From Acidobacteriaceae bacterium KBS 83 (GTDB taxonomy: Bacteria > Acidobacteriota > Terriglobia > Terriglobales > Acidobacteriaceae), in NCBI GenBank assembly GCA_000381585.1, contig KB906733.1, positions 186,001-250,000 of the forward strand: a stretch of DNA of 64,000 nucleotides, given 5' to 3'. The translations under genes were made by a program, and so were the position numbers. Under the pieces are notes generated by a model. That model searched no databases. It was not told the DNA's origin and saw nothing but the letters and a program-made list of their open reading frames with translations. Positions within the stretch are counted from its first letter, which is position 1. Each line of letters begins with the position of its first letter. Below, piece after piece: positions 1-64,000 of this stretch.

Positions 1-896
1 ATGCGCTCTTGCATTCCTTGCTGCATTGCGGTCAGCAGCTCTGCCGCAGCGGAGGGGGTGGGGACACGCAGGTCGGCTGCGAAATCCGCAATCGTAAAGT
101 CTGTTTCGTGGCCTACCGCTGAGACAATGGGAATTGCGGATCCCGCAATCGCTCGAGCGACAATCTCCGTGTTAAACGCAGCCAGATCCTCGGCCGAGCC
201 ACCACCACGTGCAACGACGATGGCGTCGACGTTCTTAGCACGGTTGAAATGAAAGATCCCCGAAGCAATTTCTCCGGCCGCCTGCACGCCCTGCACGGAG
301 GCGGGATAGAGCAATATGTCGAGACCGGCGTGGCGCCGGCCCACGATACTCAGGAAGTCGTGAATCACGGCGCCCGATGACGATGTGACGACGCCAATGC
401 AGCGAGGGAAAGGGGGCAGGGCACGTTTACGTGACGCGTCGAATATGCCTTCCTGCTGCAATTTGTTCTTCAGTTGCTCAAAGGCGAACTGTAGTGAGCC
501 CGCCCCAACAGGTTCGAGCGTTTCCGCGACGAGTTGAAGTTGGCCCCGATCTTCATAGATCGAAATGTGGCCACGCACCAGAACGTGCAGCGCGGCCTCG
601 GGACGAAAGCGAAGCAGAGCCGCTTGACGCCGAAAGAGAACAACGGGAAGCTGACCACTCTCATCTTTGAGTGTGAAATAAAGATGCCCGGACGCTGCGC
701 TGCGCAGGTTCGATATTTCACCTTCGACCCAACAGTCAGGGTAGGATCGTTCGACATGCCCACGGATTGCTGCAACAAGAGCGCTGACCGACCAGATTCG
801 CCGTGGCTCTGGTTTGCGATCGGACGGGAAGAGCAGTCCTAGCTGATCCGTAGAATCATTGCGGGAGTCTTCGTTCTCTGGCGGCGAATCTTTCAA
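1..896 (-). CDS. xseA: exodeoxyribonuclease VII large subunit, C-terminus beyond window
   Basis: Large subunit of exonuclease VII, which degrades single-stranded DNA to short oligonucleotides in the cytoplasm. About 298 codons are visible and the 3' end lies off the left edge. The N-terminal OB-fold region begins after a short linker (around IWSVSALVAAI). The catalytic-domain signature VVARGGGSAEDLAAFNTE is followed by SAVGHETDFTIADFAADLR and a PTPSAAAEL segment, all typical of XseA. An in-frame stop at 906-908 leaves a TTG at 896 as the most likely start; no good ribosome site is seen. It follows the HPt gene by 30 bases on the same strand, so it may be the last gene of the signalling operon by read-through. 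Identification is firm; only the start is uncertain. Confidence 0.93.
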   Translation of the reverse strand, partial: MKDSPPENEDSRNDSTDQLGLLFPSDRKPEPRRIWSVSALVAAIRGHVERSYPDCWVEGEISNLRSAASGHLYFTLKDESGQLPVVLFRRQAALLRFRPEAALHVLVRGHISIYEDRGQLQLVAETLEPVGAGSLQFAFEQLKNKLQQEGIFDASRKRALPPFPRCIGVVTSSSGAVIHDFLSIVGRRHAGLDILLYPASVQGVQAAGEIASGIFHFNRAKNVDAIVVARGGGSAEDLAAFNTEIVARAIAGSAIPIVSAVGHETDFTIADFAADLRVPTPSAAAELLTAMQQGMQER

Positions 897-926
897 ACGA
901 TGAGTCTACACCGGTGCGCGGGTGAC

Positions 927-1310
927 TCAGGCGCGGCGCCGGCCGGCGTCCTTCGACTTTGCTTCGATCATCTGGTGAAGTTGATCGATCGTTCGCTGCA
1001 AGCCCTCCAGATCGAATGGCCGAACTGGCGCAGCCGAATCGAGCATCACTTCGATGCGGCGGGCTAGGTTTGTACCCTCCGGTAGGCCAAATGTGCCCAG
1101 AATGCCTGCAAGTTTGTGAGCTGCGTCCGCCCCCGCCCGGCGAGCGTTGGTATCTGTCGGATTGGCGCGCAATGTGCGATGCGCCGTCCGCAGCACGTCG
1201 AGCCGTTCGCGGATGTTCTGTTGACTGCGCGACCACAGCGTCGCAAGCAGGTCGTGAAGCTTACCCGTAACCTCTTCAGGAGCGGCGTGAGGAGAACGAA
1301 TATCTGCCAT
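927..1310 (-). CDS. HPt (histidine phosphotransfer) domain protein
   Basis: A 127-residue all-helical protein with the HPt signature AHKLAGILGTFGLPEG at about residue 66, where the histidine would be the phosphate carrier. It probably shuttles phosphate between the hybrid kinase (1677-4772) and a response regulator. The ATG at 1310 is chosen over an upstream in-frame codon because AGGAG lies about 7 bases ahead of it. That ribosome site sits in the 8-base gap after the stop of the preceding response regulator, which suggests translational coupling. The C-terminal tail is basic (KSKDAGRRRA). The output partner is not identifiable from sequence. Confidence 0.85.
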   Translation of the reverse strand: MADIRSPHAAPEEVTGKLHDLLATLWSRSQQNIRERLDVLRTAHRTLRANPTDTNARRAGADAAHKLAGILGTFGLPEGTNLARRIEVMLDSAAPVRPFDLEGLQRTIDQLHQMIEAKSKDAGRRRA

Positions 1311-1318
1311 GAAATCTC

Positions 1319-1702
1319 CTAATGGATCTGGTTCCAACCCAGGGTTTGCGAGACCTGCGTCGAGAGCGTAAGAGGGTCGAAGGGTTTGAACAGAATTCCC
1401 GCGACACCCAGTTCCGCAAAACGGCGCTGATCGGAGCCCTGAACTTTGGCAGTGAGTAAAATCACCGGAATTTTTGCAGTCGACGGGTTCTTTTGAAGCT
1501 GAAGAAAGGTCGTGGGTCCGTCCATTGCAGGCATCATCACATCCAACAGGATAGCGTCCGGGTGGTCCTTTTCGGCACGCTCCATGCCCTGCAATCCCGA
1601 ATTGGCCAGAACGACCTCCCAGCCAGCAACCGTTTCCAGGCTTAGTCCAGCAACCTGGCGGATATCTTCTTCGTCATCAATGATGAGTATGCGGCGTGTC
1701 AT
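1319..1702 (-). CDS. single-domain response regulator (CheY-like)
   Basis: A 127-residue stand-alone receiver domain. The acidic pair is in ILIIDDEEDI, the phosphoacceptor aspartate in ILLDVMMPAMDG, the conserved Thr in ILLTAKV, and the Lys in LFKPFD. It has no output domain, so it should act by protein contact or as a relay step to the adjacent HPt protein. The ATG at 1702 overlaps the end of the hybrid kinase gene by 26 bases, and the HPt gene follows after 8 bases. The three genes form a tight kinase-receiver-HPt operon. Confidence 0.92.
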   Translation of the reverse strand: MTRRILIIDDEEDIRQVAGLSLETVAGWEVVLANSGLQGMERAEKDHPDAILLDVMMPAMDGPTTFLQLQKNPSTAKIPVILLTAKVQGSDQRRFAELGVAGILFKPFDPLTLSTQVSQTLGWNQIH

Positions 1703-4700
1703 AAGAGTTGGAAACCATGAACGGCGGCATTCCAGGGACTGCGAACCCGGATGTATGCACATTCTGAGAGGGTGCGCGCAACATGGAGAATACTAACGAC
1801 TCCACCTCCTGGGCCTGAACCCTGGTCTTGGTAAGGAAGTTCGTTGGACCGAGTTGAAACTGGGCACGCTCCGCGTCACTCAAATCACGCGCCGAATATA
1901 CGAGGAGCGGGAGTGAATGCAGTTCCGGATGATGCTTCAGCCGTTCCACCAGACCGAGGCCGTCGCCATCTGGCAATCCGATGTCAAGAATCATGAGACT
2001 GGGAGTAAAAGAAGCACAGAGCTCGAGCGCTGCTTGCCGCGTGCTGGCATGCAGGACATGTACTCCGGCACGCTCGAAGGTGGCGCTGATGACGCGCGCA
2101 AGATCGAGATCATCTTCAACGAGCAGGATTTCGGCCCAGGTCTTCTGCCGGTTCAGAACTGATGACAATTCTTCAATGAGATCTGTCTCTTGTGCCGGGA
2201 CTTGCAGCCATCCATCCGCGCCCAATCCGAGAGTGGAGGATTTACTTATGGCGTGCGCACTCAGAATGATCACCGGTACTTCGGACGTGCCCGGCTCTTC
2301 TTTGAGAATACGGAGAGCCTCCCAGCCCGACATGTCGGGCAAGGTGAGGTCGAGAAGCACTGCAGAAGGCGCCCGCCTTTGCGCGTGCGCGAGAGTTTCG
2401 CGTCCACTCGACGCTTCGATGACGTTATAACCATGAAAACGCAGGCTTGCGGCTAAGCTAGTACGCGTCTCGCTATCACTCGTGCTAATGAGCAGCGTCT
2501 CTCGTTCGGTATCGGGAACTGGCTCTGGGCGCGCTTGTTGTTGAGGTTCAGCGGGCAGGAACATGCGGAAGATGGCTCCGCCTGCGGGATTCTGCTCTGC
2601 CCAGATTCGGCCTCCGTGCTGGTCCACGATGGTACGGCAGATGGCCAGGCCCAGGCCTGTGCCGCCCTTCTGGCGAGAATCCGAGGCGTCCACTTGCTGG
2701 AAGCGGTCAAAGATTGTCTCCAGTTTGTCCTCAGGAATCCCGCGGCCTTCATCAGCGACGCACAACGAAACTCCCTCGTTTGATTTTTCGATTGTCACGG
2801 TCACGGTTGAATCAGGCGGTGAGAACTTGATGGCGTTGCTAAGCAGGTTTGTCATTACCTGCTGCAAGCGATCCGGATCAGCTACAAAGTCGACGGCTTC
2901 TGTGCGGAGAATGAGCTTGACCGAGGCGTTGTCAGCAACGGGTGTCACTGCCTCGATTGCCTGCTGCGCCAACTCGGAAATAGAACAGGGCCGGAAACTG
3001 AGCGGCGCACGGCCAGATTCCATGCGTTCAAGATCCAAAATGTCGTTGATGAGACGGACCAAACGATCAGAATTGTTGACCGCGATGCGCAGCAGGTTCG
3101 CAGCCTTCTCATTCACCTCGCCCAGTAGTCCAGTAGAGAGTAACCCGAGCGATCCGCGAATCGACGTCAAGGGTGTACGCAACTCGTGGCTGACAGTGGA
3201 GACGAACTCATCTTTCATCCGATCTAGGGCTTGGCGTTGGCTGACATCGCGAAAATTCAGAACGCTGCCGGTTACGCTGCCGTGCACCTGCATCGGTGTG
3301 AGCGTGAACTCGACCGGAAAAGAGCTGCCGTCTGGGCGATAGAAGATGTCCTGACCATGTGCGCCATCTTTGGCGAAGAGTCCCCTGCGGATATAGCAGT
3401 GGGAAGCGCAGGCCGTAGGGCTGCCATAAACGTCCTCATGAACGATGGCGTGAACGAAGCGGCCGGTAAGTGCGTTAGGTAGGGTCCCGAGCATGCGGGC
3501 CGCGGCTGGATTGGCGAAGGTAACGCGACCGTGTTGGTCGGTCCCGAGGATCCCGTCCGCCACAGTATTCAGAATGGATTCCTTCTGCCGGTTAAGTTCA
3601 GTGACGCGTTTCTCCTGAACCGAGCGGCCTAGGAACTGGCCGATAGAGGCGCAGACAGTCTCGACAGTAGCCATGATCTCTACTTCGGCAGCCATGCGTT
3701 TGCGGCTGAAGAACTCGATTACGGCGATGACTTGGTTGCCCACGCGAACGGGTACACCCCAGCAGGTAACCAGACCATCTGATTTCGCGCCGTCTCTCGT
3801 GCTGAACCGCACATCATTGTGGATGTCCTCAACCCAGATGGATGCGCCTTGTATCCAGACCTGGCCAGGTAAGCCCTCTCCTGGGGAAAACTCCGTGATG
3901 GAACTCTTCGCTAGAGTGGCTGGGAAGACGCAATCGGCAGCCATCCACATACTGCCGTAGCGCAGCACCTGATGGCCGGAGTCGGCCCGCCACAGTTCAA
4001 CGAGATCGAAGCCAAGATGACTGCCCAGGGCAGAGAGGATCCGCGGTAATGAGTCCTCCGTCGATGCTTCCTGCACTACCTGGCCTACTCCCAATTGCAT
4101 GGCCAGGCGCCGCTCGCGCTGGTTGCGAAGCGTAACGTCGCGCAGAATGCAGCGCACAGCACGCGGTCGTCCCGCTTCGCGCAACCCGAAGAGACTGGCC
4201 TCCATCTCCCGGGTACGTCCGGCGGAGTCTTCCATGCGCAAGTGCACCTGCTCAATGTGCTCGCCGGCCAAAGCCCGCTCGAATATCGCAGCGGCCTGCG
4301 ACTGGATCGCGAATGGAAATGCCGAAGCAAAGCCCTCCAGCGTTCGCGCCGACACTGCGTCGCGGCCAAAGTATCGCTGCCATGCCGAGTTCACATAGAG
4401 ATACTTGCCCTCGGCTGAGAGCATTGCGATCATTTCAGTCAGATTTTCGAAGTAGTCCTGGTACCGGATCTCCGGTGCAGCGGCAGCCGTTGACGCATCG
4501 GCATCATCGGCACGTTCCTTTTCTAAAAGGACGGAGCGCAACTGACGCTCGTGGCGCAGTTTCAGCAAGCAGATCACTGCGAAGCAGGTCTGCATTGCGC
4601 CCCATGCAAGAAATATGACGATAGGTTTGGCAGGGCTCCAGACGAGTCCGCTTCCCGAATACATCATGACTACGATCGTGTAGGCGGTCGATAGCAAAGT

Positions 4701-4772
4701 AAGCGCGAACATGGCGAGCCACACCGGCCGGCCGCTTAGCCAATGGGTGAAGAGACGTTCGTGCTGACTCAT
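1677..4772 (-). CDS. hybrid sensor histidine kinase with PAS, GAF, PAS and two receiver domains
   Basis: A 1031-residue membrane-bound hybrid kinase. Two N-terminal membrane helices (about 17-37 and 49-70) are followed by PAS (100-215), GAF (230-390), PAS (400-515), HisKA with the phosphoacceptor in STVSHELRTPLTSIRG (about 533), and HATPase with N box (LLSNAIKFS), G1 (DEGRGIP) and G2 (GGTGLGLAI). Two receiver domains follow (about 765-880 and 890-1005). Receiver 1 has the Asp (LLDLTLPDMSG) but a weakened acidic pocket (STSDSE) and no Lys at the usual place (GWLQVPAQ), so it may be degenerate. Receiver 2 keeps VEDD, ILDIGLPDGDG and FLTK. The ATG at 4772 is preferred over an upstream TTG. The 3' end overlaps the next gene. 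The signal sensed is unknown. Confidence 0.92.
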   Translation of the reverse strand: MSQHERLFTHWLSGRPVWLAMFALTLLSTAYTIVVMMYSGSGLVWSPAKPIVIFLAWGAMQTCFAVICLLKLRHERQLRSVLLEKERADDADASTAAAAPEIRYQDYFENLTEMIAMLSAEGKYLYVNSAWQRYFGRDAVSARTLEGFASAFPFAIQSQAAAIFERALAGEHIEQVHLRMEDSAGRTREMEASLFGLREAGRPRAVRCILRDVTLRNQRERRLAMQLGVGQVVQEASTEDSLPRILSALGSHLGFDLVELWRADSGHQVLRYGSMWMAADCVFPATLAKSSITEFSPGEGLPGQVWIQGASIWVEDIHNDVRFSTRDGAKSDGLVTCWGVPVRVGNQVIAVIEFFSRKRMAAEVEIMATVETVCASIGQFLGRSVQEKRVTELNRQKESILNTVADGILGTDQHGRVTFANPAAARMLGTLPNALTGRFVHAIVHEDVYGSPTACASHCYIRRGLFAKDGAHGQDIFYRPDGSSFPVEFTLTPMQVHGSVTGSVLNFRDVSQRQALDRMKDEFVSTVSHELRTPLTSIRGSLGLLSTGLLGEVNEKAANLLRIAVNNSDRLVRLINDILDLERMESGRAPLSFRPCSISELAQQAIEAVTPVADNASVKLILRTEAVDFVADPDRLQQVMTNLLSNAIKFSPPDSTVTVTIEKSNEGVSLCVADEGRGIPEDKLETIFDRFQQVDASDSRQKGGTGLGLAICRTIVDQHGGRIWAEQNPAGGAIFRMFLPAEPQQQARPEPVPDTERETLLISTSDSETRTSLAASLRFHGYNVIEASSGRETLAHAQRRAPSAVLLDLTLPDMSGWEALRILKEEPGTSEVPVIILSAHAISKSSTLGLGADGWLQVPAQETDLIEELSSVLNRQKTWAEILLVEDDLDLARVISATFERAGVHVLHASTRQAALELCASFTPSLMILDIGLPDGDGLGLVERLKHHPELHSLPLLVYSARDLSDAERAQFQLGPTNFLTKTRVQAQEVESLVFSMLRAPSQNVHTSGFAVPGMPPFMVSNSYDTPHTHH

Positions 4773-5154
4773 CGACGAGTGCAAAGGTCAAAACCTTGTT
4801 CGGCAAAATGGGGAGCCTGTCTCCAGACAGTTATTGCGTCCTGCAAAGGCACACATGACCCCCAAAAATCCAACAACGTGATGCTTCACCCAGAGAAACT
4901 GGCCCCAACATTGCCGCCGTGAGTCAGCCTGCTCGGCAGTCATATCCCCGTGGGCATATCAGGGCGCATCATTCGAGGCGACCTACATCGGGGATAATGC
5001 TTGGTGAGTATAGTAGGTAACTCTTACCGATAGTCAAAAGAATTGTCCTAAGTAATCAAAAAATCTTAGTTACTGCACTACTTGTGGTGCATATCGTATA
5101 CACCGGTGCGTAAGAATCCCCAATCCATGCACTTGCGCGTTGAGCCAAAAATGT
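4773..5154. other. intergenic region, no gene seen
   Basis: About 380 bases with no convincing coding sequence. They contain the probable promoter of the leftward kinase operon and the terminator at the right end. AT-rich patches lie around 5030-5075. Confidence 0.5.
5007..5037 (-). promoter_or_regulatory. candidate sigma-70 promoter for the hybrid kinase operon
   Basis: On the minus strand, TTGACT (5037-5032) is followed after 19 bases by TATACT (5012-5007). The spacing is long; an alternative -10, TACTAT, gives 16 bases. This lies about 235 bases upstream of the kinase start. It is a motif-based guess. Confidence 0.35.
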
Positions 5155-5184
5155 AAACGGTCCATCCGGATGGATGGACCGTTT
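5155..5184 (-). terminator. intrinsic terminator downstream of the deoxyhypusine synthase-like gene
   Basis: A 13-base perfect inverted repeat (arms 5155-5167 and 5172-5184, 4-base loop) lies 16 bases after the stop codon. On the minus strand it is followed by a T-rich run (TTTACATTTTT). Confidence 0.8.
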
Positions 5185-5199
5185 TGGGATTAAACAACA

Positions 5200-6261
5200 T
5201 TAAGCCGTAACGGGCTCAAGCAGGCGAGCCCAGTGGCGCCCCTGTCGCGTGCTGTAGGCCTGCTTGTGATAGACATAGCCCGCAATCAGTGGCAGCGCGA
5301 GGGTGGCTTCGCTGTACACCATCTGCTCGAAGGTCGTGTCCACCTTGCCCCAGGAACTGGCTTCCTTAAGTGTGCTCGAGGAGAGCGCACCGTCGCGGAC
5401 GTCGGCCACCGTGATTTGTATGGCGTACTTATGCATCGGCGCTTCGGTGCCGAGGATGTCGGCAGCCACAACAATGTCTTGCGCAAAGTTCTTGGGAACG
5501 CCGCCGCCTACCATCAGCAGGCCCGTAGTGGGATTGGCGATCTTGAGCTGCGTCAGTTCGTAGAAGTCTTTGGCTGAATCAAGCGAGACCTTCGGCTTGT
5601 CGCCGCGCGCGTGCTGGTGGGCCACCAGGCCGAAGCCGGCCGAGCAGTCACTGAATGCGGGACAGAAGATCGGCACGTCCTTCTCGTATGCGGAGAGGAC
5701 GATGCTGTCGACGCCGCCCTGCTGCGGAGTCTTGCCATTCTTCGTGAGATAAGCGCCCATCTCGCGGATGAACTCGCGCGAGCTATAGGGCCGGGGTGTC
5801 AGCGAGTCAGCGATCCTCTGCGTGGTCTCATCGCATTCGCGCAACTCTTCCTCGTCGATGAGGGTGTCGTAGATGCGGTCGATCATGAGCTCCCGGAGTT
5901 TCCCGTCCTCGGTGCCGGCCTTCATCACGTCATCGGCAATCCAGTGACAGAAGCCGAGGCCCTCGAAGAAGTCTTGGTCCACGATGTTGGCGCCGGTGGA
6001 GACGACGGCGTCCACCATGTTGTTGCGGATCAGGTCGATGAAGATCTGCTTGAGGCCGGCGCTGATGAGTGATCCGGCGAGGCAGAGGATAACGCCACAG
6101 TCCTGGTCACGAAGCATGCGCTCGTAGATAGAGGCGGCGCGCGCGAGATCGCGCGAGCTATAGGCCATATGCTGCATGGCGTCGACCAGCGGCACCACAT
6201 TGTGCTGCTTGATATCGATGTGCTGGATGGGCTGGTGGAGCAGTTCTTTCTTGGTAGCCAT
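5200..6261 (-). CDS. deoxyhypusine synthase-like protein
   Basis: A 353-residue member of the deoxyhypusine synthase superfamily, which transfers the aminobutyl group of spermidine via NAD. In eukaryotes and archaea the acceptor is eIF5A; bacteria lack it, and the bacterial homologues studied make homospermidine or have unknown acceptors. The key sequence is KEASSWGKVD, whose Lys306 matches the catalytic lysine of the family's SWGK motif. VVSTGANIVDQDFFEGLG and NPTTGLLMVGGGVPKNF are also typical NAD/spermidine-pocket segments. The ATG at 6261 gives a full-length protein. It is monocistronic, with a strong terminator behind it and a divergent nuclease gene in front. Assigning a substrate would be inference. 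Confidence 0.85.
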   Translation of the reverse strand: MATKKELLHQPIQHIDIKQHNVVPLVDAMQHMAYSSRDLARAASIYERMLRDQDCGVILCLAGSLISAGLKQIFIDLIRNNMVDAVVSTGANIVDQDFFEGLGFCHWIADDVMKAGTEDGKLRELMIDRIYDTLIDEEELRECDETTQRIADSLTPRPYSSREFIREMGAYLTKNGKTPQQGGVDSIVLSAYEKDVPIFCPAFSDCSAGFGLVAHQHARGDKPKVSLDSAKDFYELTQLKIANPTTGLLMVGGGVPKNFAQDIVVAADILGTEAPMHKYAIQITVADVRDGALSSSTLKEASSWGKVDTTFEQMVYSEATLALPLIAGYVYHKQAYSTRQGRHWARLLEPVTA

Positions 6262-6383
6262 AGCAATCAGGATATCAACCTGCTGTGCGTGGCTGTTGCG
6301 ACGTATTCGTTAATTTTCCGCTGCCTGGCTTCGAAGTTGGCGCATTATCGAGAGCCAGAAAAATCGGTCGTTATACTCACCCC

Positions 6384-7364
6384 ATGTCGTACTTCGTCCC
6401 CCGTCGTCTCGTTAGGTTAGTGGTGCTTGGGTTGGCTTGTGGATTGGTCGCCACCCCCTCGTTAGGCTGGGGTCCGGATGGACACCGGATCGTCAATCGT
6501 CTGGCCGCCGAGAAGCTGCCGCCGGAGGTACCTGAGTTCCTGCGCACTCAGTTGGCTGTAGCTGAGATCGAATACCTGGGACCGGAGCCCGACCGCTGGC
6601 GCAGCGCCAACGAGCAGGAGTTGAACGCCGTACAGGCTCCCGAGCACTACATAGATCTGGAACTCGCCGACATGGTGGGCAAGCTGCCGCGTCGCCGGTA
6701 TGACTTCATCGCCGCTCTTTATGCTACGGGGCTGACGCATCCGGACAAGGCAGAGGAGCTGCGGCCGGAGAAGGTCGGGCTGCAGCCATGGGTTACCAAC
6801 GAGGTGTACGAGCGGCTGCAGGCTGCCCTGAGGGAGTATCGCGAGCAGTCGGCCAGGCGAGAAGACACTCGTGCAGTGGAGGCCGCAGTCATCTTCTATG
6901 CCGGGTGGCTGGGCCACTATGTTGGCGACGGGGCGATGCCGCTGCATACGACCGTGAGCTACAACGGCTGGGCGGAGAAGGACAATTCGAAGCAGTATGT
7001 GACCTCACCCGGCATTCACTCCCAGTGGGAGAGTGGGTTCGTCCACAGGAACATCAAGGCAGGTGATGCCGAGCCGCTCATGACTCCGGTGAAGACTCTC
7101 AACGATCCCTTCGAAGACTACGTGACGTACCTGCGTGCATCGCACAGGATGGTGGAGCGGGTGTACCAGCTGGAGAAGGTGCAGGGTTTCGATGCTGCGG
7201 GTACGGCGGAGGCGCGGCAGTTTACGGCGGAGCGGCTGGCGGCAGGCGCGAGCGAGCTACGCGACATGATCGTGACGGCTTGGCGCGAGAGTGCGAAGCC
7301 GGTGCCGGCGTGGCACGAGCCAGCGCCGGTGCCGCGCTCGACCGCGCCACGTGCTGGGTATTAG
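6384..7364 (+). CDS. secreted S1/P1-type nuclease
   Basis: A 326-residue zinc-dependent nuclease of the S1/P1 and phospholipase C fold, expected in the periplasm or outside the cell and cleaving single-stranded nucleic acid to 5'-nucleotides. A signal peptide of about 28 residues ends at PSLG, which would place Trp29 of WGPDGHRIVN at the mature N-terminus; in P1 nuclease this Trp is a zinc ligand. Other ligands are visible in HYIDLE, GHYVGDGAMPLH and HSQWES (HxxWE rather than the usual HxxWD). The ATG at 6384 is chosen because the signal peptide begins there. No ribosome site is seen, but TATACT lies 7 bases ahead, so the transcript may be leaderless. Its stop overlaps that of the convergent phosphorylase gene. 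Confidence 0.88.
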   Translation: MSYFVPRRLVRLVVLGLACGLVATPSLGWGPDGHRIVNRLAAEKLPPEVPEFLRTQLAVAEIEYLGPEPDRWRSANEQELNAVQAPEHYIDLELADMVGKLPRRRYDFIAALYATGLTHPDKAEELRPEKVGLQPWVTNEVYERLQAALREYREQSARREDTRAVEAAVIFYAGWLGHYVGDGAMPLHTTVSYNGWAEKDNSKQYVTSPGIHSQWESGFVHRNIKAGDAEPLMTPVKTLNDPFEDYVTYLRASHRMVERVYQLEKVQGFDAAGTAEARQFTAERLAAGASELRDMIVTAWRESAKPVPAWHEPAPVPRSTAPRAGY

Positions 7365-8206
7365 TGTTCGGCTAGAAGCGGCACCAGCGCGGCCAGCAGG
7401 CGTGTGAGTTTGTGCTGGACCCGCGCGCCGATCTCCAGGACGCTGGCGTGGTCGATAGCCTCGTCGAGCACACCGGCCGCCATGTTAGTGACGGATGAGA
7501 GGCCGAGGACTTCCATACCGAGGTGACGCGCGGCCATGACTTCATGGATAGTGGACATGCCGACGAGGTCGGCGCCGAGGGTGCGGAAGGCGCGGATTTC
7601 GGCGGGGGTCTCGAAGCTGGGGCCGGTGAGGCCAAGGTAGACGCCTTCCGGCAGCGTGATGCCTTCCGCTGTGGCGGCGCGTTGGGCGAGTAGGCGGAGG
7701 CGGCGCGAGTAGGCGTCCGACATGTCGAAGAAGCGCTCGCCAAAGCGCGGGTCATTTGGTCCGGCGAGCGGGTGAGTTCCGGTGAAATTGATGTGATCGC
7801 TGATGAGAACGAGGTGGCCGGGGGCTAGGTCGGTGCGGATAGCGCCCGCAGCATTGGTTACGACCAGCGTCCGGATGCCGAGTCGGGCGAGTACCTGGGC
7901 GGGGTAGATCACGTGCTGCGGAGTGTATCCCTCGTAGGCGTGAACACGGCCCTGCATGACGGCGAGCGGGGTGCCGGCGAAGTTGCCGAGGACGAGGCGG
8001 CCGGCGTGTCCCTCGACGGTGGGCCGGGGGAAGTGCGGGATCTCGATATAGGGGATGGCGACCTGGTCTGCGAGCCGATCGGCGAAGCCGCCGAGGCCGG
8101 TGCCGAGGACGATGGCGATCTTCGGTCGTAGAGGGCAGCGTTCGCGAATGGCGGCTGCTGCGCGTTCCGCCTGATCGAATGCTGACTCGGCTTCGGATTC
8201 TGGCAT
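7361..8206 (-). CDS. purine nucleoside phosphorylase
   Basis: A 281-residue trimeric-type (PNP/MTAP family) phosphorylase that splits purine nucleosides with phosphate into base and ribose 1-phosphate for salvage. Visible motifs are the phosphate loop VLGTGLGGF, TVEGHAGRLVLG, VTNAAGAI, and the family signature running from GLTGPSFETPAE through LGADLVGMSTIHEV to VLGLSSVTNMAAG. The closing residues keep the Asn of VTN that contacts the purine base. The length matches the family. The gene is convergent with the S1/P1 nuclease, and the two stop codons overlap (7361-7364), leaving no space for a terminator. Whether it prefers guanosine/inosine or methylthioadenosine is not decided here; MSTIHEV fits the PNP subgroup. 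Confidence 0.93.
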   Translation of the reverse strand: MPESEAESAFDQAERAAAAIRERCPLRPKIAIVLGTGLGGFADRLADQVAIPYIEIPHFPRPTVEGHAGRLVLGNFAGTPLAVMQGRVHAYEGYTPQHVIYPAQVLARLGIRTLVVTNAAGAIRTDLAPGHLVLISDHINFTGTHPLAGPNDPRFGERFFDMSDAYSRRLRLLAQRAATAEGITLPEGVYLGLTGPSFETPAEIRAFRTLGADLVGMSTIHEVMAARHLGMEVLGLSSVTNMAAGVLDEAIDHASVLEIGARVQHKLTRLLAALVPLLAEH

Positions 8207-8542
8207 GGGTCAGGACATTCTAAATTCTTGCGCTGAGAGATACGGGAGGTAACGTGACCCAACCACCCCCCTCCCCCAACCCTCCGCCGTTCCTCGCGCG
8301 TAACTCATTCAGACACAGTGGCTTAAAGGCTTTACGGTCTTTAAGTCCGGTGGTCTAAAGGGTTTAGCTCCAAATATTTCCAAATAAATGACTTACGGTC
8401 ACCCTTTGCCTCACTTGCGCTCCAAATCAAGCTTCCGGATGATAAATATTTGATTCTGCGGTACTTACTCGTAAAAATGTCCAAACAAAGAAGTTACAAA
8501 GACGAACGCCACGGAAATGGTATCCCGTGGCATTGTTTTGAC

Positions 8543-8597
8543 TCAGGCCTAATTTCAGGATAGCAATTCGGGTGGAATTATTTGGCAGGTTTGTGGG
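8543..8597. repeat. dispersed 55-base repeat, copy 1
   Basis: Starts TCAGGCCTAATTTCAGGAT and includes GGGTGGAATTATTTGG. A similar block occurs at 30908-30961 in the same orientation, with roughly four fifths of positions identical by eye. Neither copy is coding. Confidence 0.6.
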
Positions 8598-8640
8598 CGT
8601 CCGCGTTGGTATGAGTTCGGATTTGGGACCTGCTCCTGCA

Positions 8641-8730
8641 AGTCTCGAAATGCGTTTTCATTTCTTTGGCTGACCCCAAAATGGGTGGCCCGGAGGTTTG
8701 ATTCCTCGAGTCACCCCGGGCCAATGGAAA
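8641..8730 (-). repeat. shared 3' flank of the secreted-protein family, degenerate copy
   Basis: GAAATGCGTTTTCAT followed by AAAATGGGTGGCCCGGAGG and CCCCGGGCCAATGG is closely matched at 12729-12810, downstream of an intact family gene. The stem of the hairpin is partly broken here (CTCGAGTCACC in place of CTCCGGGTC). Confidence 0.65.
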
Positions 8731-8840
8731 TTAGTTCTCTCCGGCGTGGAGAGCCGCAACAGTCTCACCGTGGGGAAGTCGGCCCTCCGCCGCTTGCCCT
8801 CGGCGGTTGCCATGGAAGCATGCCCCAGCGAGCGACGACC
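8731..8840 (-). pseudogene. remnant 3' end of a third 140-residue secreted-protein gene
   Basis: Read on the minus strand, the stretch ending at the TAA of 8731-8733 encodes LPHGETVAALHAGEN, matching the C-terminal LPHSETVAALRTEAH of the intact gene at 9573-9995 with its stop in the same place. The 3' flank is shared too. Upstream of this segment the similarity decays and no start, signal peptide or core domain remains. This is a truncated copy next to two functional relatives. Confidence 0.7.
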
Positions 8841-8855
8841 AAGCAATATGTCTTC

Positions 8856-9431
8856 CTATTGGGGCTCCTCATGGCGGTCCGCTTCTATGGCTACTCCGAA
8901 GACCATTCCGGTAACGTTGCCCGCAGCCGCAAAAAAGACGGGGTTGTTTAAGGCGTCGGCCAAGACCGGGACGGTCGTCTCGGTCAACGTAAGCTTGCCG
9001 GACGCATCCTTAAAACGTCCGGTTCCACCATTGGTTTGAACAGTCAGAGTACAGTGGCCCTGCCCCGGTGGTTTCGAGAGATCTATGCAATCGGCTCCAT
9101 GCGTCAGATTGACCTTCAATAGACTGCCATCCTGGAAGCGAAATACGCCCGCGCCGGCCCCTCTTAAGAAATAAATGTTGGCTGGGCCAGAGCAAGTGCT
9201 TGGCGGCCGCTGCGGAGAAGTCGTCTCGGCGCTTATAAGGCGCAAGGTGAATGGTCCTAGTGCACCGTTCCCAGCGAAATTCTCTTCGACAGTCACTGTG
9301 CCGGGCTGCTGTAGATTGGTCGCGCTGGCCCCAGAGGTTCCCGAATACGCCATCTTTACGGGATAACCTTGTGCGTAAACGCTTGCGACACCTAGATTGA
9401 GCATCAGCGATATAGCTGCTATGTATTTCAT
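8856..9431 (-). CDS. secreted protein of unknown function
   Basis: A 191-residue protein with a clear signal peptide (MKYIAAISLMLNLGVASVYAQ). The mature part is beta-rich, with GTVTVEENFAGNGALGPFTLR near the N-terminus and GGTGRFKDASGKLTLTET near the C-terminus. The latter resembles a motif seen in secreted barrel proteins of the allene oxide cyclase/dirigent-like type, so a small beta-barrel is a reasonable guess; no activity can be assigned. Two cysteine-bearing segments (STCSGPAN and ADCID...GHCTL) could form disulphides. The ATG at 9431 is preferred over one at 9452 because GGAG lies 9 bases upstream and the signal peptide begins there. It lies beside the 140-residue secreted-protein family but is not obviously related. 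Confidence 0.72.
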   Translation of the reverse strand: MKYIAAISLMLNLGVASVYAQGYPVKMAYSGTSGASATNLQQPGTVTVEENFAGNGALGPFTLRLISAETTSPQRPPSTCSGPANIYFLRGAGAGVFRFQDGSLLKVNLTHGADCIDLSKPPGQGHCTLTVQTNGGTGRFKDASGKLTLTETTVPVLADALNNPVFFAAAGNVTGMVFGVAIEADRHEEPQ

Positions 9432-9529
9432 TTGTGCCTTCTCCTTTCGCATTGTGTAAGTACCCCCTGTGCGATGACCGACGGAACCAAAGGGCGATCA
9501 ACCGGTTGCAGGGGCATCAGAAAGGTGAG

Positions 9530-9554
9530 ACCCGGAGGTTTGATTTCTCCGGGT
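9530..9554 (-). terminator. hairpin repeat downstream of the secreted-protein gene, copy A
   Basis: Arms ACCCGGAG (9530-9537) and CTCCGGGT (9547-9554) with a 9-base loop, 18 bases after the stop of the gene at 9573. The same hairpin lies after the paralogue at 12815. There is no T-run, so it may act as an RNA-stabilising or factor-assisted terminator. Confidence 0.6.
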
Positions 9555-9572
9555 CTTCCCGGGCCGATGGAA

Positions 9573-9995
9573 TTAGTGCGCTTCGGTGCGGAGAGCGGCG
9601 ACAGTCTCGCTGTGGGGAAGCTGTGCTTCCTGGATGCGAGCCTGTTTCTCCCGCTTGGACTTGGGAATTTCCACGTTCATGGAGACGTCACTGCAAAGCA
9701 CTTCATGGAGGAAATACTGGTTGCCGTATTTCGTGAAGATGAGCTTACCGACGCCGGTCGACGGGTCAGCAGGATAAGTTGTGGTCAATGCGGCATGAGG
9801 GCGCTCGCCCTTGCCTCGAATCAGGATCCCGGTCTCACTCGCGTAGCTGACCTGATAGGTCCCCGCGGGAAGCACCTGGTTGCCCACAGTGAAGTCGAAC
9901 GGGACCGTGAACCTAGGTGCCTGGGCATGTGCGCAAGCGCTGCCCATCGAGATCAAGGTTGCCGCAAGATATGCGAGTACCGTAGTGCGTTTCAT
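9573..9995 (-). CDS. small secreted protein, 140-residue acidobacterial family, copy A
   Basis: A 140-residue exported protein. The signal peptide ends at CAHA (about residue 24) and is followed by RFTVPFDFTVGNQVLPAGTY, a segment that opens a compact beta-rich domain. The middle has FTKYGNQYFLHEVLCSDVS and the end has ARIQEAQLPHSETVAALR. I recognise the pattern as a recurrent acidobacterial hypothetical family with no assigned function. The ATG at 9995 has GGAG 7 bases upstream. It is divergent from the regulator at 10189 with about 190 bases between, and a paralogue of identical length sits in the same position beside the next regulator. Shared control with the regulator is inferred from this arrangement. 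Confidence 0.82.
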   Translation of the reverse strand: MKRTTVLAYLAATLISMGSACAHAQAPRFTVPFDFTVGNQVLPAGTYQVSYASETGILIRGKGERPHAALTTTYPADPSTGVGKLIFTKYGNQYFLHEVLCSDVSMNVEIPKSKREKQARIQEAQLPHSETVAALRTEAH

Positions 9996-10113
9996 GGTGG
10001 TTCTCCTTTTCGAGGGCATCTCTCGATTGCCTTCGCCTCGCATCAAACCCCTCGTTGCGCGCAGGGTCAAAGGAACTGTCCATGAATCCTACGTGAGCAG
10101 GTAAGTCATCTCG

Positions 10114-10188
10114 AATGAGATAGCTCGAATTAGGTCGTAAACTGCCGCGCCGGTTGATACACTCTCTGCGGGCCGCTCGCGTTGAGCG
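10114..10188 (+). repeat. conserved upstream block of the regulator array, copy 1
   Basis: Contains AATGAGATAGCTCG, GGTCGTAAACTG, CGCCGGTTGATACACTCT and CCGCTC-GCGTT-GAGCGG, the last reaching the start codon. It recurs at 13356-13428, 15815-15887 and 18296-18368 and is the likely promoter/operator region of the four regulators. Confidence 0.65.
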
Positions 10189-12543
10189 GTGAGATCGGGG
10201 CGAGACGTGCAAACGCCTCTCGGTTCTCTCTTTCGGTTCGGCCCGTTCCAGGTGAATTCCCTCTCTGGCGAACTCCTGAAAAACGGGAACCGGGTGAAGC
10301 TGCAGGAGCAGCCATTCCGGCTTCTAGTCATTCTTTTGGAAAACGCCGGTGAGGTGGTCGCCCACGACGATCTATGCCATCGCATCTGGCACGACCATAC
10401 ATTTGTCGACTTCGAGGGCAGCCTCCGTGTCGCCGTTCGCAAACTGAGGGAGGCGCTTGGCGATGATGCCGAGAACCCGCGCTACGTCGAGACCATTCCC
10501 AAGCGCGGATATCGCTTCCTCGTTTCTGAAGTGCACCGGGTAGATGCCGCTCATGAAGCCGCTGAAACGCGCAAAGACCCTGACTCCTTGAAAACGAAGG
10601 CAATTCCGGTCGCCTTTGTCGACGTTGATCACAACCTGAATGCCGCCGTTAAGATTCGCGAGGTTCTCGGCAACTCGGCCGAGAGTCCGCGCTTTGTCGA
10701 GACGCTGCCGGGGCAGGGGCATCGATTCATGGGTAAATCGGAGGCCCAGGTTCAGCCTGTAGTTCCCGTAGTCACGGTCGAGCCAGATCGCGGCTTTCAC
10801 CGTCGTCGAATGTGGTTGAAGATCGGCGCAGGCGTTCTCGCAATCTCGGTCATTGCGCTTGCAGTCTTAGTTGCCGATCGATGGCATCGGCAGCAGAGTC
10901 CGCAGGAGCAGGAGGCCTTGACTGCCGTTCCATTTACAGCATTGCCCGGACGGGCGACCTCGCCGGCTTTCTCTCCCGATGGCTCCAGGATCGCTTTCGA
11001 ATGGACCGGTGATCAGGCACATGGGACCGAAGCCTTCGATCTATACGTGAAAGCTCTCGGAAGCGAAACTCTTCTCCGCCTTACGCAGCATCCTTCGGAA
11101 TGGATCAGTTCGGCATGGTCACCCGACGGCACGCAGATCGCCTTTCATCGAATAGACGGCGCCGGCACGGGAATTTACGTTGTCCCCGCACTTGGCGGCC
11201 CTGAAAAAAAAATACACTCCACCCGAATTGCCGACAACGATTTCGCTCATATTAGTTGGTCGCCCGACGGCAAGTGGATCGCCTTCGCCGATCGATTGCC
11301 GCCGGGGGAACACGAAAGGATCTATCTCCTCTCAATGGAAACACTGGAGACCAGGCAGATTCCGATCAGTCCAACGTACGTTACTGAAGGTCTGCCAGCG
11401 TTCTCCCACAACGGCGAGTACCTCGCATACTGGTGTTTTCGAAACAACTACGAGGGCACGCTATATTCTTTACGGCTTCCGGATGGAAAGCCGAAGATGA
11501 TTGCATCATTCTGGGGTCCCAACGGGTTGACATGGTCGGCTGACGACAAGAAACTCATTTATTCGCTTTTCAAAGGGAGGGGCTGGCACGAACTCGGTGA
11601 AGTCACTGTCGCCGATGGTTTGGCGAAGCGGCTTGCACTCGAAGGCAGCGCACTGCGGCCGACTGTTTCTCCCAAAGGTGACAAGCTTGCCTACAGCTCT
11701 CTTTCCGTTAGCTCAACCATCTGGCGTAGAGACCTGCTTCACCCGGAAACTCCGGCCATTGAACTCATGCCTTCCTCGCGGATACAGTTCGAGGCTCAAT
11801 ACTCTCCGGATGGAAGGCGCGTTGCCTTTGCGTCTCTGCGCTCTGGCGTGATGGGTGTCTGGATCAGCAATGAGGATGGCAGCAATCTGATACAGATCTC
11901 AAACCCCAATCACATGAGCGGCAGCCCGCAATGGTCGCCGGACGGAAACAAGATAGTGTTTGACTCGCGCCCCCTGGACCGCTTTGAAATAGATGTGGCC
12001 GACGTGGCTGAACGGAAGCCCAGAAAACTGGTCACAAATATCACCGGCGCATTTCGACCTCACTGGTCCCGCGATGGAAAGTGGATCTACTTTTCTTCCA
12101 ACGAACCGGGCAGAGCGGGTGTCTATCGTTGTCCCGCCTCCGGGGGAGATGCCGTTTTGCTCTCTAAAGCGATCGATGGGGCCAGTCCGCAGGAGTCTTT
12201 TGATGGGAAGACAATATATTTTGCGAGCCACGACGGGGCACTGCCGGTGAAGAAAGTGCCTGTGCCGGGGCAGCCCGGCACGGAATCAGTAGTGGGTGGT
12301 TTGCCCCGCTTGAGTGACCCCGACCTTTGGACCGTCTCTCCAGGTGGTATCTATTTTGTTCCTGCCGAGGCGCGCAGATCCGTCCGATACTTTGATTTCG
12401 CCAGTAAGCAAATACGGCCAATCTTTGAAGTGGACAAGGGTTTCGGTGGCGGCCTTTCGGTCTCTCCAGATGGCCGCTGGATCCTCTATTCACAGGATCG
12501 CTCTGTAACCGGCGACATCATGCTGGTCGATCATTTTCACTAG
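10189..12543 (+). CDS. transmembrane winged-helix regulator with TolB-like beta-propeller, copy 1
   Basis: 784 residues, ToxR/CadC-like in layout. An OmpR-type winged helix (about 14-112, including PFRLLVILLENAGEVV and ENPRYVETIPKRGYRFL) is cytoplasmic; one membrane helix follows (about 208-229); the rest is a PD40/TolB-type propeller with repeated SPDGSRIAF and SPDGKWIAF blades, predicted periplasmic. Copy 1 alone carries an extra segment at 141-181 (LREVL-like KIREVLGNSAESPRFVETLP) that duplicates the C-terminal half of its winged helix. It starts at GTG 10189, the position of ATG or GTG in all four copies; a conserved GTG 18 bases in is an alternative. It probably senses an envelope ligand and controls transcription without a kinase. 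It is divergent from the secreted-protein gene at 9573. Confidence 0.88.
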   Translation: MRSGRDVQTPLGSLFRFGPFQVNSLSGELLKNGNRVKLQEQPFRLLVILLENAGEVVAHDDLCHRIWHDHTFVDFEGSLRVAVRKLREALGDDAENPRYVETIPKRGYRFLVSEVHRVDAAHEAAETRKDPDSLKTKAIPVAFVDVDHNLNAAVKIREVLGNSAESPRFVETLPGQGHRFMGKSEAQVQPVVPVVTVEPDRGFHRRRMWLKIGAGVLAISVIALAVLVADRWHRQQSPQEQEALTAVPFTALPGRATSPAFSPDGSRIAFEWTGDQAHGTEAFDLYVKALGSETLLRLTQHPSEWISSAWSPDGTQIAFHRIDGAGTGIYVVPALGGPEKKIHSTRIADNDFAHISWSPDGKWIAFADRLPPGEHERIYLLSMETLETRQIPISPTYVTEGLPAFSHNGEYLAYWCFRNNYEGTLYSLRLPDGKPKMIASFWGPNGLTWSADDKKLIYSLFKGRGWHELGEVTVADGLAKRLALEGSALRPTVSPKGDKLAYSSLSVSSTIWRRDLLHPETPAIELMPSSRIQFEAQYSPDGRRVAFASLRSGVMGVWISNEDGSNLIQISNPNHMSGSPQWSPDGNKIVFDSRPLDRFEIDVADVAERKPRKLVTNITGAFRPHWSRDGKWIYFSSNEPGRAGVYRCPASGGDAVLLSKAIDGASPQESFDGKTIYFASHDGALPVKKVPVPGQPGTESVVGGLPRLSDPDLWTVSPGGIYFVPAEARRSVRYFDFASKQIRPIFEVDKGFGGGLSVSPDGRWILYSQDRSVTGDIMLVDHFH

Positions 12544-12600
12544 CATCGCTGGTAAGGGTCCGATTCCCACCGATTCTCACAGGCTAGACGGTGAGGCAAC
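12544..12600 (+). repeat. downstream flank repeat of the regulator array, copy 1
   Basis: AGCATCG...TCCGATTCCC followed by CGATTCTCAC and CTAGAC recurs after each regulator (15640-15690, 18111-18160, 20574-20630). This marks the ends of the duplicated units. Confidence 0.6.
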
Positions 12601-12606
12601 ATTGAG

Positions 12607-12732
12607 CAGCAGCCGCGACCGGCTGAAGAGAAGCGGCGGACTGTGGAGGCGATGCTGTTGCCTAGATCTTCGATCGCGCGGGTGGCACGCGAGCACGGAG
12701 TGAACGCGAAACCGGTCTTGGCAGCACGGAAA
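12607..12732 (+). mobile_element. IS66-family TnpA (OrfA) remnant
   Basis: An uninterrupted frame reads PAEEKRRTVEAMLLPRSSIA, then RVAREHGVNAKPVLAARK. This is the helix-turn-helix core of IS66 OrfA proteins, whose usual form is like VARxHGVNANQVFxWR. No start codon, terminal repeats or transposase body remain. The fragment lies in a junction between two duplicated regulator units, so an element may have taken part in the rearrangement. Confidence 0.65.
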
Positions 12733-12770
12733 TGCGTTTTCATATCTCTGGCTGAACCGGAAAATGGGTG

Positions 12771-12795
12771 ACCCGGAGGTTTGATGTCTCCGGGT
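12771..12795 (-). terminator. hairpin repeat downstream of the secreted-protein gene, copy B
   Basis: Arms ACCCGGAG (12771-12778) and CTCCGGGT (12788-12795), the same as at 9530-9554, 19 bases after the stop of the gene at 12815. Confidence 0.6.
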
Positions 12796-12814
12796 CTTCC
12801 CCGGGCCGATGACA

Positions 12815-13237
12815 TTACTTCGCTCCGGTACTGAGAGCCACGACAGTTTCGCTGTGGGGAAGCTGCGCTTCCTGGATGCGAGCCCGTTTCTCTGGCTTGG
12901 ACGCGGGAAGCGCAACATTCATGGACACGGCGCCGCAAAGCACTTCATGCAGGAAGTACTGGTTGCCGTACTTCGTGAAGACGACCACATTGTCGCTGGT
13001 CGACTGGTCGGCCGGGTGGATTGCGGTCAATGCATGGAAGCGATCGTCCTGGCTTCGAATCAGGATCGCGGTCTTAGCGGCGTTGTAGCTGACCTGATAG
13101 GTCCCCGCGGGAAGCATTTGGTTGTCAACGGTGAAGTCGAACGGAACCTGGAACGCAGGTGCCTGGGCATGTGCGCAAGCGCTGCCCATCGAGATCAAGG
13201 CCGCCGTCAGGAATGCAAGTACCGTAGTGCGTTTCAT
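12815..13237 (-). CDS. small secreted protein, 140-residue acidobacterial family, copy B
   Basis: A paralogue of the gene at 9573 with exactly the same length. The signal peptide MKRTTVLAFLTAALISMGSA is nearly identical, as are the mature N-terminus (PFDFTVDNQMLPAGTYQVSY), the FTKYGNQYFLHEVLC core and the ARIQEAQLPHSETVVALS tail. Differences concentrate in the middle (AAKTAILIRSQDDRFHALTA). The ATG at 13237 is preceded by GGAG 7 bases upstream, in an upstream region almost identical to that of copy A. It is divergent from regulator copy 2, so gene pair and intergenic region were duplicated together. Function unknown. Confidence 0.82.
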   Translation of the reverse strand: MKRTTVLAFLTAALISMGSACAHAQAPAFQVPFDFTVDNQMLPAGTYQVSYNAAKTAILIRSQDDRFHALTAIHPADQSTSDNVVVFTKYGNQYFLHEVLCGAVSMNVALPASKPEKRARIQEAQLPHSETVVALSTGAK

Positions 13238-13355
13238 GGTGGTTCTCCTTTTCGAGGGCATCTCTCGATTGCCGTCGCCTCGCATCAAACCGCTCTTTGC
13301 AGCGGGGGTCAAAGAAACTTGCCGTAAAACCTCCGTGAGCAGGTAAGTCATCGCG

Positions 13356-13428
13356 AATGAGATAGGTCGATATAGGTCGTAAACTGTCGCGCCGGTTGAT
13401 ACACTCTGTGAACCGCTCGCGTTGAGCG
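13356..13428 (+). repeat. conserved upstream block of the regulator array, copy 2
   Basis: Same elements as 10114-10188, ending at an ATG start in place of GTG. Confidence 0.65.
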
Positions 13429-15639
13429 ATGAGATCGGGGCGATACGTGCACACGCCTGTCGGTTCTCTCTATCGGTTCGGCCCGTTCCAGGTGAATTCC
13501 GTCTCTGGCGAACTCTGGAAAAACGGGAATCGGGTGAAGCTGCAGGAGCAGCCATTCCGGCTTCTGGTCATTCTTCTGGAAAACGCCGGAGAGGTGGTCA
13601 CCCGCGACGACCTGCGCCATCGCATCTGGCGCGACGATACGTTTGTCGACTTCGACAGCAGCCTCCGTGTAGCCGTTGGCAAACTGAGGGAGGCGCTGGG
13701 CGATGATGCCGAGAATCCCCGCTACGTCGAGACCATTCCCAAGCGCGGATATCGCTTCCTCGCTCCGGAGACCTATTCGGAAGTCGCCCATGGCATCGGG
13801 GAACTCGGCGCGAATCCGTCATCCGCCGAGATCGCCGCGCCTGACGAAGGCCGCATCGGCGCACCCTTGGTGCACCGTTCGAACTGGTCCCGCCGCTGGA
13901 TGCTTACATCAGTCCTGTTGCTCATTGTCGTCGCCGGCATCGCTATAGCCATCCGCACCTTCCGGCAGCAGCGTCCGCAGGAGGAGGCGGTGTTGACTGC
14001 CGTTCCGTTTACGGCTCTGCCCGAACGGGCGATTTCTCCGGCGTTCTCCCCCGATGGGTCCCGAATCGCGTTCGCATGGAACGGTGATCCAAAGGGCGGG
14101 GCCAAGGGGTTCGACCTATACGTGAAGGCCCTTGGAAGCGAAACTCTTCTCCGCCTGACGCGGCATCCCTCGGAATGGATTAGCGCGGCATGGTCTCCCG
14201 ATGGCACGCAGATCGTGTTTCACCGCCTGGCCGGTACTGACACGGGCCTCTACGTTGTGCCCGCACTGGGCGGCCCGGAACGAAAGTTACGTTCTACCCG
14301 AATGCGCCGGGGGCCGGAGCCTCTTTCCAATCACTACTCGATTGTCAGTTGGTCGCCGGATGGCAAGTGGATCGCTTTCGCCGACGAATTGTCAGAAGGA
14401 CGCGATGTCATAAGGATGTATCTCCTCTCCACCGAAACATTGGAGACCAAACAGGCTCCAATCGGTCCGAAGTGCGATGAACAAGGTATGCCTGCGTTCT
14501 CCCACAATGGCGAGTATCTCGCATACTGGTGCATTCAACATGCGAATGACGAGGCCGGGCTGTATTCCTTACCCCTTCCTGACGGAGAGCCGAGGATGAT
14601 TGCGACATTTCGGGAGTTTCCGAGTGGGCTAACGTGGTCAGCTGATGGGAAGAGACTTATTTATTCCGTCTGGAATGCGCGCTCATACATACTCGGCGAA
14701 GTAAGTGTAGCGAATGGCTCGGCAAAGCGACTTGGTTTCGCAGAAAATGCATCGCAGCCCACAGTTTCGTCGAAGGGAGAAAAGCTGGCATTCAGGACTT
14801 CATACTTCAACCGAAAGATCTTGCGCAGGGACCTGCTTCAGCCGGAATCTCCGGCCGTAGAACTCATCCCTTCCTCGCGGGCACAGTGGGGCGCTCAATA
14901 CTCTCCGGACGGAAAGCGCATTGCCTTTGCGTCTCTACGATCTGGCTTGCAGGGAGTCTGGATCAGCAGTGACGATGGCAACAACCTGGTGCAGATATCG
15001 GACCCCCATTATCAGAGCGGCAGTCCGCAATGGTCACCGGACGGAAACAGGATAGCGTTTGACTCGCTTCCCCTAGATCGCTGGGAAATATACGTGGCAG
15101 ACGTGGCCGATCGGAAGCCCAGGAAACTGGTCACCAATGTCTCCGGCTTAATTCGACCTCACTGGTCCCGCGATGGGAAGTGGATCTATTTCAGATCCCA
15201 AGAAGCTGGCAGGACGGGAGTCTATCGCTGCCCTTCGTCCGGCGGAGATGCCGTTGCGCTATCCAAAGACCCCGATGGGATTGGTCCGCAGGAGTCCTTC
15301 GACGGGAAGACAGTATATTTTGCAAGCCACCAACAGGAATTGACGCTGAAGAAAGTGGCTTTGCAGGCGCAGCCCGGTGCGGAGTCCATTGTGGATGGAT
15401 TGCCGCGCCTGAAGAACTCCAGCCTTTGGACCCTCTCATCAGGCGGTATCTATTTTGTTCCCGCCGATGCACCCAGATCACTCCGATACTTTGATTTCGC
15501 CACCGGGCAGATCCGCCCAGTTTTTGAAATGGACAACGATTTCGGTGGGGCCTTGTCAGTTTCTCCCGATGGCCGTTGGATCCTGTATTCACTACTCGGC
15601 GAAAACAGCGACATCATGCTCGTCGATTACTTTCACTAG
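13429..15639 (+). CDS. transmembrane winged-helix regulator with TolB-like beta-propeller, copy 2
   Basis: 736 residues. The winged helix (14-112) is almost identical to those of copies 3 and 4. The linker is of a different type (APETYSEVAHGIGELG, then RSNWSRRWMLTSVLLLIVV), with the membrane helix at about 157-176. The propeller keeps the same blade order (SPDGSRIAFAWNGD, FDLYVKALGSETLLRL, GLYVVPALGG, SPDGKWIAF, then SPDGKRIAFASLRSG and SPDGNRIAFDS), but intervening loops differ from the other copies. ATG start at 13429. It is divergent from secreted-protein copy B. The likely role is transcription control by a periplasmic signal; target and ligand are unknown. Confidence 0.88.
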   Translation: MRSGRYVHTPVGSLYRFGPFQVNSVSGELWKNGNRVKLQEQPFRLLVILLENAGEVVTRDDLRHRIWRDDTFVDFDSSLRVAVGKLREALGDDAENPRYVETIPKRGYRFLAPETYSEVAHGIGELGANPSSAEIAAPDEGRIGAPLVHRSNWSRRWMLTSVLLLIVVAGIAIAIRTFRQQRPQEEAVLTAVPFTALPERAISPAFSPDGSRIAFAWNGDPKGGAKGFDLYVKALGSETLLRLTRHPSEWISAAWSPDGTQIVFHRLAGTDTGLYVVPALGGPERKLRSTRMRRGPEPLSNHYSIVSWSPDGKWIAFADELSEGRDVIRMYLLSTETLETKQAPIGPKCDEQGMPAFSHNGEYLAYWCIQHANDEAGLYSLPLPDGEPRMIATFREFPSGLTWSADGKRLIYSVWNARSYILGEVSVANGSAKRLGFAENASQPTVSSKGEKLAFRTSYFNRKILRRDLLQPESPAVELIPSSRAQWGAQYSPDGKRIAFASLRSGLQGVWISSDDGNNLVQISDPHYQSGSPQWSPDGNRIAFDSLPLDRWEIYVADVADRKPRKLVTNVSGLIRPHWSRDGKWIYFRSQEAGRTGVYRCPSSGGDAVALSKDPDGIGPQESFDGKTVYFASHQQELTLKKVALQAQPGAESIVDGLPRLKNSSLWTLSSGGIYFVPADAPRSLRYFDFATGQIRPVFEMDNDFGGALSVSPDGRWILYSLLGENSDIMLVDYFH

Positions 15640-15690
15640 CATCGCTCGTAAGCGTCCGATTCCCATCGTCTCTACGACAGGCAACATTGA
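15640..15690 (+). repeat. downstream flank repeat of the regulator array, copy 2
   Basis: Matches 12544-12600. The next 120 bases (15690-15814) match 18165-18295 and hold no gene. Confidence 0.6.
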
Positions 15691-15814
15691 GCAGAAGCTG
15701 TGAGACGATTCATGCAGGAGTGGTGAAGCGACAGCGGCTCTGGCCTTCGCAGGTGATGCGGTTCGAGCGCGAACTCTTGCCGATGATTTAGCCAACCGGT
15801 TCCCGGACCACACG

Positions 15815-15887
15815 AATGAGATAGCTCGATAGAGGTCGTAAACTGTCGCGCCGGTTGATACACTCTGTGAACCGCTCGCGTTGAGCG
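15815..15887 (+). repeat. conserved upstream block of the regulator array, copy 3
   Basis: As in 10114-10188, but the divergent secreted-protein gene is absent to its left. Confidence 0.65.
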
Positions 15888-18110
15888 ATGAGATCGGGGC
15901 GAGACGTGCACACGCCTGTCGGTTCTCTCTATCGGTTCGGCCCGTTCCAGGTGAATTCCGTCTCTGGCGAACTCTGGAAAAACGGGAACCGGGTAAAGCT
16001 GCAGGAGCAGCCATTCCGGCTTCTGGTCATTCTTCTGGAAAATGCTGGAGAGGTGGTCACCCGCGACGACCTGCGCCATCGCATCTGGCGCGACGATACG
16101 TTTGTCGACTTCGACAGCAGCCTTCGTGTAGCCGTTGGCAAACTGAGGGAGGCGCTGGGCGATGATGCCGAGAGTCCCCGCTACGTCGAGACCATTCCCA
16201 AGCGCGGATATCGCTTCCTTGTTTCTGAAGTGCGCCAGGTAGATACAACTGATGAAGCCACTGAAACGCGCAAAGATCCTGGCCCCTTGAAAGCGGACGC
16301 AACTCCGGTCGCCTCTGTCGACGTTGAGCCAGATCGCGACTTGCACCGTCCTCAAATGTGGCTGAAGTTCCTCGGAGGCGTTCTGGCTATCGCGGTCTTC
16401 GTTCTCGGAGGGCTGGCTGCTTATCGGTGGTATCGGCAGCAGCGTCCGCAGGAGCAGGCGGCTTTGACTGCCGTTCCGTTTACGGCGTTGCCCGGAGAAG
16501 AAGCGTCCCCTGCGTTCTCCCCCGATGGCTCCAGAATCGCTTTCGCATGGAACGGTGATCCTGCGCACGCGGCCAAAGGCTTCGACCTATATGTAAAGGC
16601 CCTCGGGAGCGAGACTCTTCTCCGCCTGACGCGGCATCCCTCGGAATGGATCAGTCCGGCGTGGTCTCCGGACGGCACGCAGATTGCATTGCAGCGCATG
16701 GATGGCGCTGACACGGGGATCTACGTTGTTCCCGCGCTCGGCGGGCCTGAGCGGAAATTGCTTTCCACCCGAATGCACGGGACTGGCTACTTTCTCACGC
16801 GGAATAACTTCGCTCTTGTCAGTTGGTCGCCGGACGGAAAGTGGATCGCCTACGCAGATGTGGTGCCAGAAGAAGAACATGCAAGGATTTATTTGCTCTC
16901 AACGGAAAGATTGGAGACCAGGCGGATTCCGCTTAGTCCAATGTGCGCTGGTGAAGGTCTGCCAGCGTTCTCCCACAACGGCGAGTACCTTGCATACTGG
17001 TGCTTTCGAGACGACTACAGGGCGCAGCTATATTCCTTATCCCTTCCGGACGGAAAGCCGAAGATGATTACGCCATTCCGGGCTGTTCCAAAGGGATTGA
17101 CCTGGTCTGCTGACGACAAGAAACTCATTTATTCCCTTTGGCATGGATTCTCAGGCGAGTTCGGCGAAGTTACCGTCGCGGACGGTTCTGTGAAGCGGCT
17201 AGCAGTCGAAGGAAGCGCAGTACTGCCGACAGTTTCTCCCAAAGGCGACAAACTTGCTTATAGCTCCCTTTCCGCTGGCTCAAACATCTGTCGTAAAGAC
17301 CTGCTTCACCCGGAGACTCCCGCTGTAGAACCTATTCCTTCCTCGCGGGCACAGTTCGATGCTCAATATTCTCCGGATGGAAAGCGCATTGCCTTCGCGT
17401 CTATACGATCGGGCCGACAGGGAGTCTGGATCAGCAGTGACGATGGCAGCAACCTGGTGCAGATCTCGAACCCCAATTATGCGAGCGGCAGTCCGCAATG
17501 GTCGCCGGACGGAAGCAGGATAGCTTTTGACTCGCTTCCCCATGACCGCTGGGAAATATATGTCGCGGACGTGGCCGAAGTGAAGCCCAGAAAACTGATC
17601 ACAAATATTTCTGGCGTATCTCGACCTCATTGGTCCCGCGATGGAAAGTGGATCTATTTCAGATCCGACGAAGCCGGCAGAACGGGAGTCTATCGTTGTC
17701 CTGCCACCGGCGGAGATGCCATTGCACTCTCCCATGGCATCGATGCGGTCAGCCCTCAGGAGTCTTTCGATGGGAAGACGCTTTATTTTGCAAGCCACCG
17801 ATCTAAATCAACACTTAAAAGATTGACCCTGTCGGGGCAGCCAGGTACGGAATCAGAACTGGATGGATTGCCTCGCGTGAGAGACTCAAAGGTCTGGGCG
17901 CTCTTTCGAGGCGGTATCTATTTCGTTCCTGCCGAGGCGCCCAGATCTCTCCGCTATTTTGATTTCGCAACCCGACAGATCCGCCCTATCTTTGATATCG
18001 ACAAGGATTTCGTTAGCGGACTTTCGCTCTCTCCCGATGGCCGCTGGATCCTCTATTCGCAAGCTGGCGAAGCGAAAGGCGACATTATGCTCGTCGAGCA
18101 CTTTCATTAG
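15888..18110 (+). CDS. transmembrane winged-helix regulator with TolB-like beta-propeller, copy 3
   Basis: 740 residues. Winged helix 14-112, membrane helix about 158-178, then the propeller. The linker (SEVRQVDTTDEATETRKDPG) is of the copy 1 type, without the partial winged-helix duplication found there. Blades include SPDGSRIAFAWNGDPAHAAK, SPDGKRIAFASIRSG and SPDGSRIAFDS. ATG start at 15888. No secreted-protein gene lies beside it; about 250 non-coding bases, shared with copy 4, separate it from copy 2. The arrangement suggests duplication of the regulator alone. Confidence 0.88.
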   Translation: MRSGRDVHTPVGSLYRFGPFQVNSVSGELWKNGNRVKLQEQPFRLLVILLENAGEVVTRDDLRHRIWRDDTFVDFDSSLRVAVGKLREALGDDAESPRYVETIPKRGYRFLVSEVRQVDTTDEATETRKDPGPLKADATPVASVDVEPDRDLHRPQMWLKFLGGVLAIAVFVLGGLAAYRWYRQQRPQEQAALTAVPFTALPGEEASPAFSPDGSRIAFAWNGDPAHAAKGFDLYVKALGSETLLRLTRHPSEWISPAWSPDGTQIALQRMDGADTGIYVVPALGGPERKLLSTRMHGTGYFLTRNNFALVSWSPDGKWIAYADVVPEEEHARIYLLSTERLETRRIPLSPMCAGEGLPAFSHNGEYLAYWCFRDDYRAQLYSLSLPDGKPKMITPFRAVPKGLTWSADDKKLIYSLWHGFSGEFGEVTVADGSVKRLAVEGSAVLPTVSPKGDKLAYSSLSAGSNICRKDLLHPETPAVEPIPSSRAQFDAQYSPDGKRIAFASIRSGRQGVWISSDDGSNLVQISNPNYASGSPQWSPDGSRIAFDSLPHDRWEIYVADVAEVKPRKLITNISGVSRPHWSRDGKWIYFRSDEAGRTGVYRCPATGGDAIALSHGIDAVSPQESFDGKTLYFASHRSKSTLKRLTLSGQPGTESELDGLPRVRDSKVWALFRGGIYFVPAEAPRSLRYFDFATRQIRPIFDIDKDFVSGLSLSPDGRWILYSQAGEAKGDIMLVEHFH

Positions 18111-18160
18111 CATCGTTCGTAAGGCCCGATTCCCATCGTCTAGACGGCAAAGGCAACATT
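18111..18160 (+). repeat. downstream flank repeat of the regulator array, copy 3
   Basis: Matches 12544-12600 and 15640-15690, followed by a 130-base block shared with 15690-15814. Confidence 0.6.
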
Positions 18161-18295
18161 GAGCGGAAGCTGTGGTTGTTAGCGAGCGATCCGCGCAGGG
18201 GTGGTGAAGCGACAGCGGCTCTGGCTTCTTAGGTGATGCGGAACCAACGAGCACCCCTTGCCGATGATTTAGCCAACCGGTTCCCAGACCACACG

Positions 18296-18368
18296 AATGA
18301 GATAGCTCGATATAGGTCGTAAACTGCCGCACCGGTTGATACACTCTGTGGACCGCTCGCGTTGAGCG
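18296..18368 (+). repeat. conserved upstream block of the regulator array, copy 4
   Basis: As in 10114-10188, ending at a GTG start. Confidence 0.65.
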
Positions 18369-20573
18369 GTGAGATCGGGGCGAGACGTGCACACGCCTCT
18401 CGGTTCTCTCTATCGGTTCGGCCCGTTCCAGGTGAATTCCGTCTCTGGCGAACTCTGGAAAAACGGGAATCGGGTGAAGCTGCAGGAGCAGCCATTCCGA
18501 CTTCTGGTCATTCTTCTGGAAAATGCCGGAGAGGTGGTCACCCGGGACGACCTGCGCCATCGCATCTGGCGCGACGATACGTTTGTCGACTTCGACAGCA
18601 GCCTCCGCGTAGCCGTTGGCAAACTGAGGGAGGCGCTGGGCGATGATGCCGAGAATCCCCGCTACGTCCAGACCATCCCCAAGCGCGGATATCGCTTCCT
18701 CGCTCCGGAGACCTATCCGGAACTCGCCACCCATGGCATCGGGGAACTTGGCGCGAGCCCGTCATTCGCCCAGACCGCCGCGCCCCCCGTGGACCGTTCG
18801 AACTGGTCCCGCCGCTGGATGCTTACATCCGTCCTGTTGCTCATCGTCGTCGCCGGCATCGCGATAGCGTTCCGCACCTTTCGGCACCAGAGTCCGCAGG
18901 AGGAGGTGGCTTTGACTGTAGTACCGTTCACGGCGTTTGCGGGAGTCGCGACTTCACCGGCCCTCTCCCCCGATGGCTCAAGAATCGCTTTCGCATGGAA
19001 TGGCGACCCTGCACATGGGGACAAAGGCTTCGATCTGTATGTGAAGGCCCTCGGCAGCGAAACTCTTCTCCGCCTTACGCAGCATCCCTCGGAATCGATC
19101 AGTCCGGCATGGTCCCCCGACGGCGCGCAGATCGCATTTCAACGCCTGGCCGGCGCTGACAGCGGAATCTACGTTGTCCCCGCGCTGGGCGGCCCTGAAA
19201 GAAAATTACGCCCCACTCGAATGCCCACGACTAACTTCAATTTCATCAGCCGGATTAACTTCACGCTTATTAGTTGGTCGCCCGACGGCAAGTGGATTGC
19301 CTTCGCAGATGTGGCGCCAGGAGAGGAACATGCCAGGATCTATCTCCTCTCAATGGAAACATTGGAGGCCAGGCAGATCCCGATCAGTCCAAAGCGCGCT
19401 GGCGAAGGTCTGCCATCGTTCTCACACAACGGCAAGTACCTCGCATACTGGTGTTTTGTAAGCGACAATGGCGACGCCGTTCTGTATTCCTTACCAATTC
19501 GGGGTGGTCAACCTAAGGCTATTTCACCAATTCTGGCATATCCAAATGGATTAACGTGGTCGGCTGACGACAAGAAACTCATTTATTCCCGCTATACCAC
19601 TGGCAATGGGAACCTCACATCTGAACTCGGTGAAGTTACTATCGAGAATGGGTCGACGAAACGACTTGCCTTCGCAGGAAGTGCAATGCTGCCCACAGTT
19701 TCGTCCAGGACGGGCGAGCTTGCCTACAGCTCTCTTTCCACCAGCTTCAACATCTGGCGCAGAGACCTGCTTCACCCGGAATCTCCAGCGGTGGAACTCA
19801 TGCCTTCGTCGCGGGCACAGTTTGACGCTCAATATTCTCCTGACGGAAGGCGCATTGCCTTTGCGTCTCTACGATCTGGCTTGCAAGGAGTCTGGATCAG
19901 TAGCGACGATGGCAGCAACCTGGTACAAATCTCAGACCCCCGTTATGAAAGTGGCAGTCCGCAATGGTCGCCGGACGGGAACAGGTTAGCGTTTGACTCG
20001 AGTCATGGAGACCGCTGGGAAATATATGTGGCCGACGTGGGCGAACAGAAGCCCAGGAAACTGGTCACAAATGTCTCGGACGCAATTCGACCTCACTGGT
20101 CCCGCGATGGACAGTGGATTTATTTCCGATCCGATGAACCAGGCAGGCTGGGAATCTATCGTTGTCCCGCAGCCGGCGGAGACGCCATTGCACTCTCCCG
20201 AGATCCCGGGGTCAACCCGCAGGAGTCTTTCGATGGGAAGACAGTGTATTTTGCAAACACCTTCTCCAAACCAATGCTGAGGAAATTGTCTCTGCTGGCA
20301 TTGCCCGGTACGGCGTCAGAAGTCGGTGGATTGCCTCGCGTGAGCCACGCCGGCCTTTGGGCGCTCTCCACAGGCGGTATCTATTTTGTTCCGGCCGAGG
20401 GGCCCAGATCGCTCCGCTACTTTGATTTCGCAACCAGGCAGACACGCCCAATCTTTGAAGTGGACAAGTTTTTCGGTAGCGGCCTCTCGGTCTCTCCCGA
20501 TGGCCGCTGGGTCCTGTATTCACTAGTCGGCGATGTGAGCAGCGACATCATGATGGTCGACCACTTTCACTAG
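18369..20573 (+). CDS. transmembrane winged-helix regulator with TolB-like beta-propeller, copy 4
   Basis: 734 residues. The winged helix (14-112) is nearly identical to those of copies 2 and 3. The linker (APETYPELATHGIGELGASP) and membrane segment (RSNWSRRWMLTSVLLLIVV, about 151-168) are of the copy 2 type. The propeller has the family blades (SPDGSRIAFAWNGD, SPDGKWIAFAD, SPDGRRIAFASLRSG, SPDGNRLAFDS) with its own loops. It starts at GTG 18369. This is the last copy of the array; its downstream flank is the family repeat, and the SH3 gene follows. Role as for the other copies. Confidence 0.88.
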   Translation: MRSGRDVHTPLGSLYRFGPFQVNSVSGELWKNGNRVKLQEQPFRLLVILLENAGEVVTRDDLRHRIWRDDTFVDFDSSLRVAVGKLREALGDDAENPRYVQTIPKRGYRFLAPETYPELATHGIGELGASPSFAQTAAPPVDRSNWSRRWMLTSVLLLIVVAGIAIAFRTFRHQSPQEEVALTVVPFTAFAGVATSPALSPDGSRIAFAWNGDPAHGDKGFDLYVKALGSETLLRLTQHPSESISPAWSPDGAQIAFQRLAGADSGIYVVPALGGPERKLRPTRMPTTNFNFISRINFTLISWSPDGKWIAFADVAPGEEHARIYLLSMETLEARQIPISPKRAGEGLPSFSHNGKYLAYWCFVSDNGDAVLYSLPIRGGQPKAISPILAYPNGLTWSADDKKLIYSRYTTGNGNLTSELGEVTIENGSTKRLAFAGSAMLPTVSSRTGELAYSSLSTSFNIWRRDLLHPESPAVELMPSSRAQFDAQYSPDGRRIAFASLRSGLQGVWISSDDGSNLVQISDPRYESGSPQWSPDGNRLAFDSSHGDRWEIYVADVGEQKPRKLVTNVSDAIRPHWSRDGQWIYFRSDEPGRLGIYRCPAAGGDAIALSRDPGVNPQESFDGKTVYFANTFSKPMLRKLSLLALPGTASEVGGLPRVSHAGLWALSTGGIYFVPAEGPRSLRYFDFATRQTRPIFEVDKFFGSGLSVSPDGRWVLYSLVGDVSSDIMMVDHFH

Positions 20574-20630
20574 CATCGATCCTAAGCGTCCGATTCCCGC
20601 CGATTCTCACCGTCTAGACGATGAGTCAGA
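20574..20630 (+). repeat. downstream flank repeat of the regulator array, copy 4
   Basis: Closest to the flank of copy 1 (shares CCGATTCTCAC and CTAGACG). It marks the right edge of the array. Confidence 0.6.
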
Positions 20631-20695
20631 ATTCAGCAGCTGGCGGTATTCCGGGCGGATCGTCGCCGAGCCGGAGGTAGTTCAAAATTGCGAGC

Positions 20696-21044
20696 ATGGG
20701 AGACCCTAAAGTAAGGGCGCGCATTCGACTGGAATACAAAGTCGAGTATCAGAACCCAATCCAGGTGGAAGCAGGCGAAACTGTCGAAGTTGGGCGGGCG
20801 GATGACGACTACCCCGGTTGGCTCTGGTGCCGTGCTGCCGACGGTCGCGAAGGCTGGATGCCGCTTGGACTACTTTTAGAAGAAGGACCGCTGGGCGATC
20901 GTGCTGCGAGATTATTCGGCCAGGGAATTGGCGGTGCAGCCCGGAGATGAGGTCGAGATCGAAGAGGTTCGCCATGGTTGGGCGCTGGTTAGAAACGCTC
21001 AGGGTGACCGCGGGCGGATTCCCAAGTCGCACATTGTCCTGTGA
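20696..21044 (+). pseudogene. double SH3-domain protein gene with a frameshift
   Basis: Frame 1 (20696-20950) encodes an SH3-like domain (VRARIRLEYKVEYQN, AGETVEVGRADDDYPGWLWC, GREGWMPLGLL) and then degenerates. One frame over, from about 20889 to the TGA at 21042-21044, the same DNA encodes a second SH3-like domain (RWAIVLRDYSARELAVQPGD, then VEIEEVRHGWALVRN and GRIPKSHIVL). A single extra base near 20885-20892 explains both. The intact form would have about 115 residues and two SH3 folds. It may be a true pseudogene, a sequencing error or a programmed event; there is no slippery sequence that would favour the last. Confidence 0.7.
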
Positions 21045-21188
21045 TGTTTCGGGTCGGCACTTGCTTCCAGGGTGTCCGTGATCCGCCTGCAATCGCAATG
21101 CAGATGAACTCAAACCGACCGCTACCGATCCTGAGGTGGAAAGTGAATTGGCGATACTTGAGATGGGATATGACTCGTTTCACCCAAC

Positions 21189-23621
21189 TCATTCTTCGCG
21201 CAGCAGGATCATTGGATCGACAGCGAGGGCGCGCCGCGCGGGGAGCCACGCTGCAACGAGACCCACACAGAGCATAGTAAGAACGACGCCGCCGAGGATG
21301 ACCGGGTCCTTCGGCGTGGCTTGATAAACGATGAACGCGAGGACGCGGGCAGCCAGAACGCCGAGAATCATTCCTGCTGCGGAACCGATGGCGAGCAGCC
21401 GGAAGGCGCGCCCAAGTGCTGCGCCGAGCACCTTGCGTTGATTGGCGCCGAGAGCGATGCGAATGCCGAACTCGCGGAGGCGTTTGCTTACCGTGTAGGA
21501 GGCCATGCCGAAGATGCCGGTGATGGCGAGCATCGCGCCGAGCGCGCCGAGGACACCTAGAGAAACGGTGGCGACACGGGAGGCGAAGAGGGCGGAATCC
21601 AGTTCGTTATTCCATGTTCTGATTTCGAGTGGCAGTGCGGGATCCAGGCTGTGCATCGATCGCTGCAGTGCGGAAGCGATCTCCTTGGGATCGCGCTGCG
21701 ATCGAACGACAATCCAGGTATCTGAGGAGTGGTTCTGGAGGAATGAAAAGAACATAGCCGGCTTGGGATCTTCCGTCAGGGTTTCGTACTTGCCGTCCTC
21801 TACCAGGCCCACAACTTCGGCCCGTTTGCCGCCCCAGAACTTGAAATGCTTGCCGATTGCCTGGTCGACGGACCCGAAAACCTTGCGAGCAAATTCGCGA
21901 TTCACTACGGCGACCAGCGGAGCCTTATCGTCATCGTGCATGGTGAAGGTACGGCCGGACAGAAATGCGGTCCCGGCCGCACGGAAATAATCTGGCGAAA
22001 CCTCGAAGTTTTGCGCATCGGCAGCGGCATTCGTTGGCCGGAAATCAGTTGTGGCGTCTGTGAATACGTCCGAATCGCCGCCGCCGATGCTGAGCGGAAG
22101 CCGACTGGCAGATCCTGCGGCACTGACGCCCGGAATCGCTTGCGCTGCATCGAGCATCCGCTTCTGCATCGTCACGACCTGATCTCCGCTATATCCAGCC
22201 ATATGCAGATCGGTCTTTACGAGCATCACGCCCTTTGGCTGAACACCGTAGTTGCTCTGGAGCGAACGCGCCAAACCGCGCACCGCGACGAGCGAAGAAG
22301 TCACCAGGACAGCACAGATGGCGATCTGCAACCCTAGCAGCACATCCCGCAGGGTAAAGCGGCGTACGCGTCCTGCATCAGCGGTGCCGGAGCGAATGAC
22401 CTGCCACGGATCGGAGCGGAGCACCTGGCGGACCGGGATCAGACCGAAAAGCAAACCACTGAAGATGGCAAGCAGTAAGGCAAGGACGTATGTTGTGACA
22501 TCCGGATTGACGGGCACGTTGATGGGGATATTCGGAATTGGCCGCCACGTGCTTAGCATCCGGAGAATTCCCACGGCTGCTGCCATGCCGCAAATACCTC
22601 CAGCGACTGAAATGACGAGGGCTTCGGTGAGGAGCTGGCGGAGGATGAATGTGCGGCGAGATCCAAGAGCCATGCGGATCGCGATCTCGCGCGACCGGTC
22701 CGCTGCCCGCGCGCCAAATAGACTGCCGAGATTCGCGCAGGCAGCCAGGAGAATGAGACCCGCTAGGAGCATGAGGCCGGCCACAAATGCCCGCGTGGGC
22801 CGGCCGAGAGAATTTCCTGCAAGCCCCGGATGCGATAACTCGAACTTCAGACCGTCATCCGATTTGGGATAGGCCTTCGCCAGCGAAGCCGCAATGGCGT
22901 TCAAGTCTGAGGTGGCCGAGGCCGGTGTTACCCCGGGCCTGAGGTGGCCGATGACCCACTCACTGTGGTTGCCACGCTCCTCCAGCGTGTTCCAATCGGT
23001 AATTTGTGGCGAATCAACGAGGGGAGCCCAGAGATCAGGCGCGAAGAACAGCTCAGTCCCGCGGAAATTCGGCGGCGCAACGCCGACGATCGTGAAGGAG
23101 TGCTTATTAATATTCACGCTGCGGCCCACCGTCGCGGGATCGCCGTGGAAGCGGCTGTGCCACAGGGCGTAGCTCAGAATGATCTCCGGCACGCTGTTCT
23201 TGCCATGCTCTTCGGAAGCATGAATGAATCGGCCAAGATACGGTTGAATTCCCAGCGCATCAAAATAGTTGCCGCTGACCATGTAGGGCCAGACCACGCT
23301 GGGATTTCCGGTGCCGGTGTCCAGCCCAACGCCGCCCATAATGTCGTACGCTACCAGCGCGTCGAAGCTGCGGTTCATATCGCGCAGGTCGCGGTAATCC
23401 AGATATGACTGCGAAGGAGTCGTCTCTGTCCCGTAGTTGCGCTCCACCATGAACAGGTTCTCAGGGTGCGGCACATTGAGCGGGCGCAGAACCAGCGCAT
23501 TCAGCACACTGAAGACAATGGCGTTGGCACCGATGGCGAGCGCAAGCGTGAGCACAGCGGTCAGGGCGAATCCTGGCGCTTTTCGCAATTGTCGCAAAGC
23601 AAGTCGTAAATCGGCGATCAT
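21189..23621 (-). CDS. ADOP-type ABC transporter permease (MacB/FtsX duplicated)
   Basis: 810 residues with the architecture membrane helix, MacB-type periplasmic domain, three helices, repeated. The N-terminus has the family opening LRLALRQLRKAPGFALTAVLTLALAIGANAIVF (about 4-36). The first FtsX block is near 280-400, with SREIAIRMALGSRR; the second is near 690-800, with REFGIRIALGANQR and LPARRALAVDPM. ADOP proteins are known as orphan permeases lacking an adjacent ATPase, as here. The ATG at 23621 has GGGAGG 5 bases upstream. There is no prefix domain and no PadR neighbour. The substrate is unknown; MacB relatives export macrolides, lipoproteins or peptides. Confidence 0.9.
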   Translation of the reverse strand: MIADLRLALRQLRKAPGFALTAVLTLALAIGANAIVFSVLNALVLRPLNVPHPENLFMVERNYGTETTPSQSYLDYRDLRDMNRSFDALVAYDIMGGVGLDTGTGNPSVVWPYMVSGNYFDALGIQPYLGRFIHASEEHGKNSVPEIILSYALWHSRFHGDPATVGRSVNINKHSFTIVGVAPPNFRGTELFFAPDLWAPLVDSPQITDWNTLEERGNHSEWVIGHLRPGVTPASATSDLNAIAASLAKAYPKSDDGLKFELSHPGLAGNSLGRPTRAFVAGLMLLAGLILLAACANLGSLFGARAADRSREIAIRMALGSRRTFILRQLLTEALVISVAGGICGMAAAVGILRMLSTWRPIPNIPINVPVNPDVTTYVLALLLAIFSGLLFGLIPVRQVLRSDPWQVIRSGTADAGRVRRFTLRDVLLGLQIAICAVLVTSSLVAVRGLARSLQSNYGVQPKGVMLVKTDLHMAGYSGDQVVTMQKRMLDAAQAIPGVSAAGSASRLPLSIGGGDSDVFTDATTDFRPTNAAADAQNFEVSPDYFRAAGTAFLSGRTFTMHDDDKAPLVAVVNREFARKVFGSVDQAIGKHFKFWGGKRAEVVGLVEDGKYETLTEDPKPAMFFSFLQNHSSDTWIVVRSQRDPKEIASALQRSMHSLDPALPLEIRTWNNELDSALFASRVATVSLGVLGALGAMLAITGIFGMASYTVSKRLREFGIRIALGANQRKVLGAALGRAFRLLAIGSAAGMILGVLAARVLAFIVYQATPKDPVILGGVVLTMLCVGLVAAWLPARRALAVDPMILLREE

Positions 23622-23851
23622 GCTGCCTCCCTGGCTTTCTATCGTGGCCCGCTTTCAGCCCAGGAAATCGGCTTGTATCACCTGTACGCTTGTTTGAGAG
23701 TCGCGGTTCCTTTGGATATTGATTTAGCGCCCAAGGCCGCGACTTCAGGGCGCACGGTCCTTTCGGCGGAAGCTGCACGTGGAGTCTCCTCGAGACGCAA
23801 CCGCCCAACGTCCCAGACTGCTCGCGCCGCTGATGCGACCTAGCTGGACAG

Positions 23852-24970
23852 CTAGAAGCTGATCTTCAGGATCTTGCCGTCGTTGCCGACGAACCATCCC
23901 GCTTCCGGATTCGCAAAGCCGACCGCCCAATAACCGCTCACCTGCGGCAGCTTGAACCAGGTTTGTCCTTCATTGGGTGTCCAGGCGGCTGCGCCGGAAG
24001 TGAAGTCCGGCTGAGTTTCGGTCGTGATCACGACAGTCCGCTCGTGTTCATGGCGGAAGCGGTCTCGACGATTCCAATCGTCGTGGTGTTCACGGCCACG
24101 TACATAGGCGAGACAGAAGATCGCTCCTGGAATGGGAGGCTTCTTGGTAAGCGTCCAGGTTTGGCCGCCATTGTCTGAGGTTGCTGCCTGGGCAGAGCTG
24201 TTCGAAGCCAAGTCACCACCACCCACAATGCCATGCCAGGGATCGCGGAAGGCCACCGAGAAGCCGCCTGCCGCGGCGTTACTTACGAGCGGAGTGTCAT
24301 ACGCATCCCAGCTGTCGCCGCCATCGCGCGTCGCAAGGATCCGTGCGGTCGTTGAACCGCCGGTGGCAATCCAGGCGTCTTGCCATCCTAGAGTAGTGAT
24401 GCAGGTTCCGCTCGAAGAGAAGGAAGCCTCGCCTGCCAATGCCGGTGGCATATTGCGCTTGATCGAGTGCCAGGTGGTGCCATTGAAGGTACGAATGTCC
24501 GGAAATGCTCCGTTGACAGAATCGCTGTGCGTGATGCCGCGATCCGGCGTCCAGAACGCGAAGCAGTCATAGAAGGCGTTCACTGTCCTGTTCTTAAACT
24601 GAATGGTCCAGTGCCTGCCGCCGTCTTCCGTCTTGTAGATGCGAAAGTCTCCGGTATTGTCCCCGATGGACATCAGATACGCGACCCGATCGCTCACGCC
24701 TTGCACATCGCGGAATTGCAGCTTTTCGGCTCCCGGCACGACACCGGATCTCCAGGTCGAACCGCCATTGGTCGTAACGACGTACGTGCCACCGGCTCCT
24801 GCTGCCCAGACGACTCTCGAATTCACCGGACTGACGGAAATCAGCAACTGCGTCGTGCCGCTAAGCTGTGGAATGAGGCTGGGTTGATGACCCTTCCATG
24901 CGTCTTCTGCATACCCGGCGGTAGCGGTGGTGGCAATCAAGAGCATGAGCAGCAGCGAACGCTTCAACAT
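23852..24970 (-). CDS. secreted BNR/YCF48-like beta-propeller protein
   Basis: 372 residues with a signal peptide (about 1-21, ending GYA). It carries Asp-box/BNR-like blades (TTNGGSTWRSG, KTEDGGRHWTIQF, ATRDGGDSWDAY, SDNGGQTWTLT, TPNEGQTWFKLP) and ends GWFVGNDGKILKISF, the usual close of the WD40/YVTN and YCF48-like group. This is a periplasmic or extracellular propeller, likely a binding or scaffold protein. The charged stretch around GREHHDDWNRRDRFRHEH, before TVVITTETQPDF, is unusual for a blade; a compensating pair of frameshifts is possible but the rest of the frame is clean. The ATG at 24970 has GGAGG 7 bases upstream. It lies upstream of the ADOP permease, 230 bases apart. Confidence 0.82.
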   Translation of the reverse strand: MLKRSLLLMLLIATTATAGYAEDAWKGHQPSLIPQLSGTTQLLISVSPVNSRVVWAAGAGGTYVVTTNGGSTWRSGVVPGAEKLQFRDVQGVSDRVAYLMSIGDNTGDFRIYKTEDGGRHWTIQFKNRTVNAFYDCFAFWTPDRGITHSDSVNGAFPDIRTFNGTTWHSIKRNMPPALAGEASFSSSGTCITTLGWQDAWIATGGSTTARILATRDGGDSWDAYDTPLVSNAAAGGFSVAFRDPWHGIVGGGDLASNSSAQAATSDNGGQTWTLTKKPPIPGAIFCLAYVRGREHHDDWNRRDRFRHEHERTVVITTETQPDFTSGAAAWTPNEGQTWFKLPQVSGYWAVGFANPEAGWFVGNDGKILKISF

Positions 24971-25120
24971 AGACTTCCTCCATAGACCGCATCTTGAGCG
25001 TGGTGAAGTATAGGAAGGCCGCAGAAGCCGCGTCAAATGAGGCAGAGCTGAGTTTTGACGTTACGAAACGCTCGCCACAATGCGGATGCAGCAGGTTCGG
25101 ATGGAGATTCCTGAGATGGT

Positions 25121-25531
25121 TTAGCCGGTTCGCTTGCTGCTCGCGCGCCGGGGCTTCGGCTTGTTCTTGCCCTCGAGATTGAGCGCCACGGCGGCGCGGA
25201 TGAGATCCTTCAAGGCCGCTTCATTGATTTTGTCGCCTTCGTGGATATCGATAGCGCGCCTGACATTTCCGTCGAGGCTGGAGTTGAATAGACGGGAAGG
25301 GTCCTTCAACGCAGCTCCCTTGGCAAAGGTCATTTTGACGACGTCCTTGTACGTCTCTCCCGTGCAGACGATGCCGCCGTGGGAGAAGACGGGAGTCCCT
25401 CTCCACTTCCACTCTTCGACGATCTCAGGGTCTGCCTTGTGGATGATTTCGCGCACTTTAGCGAGTGTCTTCCCGCGCCAGTCTCCTAGTGCCTTGATCT
25501 TCTGGTCGATGAATGTAGAGGCGGATTCCAT
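25121..25531 (-). CDS. DUF1801 domain protein
   Basis: 136 residues of the DUF1801/YdhG-like family (iron-chaperone frataxin-like fold). Family features are IREIIHKADPEIVEEWKW, then GTPVFSHGGIVCTGETYKDV, KMTFAKGAAL and a C-terminal LIRAAVALN helix. The tail is basic (KNKPKPRRASSKRTG), perhaps nucleic-acid binding. Role unknown in this family; many members sit near regulators of stress. It stands alone, flanked by the BNR gene and the saccharopine-dehydrogenase-like gene. No strong ribosome site was seen at ATG 25531. Confidence 0.85.
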   Translation of the reverse strand: MESASTFIDQKIKALGDWRGKTLAKVREIIHKADPEIVEEWKWRGTPVFSHGGIVCTGETYKDVVKMTFAKGAALKDPSRLFNSSLDGNVRRAIDIHEGDKINEAALKDLIRAAVALNLEGKNKPKPRRASSKRTG

Positions 25532-25660
25532 CGGGGCGGGCGCTTTGATGCGAACTCATTGTAGAGCAGTAGTGGCGACCCTTTGACGTGCAGTGTGGCG
25601 AGCGTTCATTTTCTCTTTCTGGTTCACGTCCATTCTTCTAGCTCGCACCATTGTGAGCGG

Positions 25661-26719
25661 TCAGGCCGACGTAATTTCGAATGACAGGTGGTCGGGTGTC
25701 AGGGCTGAGAGAACTTCCTGCGCGTCAAATATCGCCCCTGGCGGCTGCGCGCCAACACTACTGAATCGGCCGTCAAGCAGACGCGCAGTCACCTCGCAGA
25801 CGAGCGGCGCCGAGAAGGCGTAGATGTCACGCCCTCGAGCGGTGATGCGCCGGGTGTTTCCGTCATTCGTCACCACAGCATCCACAACGAAGCGCTGGGG
25901 TGAGCGTCCTGTCGCATCCGCCGCCTTCGGGGCCGGAGTCGTTGGATCGCGGACGTCGCCGAGCGCGATGCGGTTGAGATGGGTATGGAGTTCGGCTGTC
26001 TTCACGTGCCGCGCGATCAGAATGATCTCTGAGAATGGCACTTCGACCATGGCCTGACGGCCGAGCGAATCGCCGAACTCCCAATTCTTCTCGGAGGGCG
26101 GCAACTGCACGGGGGCAAGCTGTCCCTCCGCAACTACCATTCGCGGTGCCGTATTTCTTTCGCCGGTAATTCGTGTGCCGCGTGTGGGATGCCAGCTGTC
26201 GAGGCCGATCATGATGCCAATCGTGTCTGCATGGTCCCAGTCACCCAGCGCGGCGGTGACGAGGAGATCGGCGAAGCCGCCGTAGAACCCCATTGCGGGG
26301 ACGACGGCGATGCTTGCTTCGCGCGCGGGGATATCGTATTTGTCGAGCGTCGCGCGCACGCTCGGCTGCTCGGCGGTGACATCGAGATAGTGGATGCCGG
26401 CTCGTAAGGCTGCGGCCGCCACGGCATCTGCAGTTTCAAGAAAGGGACCGGCGCAATTGATGACGGCCTGGGCTCCATCAAGCGCATGGTCGAGCGATTC
26501 CATGTCGTCGATGGATGCCTTGCGGCGCAGAATTTCACGCCCCTGTGTTTCGTGTCCCCGTGCTTCGTGCCCAGGGAAGGTCGCCGCAGTGAGCGCGGCA
26601 AGGTCACGGGCGATTGCGATCGGCACGATTCCGCGTCTCAGTAATTCTGCAACGACGAAGCGTGCAGTGTGTCCGGTAGCGCCGAATACTGCCACCGCTT
26701 GTCTGCTATTTGTGCTCAC
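25661..26719 (-). CDS. saccharopine dehydrogenase-like NAD(P)-binding oxidoreductase
   Basis: 352 residues with an N-terminal Rossmann fold (AVFGATGHTARFVVAELLRRG, glycine motif GxxGxxG) and the INCAGPF segment typical of the saccharopine dehydrogenase/trans-acting enoyl reductase group. It is thought to act in the cytoplasm on an unknown substrate. The start GTG at 26719 has AGGAG about 10 bases upstream. It is divergent from a TetR regulator with an inverted repeat between them, so expression is probably repressed until a ligand binds TetR. That arrangement is common for detoxifying reductases. Confidence 0.85.
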   Translation of the reverse strand: MSTNSRQAVAVFGATGHTARFVVAELLRRGIVPIAIARDLAALTAATFPGHEARGHETQGREILRRKASIDDMESLDHALDGAQAVINCAGPFLETADAVAAAALRAGIHYLDVTAEQPSVRATLDKYDIPAREASIAVVPAMGFYGGFADLLVTAALGDWDHADTIGIMIGLDSWHPTRGTRITGERNTAPRMVVAEGQLAPVQLPPSEKNWEFGDSLGRQAMVEVPFSEIILIARHVKTAELHTHLNRIALGDVRDPTTPAPKAADATGRSPQRFVVDAVVTNDGNTRRITARGRDIYAFSAPLVCEVTARLLDGRFSSVGAQPPGAIFDAQEVLSALTPDHLSFEITSA

Positions 26720-26734
26720 TTGTCGATTACTCCT

Positions 26735-26783
26735 ATGCTACAGACCGGTCTGTTTCTGTACAATACGTACAGGTCTGTAGCAT
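26735..26783. promoter_or_regulatory. TetR operator in divergent promoter region
   Basis: A 12-base inverted repeat has arms ATGCTACAGACC (26735-26746) and GGTCTGTAGCAT (26772-26783). The left arm continues as the perfect palindrome ACAGACCGGTCTGT (26740-26753). It lies between the divergent oxidoreductase and TetR genes and is the likely site of TetR autoregulation. Confidence 0.78.
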
Positions 26784-26821
26784 GTCAAGAACGGATGTGC
26801 TTACCTGGAGTTGGAGCGATC

Positions 26822-27418
26822 ATGCCGAAGACCGGGGCGACATCGGACGCCCAAAGTAATGTTGAGGTGAGGCACAGAATCCTCGAAACTGCGTGCACGC
26901 TTTTTTATCAACGCGGCGTGCGTGCGGTGGGGGTCGATCTCGTCGTTGAGAAGGCCGGGGTGGCGAAGACGAGCCTCTACCGGCACTTCGGAACGAAAGA
27001 CGATCTGGTTGCCGCCTTTCTCAAGCGCGAGGACGAGGATTTCTGGGGAACGTGGGATCGCGTCGCCGGACGACACGTGGACGATGCAAGCGCCGAACTG
27101 GACGGGCATCTTCAGTGGATCGGCGAACGTGTCGGGCGCCCTAATTATCGCGGCTGCCCGCAGATTAACGTGGCCGCGGAGTTCCCTGAGACTGACCATC
27201 CGGCTCGCAAGGTTGCCACCGCGCACAAACGCCAGATGCGCAAGCGGTTGAGAGGCATCGCCGAGCGACTAGGCGCCGCCCGTCCGGATGAACTAGCCGG
27301 CCAACTCTCTCTGCTCATCAACGGCGCATTTGTGAGTTCGCAGATTTTCAAACCCGATGAGGCGACGCCTTTGCTTCGCCGCACTGCGCATGCGCTGATC
27401 AAGGCAAGCCGGAGCTAA
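26822..27418 (+). CDS. TetR-family transcriptional repressor
   Basis: 198 residues. The N-terminal helix-turn-helix is clear: RHRILETACTLFYQRGVRAV followed by GVDLVVEKAGVAKTSLYRHFGTKDDLVAAFL. The rest is the helical ligand-binding and dimer domain, with a PNYRGCPQINVAAEFPE segment resembling the QacR/AcrR-like C-terminal domains of this subgroup. The ATG at 26822 has GGAG 5 bases upstream. The operator above (26735-26783) lies between it and the divergent oxidoreductase gene, so it probably represses both. The inducer is unknown. Confidence 0.9.
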   Translation: MPKTGATSDAQSNVEVRHRILETACTLFYQRGVRAVGVDLVVEKAGVAKTSLYRHFGTKDDLVAAFLKREDEDFWGTWDRVAGRHVDDASAELDGHLQWIGERVGRPNYRGCPQINVAAEFPETDHPARKVATAHKRQMRKRLRGIAERLGAARPDELAGQLSLLINGAFVSSQIFKPDEATPLLRRTAHALIKASRS

Positions 27419-27470
27419 ACCGGCATTGCGGCGATCTGCAGGCAACATTTGTAAAGCTGAACGTGCGGGC

Positions 27471-28046
27471 TCAGACCCTTAGCGAGCCACGGAATCCCCT
27501 GGCGGCATAGTAAGACTCCGCGCCATTGTGATACACGAAGACGGTGTCGTAACGGCGATCGCAAAAGATCGCGCCGCCGAGTTTCCTGATATCAGGCGGC
27601 GTCTTAACCCAGCTCGACGTTTTCGTATCGAAATGTCCAAGCGCCTGCAACTCCCGATACTGTTCTTCCGTTAATAGTTCAACGCCTATGGCCGCTGCCA
27701 TATCCATCGCGCTATCTTCTGGTTTATTTTCTTTCCTTGACTCCAGCGCTTCACGGTCGTAGCAAACACTTCTGCGGCCTTTAGGGCTTTCTGCTGAACA
27801 ATCATAAAAAATGTACCCACCGGTCTTTTTATCGTGACCAACAACATCCGGTTCACCGCCAGTTTTTTCCATTTCATTGAGTGACCACAGTCTTTCAGCA
27901 TTGGCTTCCAGCCTTGCTTGTACTTTGGCCCATTCAAGACCTTTATGGCGATCCATGTTTCTCTCAAAGCGGGTTTTCAATGCTCTGAGTAGTTCTTCAC
28001 GTTCTTCTGGTGACAACTTTTTCTTAGTGCTCGTGATGGTGTTCAT
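27471..28046 (-). CDS. DUF4256 domain protein
   Basis: 191 residues matching the DUF4256 family along its whole length: RFERNMDRHKGLEWAKVQ, SLNEMEKTGGEPDVVGHD, FYDCSAESPKGRRSVCYDRE, then LGGAIFCDRRYDTVFVYHN and YYAARGFRGSLRV. Function unknown. The DNA is visibly AT-richer than its neighbours (TTTATTTTCTTTCC), a sign of acquisition by transfer. The ATG at 28046 matches the family N-terminus (KKKLSPEEREELL); a GTG at 28085 would add 13 residues. It precedes the VOC gene of the ArsR operon only by orientation and is probably not part of it. Confidence 0.88.
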   Translation of the reverse strand: MNTITSTKKKLSPEEREELLRALKTRFERNMDRHKGLEWAKVQARLEANAERLWSLNEMEKTGGEPDVVGHDKKTGGYIFYDCSAESPKGRRSVCYDREALESRKENKPEDSAMDMAAAIGVELLTEEQYRELQALGHFDTKTSSWVKTPPDIRKLGGAIFCDRRYDTVFVYHNGAESYYAARGFRGSLRV

Positions 28047-28112
28047 ACCTGTTACATCCTCGTCCGAGAGTTCCGTCACGCCCACCGGTCTGCGATTCGC
28101 TGAACCTCCGCC

Positions 28113-28505
28113 CTACCAGCGCTTCAGCTGCGTGACCTGAATGAGATTGCCGCAGGTATCGTTCAGCATGGCGATTTTGGAGGCTGTCACGTCCGTCGGT
28201 GGCATGGTGAACTCGGCGCCGCGCGCTTTCATACGCTCGTAATCGGTCTGTAAATCGTCGGTGTAGAACATGGCCGCAGGCTGATTTTGCTGGAAGATGG
28301 CCTGCTGATACGTTTGGGCTGCCGGGTTGTTGTTGAGCGCCAGCTGCAGCTCCGTGGCGTCAGGCTCCTCCGGTGAAGCCACCGTGAGCCAGCGAAACGG
28401 CCCGTTGCTGAAGTCAGCTTTCTTCACGAAGCCCAGCACCTCGGTATAGAAGCGCAGAGCCTTCTCCTGGTCGTCGACGTACACGCTGGTCAGTTTGATC
28501 TTCAT
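28113..28505 (-). CDS. VOC-superfamily (glyoxalase/bleomycin resistance-like) protein
   Basis: 130 residues, the usual size for a single VOC monomer with two paired beta-alpha-beta-beta-beta units. Start MKIKLTSVYVDDQEKALRFY with TEVLGF, then the second unit AAMFYTDDLQTDYERMKARG and the closing LNDTCGNLIQVTQLKR. Such proteins bind a metal and act as dioxygenases, glyoxalases or sequestering proteins; the substrate is not predictable. The ATG at 28505 has GAGG 6 bases upstream. It is the last gene of the ArsR-SRPBCC-DoxX-VOC operon, with 44 bases between it and the DoxX stop. Confidence 0.88.
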   Translation of the reverse strand: MKIKLTSVYVDDQEKALRFYTEVLGFVKKADFSNGPFRWLTVASPEEPDATELQLALNNNPAAQTYQQAIFQQNQPAAMFYTDDLQTDYERMKARGAEFTMPPTDVTASKIAMLNDTCGNLIQVTQLKRW

Positions 28506-28549
28506 TGGTTCCCTCGTAGTGTCATTTTCGCGGGCGCTGCCACGTCTTC

Positions 28550-28960
28550 CTATTCGTTGGTGTTGCTCGATCCATGCGGTCGAGATGGCGTGGCCTGGAG
28601 GCGCCAGAAGAAGTAAGAGAGTGCCCAGAGCAGACTGGTGGTCGCGGACGGGACCAACGCCTGCCAGCCATCGCCCATCGACAGGTGGGCGATGAGCGCC
28701 GAGACAAGGTTGATGGCGAAGCCGACATAGGCCCATTCCTTGAGTCGCGCGGGGACCATGGGGACGAGCAGTGCGAGCACTCCCAGGACCTTGGCGACGC
28801 TGAGCTCGACATGGAATGCGTGGTTCGAAAAGCCCAGGCGGGCGAAATTCCTGCCGACCCCAGGGTTGGCGAGCTCGTAGTATGCGGTGAATGTCATCTC
28901 CAGGCAAAAGAGCGCGGTGAAGATCCAGAAGGCGGCGACGAATCGTTTGGAGCCTTTCAT
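28550..28960 (-). CDS. DoxX-like membrane protein
   Basis: 136 residues with four hydrophobic helices: FVAAFWIFTALFCLEMTF, VAKVLGVLALLVPMV, EWAYVGFAINLVSALIAHLS and SLLWALSYFFWRLQ. The layout fits the DoxX/DoxX-like inner membrane family. The ATG at 28960 overlaps the TGA of the upstream SRPBCC gene (ATGA), with GGGAG 6 bases upstream, so translation is likely coupled. It sits between an SRPBCC and a VOC gene under ArsR control, an arrangement common in environmental bacteria. Function unknown. Confidence 0.86.
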   Translation of the reverse strand: MKGSKRFVAAFWIFTALFCLEMTFTAYYELANPGVGRNFARLGFSNHAFHVELSVAKVLGVLALLVPMVPARLKEWAYVGFAINLVSALIAHLSMGDGWQALVPSATTSLLWALSYFFWRLQATPSRPHGSSNTNE

Positions 28961-29397
28961 ATTGCACTCCCGCCGAGCACCTGTCCCAGACGGCCGAAGA
29001 AGTTCTGCCAGCCGTAATTTGCACCCTTGTACGCGGCCTGTTGATCGGGACGGAAGCCGGACTGCTCCATGCGAACGTGGGTGCCGCCCTCGGCTGGAGT
29101 CAGCGTCCAGAGCACCACCCATTGCAGCCCGGCGGCGGCATCACCAACACCCCAGTTGTAGGAGAGACGTTGGAGTGGCTCGACTACCAGTACCTCGCAG
29201 TCCACAACACCATTCCAGTTCGGCGCGGGGTCGGCCTGGAATTGGAACTTCCGCCCGATCACCGGCTCGAAGTCGTTGTTCATCATCCATTGCGCGAGAA
29301 GCGGGCCCTCGGTGAGCGCGCGCCACAGCTTTTCCGGCGGGTGAGGGAACACCCTCTCGACGACAAGGGTATTGGGAGTCTGTGCTGGATTGCTCAT
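28957..29397 (-). CDS. SRPBCC/AHSA1 family protein
   Basis: 146 residues of the START/Bet v1-like AHSA1 type: VVERVFPHPPEKLWRALTEG, LLAQWMMNNDFEPVIGRKF, then the beta strands with VVEPLQRLSYNW and GGTHVRMEQSGF, ending in the long C-terminal helix (GANYGWQNFFGRLGQVL). This fold has a hydrophobic cavity that binds small molecules. It overlaps ArsR by one base and DoxX by four, so the three are co-translated. The ligand is unknown; ArsR-AHSA1 pairs are widespread. Confidence 0.9.
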   Translation of the reverse strand: MSNPAQTPNTLVVERVFPHPPEKLWRALTEGPLLAQWMMNNDFEPVIGRKFQFQADPAPNWNGVVDCEVLVVEPLQRLSYNWGVGDAAAGLQWVVLWTLTPAEGGTHVRMEQSGFRPDQQAAYKGANYGWQNFFGRLGQVLGGSAI

Positions 29398-29720
29398 TAC
29401 TCCATCCTTTCCAAAAGGGCCTCAAGACGGTCAAACCGGTCGCGCCAGAATGCTCCGTAGTGCTTGAGCCAGTCCACCATCGGCGTCAGCGCATCGGCCT
29501 GCGCGCGATAGTGCGTTTCGCGCCCCTCGCGGCGATGCCGCACCAGCTTTGCCCGCTTCAGCACGGTGAGGTGCTTGGAGACAGCAGGCTGCGATACGCC
29601 GGCATAGCGAGTCAATGCGTGGACGGTCTGTTCACCCTGCCGGGTCAACTCCTCAAAGATGGCCCTGCGGGTGGGATCGGCGAGAGCACGGAACACGTGA
29701 TTGGGGCTGGTCGACGTCAC
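29397..29720 (-). CDS. ArsR-family winged-helix repressor
   Basis: 107 residues with the family start ALADPTRRAIFEELTRQGEQ, the recognition region VSQPAVSKHLTVLKRAKLV and the wing RHRREGRETHYRA. No ArsR/SmtB metal cysteines are seen, so it is of the type that pairs with AHSA1 proteins. It starts at GTG 29720, where the predicted transcript begins; a second in-frame GTG at 29696 would give the shorter N-terminus (FRALADPTRR) seen in many relatives. It is the first gene of the operon and overlaps the promoter; autoregulation through the palindrome upstream is likely. Confidence 0.9.
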   Translation of the reverse strand: MTSTSPNHVFRALADPTRRAIFEELTRQGEQTVHALTRYAGVSQPAVSKHLTVLKRAKLVRHRREGRETHYRAQADALTPMVDWLKHYGAFWRDRFDRLEALLERME

Positions 29721-29726
29721 AGAAAA

Positions 29727-29755
29727 ACCATAACCATTCGGTTATGAATTGTCAA
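29727..29755 (-). promoter_or_regulatory. sigma-70 promoter with embedded ArsR operator
   Basis: On the minus strand, TTGACA (29755-29750) is followed by a 17-base spacer and TATGGT (29732-29727). The inverted repeat ATAACC-ATTC-GGTTAT (29730-29745) covers the spacer and the -10 box. The start would fall at about 29720, on the first base of the GTG start codon. Confidence 0.8.
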
Positions 29756-29799
29756 CAAAGAGCATTCTGCTTGTCCCTAACGCATTCGAACTGAGCGAT

Positions 29800-30678
29800 T
29801 CAGCGACCCGATTGTGTGTTATTGAAGAGCTGCAGCCGTGACTTGACCACTTCCCTTACGGAGTCGACGGCAGGAGGAAGAATCTTATAGGGGACGACCT
29901 CATCCGGTTTGTTGGCCAGACTGCTTTCCAGGCTTCGTCTCCATGCAACACGCAGTTCTGTATTGATATGCACAATGCTGATGCCGGCAGCGATGGCTTT
30001 GCGAAAATCGTCATCGTCGGTTCCTGATCCACCGTGCAGGGTCAGGGGCACTCGGGCAGCCTTCCTGATGGCCGCGATCCGTTCAATATCGAGATGCTGT
30101 TTCGATGCCCCCTGCACCATGCTGCGGGACATGCCGTGCATACTGCCTACTGCGGGAGCAAGAATGTCGATACCTGTTTCTTCGACAAATTGCCGCGCTT
30201 CTTCAGGGGTGGTCAGCCCTTTGCCTGGCTCAGGCATTGCATCATGAATCTCAGAGCCACTGCCGATATCGCCGATTTCTCCTTCCACGAGCATGGCAGG
30301 ATGGATCGCTTTAAGAGCGGTCACCGCTTCTCTGGTCTGTTGAACATTTTCTTTGCGCGGCAACGCGGAGCGATCGAATACAACGGAATCGAACCCCGCT
30401 CGCGCCACTTCCTCTGCGCCCGCCAGGGTGTGAGTGTGGTCGGCGTTGAGAAAGATCGGGTAGTCAAACTCATCACGAAGGCTCTTTACGAGAGCTGCGA
30501 TCTGGCGAACTCCCATAAAGGATCGCTCGCCTTCCGATGCCCCAACAATCACTGGGACGTTGAGCTCTTGCGCAGCGGTAAAGACACCCTTTAACAGGAC
30601 AAGATCAGAGACATTGAAATGGCCGATTGCGGCACCACGTTGTTCCGCCTGCAGTAAAGCATCGCGTAGCGTTTGCAT
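29800..30678 (-). CDS. class II ketose-bisphosphate aldolase
   Basis: 292 residues of the zinc-dependent class II aldolase family (FbaA/GatY/KbaY group), which cleaves fructose- or tagatose-bisphosphate to glyceraldehyde phosphate and dihydroxyacetone phosphate. Catalytic and zinc residues are visible: NADHTHTL (Asp and zinc His), AMLVEGEIGDIG, APAVGSMHGMSRS (His), and LTLHGGSGTDDDD (His). The closing region keeps VHINTELRVAWR. The ATG at 30678 has the strong site AAGGAGGTG about 9 bases upstream. Which sugar phosphate it prefers is not clear. It stands alone, downstream of a dispersed repeat and a stem-loop. Confidence 0.9.
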   Translation of the reverse strand: MQTLRDALLQAEQRGAAIGHFNVSDLVLLKGVFTAAQELNVPVIVGASEGERSFMGVRQIAALVKSLRDEFDYPIFLNADHTHTLAGAEEVARAGFDSVVFDRSALPRKENVQQTREAVTALKAIHPAMLVEGEIGDIGSGSEIHDAMPEPGKGLTTPEEARQFVEETGIDILAPAVGSMHGMSRSMVQGASKQHLDIERIAAIRKAARVPLTLHGGSGTDDDDFRKAIAAGISIVHINTELRVAWRRSLESSLANKPDEVVPYKILPPAVDSVREVVKSRLQLFNNTQSGR

Positions 30679-30885
30679 GAAAATGCACCTCCTTGGCGGT
30701 CAGGACTTGCGAGCCAGAATGCGCATTAACAGGCCACCTTCCGGTTCCCTGCAGTATCGATGTGATTCCGATGACGATCACCAGCAGGTAAGCGATCCCT
30801 TCGCCTTTTTGATTTGCGAACCAGTTCATGAGCAGGCCATCGGGTGCTCCACTTTGAACTCTTTTCCCGTGGAGCGGGCGAGCGA

Positions 30886-30909
30886 GACTATAACCGCTCG
30901 TTTATAGTC
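30886..30909. other. stem-loop upstream of the aldolase gene
   Basis: Arms GACTATAA (30886-30893) and TTATAGTC (30902-30909) with an 8-base loop. It could be an operator for the aldolase or part of the end of the permease transcript; there is no T-run. Confidence 0.4.
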
Positions 30910-30961
30910 AGGCCTGATCTAAGGATAGCGATTGGGTGGAATTATCTGAAGGTATGTCGGG
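30908..30961. repeat. dispersed 55-base repeat, copy 2
   Basis: TCAGGCCTGATCTAAGGATAG and GGGTGGAATTATCTG align with 8543-8597. It is partly overlapped by the stem-loop at 30886-30909. Confidence 0.6.
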
Positions 30962-30980
30962 CAGTTCTGCTTCCCCCTAA

Positions 30981-33725
30981 TCAACCTTCCCGCAGGGCTC
31001 GCATGGGATTGGTGCGACTGGCGGTGAGAGCAGGCAGCCAGCAGGCGAGCATGGCTACCAGAATCAGCAGGAGGCAGGCCGCGGCCAGGCTCAGCGGATC
31101 CGCAGGGCTGAGTCCGAAGAGCATTCTGGAAAAGATGCGCCCGATGAGCAGAGAGAGCGCCAAGCCGACGCCTGCGCCGACGCACACCAAGGTGGTGCCC
31201 TGTCGAAGAACAAGGCGCAGGACAGCAGAGCGGGACGCGCCCAGAGCCATGCGCACTCCGATCTCGCGTTGTCGCGAGCTCACTGAATAGGCAAGGATGC
31301 CGTAGAGACCCACGCTGGCCAGCGCAAGAGCGAACAGTCCGAAGGTGCCGAGCATTGCGAGAACGATGCGCTCGTTCCATAGCACCTGGTCCATGAGTTT
31401 GGCGCCAGTGCGGACGTCCGTGATGTCAACCGCCGGGGCAACGTCGCGGATTTCGCGTTGCACGGTTCCGAGCAGTAATGCAGGATCGCCAGCGGTTCGC
31501 ACGTAGAGGATGAAGTTGCCTCCGGGATTCTGACGCATGGGCAAATAGATGGACGGCTGCGGTGCTTCTCCCAGCGTCGCGTAGTTGCTGGTTCTTACTA
31601 CACCTACGATGTGGCGTGTGACGGTATCGCCAGAGAGGCGAAGATGTTGTCCAATGGCGTTGCCAGATGGCCAGTAACGGCGCGCCAGATCTTCGTTGAT
31701 GATGACGACTGGAAGCGATCCCTCCTGATCGGCATCGGCAAAGGCTCTTCCTTCAAGAAGCGGAATACGCATGGTGTCGAAGTAGCGGACGTCTACCGCG
31801 TTGGTGATGGTGCTGAGAGTTTCAGATTTGCGCTGTTGCTCCTGACCCTCAATCACCACGCCGCGCGAAGCGCTGGCCCAGAATGGCATGTTCGATGCCC
31901 AGGATACGGATGCGACACCGGGAATTTTAGAGACGCGGTGTGCCGCCTCACGATGAAAATCCTTGAGACGCGTTGCGTCGAAGCCGATCTGCTCAGGATT
32001 CATCATGAAGACGGCGATGTGTCTGTGGTCGAAGCCGGGGTTGATGTCGTAGGCGCGCTGCACCGCTCGAAGAAAGAGCGACGATGCAATCAGCGCAACC
32101 AGCGAAAGAGCGACTTGTCCGGCTACGAGAGTTTTCTGGAATCGTGCGCTGCGGCCGCCGAGCCCCGCGATGTGAGTTTCTTCCTTCAGGCTATCGACCA
32201 GGCCAGTCCGTGAAGCACGCAGCGAAGGCACCACGCCGAAGATGAAACCGGTGGCGATCGACAGTAGCAGGGCAAAGAGGAATACGGTGCCGTCCAGCTT
32301 CGGCCCGACGAGATTGCGAACGACGTCAGGCGGGCGGAAGGACCACAGAAGCTGGCAGCCCTCGTAGCCGACGACAAGTCCGACGATGCCGCCAAGGACA
32401 CTGAGGAGCACGCTCTCGGTGAGAAGCTGGCGCAGAAGGCGTCCGCGGCTGGCGCCGATGGCCAAGCGCAGAGCGATCTCCTGGCGCCGTTTCACGGCGC
32501 GCGCCATGAGCAGATTGGCTACATTGGAGCATGCAATCAGCAACACGAGTCCCACGAGCACCAACAGAACGATGCTTACAAACTGCAGCCCGCGCTCACC
32601 GCCGGTGCTGGAATAAAGGGCGGTCGTAACGGGCTGCACCGAGACTGCGTGGCCCGCGTTCGCGTCGGGATACTGCTGCCGCAATGCTGTGGCCAGCGGT
32701 TGCAGACTGGCTTCCGCCTGACTGCGGCTGATTGCGGGCTTCAGTCTGGCGACCGTCTGGAAGAATGGTTTCCCGCGTTCGGTCAGTACATCGTGCATCG
32801 GTGCGGTCAGCACCTGCTGGGCCATGGTTGCGGGGAGCCACACGTCCGGTCCGAAAATGGCGCTTACACCAAGGAACCCCTGCGGGGCGACTCCAATCAC
32901 GGCGAAGGAGCTTCCATTGAGGTCGAGCACTTTGCCGATTATGTCCGGAGCGCTATTGAAGCGGACCTTCCAGGCACTGTAGCTGAGTACCGCAACAGGA
33001 GCGGATCCGGGTGCGGAGATCTCTCCGGGAGAGAAGAAGCGGCCTTTCGCCGGCGTGATATCCAGCGCTTCAAAGAATCCTTGCGTTACGATTTCGCCGA
33101 AGAACCGCTCAGAATTTTTGTTCTCGGTCAAAGTCATCACCATCGGTGACGAGAATCCGCCAAGCGAAGTGAAGACAGTATTTCCGGCGCGGAAATCTTT
33201 CAGGTTCAAGTACGAGACTGGCAGAACGTCGCTCGACGTGCGCTGATTCTTCAAGTCCGTTGTGTAGAGGCACGCCAGGCGGGATGGATCGGGAGCCGGA
33301 AGCGGATGGAGAAGCAGCGTGTTCACTACCGTGAAGACGGTCGTGGTGGCGCCAATGCCGAGCGCTAGCGTAAGGATGGCAAAAAAAGAGAAGGCCGGCA
33401 CCTTGATCAGGCTGCGCACTCCGAACTTCAGGTCACGCGTGAAGTCGGCGAAGAGATTGCCGGAGGGCAATGCTGCGGGCGTGAGAGGTGCTCTTCGGGC
33501 AGAGTTGCGCACAGTGGACGGCAGAGCCCAGGCAGGGATGTCACTGCGTTCCAACTCTTCGAGGACGGTTCGACGTGCTTCCGATTCGCTGCTGCCTCCA
33601 AGAAGCAGTTCCTCATAACGGTCATCGAGATGCTGGCTTAGTTCTTCGATGATGGCTGCCTCGCGGCCCGGGTCGATCTCGAGATGTTCCAGCCGCTTCG
33701 CTAACTCCTGTTTCCAGTCAGGCAT
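30981..33725 (-). CDS. ADOP-type permease with N-terminal prefix domain, PadR-linked
   Basis: 914 residues. An N-terminal helical prefix (about 1-65: LAKRLEHLEIDPGREAAIIE through HLDDRYEELLLGGSSESEAR) precedes the family core, which opens at about 95 (LKFGVRSLIKVPAFSFFAIL). Core features: RRQEIALRLAIGASR in the first FtsX block and SRQREIGVRMALGASRSAV in the second, with TASRTNPMRALREG at the end. The prefix resembles the helical domains that accompany PadR-controlled genes. Its start overlaps the PadR gene by 8 bases, so expression is coupled. There is no ATPase beside it. Confidence 0.9.
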   Translation of the reverse strand: MPDWKQELAKRLEHLEIDPGREAAIIEELSQHLDDRYEELLLGGSSESEARRTVLEELERSDIPAWALPSTVRNSARRAPLTPAALPSGNLFADFTRDLKFGVRSLIKVPAFSFFAILTLALGIGATTTVFTVVNTLLLHPLPAPDPSRLACLYTTDLKNQRTSSDVLPVSYLNLKDFRAGNTVFTSLGGFSSPMVMTLTENKNSERFFGEIVTQGFFEALDITPAKGRFFSPGEISAPGSAPVAVLSYSAWKVRFNSAPDIIGKVLDLNGSSFAVIGVAPQGFLGVSAIFGPDVWLPATMAQQVLTAPMHDVLTERGKPFFQTVARLKPAISRSQAEASLQPLATALRQQYPDANAGHAVSVQPVTTALYSSTGGERGLQFVSIVLLVLVGLVLLIACSNVANLLMARAVKRRQEIALRLAIGASRGRLLRQLLTESVLLSVLGGIVGLVVGYEGCQLLWSFRPPDVVRNLVGPKLDGTVFLFALLLSIATGFIFGVVPSLRASRTGLVDSLKEETHIAGLGGRSARFQKTLVAGQVALSLVALIASSLFLRAVQRAYDINPGFDHRHIAVFMMNPEQIGFDATRLKDFHREAAHRVSKIPGVASVSWASNMPFWASASRGVVIEGQEQQRKSETLSTITNAVDVRYFDTMRIPLLEGRAFADADQEGSLPVVIINEDLARRYWPSGNAIGQHLRLSGDTVTRHIVGVVRTSNYATLGEAPQPSIYLPMRQNPGGNFILYVRTAGDPALLLGTVQREIRDVAPAVDITDVRTGAKLMDQVLWNERIVLAMLGTFGLFALALASVGLYGILAYSVSSRQREIGVRMALGASRSAVLRLVLRQGTTLVCVGAGVGLALSLLIGRIFSRMLFGLSPADPLSLAAACLLLILVAMLACWLPALTASRTNPMRALREG

Positions 33726-34065
33726 TTTTCACCCCCATCACGCGGCTCATGGCCTCGATGAACCCTTGCCAATTTTGGCGCTGCCGCACCAGGGTCTTCC
33801 GCCCTTCAGCAGTGAGGCTGTAGTAGCGTCTGCGCCGCTGATTCGGCTTTTCGACCCAGCGGCCATGGACCAGGCCACGCTCCTCAAGGCGGTATAGCAA
33901 GGGATAGAGCGTCGTGACGTGGAAGCGCAGGGCTCCTGCGGAACGGGCTTCGATCAGTTTGCAGATGTCGTAACCGTGCCGGGACTGTTCTTCCAGCAGC
34001 GACATGATCAGCAGTTCGGCGCCGCCCTTCTTCCACTCGCGATCGTCACTCTTCTCGGTTGCCAT
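33718..34065 (-). CDS. PadR-family repressor, copy 1
   Basis: 115 residues. The winged helix is clear: GGAELLIMSLLEEQSRHGYD, LRFHVTTLYPLLYRLEERGL, then the basic wing EKPNQRRRRYYSLTAEGRKTL and a C-terminal helix. PadR proteins usually repress transporter genes and are relieved by a ligand. The gene overlaps the ADOP gene by 8 bases. The AT-rich palindrome at 34078-34104, just upstream, is the likely operator. It starts at ATG 34065; AGGA lies about 13 bases ahead, rather far. Confidence 0.92.
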   Translation of the reverse strand: MATEKSDDREWKKGGAELLIMSLLEEQSRHGYDICKLIEARSAGALRFHVTTLYPLLYRLEERGLVHGRWVEKPNQRRRRYYSLTAEGRKTLVRQRQNWQGFIEAMSRVMGVKNA

Positions 34066-34077
34066 ATATGTTTGTTC

Positions 34078-34104
34078 CTATATATGTGAATACAACATAT
34101 ATAG
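34078..34104 (-). promoter_or_regulatory. PadR operator candidate for the ADOP operon at 30981
   Basis: Inverted repeat CTATATATGT (34078-34087), 7-base spacer, ACATATATAG (34095-34104), immediately upstream of the PadR start. ATATATGT-ACATATAT repeats are typical of PadR sites. Confidence 0.75.
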
Positions 34105-34191
34105 TCAAATCGACGCACGTCGACCGCGCGCCGTGTTGCGTGCGCTCGAAAAGCGCGGGGCTAACCGGTACTGATCGCCCTGCGAGTTCTA

Positions 34192-35196
34192 TCAGCGGTG
34201 CTGATGAAATGGACGCCAATCGGAAGGCCGGCCTTTCACGGAAGGTGCTCTTCCATTCGCTTTGGCGTTGCGCTGGATGACGGTGAGGCTGAGGTCGTCG
34301 CTGAGCGGACGGCCATTGGCGAAGTCCTGCACGGCGGCGAGCAGGGTCATGAGCGTGCCGTGCGCCGATTGGCGGTCGGCCTGTTGCAGGGAAGCCATGA
34401 GGCGATCCACTCCGAACTCTTCCTCTGAAGAGTTGCGGCATTCGAGGACACCATCGGAATAGGCAACCAGGGTGTCGCCGGGTTCGAGAAGCACTTGGGC
34501 AGATTCGTATTCCGCGTTCTCGATCGCGCCGAGGAGCGGTCCGCCCACATCAAGCAGGTGGGTGCGTCCGTCTGCGCGCAGCAGGACGGGCAGGAAGTGG
34601 CCCGCGTTGCAGTAGGTGACTCTTCCGCGATTGCAATCGACGAATGCGAGAAATGCTGTGACGACTGGTGCAACGGGCCGCAGATAGCAGAGATGACGGT
34701 TGATTTCAGCGGCGATCTTCGAGGGGTCTGGGTTCGACGAATCAGAATCCGGACGGCCGCAACTCTGCAAGAGCCCTGCCAAATGTGTGAACCACATGCC
34801 GGCCGCAATGCCTTTGCCTGCGATATCTCCAAGCACGGAAAGGATGGTGGAGCCGCTTTGCGAAAGAGTGGTGAAGTCGCCGGAGAGAAAGCGAGCGGCG
34901 AAGACCTCGCTGGCAAGCTCGAGGTCGCCCGAGCGCAACATGCGCGGGCCGCTGAGCTTGCGTTGAATCTGGGTGGCATCGAAGATCTGCGCGTGCAGAT
35001 CCGATCTTTCCCGGAGCAGCGAGTACACATCCTCCTGCTGCGGCAAGGCGGACGGAGTTATCTCCGCCAAGGGGGGTACTTCGATAGGCGGCGCCATCGG
35101 CGAGACGGGCATCGCCGGCGGGATCATGGATGCTGGAGGCATGCTCCAGCCCGGACGTCTGATGGTGGTCCGATAATCGCCGCTGCCTCTTGGCAC
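34192..35196 (-). CDS. PP2C-type (RsbU/SpoIIE-like) serine/threonine phosphatase
   Basis: 334 residues: a proline-rich N-terminal segment (SMPPASMIPPAMPVSPMAPP, about 20-50), a short helical linker (SLLRERSDLHAQIFDATQIQ), then the SpoIIE-like phosphatase core. Motifs: VLGDIAGKGIAAGMW, CNAGHFLPVLL, TLVAYSDGVLECRN and DDLSLTV. Such phosphatases act on anti-anti-sigma factors or similar partners, using Mn or Mg held by the aspartates. The GTG at 35196 is chosen because GGAG lies 6 bases upstream; a TTG at 35214 would add six residues. It sits 103 bases downstream of the OmpR-type regulator on the same strand, so it may be controlled with that two-component pair. Confidence 0.88.
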   Translation of the reverse strand: MPRGSGDYRTTIRRPGWSMPPASMIPPAMPVSPMAPPIEVPPLAEITPSALPQQEDVYSLLRERSDLHAQIFDATQIQRKLSGPRMLRSGDLELASEVFAARFLSGDFTTLSQSGSTILSVLGDIAGKGIAAGMWFTHLAGLLQSCGRPDSDSSNPDPSKIAAEINRHLCYLRPVAPVVTAFLAFVDCNRGRVTYCNAGHFLPVLLRADGRTHLLDVGGPLLGAIENAEYESAQVLLEPGDTLVAYSDGVLECRNSSEEEFGVDRLMASLQQADRQSAHGTLMTLLAAVQDFANGRPLSDDLSLTVIQRNAKANGRAPSVKGRPSDWRPFHQHR

Positions 35197-35299
35197 TACT
35201 CTCTCCGCGCTCAAAATCCACCTCGTTTCGATTTTGATCGTGCTTTAGAGCGTTTTCACTTGGCTTGAGTTCGGCCAGGTCAGGCGTAATCGTCGGTCG

Positions 35300-36025
35300 C
35301 TATCCGACGAATCGATAGCCGGTTCCATGCACAGTAAGGAAGTATTGTGGTTCTTCCGGATTGGGTTCCAATTTCTGGCGCAAGCGCACCAGATGGGTGT
35401 CTACGGTTCGAGTTGTCGGATAGTGCTCGTATCCCCACACGTCTTCGAGGAGACGATGACGACTCAGTGTTTCGCCTGAGTGACAGATAAAGTACTTGAG
35501 CAGCTCGAATTCTTTGGAAGAGACATCGAGAGCCTTGCCTGACCTGACCACGCGGCAACGGCGCAGATCCACTTCGACGTCACCGAAGGAATGCTGCTCC
35601 TGATCCTTCGGGAGGACGGCGGTGCGCCGCAAAACAGCCTTGACGCGCGCCAGCAGCTCGCGAATTGAAAATGGCTTGGTGACGTAATCATCCGCGCCAA
35701 GTTCGAGGCCTACCACCTTATCGACTTCCTGACCGCGTGCTGTGAGCATGATGATGGGAAGTGAAGCACGCTTGGCCCGCAGCTGCTTGCAGACTTCGAG
35801 GCCGCTCATGCGAGGCATCATGACGTCGAGGACTACCAGGTCGGGGGACTCTTCGAGCGCGCGTTGGAGGCCTTCGACGCCGTCGCTTGCGGTGATCACT
35901 TCGTAGCCTTCGAATTCGAAATTGTCGCGCAGCCCAACGACCATGTTGGGTTCGTCCTCCACGACAAGAATCTTCGCCCGGTTCGTCTGTTCTTCGTTGT
36001 GATTGGTTTTCTCTTGCTGTCTCAT
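35300..36025 (-). CDS. OmpR-family response regulator
   Basis: 241 residues. Receiver domain with VVEDEPN, the phosphoacceptor in LVVLDVMMPRMSG, the Thr in MLTARG and Lys in VTKPF; then a winged-helix output (about 140-240) with SSKEFELLKYFICHSGETLS and TRTVDTHLVRLRQKLEP and the final HGTGYRFVG. The order and spacing match PhoB/OmpR-type regulators. It overlaps the sensor kinase upstream by 4 bases (ATGA), making a translationally coupled pair. Targets could include the phosphatase downstream. Confidence 0.94.
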   Translation of the reverse strand: MRQQEKTNHNEEQTNRAKILVVEDEPNMVVGLRDNFEFEGYEVITASDGVEGLQRALEESPDLVVLDVMMPRMSGLEVCKQLRAKRASLPIIMLTARGQEVDKVVGLELGADDYVTKPFSIRELLARVKAVLRRTAVLPKDQEQHSFGDVEVDLRRCRVVRSGKALDVSSKEFELLKYFICHSGETLSRHRLLEDVWGYEHYPTTRTVDTHLVRLRQKLEPNPEEPQYFLTVHGTGYRFVG

Positions 36026-37695
36026 GCCGACACCGCCTCCTCTTGCTGAAGCTCTGAAGCCTGTACCGGGAGAGTGATAATGAACTTGCTGCCGTGCCCC
36101 GGCGCGCTTTCCACTGTAACCTCGCCGCCATGGGCGCGAACGATGTGGCGCACCAGGGAGAGCCCTAACCCGCTTCCCTTGGTGTTGTGTACCAGCGGAT
36201 CGCCCACTCGATAGAACTTTTCAAAGATCCTGGGCTGTTCTTTGGCGGGAATGCCGATGCCATGATCCACGACCTCAAGGTTGACGCTGCCGTTTTGACG
36301 GTAGAGATAGACGCCGAGATACTTGTCTCTCGCCGAGTACTTGACGGCGTTGTTCACGAGATTCAGCAACGAGCGAGCGATTGCCTCACGATCCACGTGC
36401 AAGGGCGGTAGATTGGTGTCAATCTTCTGCTCGAAGTGGAAGCCGTTGTGCTCGATTTCGAAGCGGTAGGATTCCAGCGTGCTGCGCACCAGGTCTGCCA
36501 CATCGGTTTCGCAAAAGCTGTACTCTTTTTTGCCGGCTTCGATGCGCGAGAAGTCGAGGATGTTATTGATCAGCGAGGTCAGGCGCTCGCTCTCTTTGCG
36601 GATGATCTCGTAGTACTCCTGATGCTTTGCGGGATTCGAGATGCGTCCCAGTTCCAGGGTTTCCGCGTAGAGACGGATGAGCGCCAGGGGCGTTCTCAGC
36701 TCGTGCGAGACATTGGAGACGAAATCGGATTTTAACTTGGCTAGTGCGAGCTCGCGGGAGACGTTGCGGTAGGTGAGTATCATGCCCGCGCCCATCAACA
36801 GCGAGAGTGCGCCCAGGATGAGGAATTGTTGGCGAGCGAACCGGCGGCCGATGTCCGCGATGGTTGTCCCATGCAGTCCGATACCGAGGATCATGCCGGG
36901 GAAAACGCCATCGAAGGTGCGCTCCACTTCGGGGCGGCTCCCGTCCCAGCAAGCGGAGGCCGCCAGTGGCGTCTGGTCCTTGGATGTCCGCACCGTGATT
37001 GCCGGTTCAGGGTGGGAAGCGTCGTTGTGACCCTCATCCGGCACCACTTCGTTCAGCGCCTGCGGGAAGAAGGTGTTTGCCATAAAGTCGGGGTCGTAGA
37101 TGAATCCGGCCAGTGCGGGGTGCTCGGCTGAGGAACCGTGAGGAATGAAGTACGCGGCTGAGAGGTACTGCATTTTGTCGCCCCTGTGCACCCACTCGTT
37201 GGTGATCAAAGCGTGGTGTCCATCGCCGGCTGCCATCTTCTTCAGCTTGTAGAGGTAGCCCTCGGACTCAATACCCATCCAGGTTTCGATATTGGAAGAG
37301 AGTTCTTTGCTTTCCCCGCGAAACTCGGGATCGTCCATCATGCCGGGCTGAGATTGAAACTGAAAATGGCCCTTGCCGGACCATATAAACGCATGCGAGA
37401 CGGTTGGATGTGTGGTGAGGAAGGACTCAAGATCCTCAGGCTGGTCAGCGTCAGGGAATTTCTCTCTGATTTCCTCGGTCATCCTATAGGCGCGTTCGTC
37501 GATGCGCTTTTCCGCGATAGCCAGAACGTGCTGATAGTTCCTCTGAATGACCGCCTCGATCCCTTTTTCGCGTTGCAGGTCGCGGAGATGCCAGACATTC
37601 CAGATGATCAGCGCCGCGGCGGGCAGCACGACGGCGAGCATCAAGAGCAGCACACGAGGCCGTTCGGACCAACGTCGAACTTGCAGCTTCAACAT
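36022..37695 (-). CDS. sensor histidine kinase
   Basis: 557 residues. First membrane helix at about 14-37 (RVLLLMLAVVLPAAALII), a periplasmic sensor of about 250 residues, a second helix near 290-310 (FLILGALSLLMGAGMIL), then HisKA with FVSNVSHELRTPLALIR (about 335), N box LLNLVNNAVKYS, G1 DHGIGIP and G2 GSGLGLSLVR. The long periplasmic part contains a segment like MGIESEGYLYKLKKMAAGDG but no domain I can name. The ATG at 37695 lies next to the first helix; an ATG at 37728 is an alternative. Upstream lies the TonB receptor, 121 bases away. It is coupled to the OmpR regulator by a 4-base overlap. Confidence 0.92.
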   Translation of the reverse strand: MLKLQVRRWSERPRVLLLMLAVVLPAAALIIWNVWHLRDLQREKGIEAVIQRNYQHVLAIAEKRIDERAYRMTEEIREKFPDADQPEDLESFLTTHPTVSHAFIWSGKGHFQFQSQPGMMDDPEFRGESKELSSNIETWMGIESEGYLYKLKKMAAGDGHHALITNEWVHRGDKMQYLSAAYFIPHGSSAEHPALAGFIYDPDFMANTFFPQALNEVVPDEGHNDASHPEPAITVRTSKDQTPLAASACWDGSRPEVERTFDGVFPGMILGIGLHGTTIADIGRRFARQQFLILGALSLLMGAGMILTYRNVSRELALAKLKSDFVSNVSHELRTPLALIRLYAETLELGRISNPAKHQEYYEIIRKESERLTSLINNILDFSRIEAGKKEYSFCETDVADLVRSTLESYRFEIEHNGFHFEQKIDTNLPPLHVDREAIARSLLNLVNNAVKYSARDKYLGVYLYRQNGSVNLEVVDHGIGIPAKEQPRIFEKFYRVGDPLVHNTKGSGLGLSLVRHIVRAHGGEVTVESAPGHGSKFIITLPVQASELQQEEAVSA

Positions 37696-37816
37696 AGGTA
37701 GGCATCCAGGAATGGGCCCGGTTTCCATCAGAATGGAGGATAGGCCCAAAGGGAGCAAGGTGTGTCACGGCGACGCAACAAGTTGCAAAAAGTTGTGAAC
37801 CGGACGTTTTCCTTGC

Positions 37817-40552
37817 CTAAAAGTGGAAGCCTACCTCTGCGGTCAGCGCACGCGGAGTGACATAGTGCGTTCCGCTGAAGGTGGAAAGGAAGTTGTAGAG
37901 CGCAGTCTTGTTTGTCAGGTTTACTCCGGTAAGCCGGAGACTCCACTTGTATCTGTCGCCGTCGAAGAGGTTGTCTTCGCCGACGGAGGCATCGAAGAGG
38001 CTTCGAGGCGCAATCCGCGTGGGTTTGCGGTCGTCATTCTCGGTACCCGGCGCGGGGATGCTGGCCAGGCTGGATGTGAGCTGCGTTGCCAAACAGGGCG
38101 TGGGAAGCGCTTGCGTGGGGGTGGCCCTTACTCCGTCACACGCGAGTCCTTCCTGGAATTGCTGATCCGCTGTGAATCCGCTCAGGTCGATTGCCGGCTG
38201 ACCGTCCAGCATGGTTGAAATGGCGCCGCAGTGACTGTTTGGATCCGTGACGTTGTAGCAGGGCGTGGATGCTGCAACGGCTCCGCTGTCATAGCGCCAA
38301 TTGAAGCCGAACCATGGGCCACGTTTGAATGGCGCCTGGTATTGGATATGCGTGGTTTGGTTGAAGACTTCGTCGTGATCGATGCGGAAGGGATATCCAC
38401 TCTGTCCCACGGTTGCACCTGCACCGGCGGTTTGCGGGGGGAAAAAGCGGGCCGCCACGGAGGACATGACGACGAATGCAGTGAAGTTGTGATAGCTGGG
38501 GATATCCGCACGGATGGTGAAGCCGGGGATTTTTGAGTTATGCCAGTCGATGGGGAAGTAGATGGGCGTGTTCCCGAAGACGCTGAAGTCGAATGCGTTG
38601 TGCGTGTACTTCCAGATGTACTCACCGCTGACGACAGCGTACTTGCCGAAGGCCTGCTGGAAGCCGGCGTGGAACTCATTGCGAAAGCCTGGCTGCAGCA
38701 CACCGGAGACGCCAGGCGAGCAATCCAGCAGTGGGGCAAGCACGGCGTTGAGGCACCCTTGACTGGAAAGGACGAGATTTTCATTGAAGGGTGTTTCCAG
38801 CGTTCGCGCATAGGAGAGGCGGAGGATGGTGTTTGTGCGCTTGACGCTGTAAGCGACACCGAGTCGCGGCTCGGGCTGGCGGGCAATGGTCAGGCCGTTG
38901 TAAAGATCTCCGCGAATGCCAAGATTGAAGACCCAGTTTCCGGCCTTGAGCTGGTCCTGCAGATAGAGCGCTAGCTCCTTGATATCGGTGTGGCCGAAGT
39001 AGAGATAGTATGTGCCGCCGCGGGTCAGGTCATACGGCGCGAAGATGGGATTATAGGTGCCGCCGGCGGAGGGGGCGTTCGAGACGAGCCCGGCGCTCGC
39101 GCATTGAGCGGGGTTAGTGAAGCCCGGTTGCGAATTCCCGTTTGCGTCGACACAGGGCGAGTTGAAGGTTGAGTCCACGACGCCGACATTGTCATGTTCG
39201 CGGAGAAAGGTCTGCTGGTACACGACGCCCGCCTTGATATTGTTATTCCCCTTCTGGAGGGTGACGTCGGTATGGGCGCCTGCATTCAAGAGGGTTCGTT
39301 GCTGAGAGATGGACTCGCTCTGGAGCGGGCTAAGATCGGCGAGTGGATTGTGGCTTGGGTAGTAGTTGTATGCGTCTTTGCGGACATATGGGCCGAAGTT
39401 GAAGACGGTATTCGCTCCGAAGAGGCGGGTATAGGTCGGCGCGATATCGAAGGTCTCAATTTTGGAGTGCTGGTCTGTATCGCCGAGATCGCCGAAGACA
39501 GGATCGGTGCCGGCACCTCCGCTGATCACGTTGGAGATGTTGAGGTTGTCGTAGGAATTCGGGGTCTGGAACCAAGACCGGGAGTAGTTCAGGTTGAGAT
39601 GAATGGAATCAGCTGTTGTGAACTGACGATCGATGCGATCAAAGAGATTTTGCTCGTTGCCTTTGGCATGGAAGACGACGAACTCCGGCGCGTCGAGGAA
39701 TCGGCCGGTGTTGAGGCCATCGAACTCAAAGAAGTTGCCCCAGTTCTGTCCGCCGTCGCCGATATCGAAGGAGCCCGCTGCGGAGCCGAAGGTGCCGTAC
39801 GAGGTCGTGATACTGCCGGTCGGCTTTGCGAGCCCCTGGCCGGAGCGAGTGGTGACGTTGATGACGAGGCTGGTCTTGCCGCCATATTCGGCCGGGGGTG
39901 CGCCGGCGATCACCTCAAGCGACTGCACCGAGTTTGAAGGGATCTGGTTGGAAAATACTTTGCTCTGCTGGTCGGTGATGGGCTGACCGTCGATGGAGAA
40001 GGAGTTCGATGCATGATCTCCGAGTCCGTGAAAGAGTCCGTTTGAATCGGCAGAGACGCCGGGCGATGCCAGGGTGACCAGGGAACTGAGAGCCGAGGAC
40101 TGACTTTCAAGCGGCAGCTTCTCGGTAACGTCGCGATCGATATCTGTATGGAAGGTGGGATCGTTCTCGACGAGGTCCTCGCCTTGTACGGTTACTGTGG
40201 TGGATGCCGTGCTCACCTGTAGAGGGATGTTCAAGCTGATGGGCACGGTCGAGGTGACGTCGACATCCTGGACGATTGAACCGAATCCAGTCATGACGAC
40301 GGTGAGATGGTAGGGATTAAGAGGCACATTGGGGAACTGAAAGTGCCCGGCTCTGTCCGTGGTTGCGGTCCTCGAGTATTTGCTGACCGGGTTCTGTATG
40401 GAGACGGTGGCTCCCGGCACGACTGCGCCGGATGGATCTGTAACAGTACCGCCGACGGAACCGGAGTTCGATTGTGCGTACAAATCCGAGAAAACTACGG
40501 CACTCAAAAAGACGAGAAGGAAAGAGAAAATGCTGCGCGCCGATACGCGCAT
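37817..40552 (-). CDS. Oar-like TonB-dependent outer membrane receptor
   Basis: 911 residues. The signal peptide ends at about 26 (LYA). A carboxypeptidase regulatory-like domain (about 30-115; GSVGGTVTDPSGAVVPGATV) comes next, then a plug region (about 130-240) with a NSFSIDGQPITDQQS segment, then the outer membrane barrel ending with GVNLTNKTALYNFLSTFSGT and the final Phe of AEVGFHF. This is the acidobacterial Oar-like type. The ATG at 40552 has AGGAGG 6 bases upstream. No ExbB, ExbD or TonB gene lies nearby. The small CxxCH protein gene lies directly upstream. The substrate is unknown; sugars, peptides or metal complexes are all possible. Confidence 0.9.
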   Translation of the reverse strand: MRVSARSIFSFLLVFLSAVVFSDLYAQSNSGSVGGTVTDPSGAVVPGATVSIQNPVSKYSRTATTDRAGHFQFPNVPLNPYHLTVVMTGFGSIVQDVDVTSTVPISLNIPLQVSTASTTVTVQGEDLVENDPTFHTDIDRDVTEKLPLESQSSALSSLVTLASPGVSADSNGLFHGLGDHASNSFSIDGQPITDQQSKVFSNQIPSNSVQSLEVIAGAPPAEYGGKTSLVINVTTRSGQGLAKPTGSITTSYGTFGSAAGSFDIGDGGQNWGNFFEFDGLNTGRFLDAPEFVVFHAKGNEQNLFDRIDRQFTTADSIHLNLNYSRSWFQTPNSYDNLNISNVISGGAGTDPVFGDLGDTDQHSKIETFDIAPTYTRLFGANTVFNFGPYVRKDAYNYYPSHNPLADLSPLQSESISQQRTLLNAGAHTDVTLQKGNNNIKAGVVYQQTFLREHDNVGVVDSTFNSPCVDANGNSQPGFTNPAQCASAGLVSNAPSAGGTYNPIFAPYDLTRGGTYYLYFGHTDIKELALYLQDQLKAGNWVFNLGIRGDLYNGLTIARQPEPRLGVAYSVKRTNTILRLSYARTLETPFNENLVLSSQGCLNAVLAPLLDCSPGVSGVLQPGFRNEFHAGFQQAFGKYAVVSGEYIWKYTHNAFDFSVFGNTPIYFPIDWHNSKIPGFTIRADIPSYHNFTAFVVMSSVAARFFPPQTAGAGATVGQSGYPFRIDHDEVFNQTTHIQYQAPFKRGPWFGFNWRYDSGAVAASTPCYNVTDPNSHCGAISTMLDGQPAIDLSGFTADQQFQEGLACDGVRATPTQALPTPCLATQLTSSLASIPAPGTENDDRKPTRIAPRSLFDASVGEDNLFDGDRYKWSLRLTGVNLTNKTALYNFLSTFSGTHYVTPRALTAEVGFHF

Positions 40553-40593
40553 GGAAAGCCTCCTGAAAAGCCGCTGATTGTCTGCTGGCAGTG

Positions 40594-40899
40594 CTAGGCG
40601 TTAGCAGTGAGATCAGGCGGAGGTCTGTTCCAGTGGCAGCAGGCGAAGAGATTCTCGCGGTAGGCCGGTTCCATTGAAAGAACAACGCGAGTGGAGGGGA
40701 CAGGAGCCTGGCCGATGCTGCAGGAAGTTGATGGCTGCACGACATGAGGGGCCGTGTGGCAGATGGTGCAGTCCGCATGCGAGAGACCATCCGGATGGAA
40801 ATGCGTCTGCTGGACAGTCGTGCCAAACACGAACAGGATGGCGCACAGGACGGCGAGCACGAAAGCCTTGCCTGCCCGGTCCCGGCTCACTCGTCGCAT
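40594..40899 (-). CDS. small membrane-anchored CxxCH protein upstream of the TonB receptor
   Basis: 101 residues. An N-terminal membrane helix (KAFVLAVLCAILFVFGTTV) is followed by QQTHFHPDGLSHADCTICHTAP, with a His-rich stretch and CTICH, a c-type haem-like or metal-binding CxxCH motif. The size and the Cys-His pattern recall DUF2946-type proteins that sit beside TonB receptors, but the match is by eye. ATG at 40899. It lies 41 bases upstream of the receptor, so the two may be co-transcribed. A periplasmic role in metal or haem handling is a guess. Confidence 0.6.
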   Translation of the reverse strand: MRRVSRDRAGKAFVLAVLCAILFVFGTTVQQTHFHPDGLSHADCTICHTAPHVVQPSTSCSIGQAPVPSTRVVLSMEPAYRENLFACCHWNRPPPDLTANA

Positions 40900-40953
40900 G
40901 ATTACCGAATACTATACGCCGCCGATTTGCGATTCTTGGTGATGGCGCCCTTC

Positions 40954-43695
40954 CTACTCCATATGAAGCACGGAGACGAGGTCGGTGCGCGCGGCGGCTG
41001 ACGCAGGAATGGTGCTGGCGAGGAGAGCGACTGCGGTCATGAGAATCCAGGCAAGGGAGAAGGAGACGGCGTCGTGCGGCTTGACGCCGACCAGCATGCT
41101 GGTGAGGAGCCGACTGAGGAGGAAGGCACCGGCGATGCCGAGGACGCCACCGGCGGCGACGAGGCGTGCGGCCTGCGCGACGATGAGGCAGATAAGGCCG
41201 CGGCGCGATGCGCCGAGGGCGAGACGGATACCCATCTCCTGCGTGCGCTGCGAGACGGAGTAGGCGAAGACGCCGTAGACACCAACGGCGGAGAGGATGA
41301 CGGCGAGCAGGGCGAAGCTGGCGATGAGCAGCATGATGAGGCGGCGCTGCGCAACCTGGCTTGCGACCCGCTGGTCCATGGTCTGAATGTCGAAGAGGGG
41401 CTGCTGTGGGTCGACAGCGAGGACGGCCTTGCGCATGGCGTTGGCGAGAAGGATGGGGTCGGCGGTAGAGCGGAGGGCGATGTTGACCGTGTCGGACGGG
41501 GACTGAGACTCGGGGATGTAGAACTCAGGCTGCACCTGTTGTTCCAGACCGTTGTGCCTTACGTCATTCACAATGCCCACGATGGTGAGCGGTGCGAACT
41601 GGTCACGTCCCACGATCCAATTGAACCGCTTGCCGAGTGCATTTCCGGCAAAGTGGTGGATGGCAAAAGCGCGGTTGACAATGGCAACCGCGGGCGAGGC
41701 TGCAGTGTCATCGCCGCTGAAGCTACGCCCTTGAACAATCGTGTCACCGACGGCACGGAAGTAGTCCGGGGTAACGCTGATGCCGGGCGCGGTTTCCCAA
41801 GTTGCTGCAGGTGGTGGAGGGGTGGGCGGTCCAAAAGTGATGGCGGTGTCGTGAACTTCGCCGAGTGGCAGGGCCGTAGCGATAGCAGCGGATTGAACGC
41901 CGGGCAGGGCCTGCAATCGCGGAAGCAGATTGCCGAGGAAGATGCGGATGAGGTCGGGCGAGGGTGTGGGATTGCCGTGGTCGTCCGGATGCTGATAGCG
42001 CGGACCGAAGAGAAGCGTTGTGCCGGTTAGCGTATCGGAGGGGTCGAAGCCGGAGTCGTAGCGCATGACATTGACAAAGCTGCGAACGAGCAGCCCGGCG
42101 GAGGCGAGAAGCACTACGGCGATGGCGATCTCGACCACGAGCAAGCCGTGACGGAGGAGTGTCTGCTCACGCGCGTGCGTAATCCGCGAGGCGGCGGACT
42201 GGAGGGCGTTGCGGAGATCGAGACGCGTGCCGCTGATGGCGGGAGCGAGCCCTAAGAGAAACGTGGTGAGGATCGCCAGACCGATGGTAAAGGCGAGGAC
42301 CCAGCCATCGACGTAGATCGACGCGCTCAGCTTGCCAAATGGAAGCTGCAGCAATTGGGCGATTCGTGACGATGATGGTGACGTAGGGAATGCGGCGGCA
42401 TTGCGGACGAGCGCCGTGATGGCGAAGGCGATGAGGAGACCAAGGGCCGCGGCGAGCGATGAAAGGAGGAGGCTTTCGACGAGAGACTGACGGATGAGGC
42501 GAAGGCGCGAGGCGCCGAGAGCACCGCGGAGCGCGGTTTCGTGGCGGCGGGAGACGGTGCGGGCGAGTTGCAGGTTGGCAACGTTGACACAGGCGATGAG
42601 CAACACCGCCGCGACGCAGGCGAGAAGGATGAAGAGCGGCTTGCGATTGTCTCCGACTATGTGGCGCTGTAGGGGCTGGAGGCTAATCTTGCGACCGGCA
42701 AAAAATGACCTGAGTTCAGCCGCGGTTTTGTGTAACCGCGCCAGGTAAAAGGCCTGCAACTCCGCTTGCGCATGCTCGACACTGACAGCCGGACGCAGCC
42801 GCACGATGGGCTGGATGCCGATCATGGGTTTGTCGATTGCAATGGTTGTGTCCCGGTCCAGGTCGGCGGCAGCGTAGACATCCGGCTCCAATGTGAGATC
42901 GGGAAAGTTGAAGTGAGGCGGCAATATCCCAATGACAGTCAGAGACTTCCCGTTAATCGTGATGGACTTACCCAGGACCGTAGGATCGGCATGAAAGTAG
43001 GAACGCCAAAAATGATTGCTGATGACAATGACGGGCGGTCCCGCAGGCCGGTCTTCATCCTCTGCAAAGAGGCGTCCAAGTTGCGGGACGGCTCCGAGCA
43101 TGGGGAGGAAATTTGCAGTCACGTTGACGCTAGTGACGCGCGAAGGTCCTCCTGGGCCAGTGAGATTTTGATTGTAGTAGTAGTAGTAGCCCGCGAACTG
43201 CTCGAAGGATTTCGTGCTTGTCTGTCCCGCGACAAAGTCCTGCGAGGCAAGAACTTCGAAGCGGGAGCGAGGAGTTTGTGCCGAGATGTACATCAGTCGG
43301 CCAGCGTCGGGATAGGGCAGCGGGCGAAGGAGCAGCGCGTAAACGGCGGAGAAGATGGCGGTCGTGGCGCCGATGCCGAGGCCGAGCGTTATGACGGCGG
43401 TGAGGGTGAAGGCACGGTTGCGGGCGAGTTGGCGGAGGGCATAGCGCGCATCCTGCCAGAGAAGCTCGAGGCTCGTGCCGGTGCGGCGGTCACGCACCGA
43501 TTGTTTGACCTGCTCGATGCCGCCTAGCTCGGCGAGGGCAGTGCGGCGGGCTTCCGTGGGAGATATGCCAGCGGCGATCTTTTCGTCAGTGACTTGAGCG
43601 GCGTAGGCCTGGAGCTCGTCTTCGAGCTCGCTTTCGACGGCTGGCTTGCGAAAAAGGTTGCGCGCGAGGCTGTTGAGGCGAGACCAGAGAGGCAT
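40954..43695 (-). CDS. ADOP-type permease with N-terminal prefix domain, PadR-linked
   Basis: 913 residues. A prefix domain (about 1-75: FRKPAVESELEDELQAYAAQ then AGISPTEARRTALAELGGIE) precedes the core, which opens at about 83 (DARYALRQLARNRAFTLTAV). The first FtsX block has SRRHETALRGALGASRLRL and the second RTQEMGIRLALGASRRGL, with ASAAARTDLVSVL at the end. The ATG at 43695 has AGGAGG 6 bases upstream, in the 9-base gap after the PadR stop. There is no ATPase or fusion protein beside it. Prefix domains occur in the window only in the two PadR-linked permeases. Confidence 0.9.
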   Translation of the reverse strand: MPLWSRLNSLARNLFRKPAVESELEDELQAYAAQVTDEKIAAGISPTEARRTALAELGGIEQVKQSVRDRRTGTSLELLWQDARYALRQLARNRAFTLTAVITLGLGIGATTAIFSAVYALLLRPLPYPDAGRLMYISAQTPRSRFEVLASQDFVAGQTSTKSFEQFAGYYYYYNQNLTGPGGPSRVTSVNVTANFLPMLGAVPQLGRLFAEDEDRPAGPPVIVISNHFWRSYFHADPTVLGKSITINGKSLTVIGILPPHFNFPDLTLEPDVYAAADLDRDTTIAIDKPMIGIQPIVRLRPAVSVEHAQAELQAFYLARLHKTAAELRSFFAGRKISLQPLQRHIVGDNRKPLFILLACVAAVLLIACVNVANLQLARTVSRRHETALRGALGASRLRLIRQSLVESLLLSSLAAALGLLIAFAITALVRNAAAFPTSPSSSRIAQLLQLPFGKLSASIYVDGWVLAFTIGLAILTTFLLGLAPAISGTRLDLRNALQSAASRITHAREQTLLRHGLLVVEIAIAVVLLASAGLLVRSFVNVMRYDSGFDPSDTLTGTTLLFGPRYQHPDDHGNPTPSPDLIRIFLGNLLPRLQALPGVQSAAIATALPLGEVHDTAITFGPPTPPPPAATWETAPGISVTPDYFRAVGDTIVQGRSFSGDDTAASPAVAIVNRAFAIHHFAGNALGKRFNWIVGRDQFAPLTIVGIVNDVRHNGLEQQVQPEFYIPESQSPSDTVNIALRSTADPILLANAMRKAVLAVDPQQPLFDIQTMDQRVASQVAQRRLIMLLIASFALLAVILSAVGVYGVFAYSVSQRTQEMGIRLALGASRRGLICLIVAQAARLVAAGGVLGIAGAFLLSRLLTSMLVGVKPHDAVSFSLAWILMTAVALLASTIPASAAARTDLVSVLHME

Positions 43696-43704
43696 CGGCG
43701 CCTC

Positions 43705-44037
43705 CTATGTAGCTTTGAGTGCGTTAGTCATGGCGGCGGCGATCTTCTGCCACTCTTCGGTTTCGTGTCCTAACTGGCGCTCGCCTGCTTTGGTGAGGCG
43801 GTAGAAGCGGGCGCGGCGGTTGTTTTCCGATTCCCCCCAGAAGCCGGTGAGCCAGCCGGATTCTTCGAGGCGATGCAGCGCGGGGAAGAGTGAACCGGGC
43901 TTTACCTGAAAGGTGCCGCGGGTGATCTGGTCGATGCGGCGGGAGACACCAAGGCCGTGCAACTCGCCGGTCTTGAGCGATTTGAGGATGAGCAGGTCGA
44001 GCGTGCCCTGAAGAAGATTGGTCTGGCTGGGACTCAT
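43705..44037 (-). CDS. PadR-family repressor, copy 2
   Basis: 110 residues with the PadR winged helix: LLQGTLDLLILKSLKTGELH, QVKPGSLFPALHRLEESGWL and the wing SENNRRARFYRLTKAGERQL. The acidobacterial type matches the transcriptional regulators that often precede ADOP genes. The ATG at 44037 is chosen by family alignment. Two near-identical 19-base operator-like sites lie upstream (44045-44098). It is translated just ahead of the permease gene with a 9-base gap. Confidence 0.92.
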   Translation of the reverse strand: MSPSQTNLLQGTLDLLILKSLKTGELHGLGVSRRIDQITRGTFQVKPGSLFPALHRLEESGWLTGFWGESENNRRARFYRLTKAGERQLGHETEEWQKIAAAMTNALKAT

Positions 44038-44044
44038 CTTGTGT

Positions 44045-44063
44045 CCTATCGACGTTCTATAGG
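44045..44063 (-). promoter_or_regulatory. PadR operator candidate, site 1
   Basis: CCTATCGACGTTCTATAGG, partly palindromic (CCTAT/ATAGG). The centre is 17 bases from the PadR start codon. Confidence 0.75.
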
Positions 44064-44079
44064 TATGCTGCTCTTTTCT

Positions 44080-44098
44080 CCTATCGAATGTCAATAGG
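44080..44098 (-). promoter_or_regulatory. PadR operator candidate, site 2
   Basis: CCTATCGAATGTCAATAGG, differing from site 1 at few positions and spaced 35 bases start to start, a little over three helical turns. The pair may bind two dimers cooperatively. Confidence 0.75.
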
Positions 44099-44189
44099 AA
44101 TGGTGACCAATCCTTGGCAAGAAAATGTCCAAATATCCAATGTTCATACCGTTGATTTAAGCTGCGCATATTTCGAGGGGGAATGATTT

Positions 44190-45206
44190 ATGTCCACTGC
44201 AGTGACACCGCAACAACCGACACCGGAGCGATTTTTCAACCTCATGAATGCGCACCAGCAGACAGAGGCTTTGAAGGCCGCCGTAGACCTGGAAGTTTTC
44301 ACGGCCATTGCCGAAGGCAACACAACTGCCGCGGCGATTGCCAATCGTTGCAAGGCTGCGGAACGCGGCGTGCGCACGCTATGCGATTTTCTGACGATTC
44401 ACGGCTTGCTGACCAAAGATGGAACACAGTATGGGCTAGCGCCGGATACCGCGGTGTTCCTGAACCGGAAGTCGCCGGCCTATATCGGCGGCGCGATGGA
44501 GTTCTTGCTGAATCCACATGCGCGCGAGGCGTTTTCGCGATTGACGGACGCAGTGCGGCGGGGCGGCACGGCGATGGGCGACGGATCGACGGTGGCGGAG
44601 AATCCCGACTGGGTGACCTTCGCGCGCGCGATGATGCCGCTGATGCGGATGCCCGCGCAGATGACGGCGGCGGAGTTGCGCAGAGGGGGCGAGGCGCACA
44701 AGGTGCTGGACATTGCAGCAGGCCATGGGATGTACGGCATCAGCGTAGCGAAGGAAAATGCTGACGCGCAGATTTATGCGGCTGATTGGAAGAACGTGCT
44801 GGAGGTGGCAAAGGCGAATGCTCAGCAGATGGGTGTTGGCGATCGCTACCATTTGATTCCGGGGAGCGCCTTCGAAACAGATTTTGGCAATGACTATGAT
44901 GTCGTGTTGGTTCCGAATTTTCTGCACCACTTCGACGTCGCGACCTGCACGGCGCTGTTGAAGAAAGTGCGCGCCGCACTCAAGCCGGGTGGCCGCGCCG
45001 CGATCCTGGAGTTCATTCCTAACGACGACCGCGTAACTCCTCCTACGGCGGCTGCGTTCAGCATGATCATGCTGGCGAACACGCCGAGCGGCGATGCGTA
45101 TACATTCGCGGAGATCGCGAGCATGGCGAAGAACGCAGGCTTCCAACGCGTGGATCTGTCGCCAAAGGAGATTGGATTCAGCCGGCTGGCGATTGCGTAT
45201 GCATGA
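44190..45206 (+). CDS. SAM-dependent O-methyltransferase-like protein
   Basis: 338 residues. The N-terminal winged-helix dimerisation domain (about 10-105; FFNLMNAHQQTEALKAAVDL, then VRTLCDFLTIHGLLTKDGTQ) precedes a Rossmann-like methyltransferase core with VLDIAAGHGMYGI (SAM loop), IYAADWKNVLEVAK and LVPNFLHHFD. This layout is that of plant-type and bacterial O-methyltransferases that modify small aromatic or polyketide molecules. The ATG at 44190 has a GAGGGGGA site 7 bases upstream. Its 3' end overlaps the convergent sigma factor gene by 29 bases. The substrate is unknown. Confidence 0.88.
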   Translation: MSTAVTPQQPTPERFFNLMNAHQQTEALKAAVDLEVFTAIAEGNTTAAAIANRCKAAERGVRTLCDFLTIHGLLTKDGTQYGLAPDTAVFLNRKSPAYIGGAMEFLLNPHAREAFSRLTDAVRRGGTAMGDGSTVAENPDWVTFARAMMPLMRMPAQMTAAELRRGGEAHKVLDIAAGHGMYGISVAKENADAQIYAADWKNVLEVAKANAQQMGVGDRYHLIPGSAFETDFGNDYDVVLVPNFLHHFDVATCTALLKKVRAALKPGGRAAILEFIPNDDRVTPPTAAAFSMIMLANTPSGDAYTFAEIASMAKNAGFQRVDLSPKEIGFSRLAIAYA

Positions 45207-46485
45207 TGGTTTCTGCTTCGGCGAGACGCGCGGCCTGGGTCAATAGGTAATTTCGCTCGGGGATGCTGGCGGTCTTTTTCGCGGCCGCGCGGTAATGCGC
45301 GATGGCGGCTGCGGTCTCGCCCGCCAGCTCGAGCAGGTGTGCGCGAACGGCGTCGAGCCGGTGATGGCTGGCGACGCGGTCGTCCATGTCGAGCGCGTTG
45401 AGAAGCTCGAGTCCGGCGGCGGGGCCGTGGACCATAGCGGCAGCGACGGCATGGTTGAGCAGGACCATGGGGTTGTCGGACATGCGCCGGAGCAGTTCGT
45501 AGAGCGCGAGGATCTGCGGCCAGTCGGTGTCTTTGGCGCGAGGTGCTTCATCGTGGACCGCGGCGATGGCAGCCTGCAATGTGTAACTGCCGACGAATCC
45601 TTTTTGAAGCGCGTTCGTGAGCAATGCGATTCCCTCTTGGATGGCGGCCTGGTCCCACACGGAGCGGTCCTGCTCGTTGAGCGGGATGAGCTCGCCGGAG
45701 TGTCCGGTGCGTGCAGTGCGACGGGCATCGGTAAGGAGCATAAGGGCGAGCAGACCGGCCACCTCGGCTTCTTCGGGCAACATTGCGTGCGTGGCGCGGG
45801 TGAGACGGATGGCTTCGGCAGAGAGGTCGGTGCGTGCGAGGTCGGGGCCGGCGCTGGAGGTATAGCCCTCGTTGAAGATGAGATAGAGAACGTGGAGGAC
45901 GGCGCGAAGGCGCCCGGCGCGCTCTTTGCTGGAGGGTGGCTGAAAACGCACCCCGGAAGACTTGATGGCGCTCTTGGCGCGCGTGATGCGCTGCGCCATG
46001 GTGGATTCCGGTACCAGGAAGGCGCTGGCGATCTCCGCCGTGGTGAGACCGCCGACGGCGCGCAGCGTGAGCGCGATGGCGGAGGGCGGAGTGAGCGCGG
46101 GATGACAGCACATGAAGAGCAGGACGAGCGTGTCGTCGTGCGCGTCGTCGACATCCAACGACGGGATGACGAAGAGGGATTGCTCGGAGGCAACTGCGGT
46201 TTCGCGATCGAGGCGCGCGCGGTCGCTGCGCAGCGAGTCGGTCATGCGACGCGTGGCGACGCGAATGAGCCAGGCACGCGGACTGTCAGGAGTGCCTTTG
46301 TGCGGCCACTGATTCGCGGCTGCGATCAAGGACTCCTGCACCGCGTCCTCGGCGGCGGAGAAGTCGCGAAAGCGATGGAGCAGGATGCCGAGCACCTGCG
46401 GTGCGAGGTCGCGCAGCAGATGCTCGGTGTTCACATCCAGTGAATGCGACGTCACCGACGCTCCCCGATCAGGCGACGAACTCAT
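45178..46485 (-). CDS. ECF sigma factor, SigJ/ECF42-like with C-terminal extension
   Basis: 435 residues, much longer than a basic ECF sigma. Regions 2 (FRDFSAAEDAVQESLIAAANQ) and 4 (LTTAEIASAFLVPESTMAQRI) occupy the first 190 residues, and a helical repeat-like domain of about 240 follows (EEAEVAGLLALMLLTDARR, then AHYRAAAKKTASIPERNYLL). That plan matches the ECF42 group, which is thought to be controlled by its own C-terminal domain and is paired with a DGPF/YCII protein, as here. It overlaps the YCII gene by 17 bases. There is no anti-sigma gene nearby, as expected for the group. Confidence 0.9.
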   Translation of the reverse strand: MSSSPDRGASVTSHSLDVNTEHLLRDLAPQVLGILLHRFRDFSAAEDAVQESLIAAANQWPHKGTPDSPRAWLIRVATRRMTDSLRSDRARLDRETAVASEQSLFVIPSLDVDDAHDDTLVLLFMCCHPALTPPSAIALTLRAVGGLTTAEIASAFLVPESTMAQRITRAKSAIKSSGVRFQPPSSKERAGRLRAVLHVLYLIFNEGYTSSAGPDLARTDLSAEAIRLTRATHAMLPEEAEVAGLLALMLLTDARRTARTGHSGELIPLNEQDRSVWDQAAIQEGIALLTNALQKGFVGSYTLQAAIAAVHDEAPRAKDTDWPQILALYELLRRMSDNPMVLLNHAVAAAMVHGPAAGLELLNALDMDDRVASHHRLDAVRAHLLELAGETAAAIAHYRAAAKKTASIPERNYLLTQAARLAEAETIMHTQSPAG

Positions 46486-46867
46486 CGGGCGGACCGCTCA
46501 TGACTTGGCGGACTTCGATGGGAATGACGAATGGTTTGCCATCGGGGCCGGGAGCGGATGAGGCGCGGGCGGCGATTTCATGGGCGCGCTTCTCGCTTTC
46601 TACATCGACGATCCAGTAGCCGGCGAGGAACTCCTTGGATTCGGGAAAGACACCATCGGTGACCGGGGTGCCGTCCTTACCGACGCGCACGATGACGGCC
46701 TGCCGCGGGTCGGCGAGGCCTTCGGCAGCGGCCAGTTCGCCGGCTTCGCGGAGGTCCTTGTTGAGAGCGTGCATGAACGCCATATGGTCCGCGACCCCCT
46801 TCTTGGGCCAGGTTGCCATCAGCTCATAGCCGTTCCTCGGGCAATTCATCATCAGAATGTATTTCAT
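46469..46867 (-). CDS. YCII-domain (DGPF) protein
   Basis: 132 residues starting MKYILMMNCPRNGYELMATW, with the C-terminal half showing the YCII-type pattern (AVIVRVGKDGTPVTDGVFPE, EFLAGYWIVDVESEKRAHEI and a final VRQVMSGPPDEF). YCII proteins are small alpha-beta proteins of unclear enzyme activity that are commonly encoded next to ECF42 sigma factors. The ATG at 46867 has GAGAGG 6 bases upstream. It is the first gene of the pair, and the sigma factor gene overlaps its end. Confidence 0.9.
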   Translation of the reverse strand: MKYILMMNCPRNGYELMATWPKKGVADHMAFMHALNKDLREAGELAAAEGLADPRQAVIVRVGKDGTPVTDGVFPESKEFLAGYWIVDVESEKRAHEIAARASSAPGPDGKPFVIPIEVRQVMSGPPDEFVA

Positions 46868-46985
46868 TGGTTTCCTCTCCTTGGAATTGTCTTTCATAGG
46901 GGAGTCGGAGCGGGAGGCAGGTTCTCGACATCGGTCAGAAAAATATTTTTGATTTCGTCGGCGGCGGACGCGGTCGGCTGCGTGC

Positions 46986-49397
46986 TTACTCGCTGCGAAG
47001 GGTCTGTACGGGGTCGAGATGTGCAGCGCGGCGTGCGGGCAGTGCGATGGCGACGAGCGACGAGAGGACGAGCAGCGCAAGCGACGCAGCGAGGACGGGG
47101 AGCGATGCGGCACCGGCATGGTAGAACTGCGCGCGCAGCGCATAGCCGGTGAGGATGGAGCAAAAGAGTCCTGCAGCAACGCCGATGAGGACCCAGCGCG
47201 ATTCCTGACCGAGGAGTAGATGCACGATGGCCTCGCGCGATGAGCCGAGCGCGAGGCGAATGCCGATTTCCTTCTCGCGGAGTGAGACCTCGTAGGCGAG
47301 CAGACCGTAGGTGCCGAGGATGGCAAGGAAGAGCGCGAGGGCGCCGAAGGCGGCGGCTACCTGCATGAGGAAGCTGCGCTCGGCAACTTCATGCACCATA
47401 CGCGTTTCCATCGGTTGGAGGCGGAAGAGCGCAAGGTCCGGATGTTGGCGAGTGAGTGTGCGGCGGACGGTTTCGGCGAGCAGAGCAGGATCGCCATTTG
47501 TGCGCAGCACAATAGTCATTGCAGTCTTCGGATTGTCGGTTTCGGGCAAGTAAAGATTCGGACGTGGTGGAGTGGCGAGATCGAAGTTGTGGATGTCCCC
47601 TACGACTCCAATGACGGTTGCCCACGTTTGGATGTCGCCACTCCAGACACGTTTTCCGAGGGGATCCTGCCCCGGCCACTCTTGCGCGGCAAGCGCGCGG
47701 TTCACGATGGCGACGTGATTGGTGCCGTTGTCCTGGCCGTTGAAATCGCGTCCGCTATAGAGGGTCTGGCCTATGGCGGCAAAGTAGCCGGGGGTGATGT
47801 GGAAGCTGTCCGGGGCCTCAATGCTGGGTCGGTGACATTGATCGGGTCGGGCATCGCTGCAGAAGCGGAAACGATCGATCGAGCCACTGATGGGGGAATG
47901 ATTTGCCGCGGCAACGGCCTGAACCCCGGGCAGATGGCGAAGCGTTTCCACCGCTTGATTGAAGAATAGGGCAGTGCGTGGGCCGTCGTAGCCAGGTGTG
48001 ACGCTGCTGCCGTGGATATCGACGCCCGCGAGGAGCAGGTGATCGGGAGCGAAGCCAAGCGGCTGATGAAGCAGGATCCGGACGCTGGAGATCATCCATC
48101 CGGCCCAGGAGACGAGCACGAGAGCGAGCGCGATCTGCGCGGTGACGAGGACGCGTCCGGCACCCTGGAGGCTGGAACTGGAGGATGCGCCGCGGCCGCT
48201 CTGAGTGAGATCGATCAGCAGGGAGGGCCGCAGAGTGCGGAGTGCCGGAAGCAGAGTAAGAATGATCGTCACTACCGCAGAGACGAATACGGCGAATGCG
48301 AGCACGCGTGGATGCAAGGCGGCGTGGCCGATGCGGGGCATGTGGAGTACGGTCACTTGCTTGACGCCGAAGATGGCGGCCTCCGCAAGCGCGAGGCCGG
48401 AGACTGCACCGAGTGCGGCGAGGACGGCGCTTTCGATGAGGAGCTGTCGCAGCAATTGACGGAACGATGCGCCAAGAGTGGCGCGGGTGGCGAATTCGTG
48501 GCGGCGACGCGTGTTGCGCGCAAGCAGCAAGTTCGCGAGGTTTGCGCAGGCGATAAGCAGCAGCAGGCCGCATGCGGCGAGTGTAGTGAAGAGCGCGGCG
48601 CGGGTGCCGGTGCCGGCGACGAGATCGGCGAAGGGAAGCGCGACGAGGTGAAAGTATGCCGGATAATAGCCCGGATAATCGTGGCGAAGAGATTGCTGGA
48701 TGAGATCAAGTTCGACCGCGGCCTGGGCGAGAGTAATGCGGGGCAGTAGCCGGCCGATTGCGTCATAAGAGGAGAATCCGCGTTGGGCCGGGTCGCTGAA
48801 GGGGTCGCAGCCGATGGGAAGCAAGACCTCGGGATGGTTGAGCGCGTTGGGACCTTCCAGTTCTTGCCCGAGCGGAAGCACTCCGGTGATCTGGTAGGTG
48901 TGGCGATCAATCTCGAGAGTGCGATTGCCAAGTGAAGAGCCGCCACCAAGACGATTCCAGAATGCTCCGCTAACAATGGCCTCGGAGTAGCAGTCGTGCT
49001 CGTTGCCGGTCTGGGCGAAGTCGTGACCGAGAGCAAGGGAAATGCCGAGGGTGGAGAGGAAGTTCTGCGTGACCTCGATGACCTGGCCAGCTTCGCTGCC
49101 GCGACTACTTCGGACGGTGGGGACGGCGCCCTTATAGGCGGTGATGGACTGGAAGGAGTGGCTACGCGTCTTCCAGTCCTGCACGGTGGGAATAGAGACG
49201 CCACTCCACGGGCGGCTGCTTAGCGCGACGAGGCGGTCGGGATGCGGGAAGGGAAGCGGCTCGAGCAGCACGGCGTCGAGGATGCTGAAGATGGCGGTCG
49301 TGGCGCCGATGCCGAGGGCGAGGGTGAGGATGGCGGTGGCGGCGAAGCCGGGGCTGTTGCGGAGTTGGCGGATCGCGTAGCGAACTGAGCGGAGCAT
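46986..49397 (-). CDS. ADOP-type ABC transporter permease
   Basis: 803 residues. The core opens at residue 1-40 with MLRSVRYAIRQLRNSPGFAA, and the FtsX blocks carry RRHEFATRATLGASFRQLL and LREKEIGIRLALGSSREAIV, ending LPARRAAHLDPVQTLRSE. Between them lie the two periplasmic MacB-type domains. The ATG at 49397 is the family start; longer readings through 49958 would add a non-family leader. GGAG lies 10 bases upstream. It has no prefix domain and no PadR partner, and it is divergent from the permease at 49703. Substrate unknown. Confidence 0.9.
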   Translation of the reverse strand: MLRSVRYAIRQLRNSPGFAATAILTLALGIGATTAIFSILDAVLLEPLPFPHPDRLVALSSRPWSGVSIPTVQDWKTRSHSFQSITAYKGAVPTVRSSRGSEAGQVIEVTQNFLSTLGISLALGHDFAQTGNEHDCYSEAIVSGAFWNRLGGGSSLGNRTLEIDRHTYQITGVLPLGQELEGPNALNHPEVLLPIGCDPFSDPAQRGFSSYDAIGRLLPRITLAQAAVELDLIQQSLRHDYPGYYPAYFHLVALPFADLVAGTGTRAALFTTLAACGLLLLIACANLANLLLARNTRRRHEFATRATLGASFRQLLRQLLIESAVLAALGAVSGLALAEAAIFGVKQVTVLHMPRIGHAALHPRVLAFAVFVSAVVTIILTLLPALRTLRPSLLIDLTQSGRGASSSSSLQGAGRVLVTAQIALALVLVSWAGWMISSVRILLHQPLGFAPDHLLLAGVDIHGSSVTPGYDGPRTALFFNQAVETLRHLPGVQAVAAANHSPISGSIDRFRFCSDARPDQCHRPSIEAPDSFHITPGYFAAIGQTLYSGRDFNGQDNGTNHVAIVNRALAAQEWPGQDPLGKRVWSGDIQTWATVIGVVGDIHNFDLATPPRPNLYLPETDNPKTAMTIVLRTNGDPALLAETVRRTLTRQHPDLALFRLQPMETRMVHEVAERSFLMQVAAAFGALALFLAILGTYGLLAYEVSLREKEIGIRLALGSSREAIVHLLLGQESRWVLIGVAAGLFCSILTGYALRAQFYHAGAASLPVLAASLALLVLSSLVAIALPARRAAHLDPVQTLRSE

Positions 49398-49702
49398 GCG
49401 CTGGAGTCTCCCCGTCAGTGTATGTGCATGTGCGATGCCGTTTGGTGCTTGCGATTTTTTGTAGCTGAAATCCAGTTCTGACACAAGGACGTGAGGCGAC
49501 ACATTTTTGTTTGGAACACTCGGTGTCCGGGAGCGAACAGCTTTGGAGACGCGTCTGTCCGGGGGTGGACACAGGAGTGAGGGAGTGAAAATAGGCACAT
49601 AGGGGATGACGGGTGACCGGCGATGATTTGCGAGGATGCGGGGCTGGCGCGTGAATTGCATCTTGCACATCGGTTTCTTTGGCTGCTCTTTCGGAGGACT
49701 GC
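49398..49702. other. divergent promoter region between two ADOP genes
   Basis: About 305 bases. The AT-rich parts around 49430-49470 are possible promoters; no clear consensus or inverted repeat was found. Confidence 0.4.
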
Positions 49703-52216
49703 GTGAGGAACTTCGTCCAGGATCTTCGTTTCGCGTTGCGGCAGATGCGCCGTTCGCCGGGCTTTTTGTTGACCGCGGTCTTGACGCTGGGACTGGGTGT
49801 AGGGGCGAACACGGCGGTGTATTCGCTGCTGGACCAGGCGCTGCTGCGTTCGCTGCCCGTGGAGAAGCCGGAGCAACTGGTGGTGTTGAGCGCGCCGGGC
49901 AAGGAGTGGGAAGGACACACCGGCGACCATGGCGCGGGGGAGGATAAATCGTTCTCATATCCGATGTATCGCGATCTGCGGGATCAGGCGAAAGTCTTCG
50001 ATGGGCTGATTGCGACGTCGCCCACGTCCGTGGGCATCACGCACAACCGGACCTCGGAAGTTGGCGATGCGGAGGTTGTGAGCGGCAACTACTTCTCTGT
50101 ACTTGGTGTGAGGCCGGGGCTGGGTCGGTTGCTGTCGCAGACGGACGATGGCGCGCCGGGAGCGAATGCGGTGGCGGTGCTGAGCCACCATTACTGGACC
50201 ACGCACCTGGGCGCCGATCCCAACGTTGTCGGGAAGACTCTGGCGCTGAACGGTCACACCTTCGAGGTGATCGGGGTGACGCCGGAGAATTTTCAAAGCG
50301 CCGTGTGGGGACAGACGCCGGATCTGTTTGTGCCGATGTCGATGCTCGATACGGTGGTTCCGGGCAAGGGCAAACGGCTGGCTGATCATAAAGATCGCTG
50401 GATGAACGTCATCGGGCGGCTTCGCGAAGGCGAGACGACAGCACAGGCGGAGGCGGGCGTGGCGCCGCTGTGGCATGCGCTGCGGGCGCAGGAGTTGAAG
50501 GCTCTGGGCCATCGTTCGGCGCGTTTCGTCGATGGCTTTTTGACGCACACCAAATTGGTGATCGAGCCGGGCGCGCGGGGACTCTCGTATAGCCGCAACT
50601 CGCTGGAGACGCCGCTCCTGGCGGTGATGGCAATGGCATCGCTGGTGCTGCTGCTGGCGGCGGTGAACGTGGCCAGCCTGCTGTTGGTGCGTTCGGCGGC
50701 GCGGGTGCAGGAATTCGCAGTGCGCTATGCGATGGGCGCGCGATCGGGACGCATCCTGCAGCAACTGCTGATCGAAGGCGCGCTGATCGGATTGCTTGGC
50801 GGTGCCGCGGGCATGCTGCTGGCGCCGGCCGCGATGCGGCTGTTGCTGCGGCAGATCACCGCTGTGGATGACACGAGCGCCTTCCACGCGACACTCGATG
50901 TTCGGCTGTTCCTCTTCGGACTGGGGATCGCACTCGTGGTAAGTCTGCTGTTCAGCCTGGCGCCGGCGATCCAACTGCTGCGGCCCGACCTGGTGACTGC
51001 GCTGAAACAGAAGGCCGCGACGGCGACGGGCGGAGTGCTCGGGCTGCGGCGCGTCGTGGTTTCCTTGCAGATCGGGCTGAGCGTGTTGCTACTGGTTGGT
51101 GCTGGACTGTTTGTGCGCACGATTCAAAACCTGCGCAATGTGAATGCTGGCTTCAACACGACGCACCTGGTCACCTTCCATATCAACCCGGTGCTGGCCG
51201 GCTATCCGAAGGCGCAGATCGCTCCGTTGCAAGAGCGGATGCTTGAGGTCATGCGCGGTCTGCCCGGTGTGCAGGCGGTGGCGGCGACCAACGATCCCGA
51301 GCTTCAAGGCGACAGCATGGGCGGCAACGTGACGGTTGCGGGTTACACGCCGCCTACCAACGAGGAGTTCGATATCGAAGAGAGCATCGTCAACGCCGAT
51401 TATTTCCATGCGATGCAGGTACCCATGGTGGTGGGCAGGACCTTCAACCAGGGCGATGATGCGACGGGAGAGCCGGTCGCGATTGTGAATGAGACATTTG
51501 TACGGCACTACTTCAAGAGCGCGAGCGCTGCGATTGGCGGACGCGTCGCGTTTGGCGGCGGCAAAGACCTGCACTACATGACGATCGTGGGTGTGGCGCG
51601 CGATGCGCGACATACGAACCTGCGCGACGCGGTTCAGCCGACGTTATTCACTCCGCTGGGTCAAGGCGATGCGCCGGAGCGGCTGCACTTCTATCTGCGG
51701 ACAGCGACTCCACCGCAGCAGATGTTTGCTACGGTGCGTGCGGCGATGCGCTCGATTGATGCCGGATTGACGTTGGCTGAACTGCGGACGATGGATGAAC
51801 AGGTGGAGCGGAGCATTGCGAACGAGCGGATGATCGAGGTGCTGGCGCTGGCCTTCGGAATGCTGGCGACGCTGCTGGCTGGGGTCGGACTGTACGGTGT
51901 GTTGTCGTATACCACGATGCAACGTACGCGGGAGATTGGAATCCGTATGGCGCTGGGTTCGACGCGGCTGGCGATCAGCGGACTGGTGCTGAAGGAGATG
52001 GTGCGGCTGGGCCTGATCGGCGTGGTGGTGGCGGTACCGTGCGCGATCCTGCTGGGACGCGCGCTGCGCAGCCAACTCTTCGGCGTGTCCGCAGCGGACC
52101 CGCTGACGCTGGCCGGGGTCGTACTGCTGATGGGAGTGGTGGGCTTGGCCGCCGCGTTGCTGCCGGCCCGGCGTGCGGCGAACGTGGAACCGATGGAGGC
52201 GCTGCGGGCGGAGTAA
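49703..52216 (+). CDS. ADOP-type ABC transporter permease
   Basis: 837 residues. The core begins at residue 6 (QDLRFALRQMRRSPGFLLTA) with VLTLGLGVGANTAVYSLLDQ; the FtsX blocks hold RVQEFAVRYAMGARSGRIL and RTREIGIRMALGSTRLAIS, with LPARRAANVEPMEALRAE at the end. The GTG at 49703 has a GGAGG site 5 bases upstream. It is divergent from the ADOP at 46986, with which it shares a promoter region. No prefix domain, no PadR, no ATPase. Confidence 0.9.
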   Translation: MRNFVQDLRFALRQMRRSPGFLLTAVLTLGLGVGANTAVYSLLDQALLRSLPVEKPEQLVVLSAPGKEWEGHTGDHGAGEDKSFSYPMYRDLRDQAKVFDGLIATSPTSVGITHNRTSEVGDAEVVSGNYFSVLGVRPGLGRLLSQTDDGAPGANAVAVLSHHYWTTHLGADPNVVGKTLALNGHTFEVIGVTPENFQSAVWGQTPDLFVPMSMLDTVVPGKGKRLADHKDRWMNVIGRLREGETTAQAEAGVAPLWHALRAQELKALGHRSARFVDGFLTHTKLVIEPGARGLSYSRNSLETPLLAVMAMASLVLLLAAVNVASLLLVRSAARVQEFAVRYAMGARSGRILQQLLIEGALIGLLGGAAGMLLAPAAMRLLLRQITAVDDTSAFHATLDVRLFLFGLGIALVVSLLFSLAPAIQLLRPDLVTALKQKAATATGGVLGLRRVVVSLQIGLSVLLLVGAGLFVRTIQNLRNVNAGFNTTHLVTFHINPVLAGYPKAQIAPLQERMLEVMRGLPGVQAVAATNDPELQGDSMGGNVTVAGYTPPTNEEFDIEESIVNADYFHAMQVPMVVGRTFNQGDDATGEPVAIVNETFVRHYFKSASAAIGGRVAFGGGKDLHYMTIVGVARDARHTNLRDAVQPTLFTPLGQGDAPERLHFYLRTATPPQQMFATVRAAMRSIDAGLTLAELRTMDEQVERSIANERMIEVLALAFGMLATLLAGVGLYGVLSYTTMQRTREIGIRMALGSTRLAISGLVLKEMVRLGLIGVVVAVPCAILLGRALRSQLFGVSAADPLTLAGVVLLMGVVGLAAALLPARRAANVEPMEALRAE

Positions 52217-52226
52217 GGCGCAATCG

Positions 52227-52694
52227 TCAGAGGTCCAGACGGTAGCGGCATTTTTTCGTATGGCCGCTGCGATGGATGATGCACGTCGCCGGGACATCAA
52301 CAATGCCGACAAACTGCGCGCCTGCACGTTCGCAGGAGCGTCGCGAGGCCAGGTTGTCTGGATCGCACGTGAGCCAGAGCGGGTTGATTCCATGCTCGCG
52401 AGCGAGCGGGATGAGAAGACGCACGGCGCGGGCTGCGTAATGATGTCCGCGATGTGCGGGATGGATGTTGTAGCCGATGTGACCGGCGTAGAGCTCTATG
52501 TGTGCCGTTGAGCGAAGGCGTAGGTTGATTTCTCCGACAGTCTGCGCTGAATCTGCACGAACGATTTCGAAAAAGACAGCCGGGACTCTGTGGACGGGAT
52601 GTGGCGCGAAGCCGACCTGCCGGAGAGCGACCACATCGTCCTTGAGCATTACTTCATTTTCCACCAAAATATGCCGAGCCGCGGCACGCGACAC
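52227..52694 (-). CDS. GNAT-family acetyltransferase
   Basis: 155 residues. The fold is recognised by IELYAGHIGYNIHPAHRGHH, where the pattern R/QxxGxG-like HPAHRGHHYAARAV marks the acetyl-CoA loop, then LWLTCDPDNLASRRSCERAG. The C-terminal YRLDL completes the sheet. Its GTG start (52694) directly follows the TGA of threonine synthase, suggesting coupling; an ATG at 52649 gives a shorter, family-like N-terminus (MLKDDVVALRQV). Acceptor unknown; candidates are amino acids or ribosomal proteins. Confidence 0.85.
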   Translation of the reverse strand: MSRAAARHILVENEVMLKDDVVALRQVGFAPHPVHRVPAVFFEIVRADSAQTVGEINLRLRSTAHIELYAGHIGYNIHPAHRGHHYAARAVRLLIPLAREHGINPLWLTCDPDNLASRRSCERAGAQFVGIVDVPATCIIHRSGHTKKCRYRLDL

Positions 52695-53900
52695 TCATGC
52701 CGGGGAGGGCGCGGGCATTGGTTTCCCCGTGAGGCCGAGCTTCTCTGCGATCACGTCGGCATATTTGAGTCCGGAGCCGGTGTTGAAGAGGACGCAGCGA
52801 TCGGTTGGTTTGAGATAGCCGGTCTGGAGCAGATGGTCATAGGCAGCAGTGGCGGCAGCGCCTTCGGGTGAGAGCAGGATGCCTTCATTGCGGGACCAGT
52901 CCAGCAGCGACTGAAAGATGGTGTCGTCCGAGAGGGCGACGCATACGCCACCACTGCTGCGACATATATCGAGGATGATGGTGTCGCCGTAGGGCTTCGG
53001 CACGCGCAGGCCGGCAGCGAAGGTGGCGGCATTCTGCCAGGCCTCCGATGCGGGCTTGCCCTCCTCGAAGGCGCGGACAACGGGTGCGCAACCGCTGGAC
53101 TGGACGGCGATCATGTTCGGGCGCCTACCGGGCGCAACCCAGCCTAACTGCTCCATCTCTTCGAAGGCCTTCCACATGCCGATGAGGCCGACACCGCCCC
53201 CGGTGGGATAGAAGACGGCGTCGGGATATTGCCAGTTGAGCTGCTCCACAAGTTCGTAGCCCATGGTCTTTTTACCTTCGACGCGGAAGGGCTCTTTGAG
53301 GGTCGAGATGTCGAACCAGCCTTCAGATTGTTTGCGCTCGTTGACCATGCGTGCGCAGTCGGAGATGAGTCCATCGACGAGCGTGACTTTGGCGCCGTAG
53401 GCGACGCCCTCCATGGAATTTGCGATTGGGACGTCCTTGGGCATGAAGATGTGGGCCTCGATGCCGGCGGCTGCGGCGTAGGCGGCGAGCGCGCCAGCGG
53501 CGTTTCCGGCAGAGGGCACTGCAAGCTTCTTCAGGCCGTAATGACGCGCCATGGTGACGGCGAGGGCAAGGCCGCGTGCTTTGAACGTGCCGGTGGGATT
53601 GGCTCCTTCTTCTTTCAGGTACACGTTGCGGTTACGTTTACTCTGGAGCATGGGCGTCCAGCCCTCGCCGAGTGTGACGGGTTCGACGGAGGGGAGGACA
53701 GCACCATAGCGCCACATGCCGGCGGCGGGCGCGGTGCCTGCTTCGCTCGCGATGCGGTCGCGGACTGCGGTGCCCTGGGCGGAGGAGAGGTCGTAGCGGA
53801 CGTAGAGGGCGCCGGCGCAGTGCGGACAGAGGGTCTGGGGCGTGTCGGCAGAGATGGATTTGTGGCAGCGCGAGCATTCGAGGTGGGAGATTTGGGGCAT
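52695..53900 (-). CDS. thrC: threonine synthase
   Basis: 401 residues, the PLP enzyme that converts O-phosphohomoserine to threonine in the cytoplasm. An N-terminal zinc-ribbon-like segment carries Cys9, Cys12, Cys25 and Cys28. The PLP lysine lies in NPTGTFKARG (Lys107), with SAGNAAGALAAYAAAAG as the phosphate-binding loop and YPTGGGVGLIGMWKAFEEM as a typical fold II segment. The length and the start TLGEGWTPML are those of the short threonine synthase subgroup that includes archaeal and Thermus enzymes. It is followed without a gap by the GNAT gene. Confidence 0.9.
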   Translation of the reverse strand: MPQISHLECSRCHKSISADTPQTLCPHCAGALYVRYDLSSAQGTAVRDRIASEAGTAPAAGMWRYGAVLPSVEPVTLGEGWTPMLQSKRNRNVYLKEEGANPTGTFKARGLALAVTMARHYGLKKLAVPSAGNAAGALAAYAAAAGIEAHIFMPKDVPIANSMEGVAYGAKVTLVDGLISDCARMVNERKQSEGWFDISTLKEPFRVEGKKTMGYELVEQLNWQYPDAVFYPTGGGVGLIGMWKAFEEMEQLGWVAPGRRPNMIAVQSSGCAPVVRAFEEGKPASEAWQNAATFAAGLRVPKPYGDTIILDICRSSGGVCVALSDDTIFQSLLDWSRNEGILLSPEGAAATAAYDHLLQTGYLKPTDRCVLFNTGSGLKYADVIAEKLGLTGKPMPAPSPA

Positions 53901-54018
53901 GACTTCAGGTTACAGGGGAGACGCGCCCGGTCGTCAAAACCCACCTTGGCTGCGCTAGGATGAGGCACCCGCCTTAATCGCACTGCTGAGTGCCGGGCCC
54001 GATAGGAATGTGAGTTGC

Positions 54019-55404
54019 ATGGATATGCGAACCAGATGGACGCGCGCGGCAGCAGTGGTGGCCGTGTGGATGTATGCGCTGGGCGCGGTGCTGGGCGTGT
54101 ATGGAGTCGGCGGTGCGGCGGCGCTGCGTGTTATGGGCGTGGTGCTGCTGGCGGTGTGGGCGCGGCGCTCGCTGACGGCGTGGATTTTTGTTGCGATGCT
54201 GGCCGGGGTGGAACTGGGTGTGGATGCGCCGCGGCTCGCCGTCCAGTGCAAGGTCTTAAGCGATATTTTTCTGCGGCTGATCCGCATGATTGTGGCGCCG
54301 CTGATCCTGGGCACGCTGGTGACGGGCATTGCCGGACACGGGAGTCTGCGGCAGGTCGGGCGCATCGGCGTGAAGTCGCTGGTGTACTTCGAAGTGGTCT
54401 CGACGCTGGCGCTGCTGATCGGGGTGGTGGCAATCAATTTGTCCAAGGCCGGAGTTGGGATGGCGGTGAGCGCGTCGCTCCCGGCGGCTAGTACCGCGCT
54501 GGCGTCACCGAGCCATGCGCCTGTCGAGCATGGCTGGCAGTCGTTTTTGCTGAATGTATTTCCGGAGAATATTGCGAAGTCGATTGCGGATGATCAGATC
54601 CTTCAGGTCGCCGTCTTCGCGGTGTTGCTCGGCATTGCTTTGACGATGTTGAAGGAAGAGCGGCGGCGGCCGCTGCTGGAACTGGCGGAGTCGGTGACGG
54701 CGGCGATGTTCGCGATCACCAATATCGTGATGTATGTCGCGCCCCTCGGAGTGGGCGGTGCGCTCGCGTACACGGTCGGGCAGCGTGGGCTGGCGGTCCT
54801 GCTGCCGCTGGCCAAGCTGCTAGGCACACTTTATGGCGCGCTCGCGGCGTTCATATTGCTGGTGCTGCTGCCGGCCGCGATGCTGTTCCGGGTGCCGCTG
54901 CGCGGGTTTATCAAGGCGGTGGCAGAGCCGGCGACGATCGGCTTTGCGACGAGTACATCAGAAGCGGCGCTGCCAATAGCGATGGAAGAGATGGAAGCGT
55001 TCGGTGTGCCGCGGCGGATCGTGTCATTCGTAATACCGGCCGGCTACAGTTTCAACCTTGCCGGCTCTTCGGTGTATCTGGCTCTGGCGTCGATTTTCGT
55101 GGCGCAGGCAGCGGGGATGCGGATGGGAGTGGGCGCACAACTAGCGATGGTCTTTACCCTGATGCTGACGAGCAAGGGGGTTGCCGGTGTGCCGCGGGCG
55201 ACGCTGGTGGTCTTGCTGGCGACCGCTTCGACCTTTCAGCTGCCGACAGAGCCAATTTTCCTGATCCTGGGAGTGGATGCGTTTGCCGATATGGGGCGCA
55301 CGGCGGTGAATGTGATCGGCAATTGCCTTGCGGCCGCGGTCGTGGCGCAGAGCGAAGGTGAGCTGGGCGAAGAAGTTCCGGAGGCATTGGCCTTGACGGA
55401 GTAG
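54019..55404 (+). CDS. dicarboxylate/amino acid:cation symporter (DAACS family)
   Basis: 461 residues, a trimeric-type sodium- or proton-coupled carrier in the inner membrane. Visible motifs are IRMIVAPLILGTLVTGIAGH in the N-terminal half, the hairpin signature FATSTSEAALPIAMEEMEAF, AGYSFNLAGSSVYLALASIF and TSKGVAGVPRATLVVL, which together form the substrate and cation sites of the GltP/DctA family. About eight helices plus the two hairpins are seen. The ATG at 54019 is preferred because AGGA lies about 11 bases upstream; GTG at 54010 would be too close to it. Substrate: glutamate, aspartate or C4-dicarboxylate. Confidence 0.92.
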   Translation: MDMRTRWTRAAAVVAVWMYALGAVLGVYGVGGAAALRVMGVVLLAVWARRSLTAWIFVAMLAGVELGVDAPRLAVQCKVLSDIFLRLIRMIVAPLILGTLVTGIAGHGSLRQVGRIGVKSLVYFEVVSTLALLIGVVAINLSKAGVGMAVSASLPAASTALASPSHAPVEHGWQSFLLNVFPENIAKSIADDQILQVAVFAVLLGIALTMLKEERRRPLLELAESVTAAMFAITNIVMYVAPLGVGGALAYTVGQRGLAVLLPLAKLLGTLYGALAAFILLVLLPAAMLFRVPLRGFIKAVAEPATIGFATSTSEAALPIAMEEMEAFGVPRRIVSFVIPAGYSFNLAGSSVYLALASIFVAQAAGMRMGVGAQLAMVFTLMLTSKGVAGVPRATLVVLLATASTFQLPTEPIFLILGVDAFADMGRTAVNVIGNCLAAAVVAQSEGELGEEVPEALALTE

Positions 55405-55484
55405 GCGCCCTGCCTGAGAGTTGCTGTGAATCCTGTCGTTCCGAGAACAGTTTCCGTAATGAGAACAGATGAAGGAGCCTGCCG

Positions 55485-56942
55485 ATGGTTCGTGCTGGTG
55501 CGGTGTTGTCGTGTGTTTGGCTGCTGATGGCTGCTGCTAATGCTGGGGCGCAAGTGAAGGATGGCGTAAAGCCCTTCGTGAAGGAAGACGCGCCGGTGCT
55601 GGTTCTGAATCATGTACGGGTGATCGACGGCACAGGCGCGACGCCGATGGAAGACCAGCGCATCGACATCGAGAACGGCAAGATCGCGCGGGTGCAGAGT
55701 GCGAAGCTTCGCAATGCATATCCGCCGAATGCAAAGGTGTTGGATCTGACCGGCAAGACGGTCATGCCGGGGCTGGTGGGGATGCACGAGCATCTTTTCT
55801 ATCCGACACCCGGCGATGGGCCGGGGCGGCAGAACATGTATGGCGAGATGGCGGACAGCGCACCGCGACTCTATCTGGCGGGCGGGGTGACGACGGCGCG
55901 CACAACGGGCAGCGTGGAGCCGTATACCGATCTTGCGCTGAAGGCGGCGATCGACGGCGATGAAGCGCCGGGACCGAAGCTGCTGGTCACCGGACCATAT
56001 CTGGAGGGCACGCCGTCGTTGGGGCCGCAGTTGCATTCGCTCACCGGGCCGGAAGATGCGGCGCGCACGGTGGATTACTGGGCGGAAGAAGGCGTGACGA
56101 ATTACAAGGCGTACATGCACATCACGCCGGAGGAGCTGAAGGCGGCGATTGACGCGGCACACAAGCGCGGGCTGAAGATTACAGGGCATCTGTGCTCGGT
56201 GGGATTCACGAAGGCGGCGGAGCTGGGCATCGATGATCTGGAGCACGGGCTGGTGGTGGATACCGAGTTCGCGCCGGACAGAAAAGAAGGCGTGTGTCCG
56301 AGCCAGCGCGGGCCAATGACGGCGATGGCAAAGAGCCTCGATGTGGATGGACCGCAGGTGCAGGCGATGGTTCACACGCTGGTGGAGCACCACGTTGCGG
56401 TGACATCGACCCTGGCGATCTTCGAGAGCTTTACGCCGAACCGGCCGCCGCTCGAGCGGGAGCAGGGGGCGAAGAACGAAATGGCTGCAGAGGCGTGGTC
56501 GGATTTTGCGACGACGCGCGCCGAGATTGCGGAGCGTGGCGAGAGCTCTATCTGGCCGGTGCTGCTGAAGAAGGAGATGCAGTTTGAGCGGTCGTTTGTG
56601 AAGGCGGGCGGACTGCTGCTGGCGGGCTGCGATCCGACCGGATACGGGGGGATATTGCCGGGCTTCGGCGACCAGCGCGGGATGGAACTGCTGGTGGAGG
56701 CGGGATTTACTCCGGTGGAGGCGATCCATATAGCGACGCAGAATGGTGCGACGTACCTGGGGCAGCAGGACCACATCGGCAGCGTGGCGGAAGGAAGGGC
56801 GGCGGACCTAGTGGTGCTGGACGGGAATCCGGTGGCAAAGATTGAGGACGTCGAGAAGGCAGAGATGGTTTTCAAGGATGGGGTCGGCTACGATCCGGCG
56901 AAGTTGCGGGCGTCGGTGGCGGGGATGGTCGGAATCCGGTGA
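55485..56942 (+). CDS. secreted amidohydrolase family protein
   Basis: 485 residues. A signal peptide ends at about 23 (GAQ). The amidohydrolase core follows: VMPGLVGMHEHLFY carries the first metal motif as HEH rather than the usual HxH with one Thr or Ala between; TNYKAYMH holds a lysine that could be carboxylated; KITGHLCSVGF and DDLEHGLVV hold further metal histidines, with AGCDPTG in place of the common GTD. The C-terminal composite domain ends with AEGRAADLVVLDGNP. Its relatives are imidazolonepropionase-like and prolidase-like hydrolases of the periplasm. The ATG at 55485 has AAGGAG 7 bases upstream. Substrate unknown. Confidence 0.88.
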   Translation: MVRAGAVLSCVWLLMAAANAGAQVKDGVKPFVKEDAPVLVLNHVRVIDGTGATPMEDQRIDIENGKIARVQSAKLRNAYPPNAKVLDLTGKTVMPGLVGMHEHLFYPTPGDGPGRQNMYGEMADSAPRLYLAGGVTTARTTGSVEPYTDLALKAAIDGDEAPGPKLLVTGPYLEGTPSLGPQLHSLTGPEDAARTVDYWAEEGVTNYKAYMHITPEELKAAIDAAHKRGLKITGHLCSVGFTKAAELGIDDLEHGLVVDTEFAPDRKEGVCPSQRGPMTAMAKSLDVDGPQVQAMVHTLVEHHVAVTSTLAIFESFTPNRPPLEREQGAKNEMAAEAWSDFATTRAEIAERGESSIWPVLLKKEMQFERSFVKAGGLLLAGCDPTGYGGILPGFGDQRGMELLVEAGFTPVEAIHIATQNGATYLGQQDHIGSVAEGRAADLVVLDGNPVAKIEDVEKAEMVFKDGVGYDPAKLRASVAGMVGIR

Positions 56943-57008
56943 TGGCCCACACTCTCGTGTCATGATTTTGCTTGCTTGCGATGAAATGACGGAGATAGGC
57001 TCTGCGCC

Positions 57009-58691
57009 ATGCGAAAGACGAATATTGCTCTTGGAGTGGCCTGTGCGGTGATGCTTGCAGGCGTCGCCCATGGGCAGGCGACAGCATCGATGCCGGGGGC
57101 GGAGCACCATCACCACGATCATGCGCCGGGCCCAGGCGAGCGGCTGGGGCACGTTTCGTTTCCTACTTCGTGCGCTGCGGCGTCACAGACGGGGATGGAG
57201 CGCGGTGTCGCGCTGCTGCACTCCTTCGGCTACGCCGAGGCGCAGATGCAGTTCACGGCAATCGCCAAGGATGACCCGGGGTGCGCGATGGCGCACTGGG
57301 GCATCGCGATGACGCAATACACGGAATTGTGGGACCAGCCGGGGCCGGACGCACTGAAGCTCGGTGCAGCGGAGATGGCGAAGGCACGCTCTCTGGCTGC
57401 GGCGCCGGCAACGATCACGCCACGCGAGAAGGCCTATATCGCCGCGCTCAGCGCATTCTTCGATCCCGCGGCGAAGACGTTTCAGCAGCGGGCCGACGCT
57501 TATGAAGCAGGAATGAATGATCTGCATCGAGAGTTCCCGGACGATGTGGAGGGTGCGGCCTTCGATGCGCTGGCGATACTGGCAGCCACTCCGCCGAACG
57601 ACACGTCGCTGGTACATTCGCGTCAGGCCCTGGCGATCCTGGTGCCACTGTTCGCGGCGCATCCCGACCATCCGGGGCTGGCCCACTACATCATCCATAC
57701 CTGTGACACGCCGGCGTTGGCTCCGGAAGGATTGGCGGCCGCACAGGAGTATACCCGGATCGCGCCCTCCTCACCGCATGCGTTACATATGCCGAGCCAC
57801 ATTTTTGCGCGGCTGGGGATGTGGCAGGAGGACATCGATTCAAACCTGGCGTCTGTGGCGGCCTCAAAGAAAGCAGAAGCAGCAGGAGAACCAGGGGCGG
57901 CGCACCAGATGCATGCGGATGAATTTCTCATCTACGCCTACCTCCAGGTGGGCGAAGACGAGAAGGCGCGAGAGCTGACCGCCAACATGCGCAGCATCGG
58001 TGAGCACATGAACGCGATGCCCGGCATGGACGACATGAAAAACGCGGGCCCTTTTTTCGATAACGAACTCAGCGCCATCTACCCGATGGAGATGCATCAG
58101 TGGAAGGTGGCGGCCGCTTTGACTCCGGCGCCAGGATCTCCGGCTTACGAAGTCATGGATACGTACTGGGCGCAGGGCGTAGCTGCCGGCCATCTGCGAG
58201 ACGCGAAGCTTGCCGCTACCGCGCTGGCCAACTTCGATCAAAGCGTGAAGGCACTGAAGAGTAGCCCATACGCGAACTTTGCGCCCGGCATCGATGTGAA
58301 GCGGGATGAGATCGTGGGTTGGAAGGCGTTTGCGGAGGACCAGCCAGACGCCGCAGTCGCCGCCTTGCGAAAGGCTGCTGACCAGCAGGACAAGCTGGGG
58401 CAGGAAGAGGTGGACATTCCGGCACGCGAGATGCTTGGTGACCTTCTGCTGCTGGAGCACAAGCCTGCAGAGGCGCTCACTGCGTATCGCGTCGCTCTGA
58501 AGGAGAGCCCCAATCGCCTCAACGGGATGCTGAGCGCAGGCGATGCAGCCGAGCAGGCGGGGCTGCCGGAGGAGGCGCGCGCTTTCTACAAAGCAGCGGC
58601 GCAGCAGACCGATTTTGGAAAGAACAGCCAGCGGCCTGAGCTGGCACGCGCGGTGAAACTGACCGAAACGCCGACAGCGGGAGGGCAGTGA
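57009..58691 (+). CDS. secreted TPR-repeat protein
   Basis: 560 residues with a signal peptide (about 1-22, ending AHG). The mature N-terminus is His-rich (AEHHHHDHAPG), perhaps metal-binding. The rest is helical with tetratricopeptide-like repeats: AEAQMQFTAIAKDDPGCAMA, then MAHWGIAMTQYTE, and at the C-terminus LLLEHKPAEALTAYRVALKE and AEQAGLPEEARAFYKAAAQQ. The PSSPHALHMPSHIFARLGMW segment recurs in this family of acidobacterial exported TPR proteins. It starts at ATG 57009 with a weak ribosome site. It follows the amidohydrolase after 66 bases, possibly in one transcript. Role unknown. Confidence 0.85.
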   Translation: MRKTNIALGVACAVMLAGVAHGQATASMPGAEHHHHDHAPGPGERLGHVSFPTSCAAASQTGMERGVALLHSFGYAEAQMQFTAIAKDDPGCAMAHWGIAMTQYTELWDQPGPDALKLGAAEMAKARSLAAAPATITPREKAYIAALSAFFDPAAKTFQQRADAYEAGMNDLHREFPDDVEGAAFDALAILAATPPNDTSLVHSRQALAILVPLFAAHPDHPGLAHYIIHTCDTPALAPEGLAAAQEYTRIAPSSPHALHMPSHIFARLGMWQEDIDSNLASVAASKKAEAAGEPGAAHQMHADEFLIYAYLQVGEDEKARELTANMRSIGEHMNAMPGMDDMKNAGPFFDNELSAIYPMEMHQWKVAAALTPAPGSPAYEVMDTYWAQGVAAGHLRDAKLAATALANFDQSVKALKSSPYANFAPGIDVKRDEIVGWKAFAEDQPDAAVAALRKAADQQDKLGQEEVDIPAREMLGDLLLLEHKPAEALTAYRVALKESPNRLNGMLSAGDAAEQAGLPEEARAFYKAAAQQTDFGKNSQRPELARAVKLTETPTAGGQ

Positions 58692-58937
58692 ACCGTCGCT
58701 CGAAGCGCTTCGCGGTAAGCAGAGCCCGATGCGACAAGCGATGCCTGGAACTTTTACCAGAGGGTGACATTTGGGCTTGTCGCGAGGAGCTTTGCAAAGC
58801 CTATACTTGCGTCACTGGGCCCCACAGGGAGCCTGCAGCGCCGTTTTCCTTCCGTTCACTTCCCCTGTTTCCGCGAATGTCTCATTTTTATGGCGTATGC
58901 GCGCGTTTCCTGATTTCTTCCGAGGAGAACAACCGCT

Positions 58938-60035
58938 ATGGCTACGACTACCGCTCCCGCAGCTTCAACTCCACCGCGGGCGATTGATCCAAACAAATTG
59001 AACGCATTTCTAGGCCGAGCTGTCGGCGACATGGGCGCCGCGCTGCACTCGGCTGTCGTGTTGATGGGCGACAAGCTGGGATTATTCCGCGCCATGCGCG
59101 ATGGCAAGCCGGTGACATCGCAGCAGTTGAGCGAACGAACCGGGGTGCGTGAGCGCTATGTGCGGGAGTGGCTGAAGGCCAATGCCGCGAGCCAATACGT
59201 GGACTACGATGCGGCGACAGACACGTACAGCATGAATGCGGAGCAGGCATTCGCGCTCGCAGAGGACAACACAGCGCTGGATCTTCCAGGCTTCCATTAC
59301 ATGCTGGCTTCCCTCATGCGTGACGGAGACAAGATGGTCGAAGCGTTTCGCGAAGGACGCGGCTTCGGCTGGCACGAACACGACAAAGATCTGTTTGTGG
59401 GCTGCGAACGATTTTTCCGGCCGACTTACCTGATGCACCTGGTTTCTGAGTGGATCCCAGCGCTGACCGGCGTGGAGGCGAAGCTAAAGGCCGGAGCGAA
59501 GGTGGCGGACATCGGCTGCGGGCATGGCGCGTCGACGATATTGATGGCGAAGGCGTATCCGAAGTCGAAGTTCACCGGTTTCGACTATCACGACGCATCC
59601 ATCGAAAGTGCGCGCGCCTCGGCGAAGCGCCAAGGCCTGCAGGATGCGGCGACGTTCGACGTATCGCCCGCAGCGGCGATTCCGGGCAGCGGTTACGATT
59701 TCGTGACCACGTTCGATTGTCTGCATGACATGGGCGATCCGGTGGGTGCGGCACAGCACATAAAGAAGGCACTGGCGCCGGGAGGCACCTGGATGATCGT
59801 CGAGCCGATTGCAGGTGACGATACAGCGTCAAACCTGAATCCGGTGGGCCGGGTCTACTATTCGGCCTCCACAATGGTCTGCGTGCCGGCGTCGCTGTCG
59901 CAGGAGGTTGGCCTGGGACTCGGTGCACAGGCGGGACAGAAGCGCCTTACCGAGGTGCTGAATGAGGCGGGCTTCACGCAGGTGCGCCGTGCAGCGGAGA
60001 CTCCGTTCAACATGGTGCTGGAAGCGCGAGTGTAG
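58938..60035 (+). CDS. class I SAM-dependent methyltransferase with winged-helix N-terminus
   Basis: 365 residues. The N-terminal region (about 20-110) is winged-helix-like (LSERTGVRERYVREWLKANA), then a helical bridge, then the methyltransferase core from about 185: VADIGCGHGASTILMAKAYP with KFTGFDYHDASIESA, and the acidic end-of-sheet CLHDMGDP. The arrangement matches the Rv2258c-like group of proteins. The ATG at 58938 has GAGGAGA about 8 bases upstream. It is distinct from the O-methyltransferase-like gene at 44190. Substrate unknown. Confidence 0.88.
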   Translation: MATTTAPAASTPPRAIDPNKLNAFLGRAVGDMGAALHSAVVLMGDKLGLFRAMRDGKPVTSQQLSERTGVRERYVREWLKANAASQYVDYDAATDTYSMNAEQAFALAEDNTALDLPGFHYMLASLMRDGDKMVEAFREGRGFGWHEHDKDLFVGCERFFRPTYLMHLVSEWIPALTGVEAKLKAGAKVADIGCGHGASTILMAKAYPKSKFTGFDYHDASIESARASAKRQGLQDAATFDVSPAAAIPGSGYDFVTTFDCLHDMGDPVGAAQHIKKALAPGGTWMIVEPIAGDDTASNLNPVGRVYYSASTMVCVPASLSQEVGLGLGAQAGQKRLTEVLNEAGFTQVRRAAETPFNMVLEARV

Positions 60036-60055
60036 TTTGCTGGCTATGGGTTGCG

Positions 60056-60370
60056 TCAGGCGCGACGAGCGCGCCGGCGCAACCAGTGCCGGATCAACTC
60101 GTATTCGGGAGCGCTGGTTACGGAGCGCCGTCGGACCTGGACCAGATGACGGCGTGTAAGCAGACGGACCGCCTTCTGCACAGCTGATTTCGAGAGCCCG
60201 CTGGATTCGGCGAGTTGGCGGAGGCTCATCTGGACGCGGCGCTCACCGGAGCGAAACAGGACGGTCCACAGCACGAGATAGACAAGGAATGCCGGCGCCG
60301 AGCGGTCGTGTCCGACCAGGTCAGGCAGCAGGACATCCAGCACGTATTCGTCGATAGCAATATGGTTCAT
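60056..60370 (-). CDS. small winged-helix transcriptional regulator
   Basis: 104 residues. A helical N-terminus (IDEYVLDVLLPDLVGHDRSA) leads into FLVYLVLWTVLFRSGERRVQ and a helix-turn-helix with SLRQLAESSGLSKSAVQKAV, then LLTRRHLVQVRRRSVTSAPE and a basic tail. It looks like a MarR- or replication-initiator-like winged helix; no family is certain. The ATG at 60370 is chosen because it matches the first helix and lies two bases after the palindrome. It is divergent from the VOC gene at 60450, so it may regulate that gene and itself. Confidence 0.75.
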   Translation of the reverse strand: MNHIAIDEYVLDVLLPDLVGHDRSAPAFLVYLVLWTVLFRSGERRVQMSLRQLAESSGLSKSAVQKAVRLLTRRHLVQVRRRSVTSAPEYELIRHWLRRRARRA

Positions 60371-60371
60371 T

Positions 60372-60383
60372 GCACTATAGTGC
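60372..60383. promoter_or_regulatory. 12-base palindrome next to the winged-helix start codon
   Basis: GCACTATAGTGC. Its centre holds TATAGT, a -10-like hexamer for the leftward gene, so the transcript would start at or near the ATG at 60370. It is a likely operator of the adjacent regulator. Confidence 0.65.
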
Positions 60384-60449
60384 CAGAGCATACAGCTGAC
60401 TTGCGGCCGAGCGGACTGCCGGGCAACAATGCGTGCCGGAGGAACAGTC

Positions 60450-60812
60450 ATGATTCGAGGCGTGAAGTTTGTCAGCATTCCAGTGGTTGACCAGGACCGG
60501 GCCCTGGCGTTCTATACGGAGAAGCTTGGTTTCCGCGTGGCCACCGACCAGCCCTTCGATGGCAAGCAGCGGTGGATCGAGCTGGCGATTCCGGGCGCGG
60601 ATACGGGTGTGGTGCTGTTTCGGACGGAAGAGGGACCGCAGCCGGGCGGCTTCATGAACATGTCCTTCTGGACCGAGGATGCGAGCGCCACAGCGAAGAC
60701 GCTGAAGGAGCGCGGCGTGGAGTTTATCGCTGAGCCGAAGAAAGAGAAGTGGGGAACCTCTGCAATCTTCAGGGATTCGGAGGGGAACCGCTTTGTGCTG
60801 AGCTCGCGCTAG
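60450..60812 (+). CDS. VOC-superfamily protein
   Basis: 120 residues, a single VOC unit: MIRGVKFVSIPVVDQDRALAF with YTEKLGFRVATD, then FMNMSFWTEDASATAKTLKE and the end IFRDSEGNRFVLSSR. The ATG at 60450 has GGAGG 7 bases upstream. It is divergent from the winged-helix gene at 60056. Such proteins bind a metal and may detoxify or sequester small electrophiles; the substrate is not known. Confidence 0.88.
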   Translation: MIRGVKFVSIPVVDQDRALAFYTEKLGFRVATDQPFDGKQRWIELAIPGADTGVVLFRTEEGPQPGGFMNMSFWTEDASATAKTLKERGVEFIAEPKKEKWGTSAIFRDSEGNRFVLSSR

Positions 60813-60984
60813 GTCTGGTCGTGTCCGGCTGCGGACAGCCGATGTCGCGATGTGAACAGGCGCATTTGTGCGAGCGCCCGTAGATCGGGATGAATCCATT
60901 GATTTCAACGGATTTGCTCTGTGGGCGGAGTGGTCACCGACGTGCACCTTTCGATGCGATTTTGTCTTTCCTCGCGAGGGTTTC

Positions 60985-63423
60985 ATGGAGCGCTTTCTTG
61001 GCTATTTCCGATTCAGCTTTCGGCAGTTGCGGAAGAGTCCTTCGTTTGCAATCGCCGCAGTTGTGACGCTCGCGCTGGGGATCGGGGCGACGACGGCGAT
61101 CTTCAGCCTTGTGAATGCGGTGTTGCTGAAGCCGTTGCCCTATCCGGAGCCGGACCGGCTGATGCGGATTACGCAGGAGGACCACTCGTCAGGCGTTGCG
61201 ATTCCGGAGTCACTGAGCTACCCGGACTATTTTGACTGGCGCGCGCAGAACCGCACCTTGCAGGGGCTGGCTTCGTATTCGGGCCGGAACATGACCTTGA
61301 CCGGAGGCGGCCCGGCACAGCAACTGGGCGCGTACATAGTCTCCTCGAATTTCTTCCAGGTGCTTGGCGTCGCCCCGTTGCTGGGACGCGACTTCCGCTG
61401 GGACGAGGAAAGGGCCGGCAATCGCACATTGATGTTGAGCTATGAGCTGTGGCAATCGCGGTTCGGCGGTGACCGCAACATTGTAGGACAGCAGGTGACG
61501 CTGGATAGTGAGCGCTACACGATTGCCGGCGTCATGCCGGCCGGATTCCATTTCCCAACCGAAAGCGGCGTTGAAGCATGGACCTCGCTGGCGAGTGACC
61601 AGGAGGGTGCTACCCCCGCAACCGTCCAGCGCGGCGCGGACGGCATTGAAGTCATCGGGCGACTCAAGCCCGGAGTGACGGTGGCGCAGGCGAACGCCGA
61701 TCTGAGCAGCGTGGCCCGTGCGCTGGCGAGGCAGTACTCCGACACCAACAAATGGTTCACAACAGCGCGAGTGTTGCCGCAGCTCGAATACGAAGTGGGC
61801 AAGACACGACCGGTGCTCGAGGTGCTGTTCGGCGCGGTTGCGCTGGTGCTGCTGATCGCGTGCGTGAACGTGGCGGGGCTGCTGCTGGTGCGCAGTTCGC
61901 GGCGCAGCGGCGAGATTGCGCTGCGAGGAGCATTGGGTGCAAGTCGGAGCGAAATCGTTTGGCAACTGCTGACAGAGTCGGTGGTGCTCTCGCTGATCAG
62001 CGGGGCGGCGGGAATTGCGCTCGCGTCAGGGGTGTTGAAAGAGCTGAGCCTTTTGTTTCCGAGAGCGCTGCCGAGACTGGGAAGCATGTCGCTGGATATG
62101 CACGTGCTGGCGTTTTCCATGGGTGTCTCGGTTCTGACGGGCATCCTGTTCGGCGTCGTGCCGGCATTGCGGATTTCACGACTTGCGCCAGCGCTGGCAT
62201 TGCGTGACGGCACGCGCACGGTGACTCGCGGACGCGCCCACCACCGCCTGCAGACCTGGCTGGTGATTGGGGAAACGGCGCTGGGACTGGTGCTGCTGGT
62301 GGGTGCAGGTCTGCTGATCCGCAGCTTCGTGAGCGTGTTGCGGGTGGATCCGGGCTTCGATGCGCACCAGGTGCTGACGGCGCGTTACACGATGTCCGAC
62401 TCCGGCTATACACACGACCAGAAGATCCACTTTGTCGAAGAACTGACGAGGCGGCTCAATGTGCTGCCTGGGGTGAAGTCTGCATCGGCAGGATGGCCGA
62501 TGCCGATGTCCGGCAGCGAGGCCACGATCTCGTTTACGGTCGAAGGTCATCCACTGGCAAAGAGCGATCACCCGAATGAGGCGATAGGTGTGGCGCAACC
62601 TGGCTACTTCGAGACGATGCGGATTCCGCTGATCGCCGGAAGAACGTTCACCGACATGGACAAAACCAAGAGTGCGCCGGTGGCGATTATCGACCAGGCG
62701 TTCGTGAAAAAGTATTTCGCGGGCGTAAATCCGATTGGCAGGCACATGACAGCGGACCTGGGTGATGACGTGGTGAACCATCCGGTACGCGAGATTGTGG
62801 GCGTGGTAGGCGACATCCACCAGCGCGGCCTCGCTGTGGATCCGGTGCCGCACTATTACCTGCCCTGGACGCAGGCGGTGATTACGACTCCATATTTGGT
62901 GCTTCGCACGACCGGCGATCCAGCGCTGCTGGAGCGCGCGGTCAGGGCTACGGTTGCCGGCATGGACTCAACCATTCCGACGTACCGCGTGCATCCGCTG
63001 GAGTACTACGTTGCGCAGGCGGTCGCGCCGGCACGATTCCAAACGTTGCTGCTGACGAGCTTCGCTGCGATTGCGCTGCTGCTGGCGGCAGTGGGTCTAT
63101 ATGGGGTGCTGGCTTACATCGTGCAACTGAGGGCTCTGGAGATCGCGTTGCGACTGGCGGTCGGAGCGCAACGCGGCGATGTGTTGCGCATGATCCTGAA
63201 GCGCGGGATGACACTTGCTGCAATTGGTGTTGCAACAGGTCTCGTAATCTCATTTGCCATGACGCGGTTCATTGCGACGCTGCTGTACGGGGTCAAACCC
63301 TTCGATGCGGTGACCTTCTGCGCGATGTCGCTGGTACTGCTGGCGGTGGCGTTTGTGGCCAGCGTGGCGCCTGCTTATCGTGCGGCGCAGACCGACCCGA
63401 TGACGACACTGCGCACGCAATAA
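60985..63423 (+). CDS. ADOP-type ABC transporter permease
   Basis: 812 residues with the family opening FRFSFRQLRKSPSFAIAAVV at about 8. The first FtsX block contains SGEIALRGALGASRSEIVWQ and the second LRALEIALRLAVGAQRGDVL, and the protein ends APAYRAAQTDPMTTLRTQ. The ATG at 60985 has a GAGGG site 4 bases upstream. No prefix domain, PadR gene or ATPase lies nearby. Its stop and that of the convergent UPF0303 gene are adjacent with no spacer. Confidence 0.9.
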   Translation: MERFLGYFRFSFRQLRKSPSFAIAAVVTLALGIGATTAIFSLVNAVLLKPLPYPEPDRLMRITQEDHSSGVAIPESLSYPDYFDWRAQNRTLQGLASYSGRNMTLTGGGPAQQLGAYIVSSNFFQVLGVAPLLGRDFRWDEERAGNRTLMLSYELWQSRFGGDRNIVGQQVTLDSERYTIAGVMPAGFHFPTESGVEAWTSLASDQEGATPATVQRGADGIEVIGRLKPGVTVAQANADLSSVARALARQYSDTNKWFTTARVLPQLEYEVGKTRPVLEVLFGAVALVLLIACVNVAGLLLVRSSRRSGEIALRGALGASRSEIVWQLLTESVVLSLISGAAGIALASGVLKELSLLFPRALPRLGSMSLDMHVLAFSMGVSVLTGILFGVVPALRISRLAPALALRDGTRTVTRGRAHHRLQTWLVIGETALGLVLLVGAGLLIRSFVSVLRVDPGFDAHQVLTARYTMSDSGYTHDQKIHFVEELTRRLNVLPGVKSASAGWPMPMSGSEATISFTVEGHPLAKSDHPNEAIGVAQPGYFETMRIPLIAGRTFTDMDKTKSAPVAIIDQAFVKKYFAGVNPIGRHMTADLGDDVVNHPVREIVGVVGDIHQRGLAVDPVPHYYLPWTQAVITTPYLVLRTTGDPALLERAVRATVAGMDSTIPTYRVHPLEYYVAQAVAPARFQTLLLTSFAAIALLLAAVGLYGVLAYIVQLRALEIALRLAVGAQRGDVLRMILKRGMTLAAIGVATGLVISFAMTRFIATLLYGVKPFDAVTFCAMSLVLLAVAFVASVAPAYRAAQTDPMTTLRTQ

Positions 63424-63948
63424 TCAATCGAGCGCGGGGAGGCGCAGGTCGGCGTAGTGGCGATTGCGCTCCAGGCACAAGGCTTCGACGACGAGCTCGT
63501 GATCATCGCGCTGAGGGAGCCCAGAGACGGTGACCGCTCCGATGACCCCGGTGCCGGCGAGCGCGATGGGAAACGCGCCGCCGTGGCTTGTGTAGTCTGC
63601 CGTGGGAAGGCCGTATTTCTCCTCAAGGGTGGTGTTGCGCGCCTTGAGCGCGAGACCGATGGCATATGAGCTGCGATGAAGACGCGCGACTGCGTTTGCT
63701 TTGCGTCGCGCCCATTGGGCGTTATCGGGTGAGGTGCCGTGCAGTGCCGCATAGAAGAGCGGCGCGCCGGCCTGGTTGCCGAAGTGCGGTGTGAAGCGGC
63801 GGATGTCGATGACGATGGCGAGCTGGCGCTCCACGGCGAGCTCACGTAGCGTAGATCCGAGCTGCCACGCGTCATCTTCGTTGAAGGATGTCCATTGCAG
63901 CTCCCGTTCCTGTCGGGCGATGCGGTCTAGATCGTCTTCTGTCGCCAT
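63424..63948 (-). CDS. UPF0303 family protein
   Basis: 174 residues of the UPF0303 (heme-degrading domain-like, YBR137W-like) family. Features: a helical start (DDLDRIARQERELQWTSFNE), LAIVIDIRRFTPHFGNQAGA and LFYAALHGTSPDNAQWARRK, then YGLPTADYTSHGGAFPI and GVIGAVTVSGLPQRDDHELV. Some relatives bind haem; enzyme activity is unproven. ATG at 63948. It is convergent with the ADOP permease. The last 52 bases of the window hold no feature I can identify. Confidence 0.88.
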   Translation of the reverse strand: MATEDDLDRIARQERELQWTSFNEDDAWQLGSTLRELAVERQLAIVIDIRRFTPHFGNQAGAPLFYAALHGTSPDNAQWARRKANAVARLHRSSYAIGLALKARNTTLEEKYGLPTADYTSHGGAFPIALAGTGVIGAVTVSGLPQRDDHELVVEALCLERNRHYADLRLPALD

Positions 63949-64000
63949 GTGGATTGCCCTCTCTCGAGAATCGTTTTGCTCCCCAACTCCGTCGCGTTCC

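Follow-up and report, generated by a model that had tools for sequence, protein, structure and literature searches.

Transmembrane transcription regulators of the ToxR/CadC type combine a DNA-binding domain, a transmembrane (TM) segment and extracytoplasmic sensing in one protein, and Acidobacteriae are among the groups richer in such regulators, according to the part of a genome survey consulted here (PMC10269533). The four regulators described below, A-D, are predicted to follow the same plan. They differ from the surveyed proteins in their sensor, a predicted double TolB-like propeller; the terms 'propeller', 'PD40', 'TolB', 'TPR' and 'tandem' are absent from the main text of that survey, and no cassette exchange, relic or concerted heads were found in the parts of it that we consulted. 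The propeller fold of TolB, from the Tol-Pal system, occurs twice in the structural model of B, and the TolB equivalog family TIGR02800 (NCBIfam) matches B, the regulator scanned. Unlike TolB, B falls below the cut-off of that family (164.3 bits, under 343.15), is predicted to be anchored in the membrane behind a DNA-binding head and to carry two propellers. Closer in their heads are the winged-helix (wHTH)-TM-TPR regulators, namely the one at locus L159 and three that are paired with genes of the exported SEC family: these belong to the same head class as the array, and L159 also agrees with it in head type and in its divergent gene, but they carry a TPR sensor where the array has propellers. 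Concerted evolution by gene conversion, as described for TLR1/TLR6 in the portion of that work available to us (PMC2077338), likewise keeps stretches of tandem paralogues alike, whereas the part homogenised in the array is the promoter and DNA-binding domain of bacterial membrane regulators. Among winged-helix regulator paralogues of another acidobacterium, the section consulted of a further study reports no positive selection (PMC3174227). A literature search confined largely to non-subscription sources yielded nothing that we recognised on acidobacterial wHTH-propeller arrays or head exchange.

Layout and architecture of the array

The window, that is, the whole stretch of 64,000 nucleotides analysed here (G000:C1:186001-250000), belongs to a 6.25-Mb genome with 38 Trans_reg_C matches genome-wide. 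Regulators A-D are four intact open reading frames in tandem on the plus strand (10189-20573). The genes and remnants of the locus are as follows:

8856-9452, minus strand: exported protein SEC2, 198 aa; its orthologue stands head-to-head with an array-type head in the metagenome-assembled genome (MAG) of L159
9573-9995, minus strand: small exported protein of the SEC family, divergent from gene A, without a Pfam family
10189-12543, plus strand: regulator A, 784 aa; new head (about residues 1-112), linker, relic of a former head, TM helix and two predicted propellers
12815-13237, minus strand: the other SEC gene, 74% to the one before A; divergent from gene B
13429-15639, plus strand: regulator B, 736 aa; linker/TM of the B/D type
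15725-15820, plus strand: TPR-sensor-like remnant of 32 codons, upstream of C
15888-18110, plus strand: regulator C, 740 aa; A-type linker, relic apparently deleted
18206-18301, plus strand: the same TPR-sensor-like remnant with an in-frame stop, upstream of D
18369-20573, plus strand: regulator D, 734 aa; linker/TM of the B/D type

An earlier note on this DNA had described four consecutive winged-helix/membrane-helix/propeller genes of 734-784 residues, and our Pfam searches agree with it: each N-terminus matches Trans_reg_C (PF00486; 67-72 bits against a cut-off of 26.2), the head being an OmpR/PhoB-type winged helix in all four, and PD40 propeller repeats follow in each. The same note's description of them as one-component, kinase-free regulators was also confirmed, as receiver and histidine-kinase domains are absent among the Pfam matches at E 0.001. 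An AlphaFold model, made for B alone (28 sequences, mean pLDDT 84.9), places the head up to about residue 117, a low-confidence linker at 118-154, a long helix at 153-180, hydrophobic in sequence and a candidate single TM helix, and a beta region from about residue 190. VIA-align superposed TolB on residues 189-451 of this model (Z 27.8, rmsd 2.1, 239 aligned) and again on residues 459-715 (Z 26.8, rmsd 2.8, 249 aligned). Because TolB fits twice, the sensor is predicted to consist of two TolB-like propellers and not, as the earlier note had it, of one per regulator. Foldseek aligned tandem-propeller chains, for example LRP6, with B over about 600 columns, but with an rmsd of 14-17.

A hairpin-like element is repeated at 8679-8721, 9521-9563 and 12762-12804; each of the two SEC genes has a copy behind it and the third copy is past the end of SEC2, and they are perhaps terminators. 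Four MacB/FtsX permease genes are also found in the window (21189-23621, 30981-33725, 40954-43695 and 46986-49958).

Heads, promoters and propellers compared

The heads of B, C and D are 96-97% identical over residues 1-112, and that of A is 86-88% identical to them, so the near-identity of DNA-binding domains claimed earlier applies to three of the four genes. The propellers are 69-73% identical pairwise. The contrast extends to silent sites: among B, C and D, pS was 0.06-0.13 in the head and 0.42-0.46 in the propeller, on a scale where about 0.7 is near saturation. Where all four genes encode the same amino acid, silent variation affects 17 of 92 codons in the head compared with 156 of 290 in the propeller (Fisher p 1.8e-9), and even the lowest propeller run of 92 such codons has 38 that are silently variable. 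Upstream of the start codons, about 76 bp are homologous in all four genes, with small indels in A, and in B, C and D the promoters match one another as closely as the heads do; C and D have about 170 bp in common (91%), including the TPR-like remnant. Linker and TM types alternate along the array, A resembling C and B resembling D. As the contrast is present at silent sites and in the promoter, it points to homogenisation of DNA, by gene conversion or module exchange, and not to protein selection alone; recent copying of DNA would suffice for the identity of heads at silent sites and over the 76 bp, without selection for a shared operator. By these alignments, the homogenised unit is the promoter plus the head (plus the linker), and the DNA of head and promoter is young while the propellers are old.

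The presumed recognition helix, placed like the wing by reference to PhoB-type heads, has one and the same sequence in B, C, D, L159 and the regulator G183b. In A it carries three changes (D-to-E, S-to-G and G-to-R), the kind of difference that the earlier note had said would argue against its model. Pairwise dN/dS of the propellers is 0.22-0.37, that is, purifying, and coil positions are somewhat more variable than strands (0.51 vs 0.40); neither measure, each an average and not a site model, gives a sign of ligand-driven diversification.

Gene A contains a junction and, behind it, a piece of a second head:

10606-10612, plus strand: fusion junction in A, with homology to the L159 head gene as far as 10612 and homology to the G108 and G183a regulators from 10606 onwards (blastn)
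10615-10737, plus strand: relic of the former head, C-terminal half (recognition helix and wing), residues 143-183 of A

To the left of the junction, the DNA of L159, which comes from a metagenome bin (MAG 'Acidobacteriaceae bacterium isolate palsa_350') and bears an array-type head (68-73%) on a TPR sensor, matches the window at 8824-9519 (79% over 703 bp) and 10199-10612, with a further match before B at 13307-13351. The SEC gene of the window sits between the first two matches and outside the L159 match. The gene head-to-head with the L159 head (L159:4061-4714) is 66% over 196 aa to SEC2 and has a weak AOC_like match, below the cut-off (E 0.00097). To the right, the DNA of the G108 regulator matches the window at 10606-12538. 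The relic is identical to the heads of G108 and G183a at 33 of 42 alignment positions, and its DNA is 81% over 146 bp to that of G108 (E 1e-33), other heads matching more weakly. It accounts for a second head HMM match in A (E 2.5e-11), a feature unique to A among 60 head-matching open reading frames at the threshold used; the relic in G183b is degenerate and was seen by DNA (70% over 140 bp). Gene A is a chimera of an L159-type head gene on the left and, on the right, a propeller regulator with half a winged helix, the relic lying in frame. Judging by the linkers, the relic was apparently deleted from C. The TPR sensors of L145, L159 and L166 are matched in part by the remnants preceding C and D, a hint and no more that a TPR-type gene may once have stood here.

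A single clade of A-D propellers was rejected (AU p 0.014 for protein, 0.0015 for DNA), and the array is hence no fresh expansion of one receptor, contrary to the expanding set proposed previously. The array propellers are as close to that of G108, from another genus (pS 0.31-0.39), as to one another (0.40-0.46). A and G183b pair in the propeller DNA tree (95/97) and more weakly in the protein tree (83/79), and yet a head clade of the two was rejected (p 1.9e-79); with a relic common to both, this indicates that heads evolve in concert.

Heads and propellers also part company elsewhere in the genome. Paralogue E, on another contig (C4:768144-770264), is 66-68% to the array in its propeller and 44-47% in its head, which is of the C2b/C8b type, and its head and propeller trees conflict, with alternatives rejected by the AU test (p 0.0019 for heads, 0.00014 for propellers). 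Identity in head and propeller was 0.79 and 0.34 for C8b/C2b, 0.74 and 0.34 for E/C2b, and 0.60 and 0.31 for C2c/C8c, and in all three pairs, which we read as additional exchanges of head together with promoter, the upstream similarity exceeded that of all 200 shuffles. For E/C8b, with heads 70% alike, the upstream regions were not similar beyond shuffles. Of 19 named loci matching protein B, 18 bear acidobacterial names and one is a Gemmatimonadaceae bin, which makes it likely that G000 is acidobacterial too; a B-like protein (E 1e-80) is present in 33 of 200 family genomes, G000 included. At L180 (G149:C122), an array-type TM and propeller follow apparently protein-kinase-like sequence in different frames, a pseudogene or a draft error; the one piece of the kinase-like sequence scanned had no Pfam match.

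Divergent partners and candidate operators

The SEC family has 48 matches in 22 of 61 genomes. For the protein, Pfam gave no match and NCBIfam none over a cut-off, and its model (pLDDT 68) retrieved no PDB match at E 0.001. Eleven of the 48 matches stand head-to-head with heads of this kind, with 174-369 bp between the edges of the HMM matches, and 37 have no head-to-head regulator; in the surroundings searched (about 4 kb on each side, some ended by contig edges) there was no further head within 1 kb, and two lay farther off in other arrangements. Five of the head-to-head pairs are in G000, out of its eight SEC matches, and six are elsewhere; among these six, the pairs in G026 and G007 had previously been found beside regulators and were in the seed alignment, and those in G012 (two), G016 and G005 were not. 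Three SEC-paired regulators bear TPR in place of propellers. In six other genomes (loci L029, L032, L052, L053, L054 and L055), an outer-membrane barrel (OMP_b-brl_4/CarboxypepD_reg) adjoins wHTH-propeller regulators, upstream and divergent in five of the six cases, one of these about 1 kb off.

More generally, a divergent signal-peptide-like start was found within 600 bp of 25 of 32 regulators, against 9 of 32 in a downstream control, by a crude rule that overlooked the SEC partners of L028 and L031 and scored L163, which looks like a membrane permease; for L029, the regulator end was entered as 7930 in place of 7991, which shifted the gap. Partner homology was associated with head identity given the propeller (partial r 0.27, reached in 0 of 3000 permutations; 27 regulators, 351 pairs) and hardly with propeller identity given the head (partial r 0.05, reached in 533 of 3000). 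Excluding pairs within the outer-membrane-barrel group, the unpermuted values were 0.29 for the head and -0.05 for the propeller. These values apply to a sample gathered by similarity to the array, omitting C, D and L177, to which no partner was assigned, further propeller proteins such as C3long and G000:C5:5664, arrB and C8s as near-duplicates, and TPR-type regulators, L159 among them; the partners were mechanical open reading frames, partly assigned by hand, with SEC and not SEC2 taken as the partner of A. There are exceptions: C8b and C2b have head and promoter in common, but not the partner, and G183a has a partner of the C2c/C8c family, yet its head is in another class. Since it is the head, and not the propeller, that partner homology follows, we read the partner as the head's target, and the target seems to move from sensor to sensor in a single module with operator, promoter and head. 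Beside C8b, the divergent gene region at L048:7916-8040 (G000:C8) has the leader region and signal peptide of the array's SEC gene (87% DNA over 126 bp) joined to other sequence.

The intergenic regions hold two kinds of candidate sites:

10065-10105, plus strand: candidate operator before A, a conserved intergenic block of 41 bp (alignment of A, B, L159 and G183b)
13307-13347, plus strand: candidate operator before B, a conserved intergenic block of 41 bp (alignment); overlaps the L159 DNA match
10123-10147, 13365-13389, 15824-15848 and 18305-18329, plus strand: direct repeat GSTCG-N5-GGTCG-N5-TGYCG, 10-bp-spaced, weak candidate site

In the 41-bp block, 28 of 41 columns are invariant among A, B, L159 and G183b, compared with 65 of 220 over the full alignment, the block being the best window, with its length set post hoc after viewing the alignment. 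It is conserved although its divergent genes fall into three families. Its core occurs exactly in the genome before A and B only, C and D carrying the TPR-like remnant there, and a genome scan for a wider regulon gave one match with two mismatches and ten with three, no excess over the control (13 vs 16). The direct repeat is exact in the four array promoters only, genome-wide; as an operator it is no more than a weak candidate, as matches with up to two mismatches numbered 92 against 131 for a reversed-pattern control, and it was not found in the promoters of L159 or L179. One of six one-mismatch copies (G000:C6:372878-372902) lies about 150 bp before another wHTH gene.

Origin of the array

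We consider it probable that A-D arose by fusion of a control module, comprising head, promoter and divergent target, onto a propeller regulator, the heads being homogenised afterwards. A plain recent tandem duplication, in which propellers evolve fast and heads are under strong constraint, would explain the tandem layout, the 3' tails in common and the upstream junction that C and D have in common; it is very improbable all the same, given a contrast that is present at silent sites, propellers under purifying selection and the rejected propeller clade. A more serious competitor is sensor replacement, in which the head stays and diverged 3' propeller parts are imported by recombination, so that one head collects sensors. 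It yields the same present pattern and agrees with propellers that form no clade and are as close to that of G108 as mutually. What makes it less likely than not in our view is that the join in A lies inside the old head, with a left side that matches a foreign control region and its divergent SEC2, which places the joining of head side and sensor side there, and that homogeneity among B, C and D is as high in the promoters as in the heads.

The model of the earlier note, in which selection favours a set of receptors that couple different ligands to common promoters, survives in part: one head type does sit on diverged, distinct propellers, and the recognition helix of B, C and D is identical. 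It is nonetheless rather unlikely as a whole, since the helix of A differs, the 41-bp block is missing before C and D, and the propellers show no average sign of diversifying selection. It is also improbable that the exported partner is a ligand or binding partner of the propeller and not a regulated target. Exported-looking genes do adjoin most of the regulators examined, as such a role would predict; their homology follows the head, and SEC genes pair with TPR-sensor regulators too.

If the array did arise by module fusion and homogenisation, the N-terminal winged helix would bind DNA in the cytoplasm, one helix would cross the membrane in the predicted topology, and the pair of TolB-like propellers would sense something periplasmic, presumably a ligand. 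The head most likely acts from the short intergenic region on the divergent gene for an exported protein and on its own promoter, binding and direction of control being presumed, and the head with its promoter, joined by the divergent target in the case of A and B, would form one transferable control module apart from the sensor. An L159-type module (exported protein, operator, promoter, head and linker) may have been fused in the middle of the old head onto a propeller regulator, leaving the relic in A. The stretch of head and promoter would then have been homogenised across the array by gene conversion or repeated grafting, so that diverged propellers received one head. As C and D have neither divergent partner nor conserved block, A and B are the genes that the module picture describes best.

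More tentatively, and with somewhat less than even confidence, we propose that Acidobacteriota transplant whole control modules (exported target, operator, promoter and head) between double-propeller and TPR sensors, the array holding a head kept constant by conversion, variable sensors and, in the half-head relic, a fossil of one transplant. If so, the array would represent a constant-region/variable-region architecture among bacterial one-component receptors. Sequence seldom shows how a one-component regulator acquires inputs and still keeps its targets, and here the junction, the relic and silent-site dating expose the steps. The linkage of head and partner also gives a practical rule, namely to seek the target of an orphan regulator through relatives of its head and not of its sensor, and brings many wHTH-propeller regulators, a large group as yet uncharacterised, within reach of testing.

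Outside G000, no two of the listed B-like matches lay on one contig, with five candidates scored per genome, a depth at which tandem copies could be missed; the four-copy propeller array has thus so far been seen in G000 only. Tandem head-bearing pairs occur at G028:C9:231745-233773 and G030:C86:140892-143505, with heads about 1.7 and 2.0 kb apart, respectively, and G000 itself has tandem heads 2.3 kb apart at C10:21633 and 23966.
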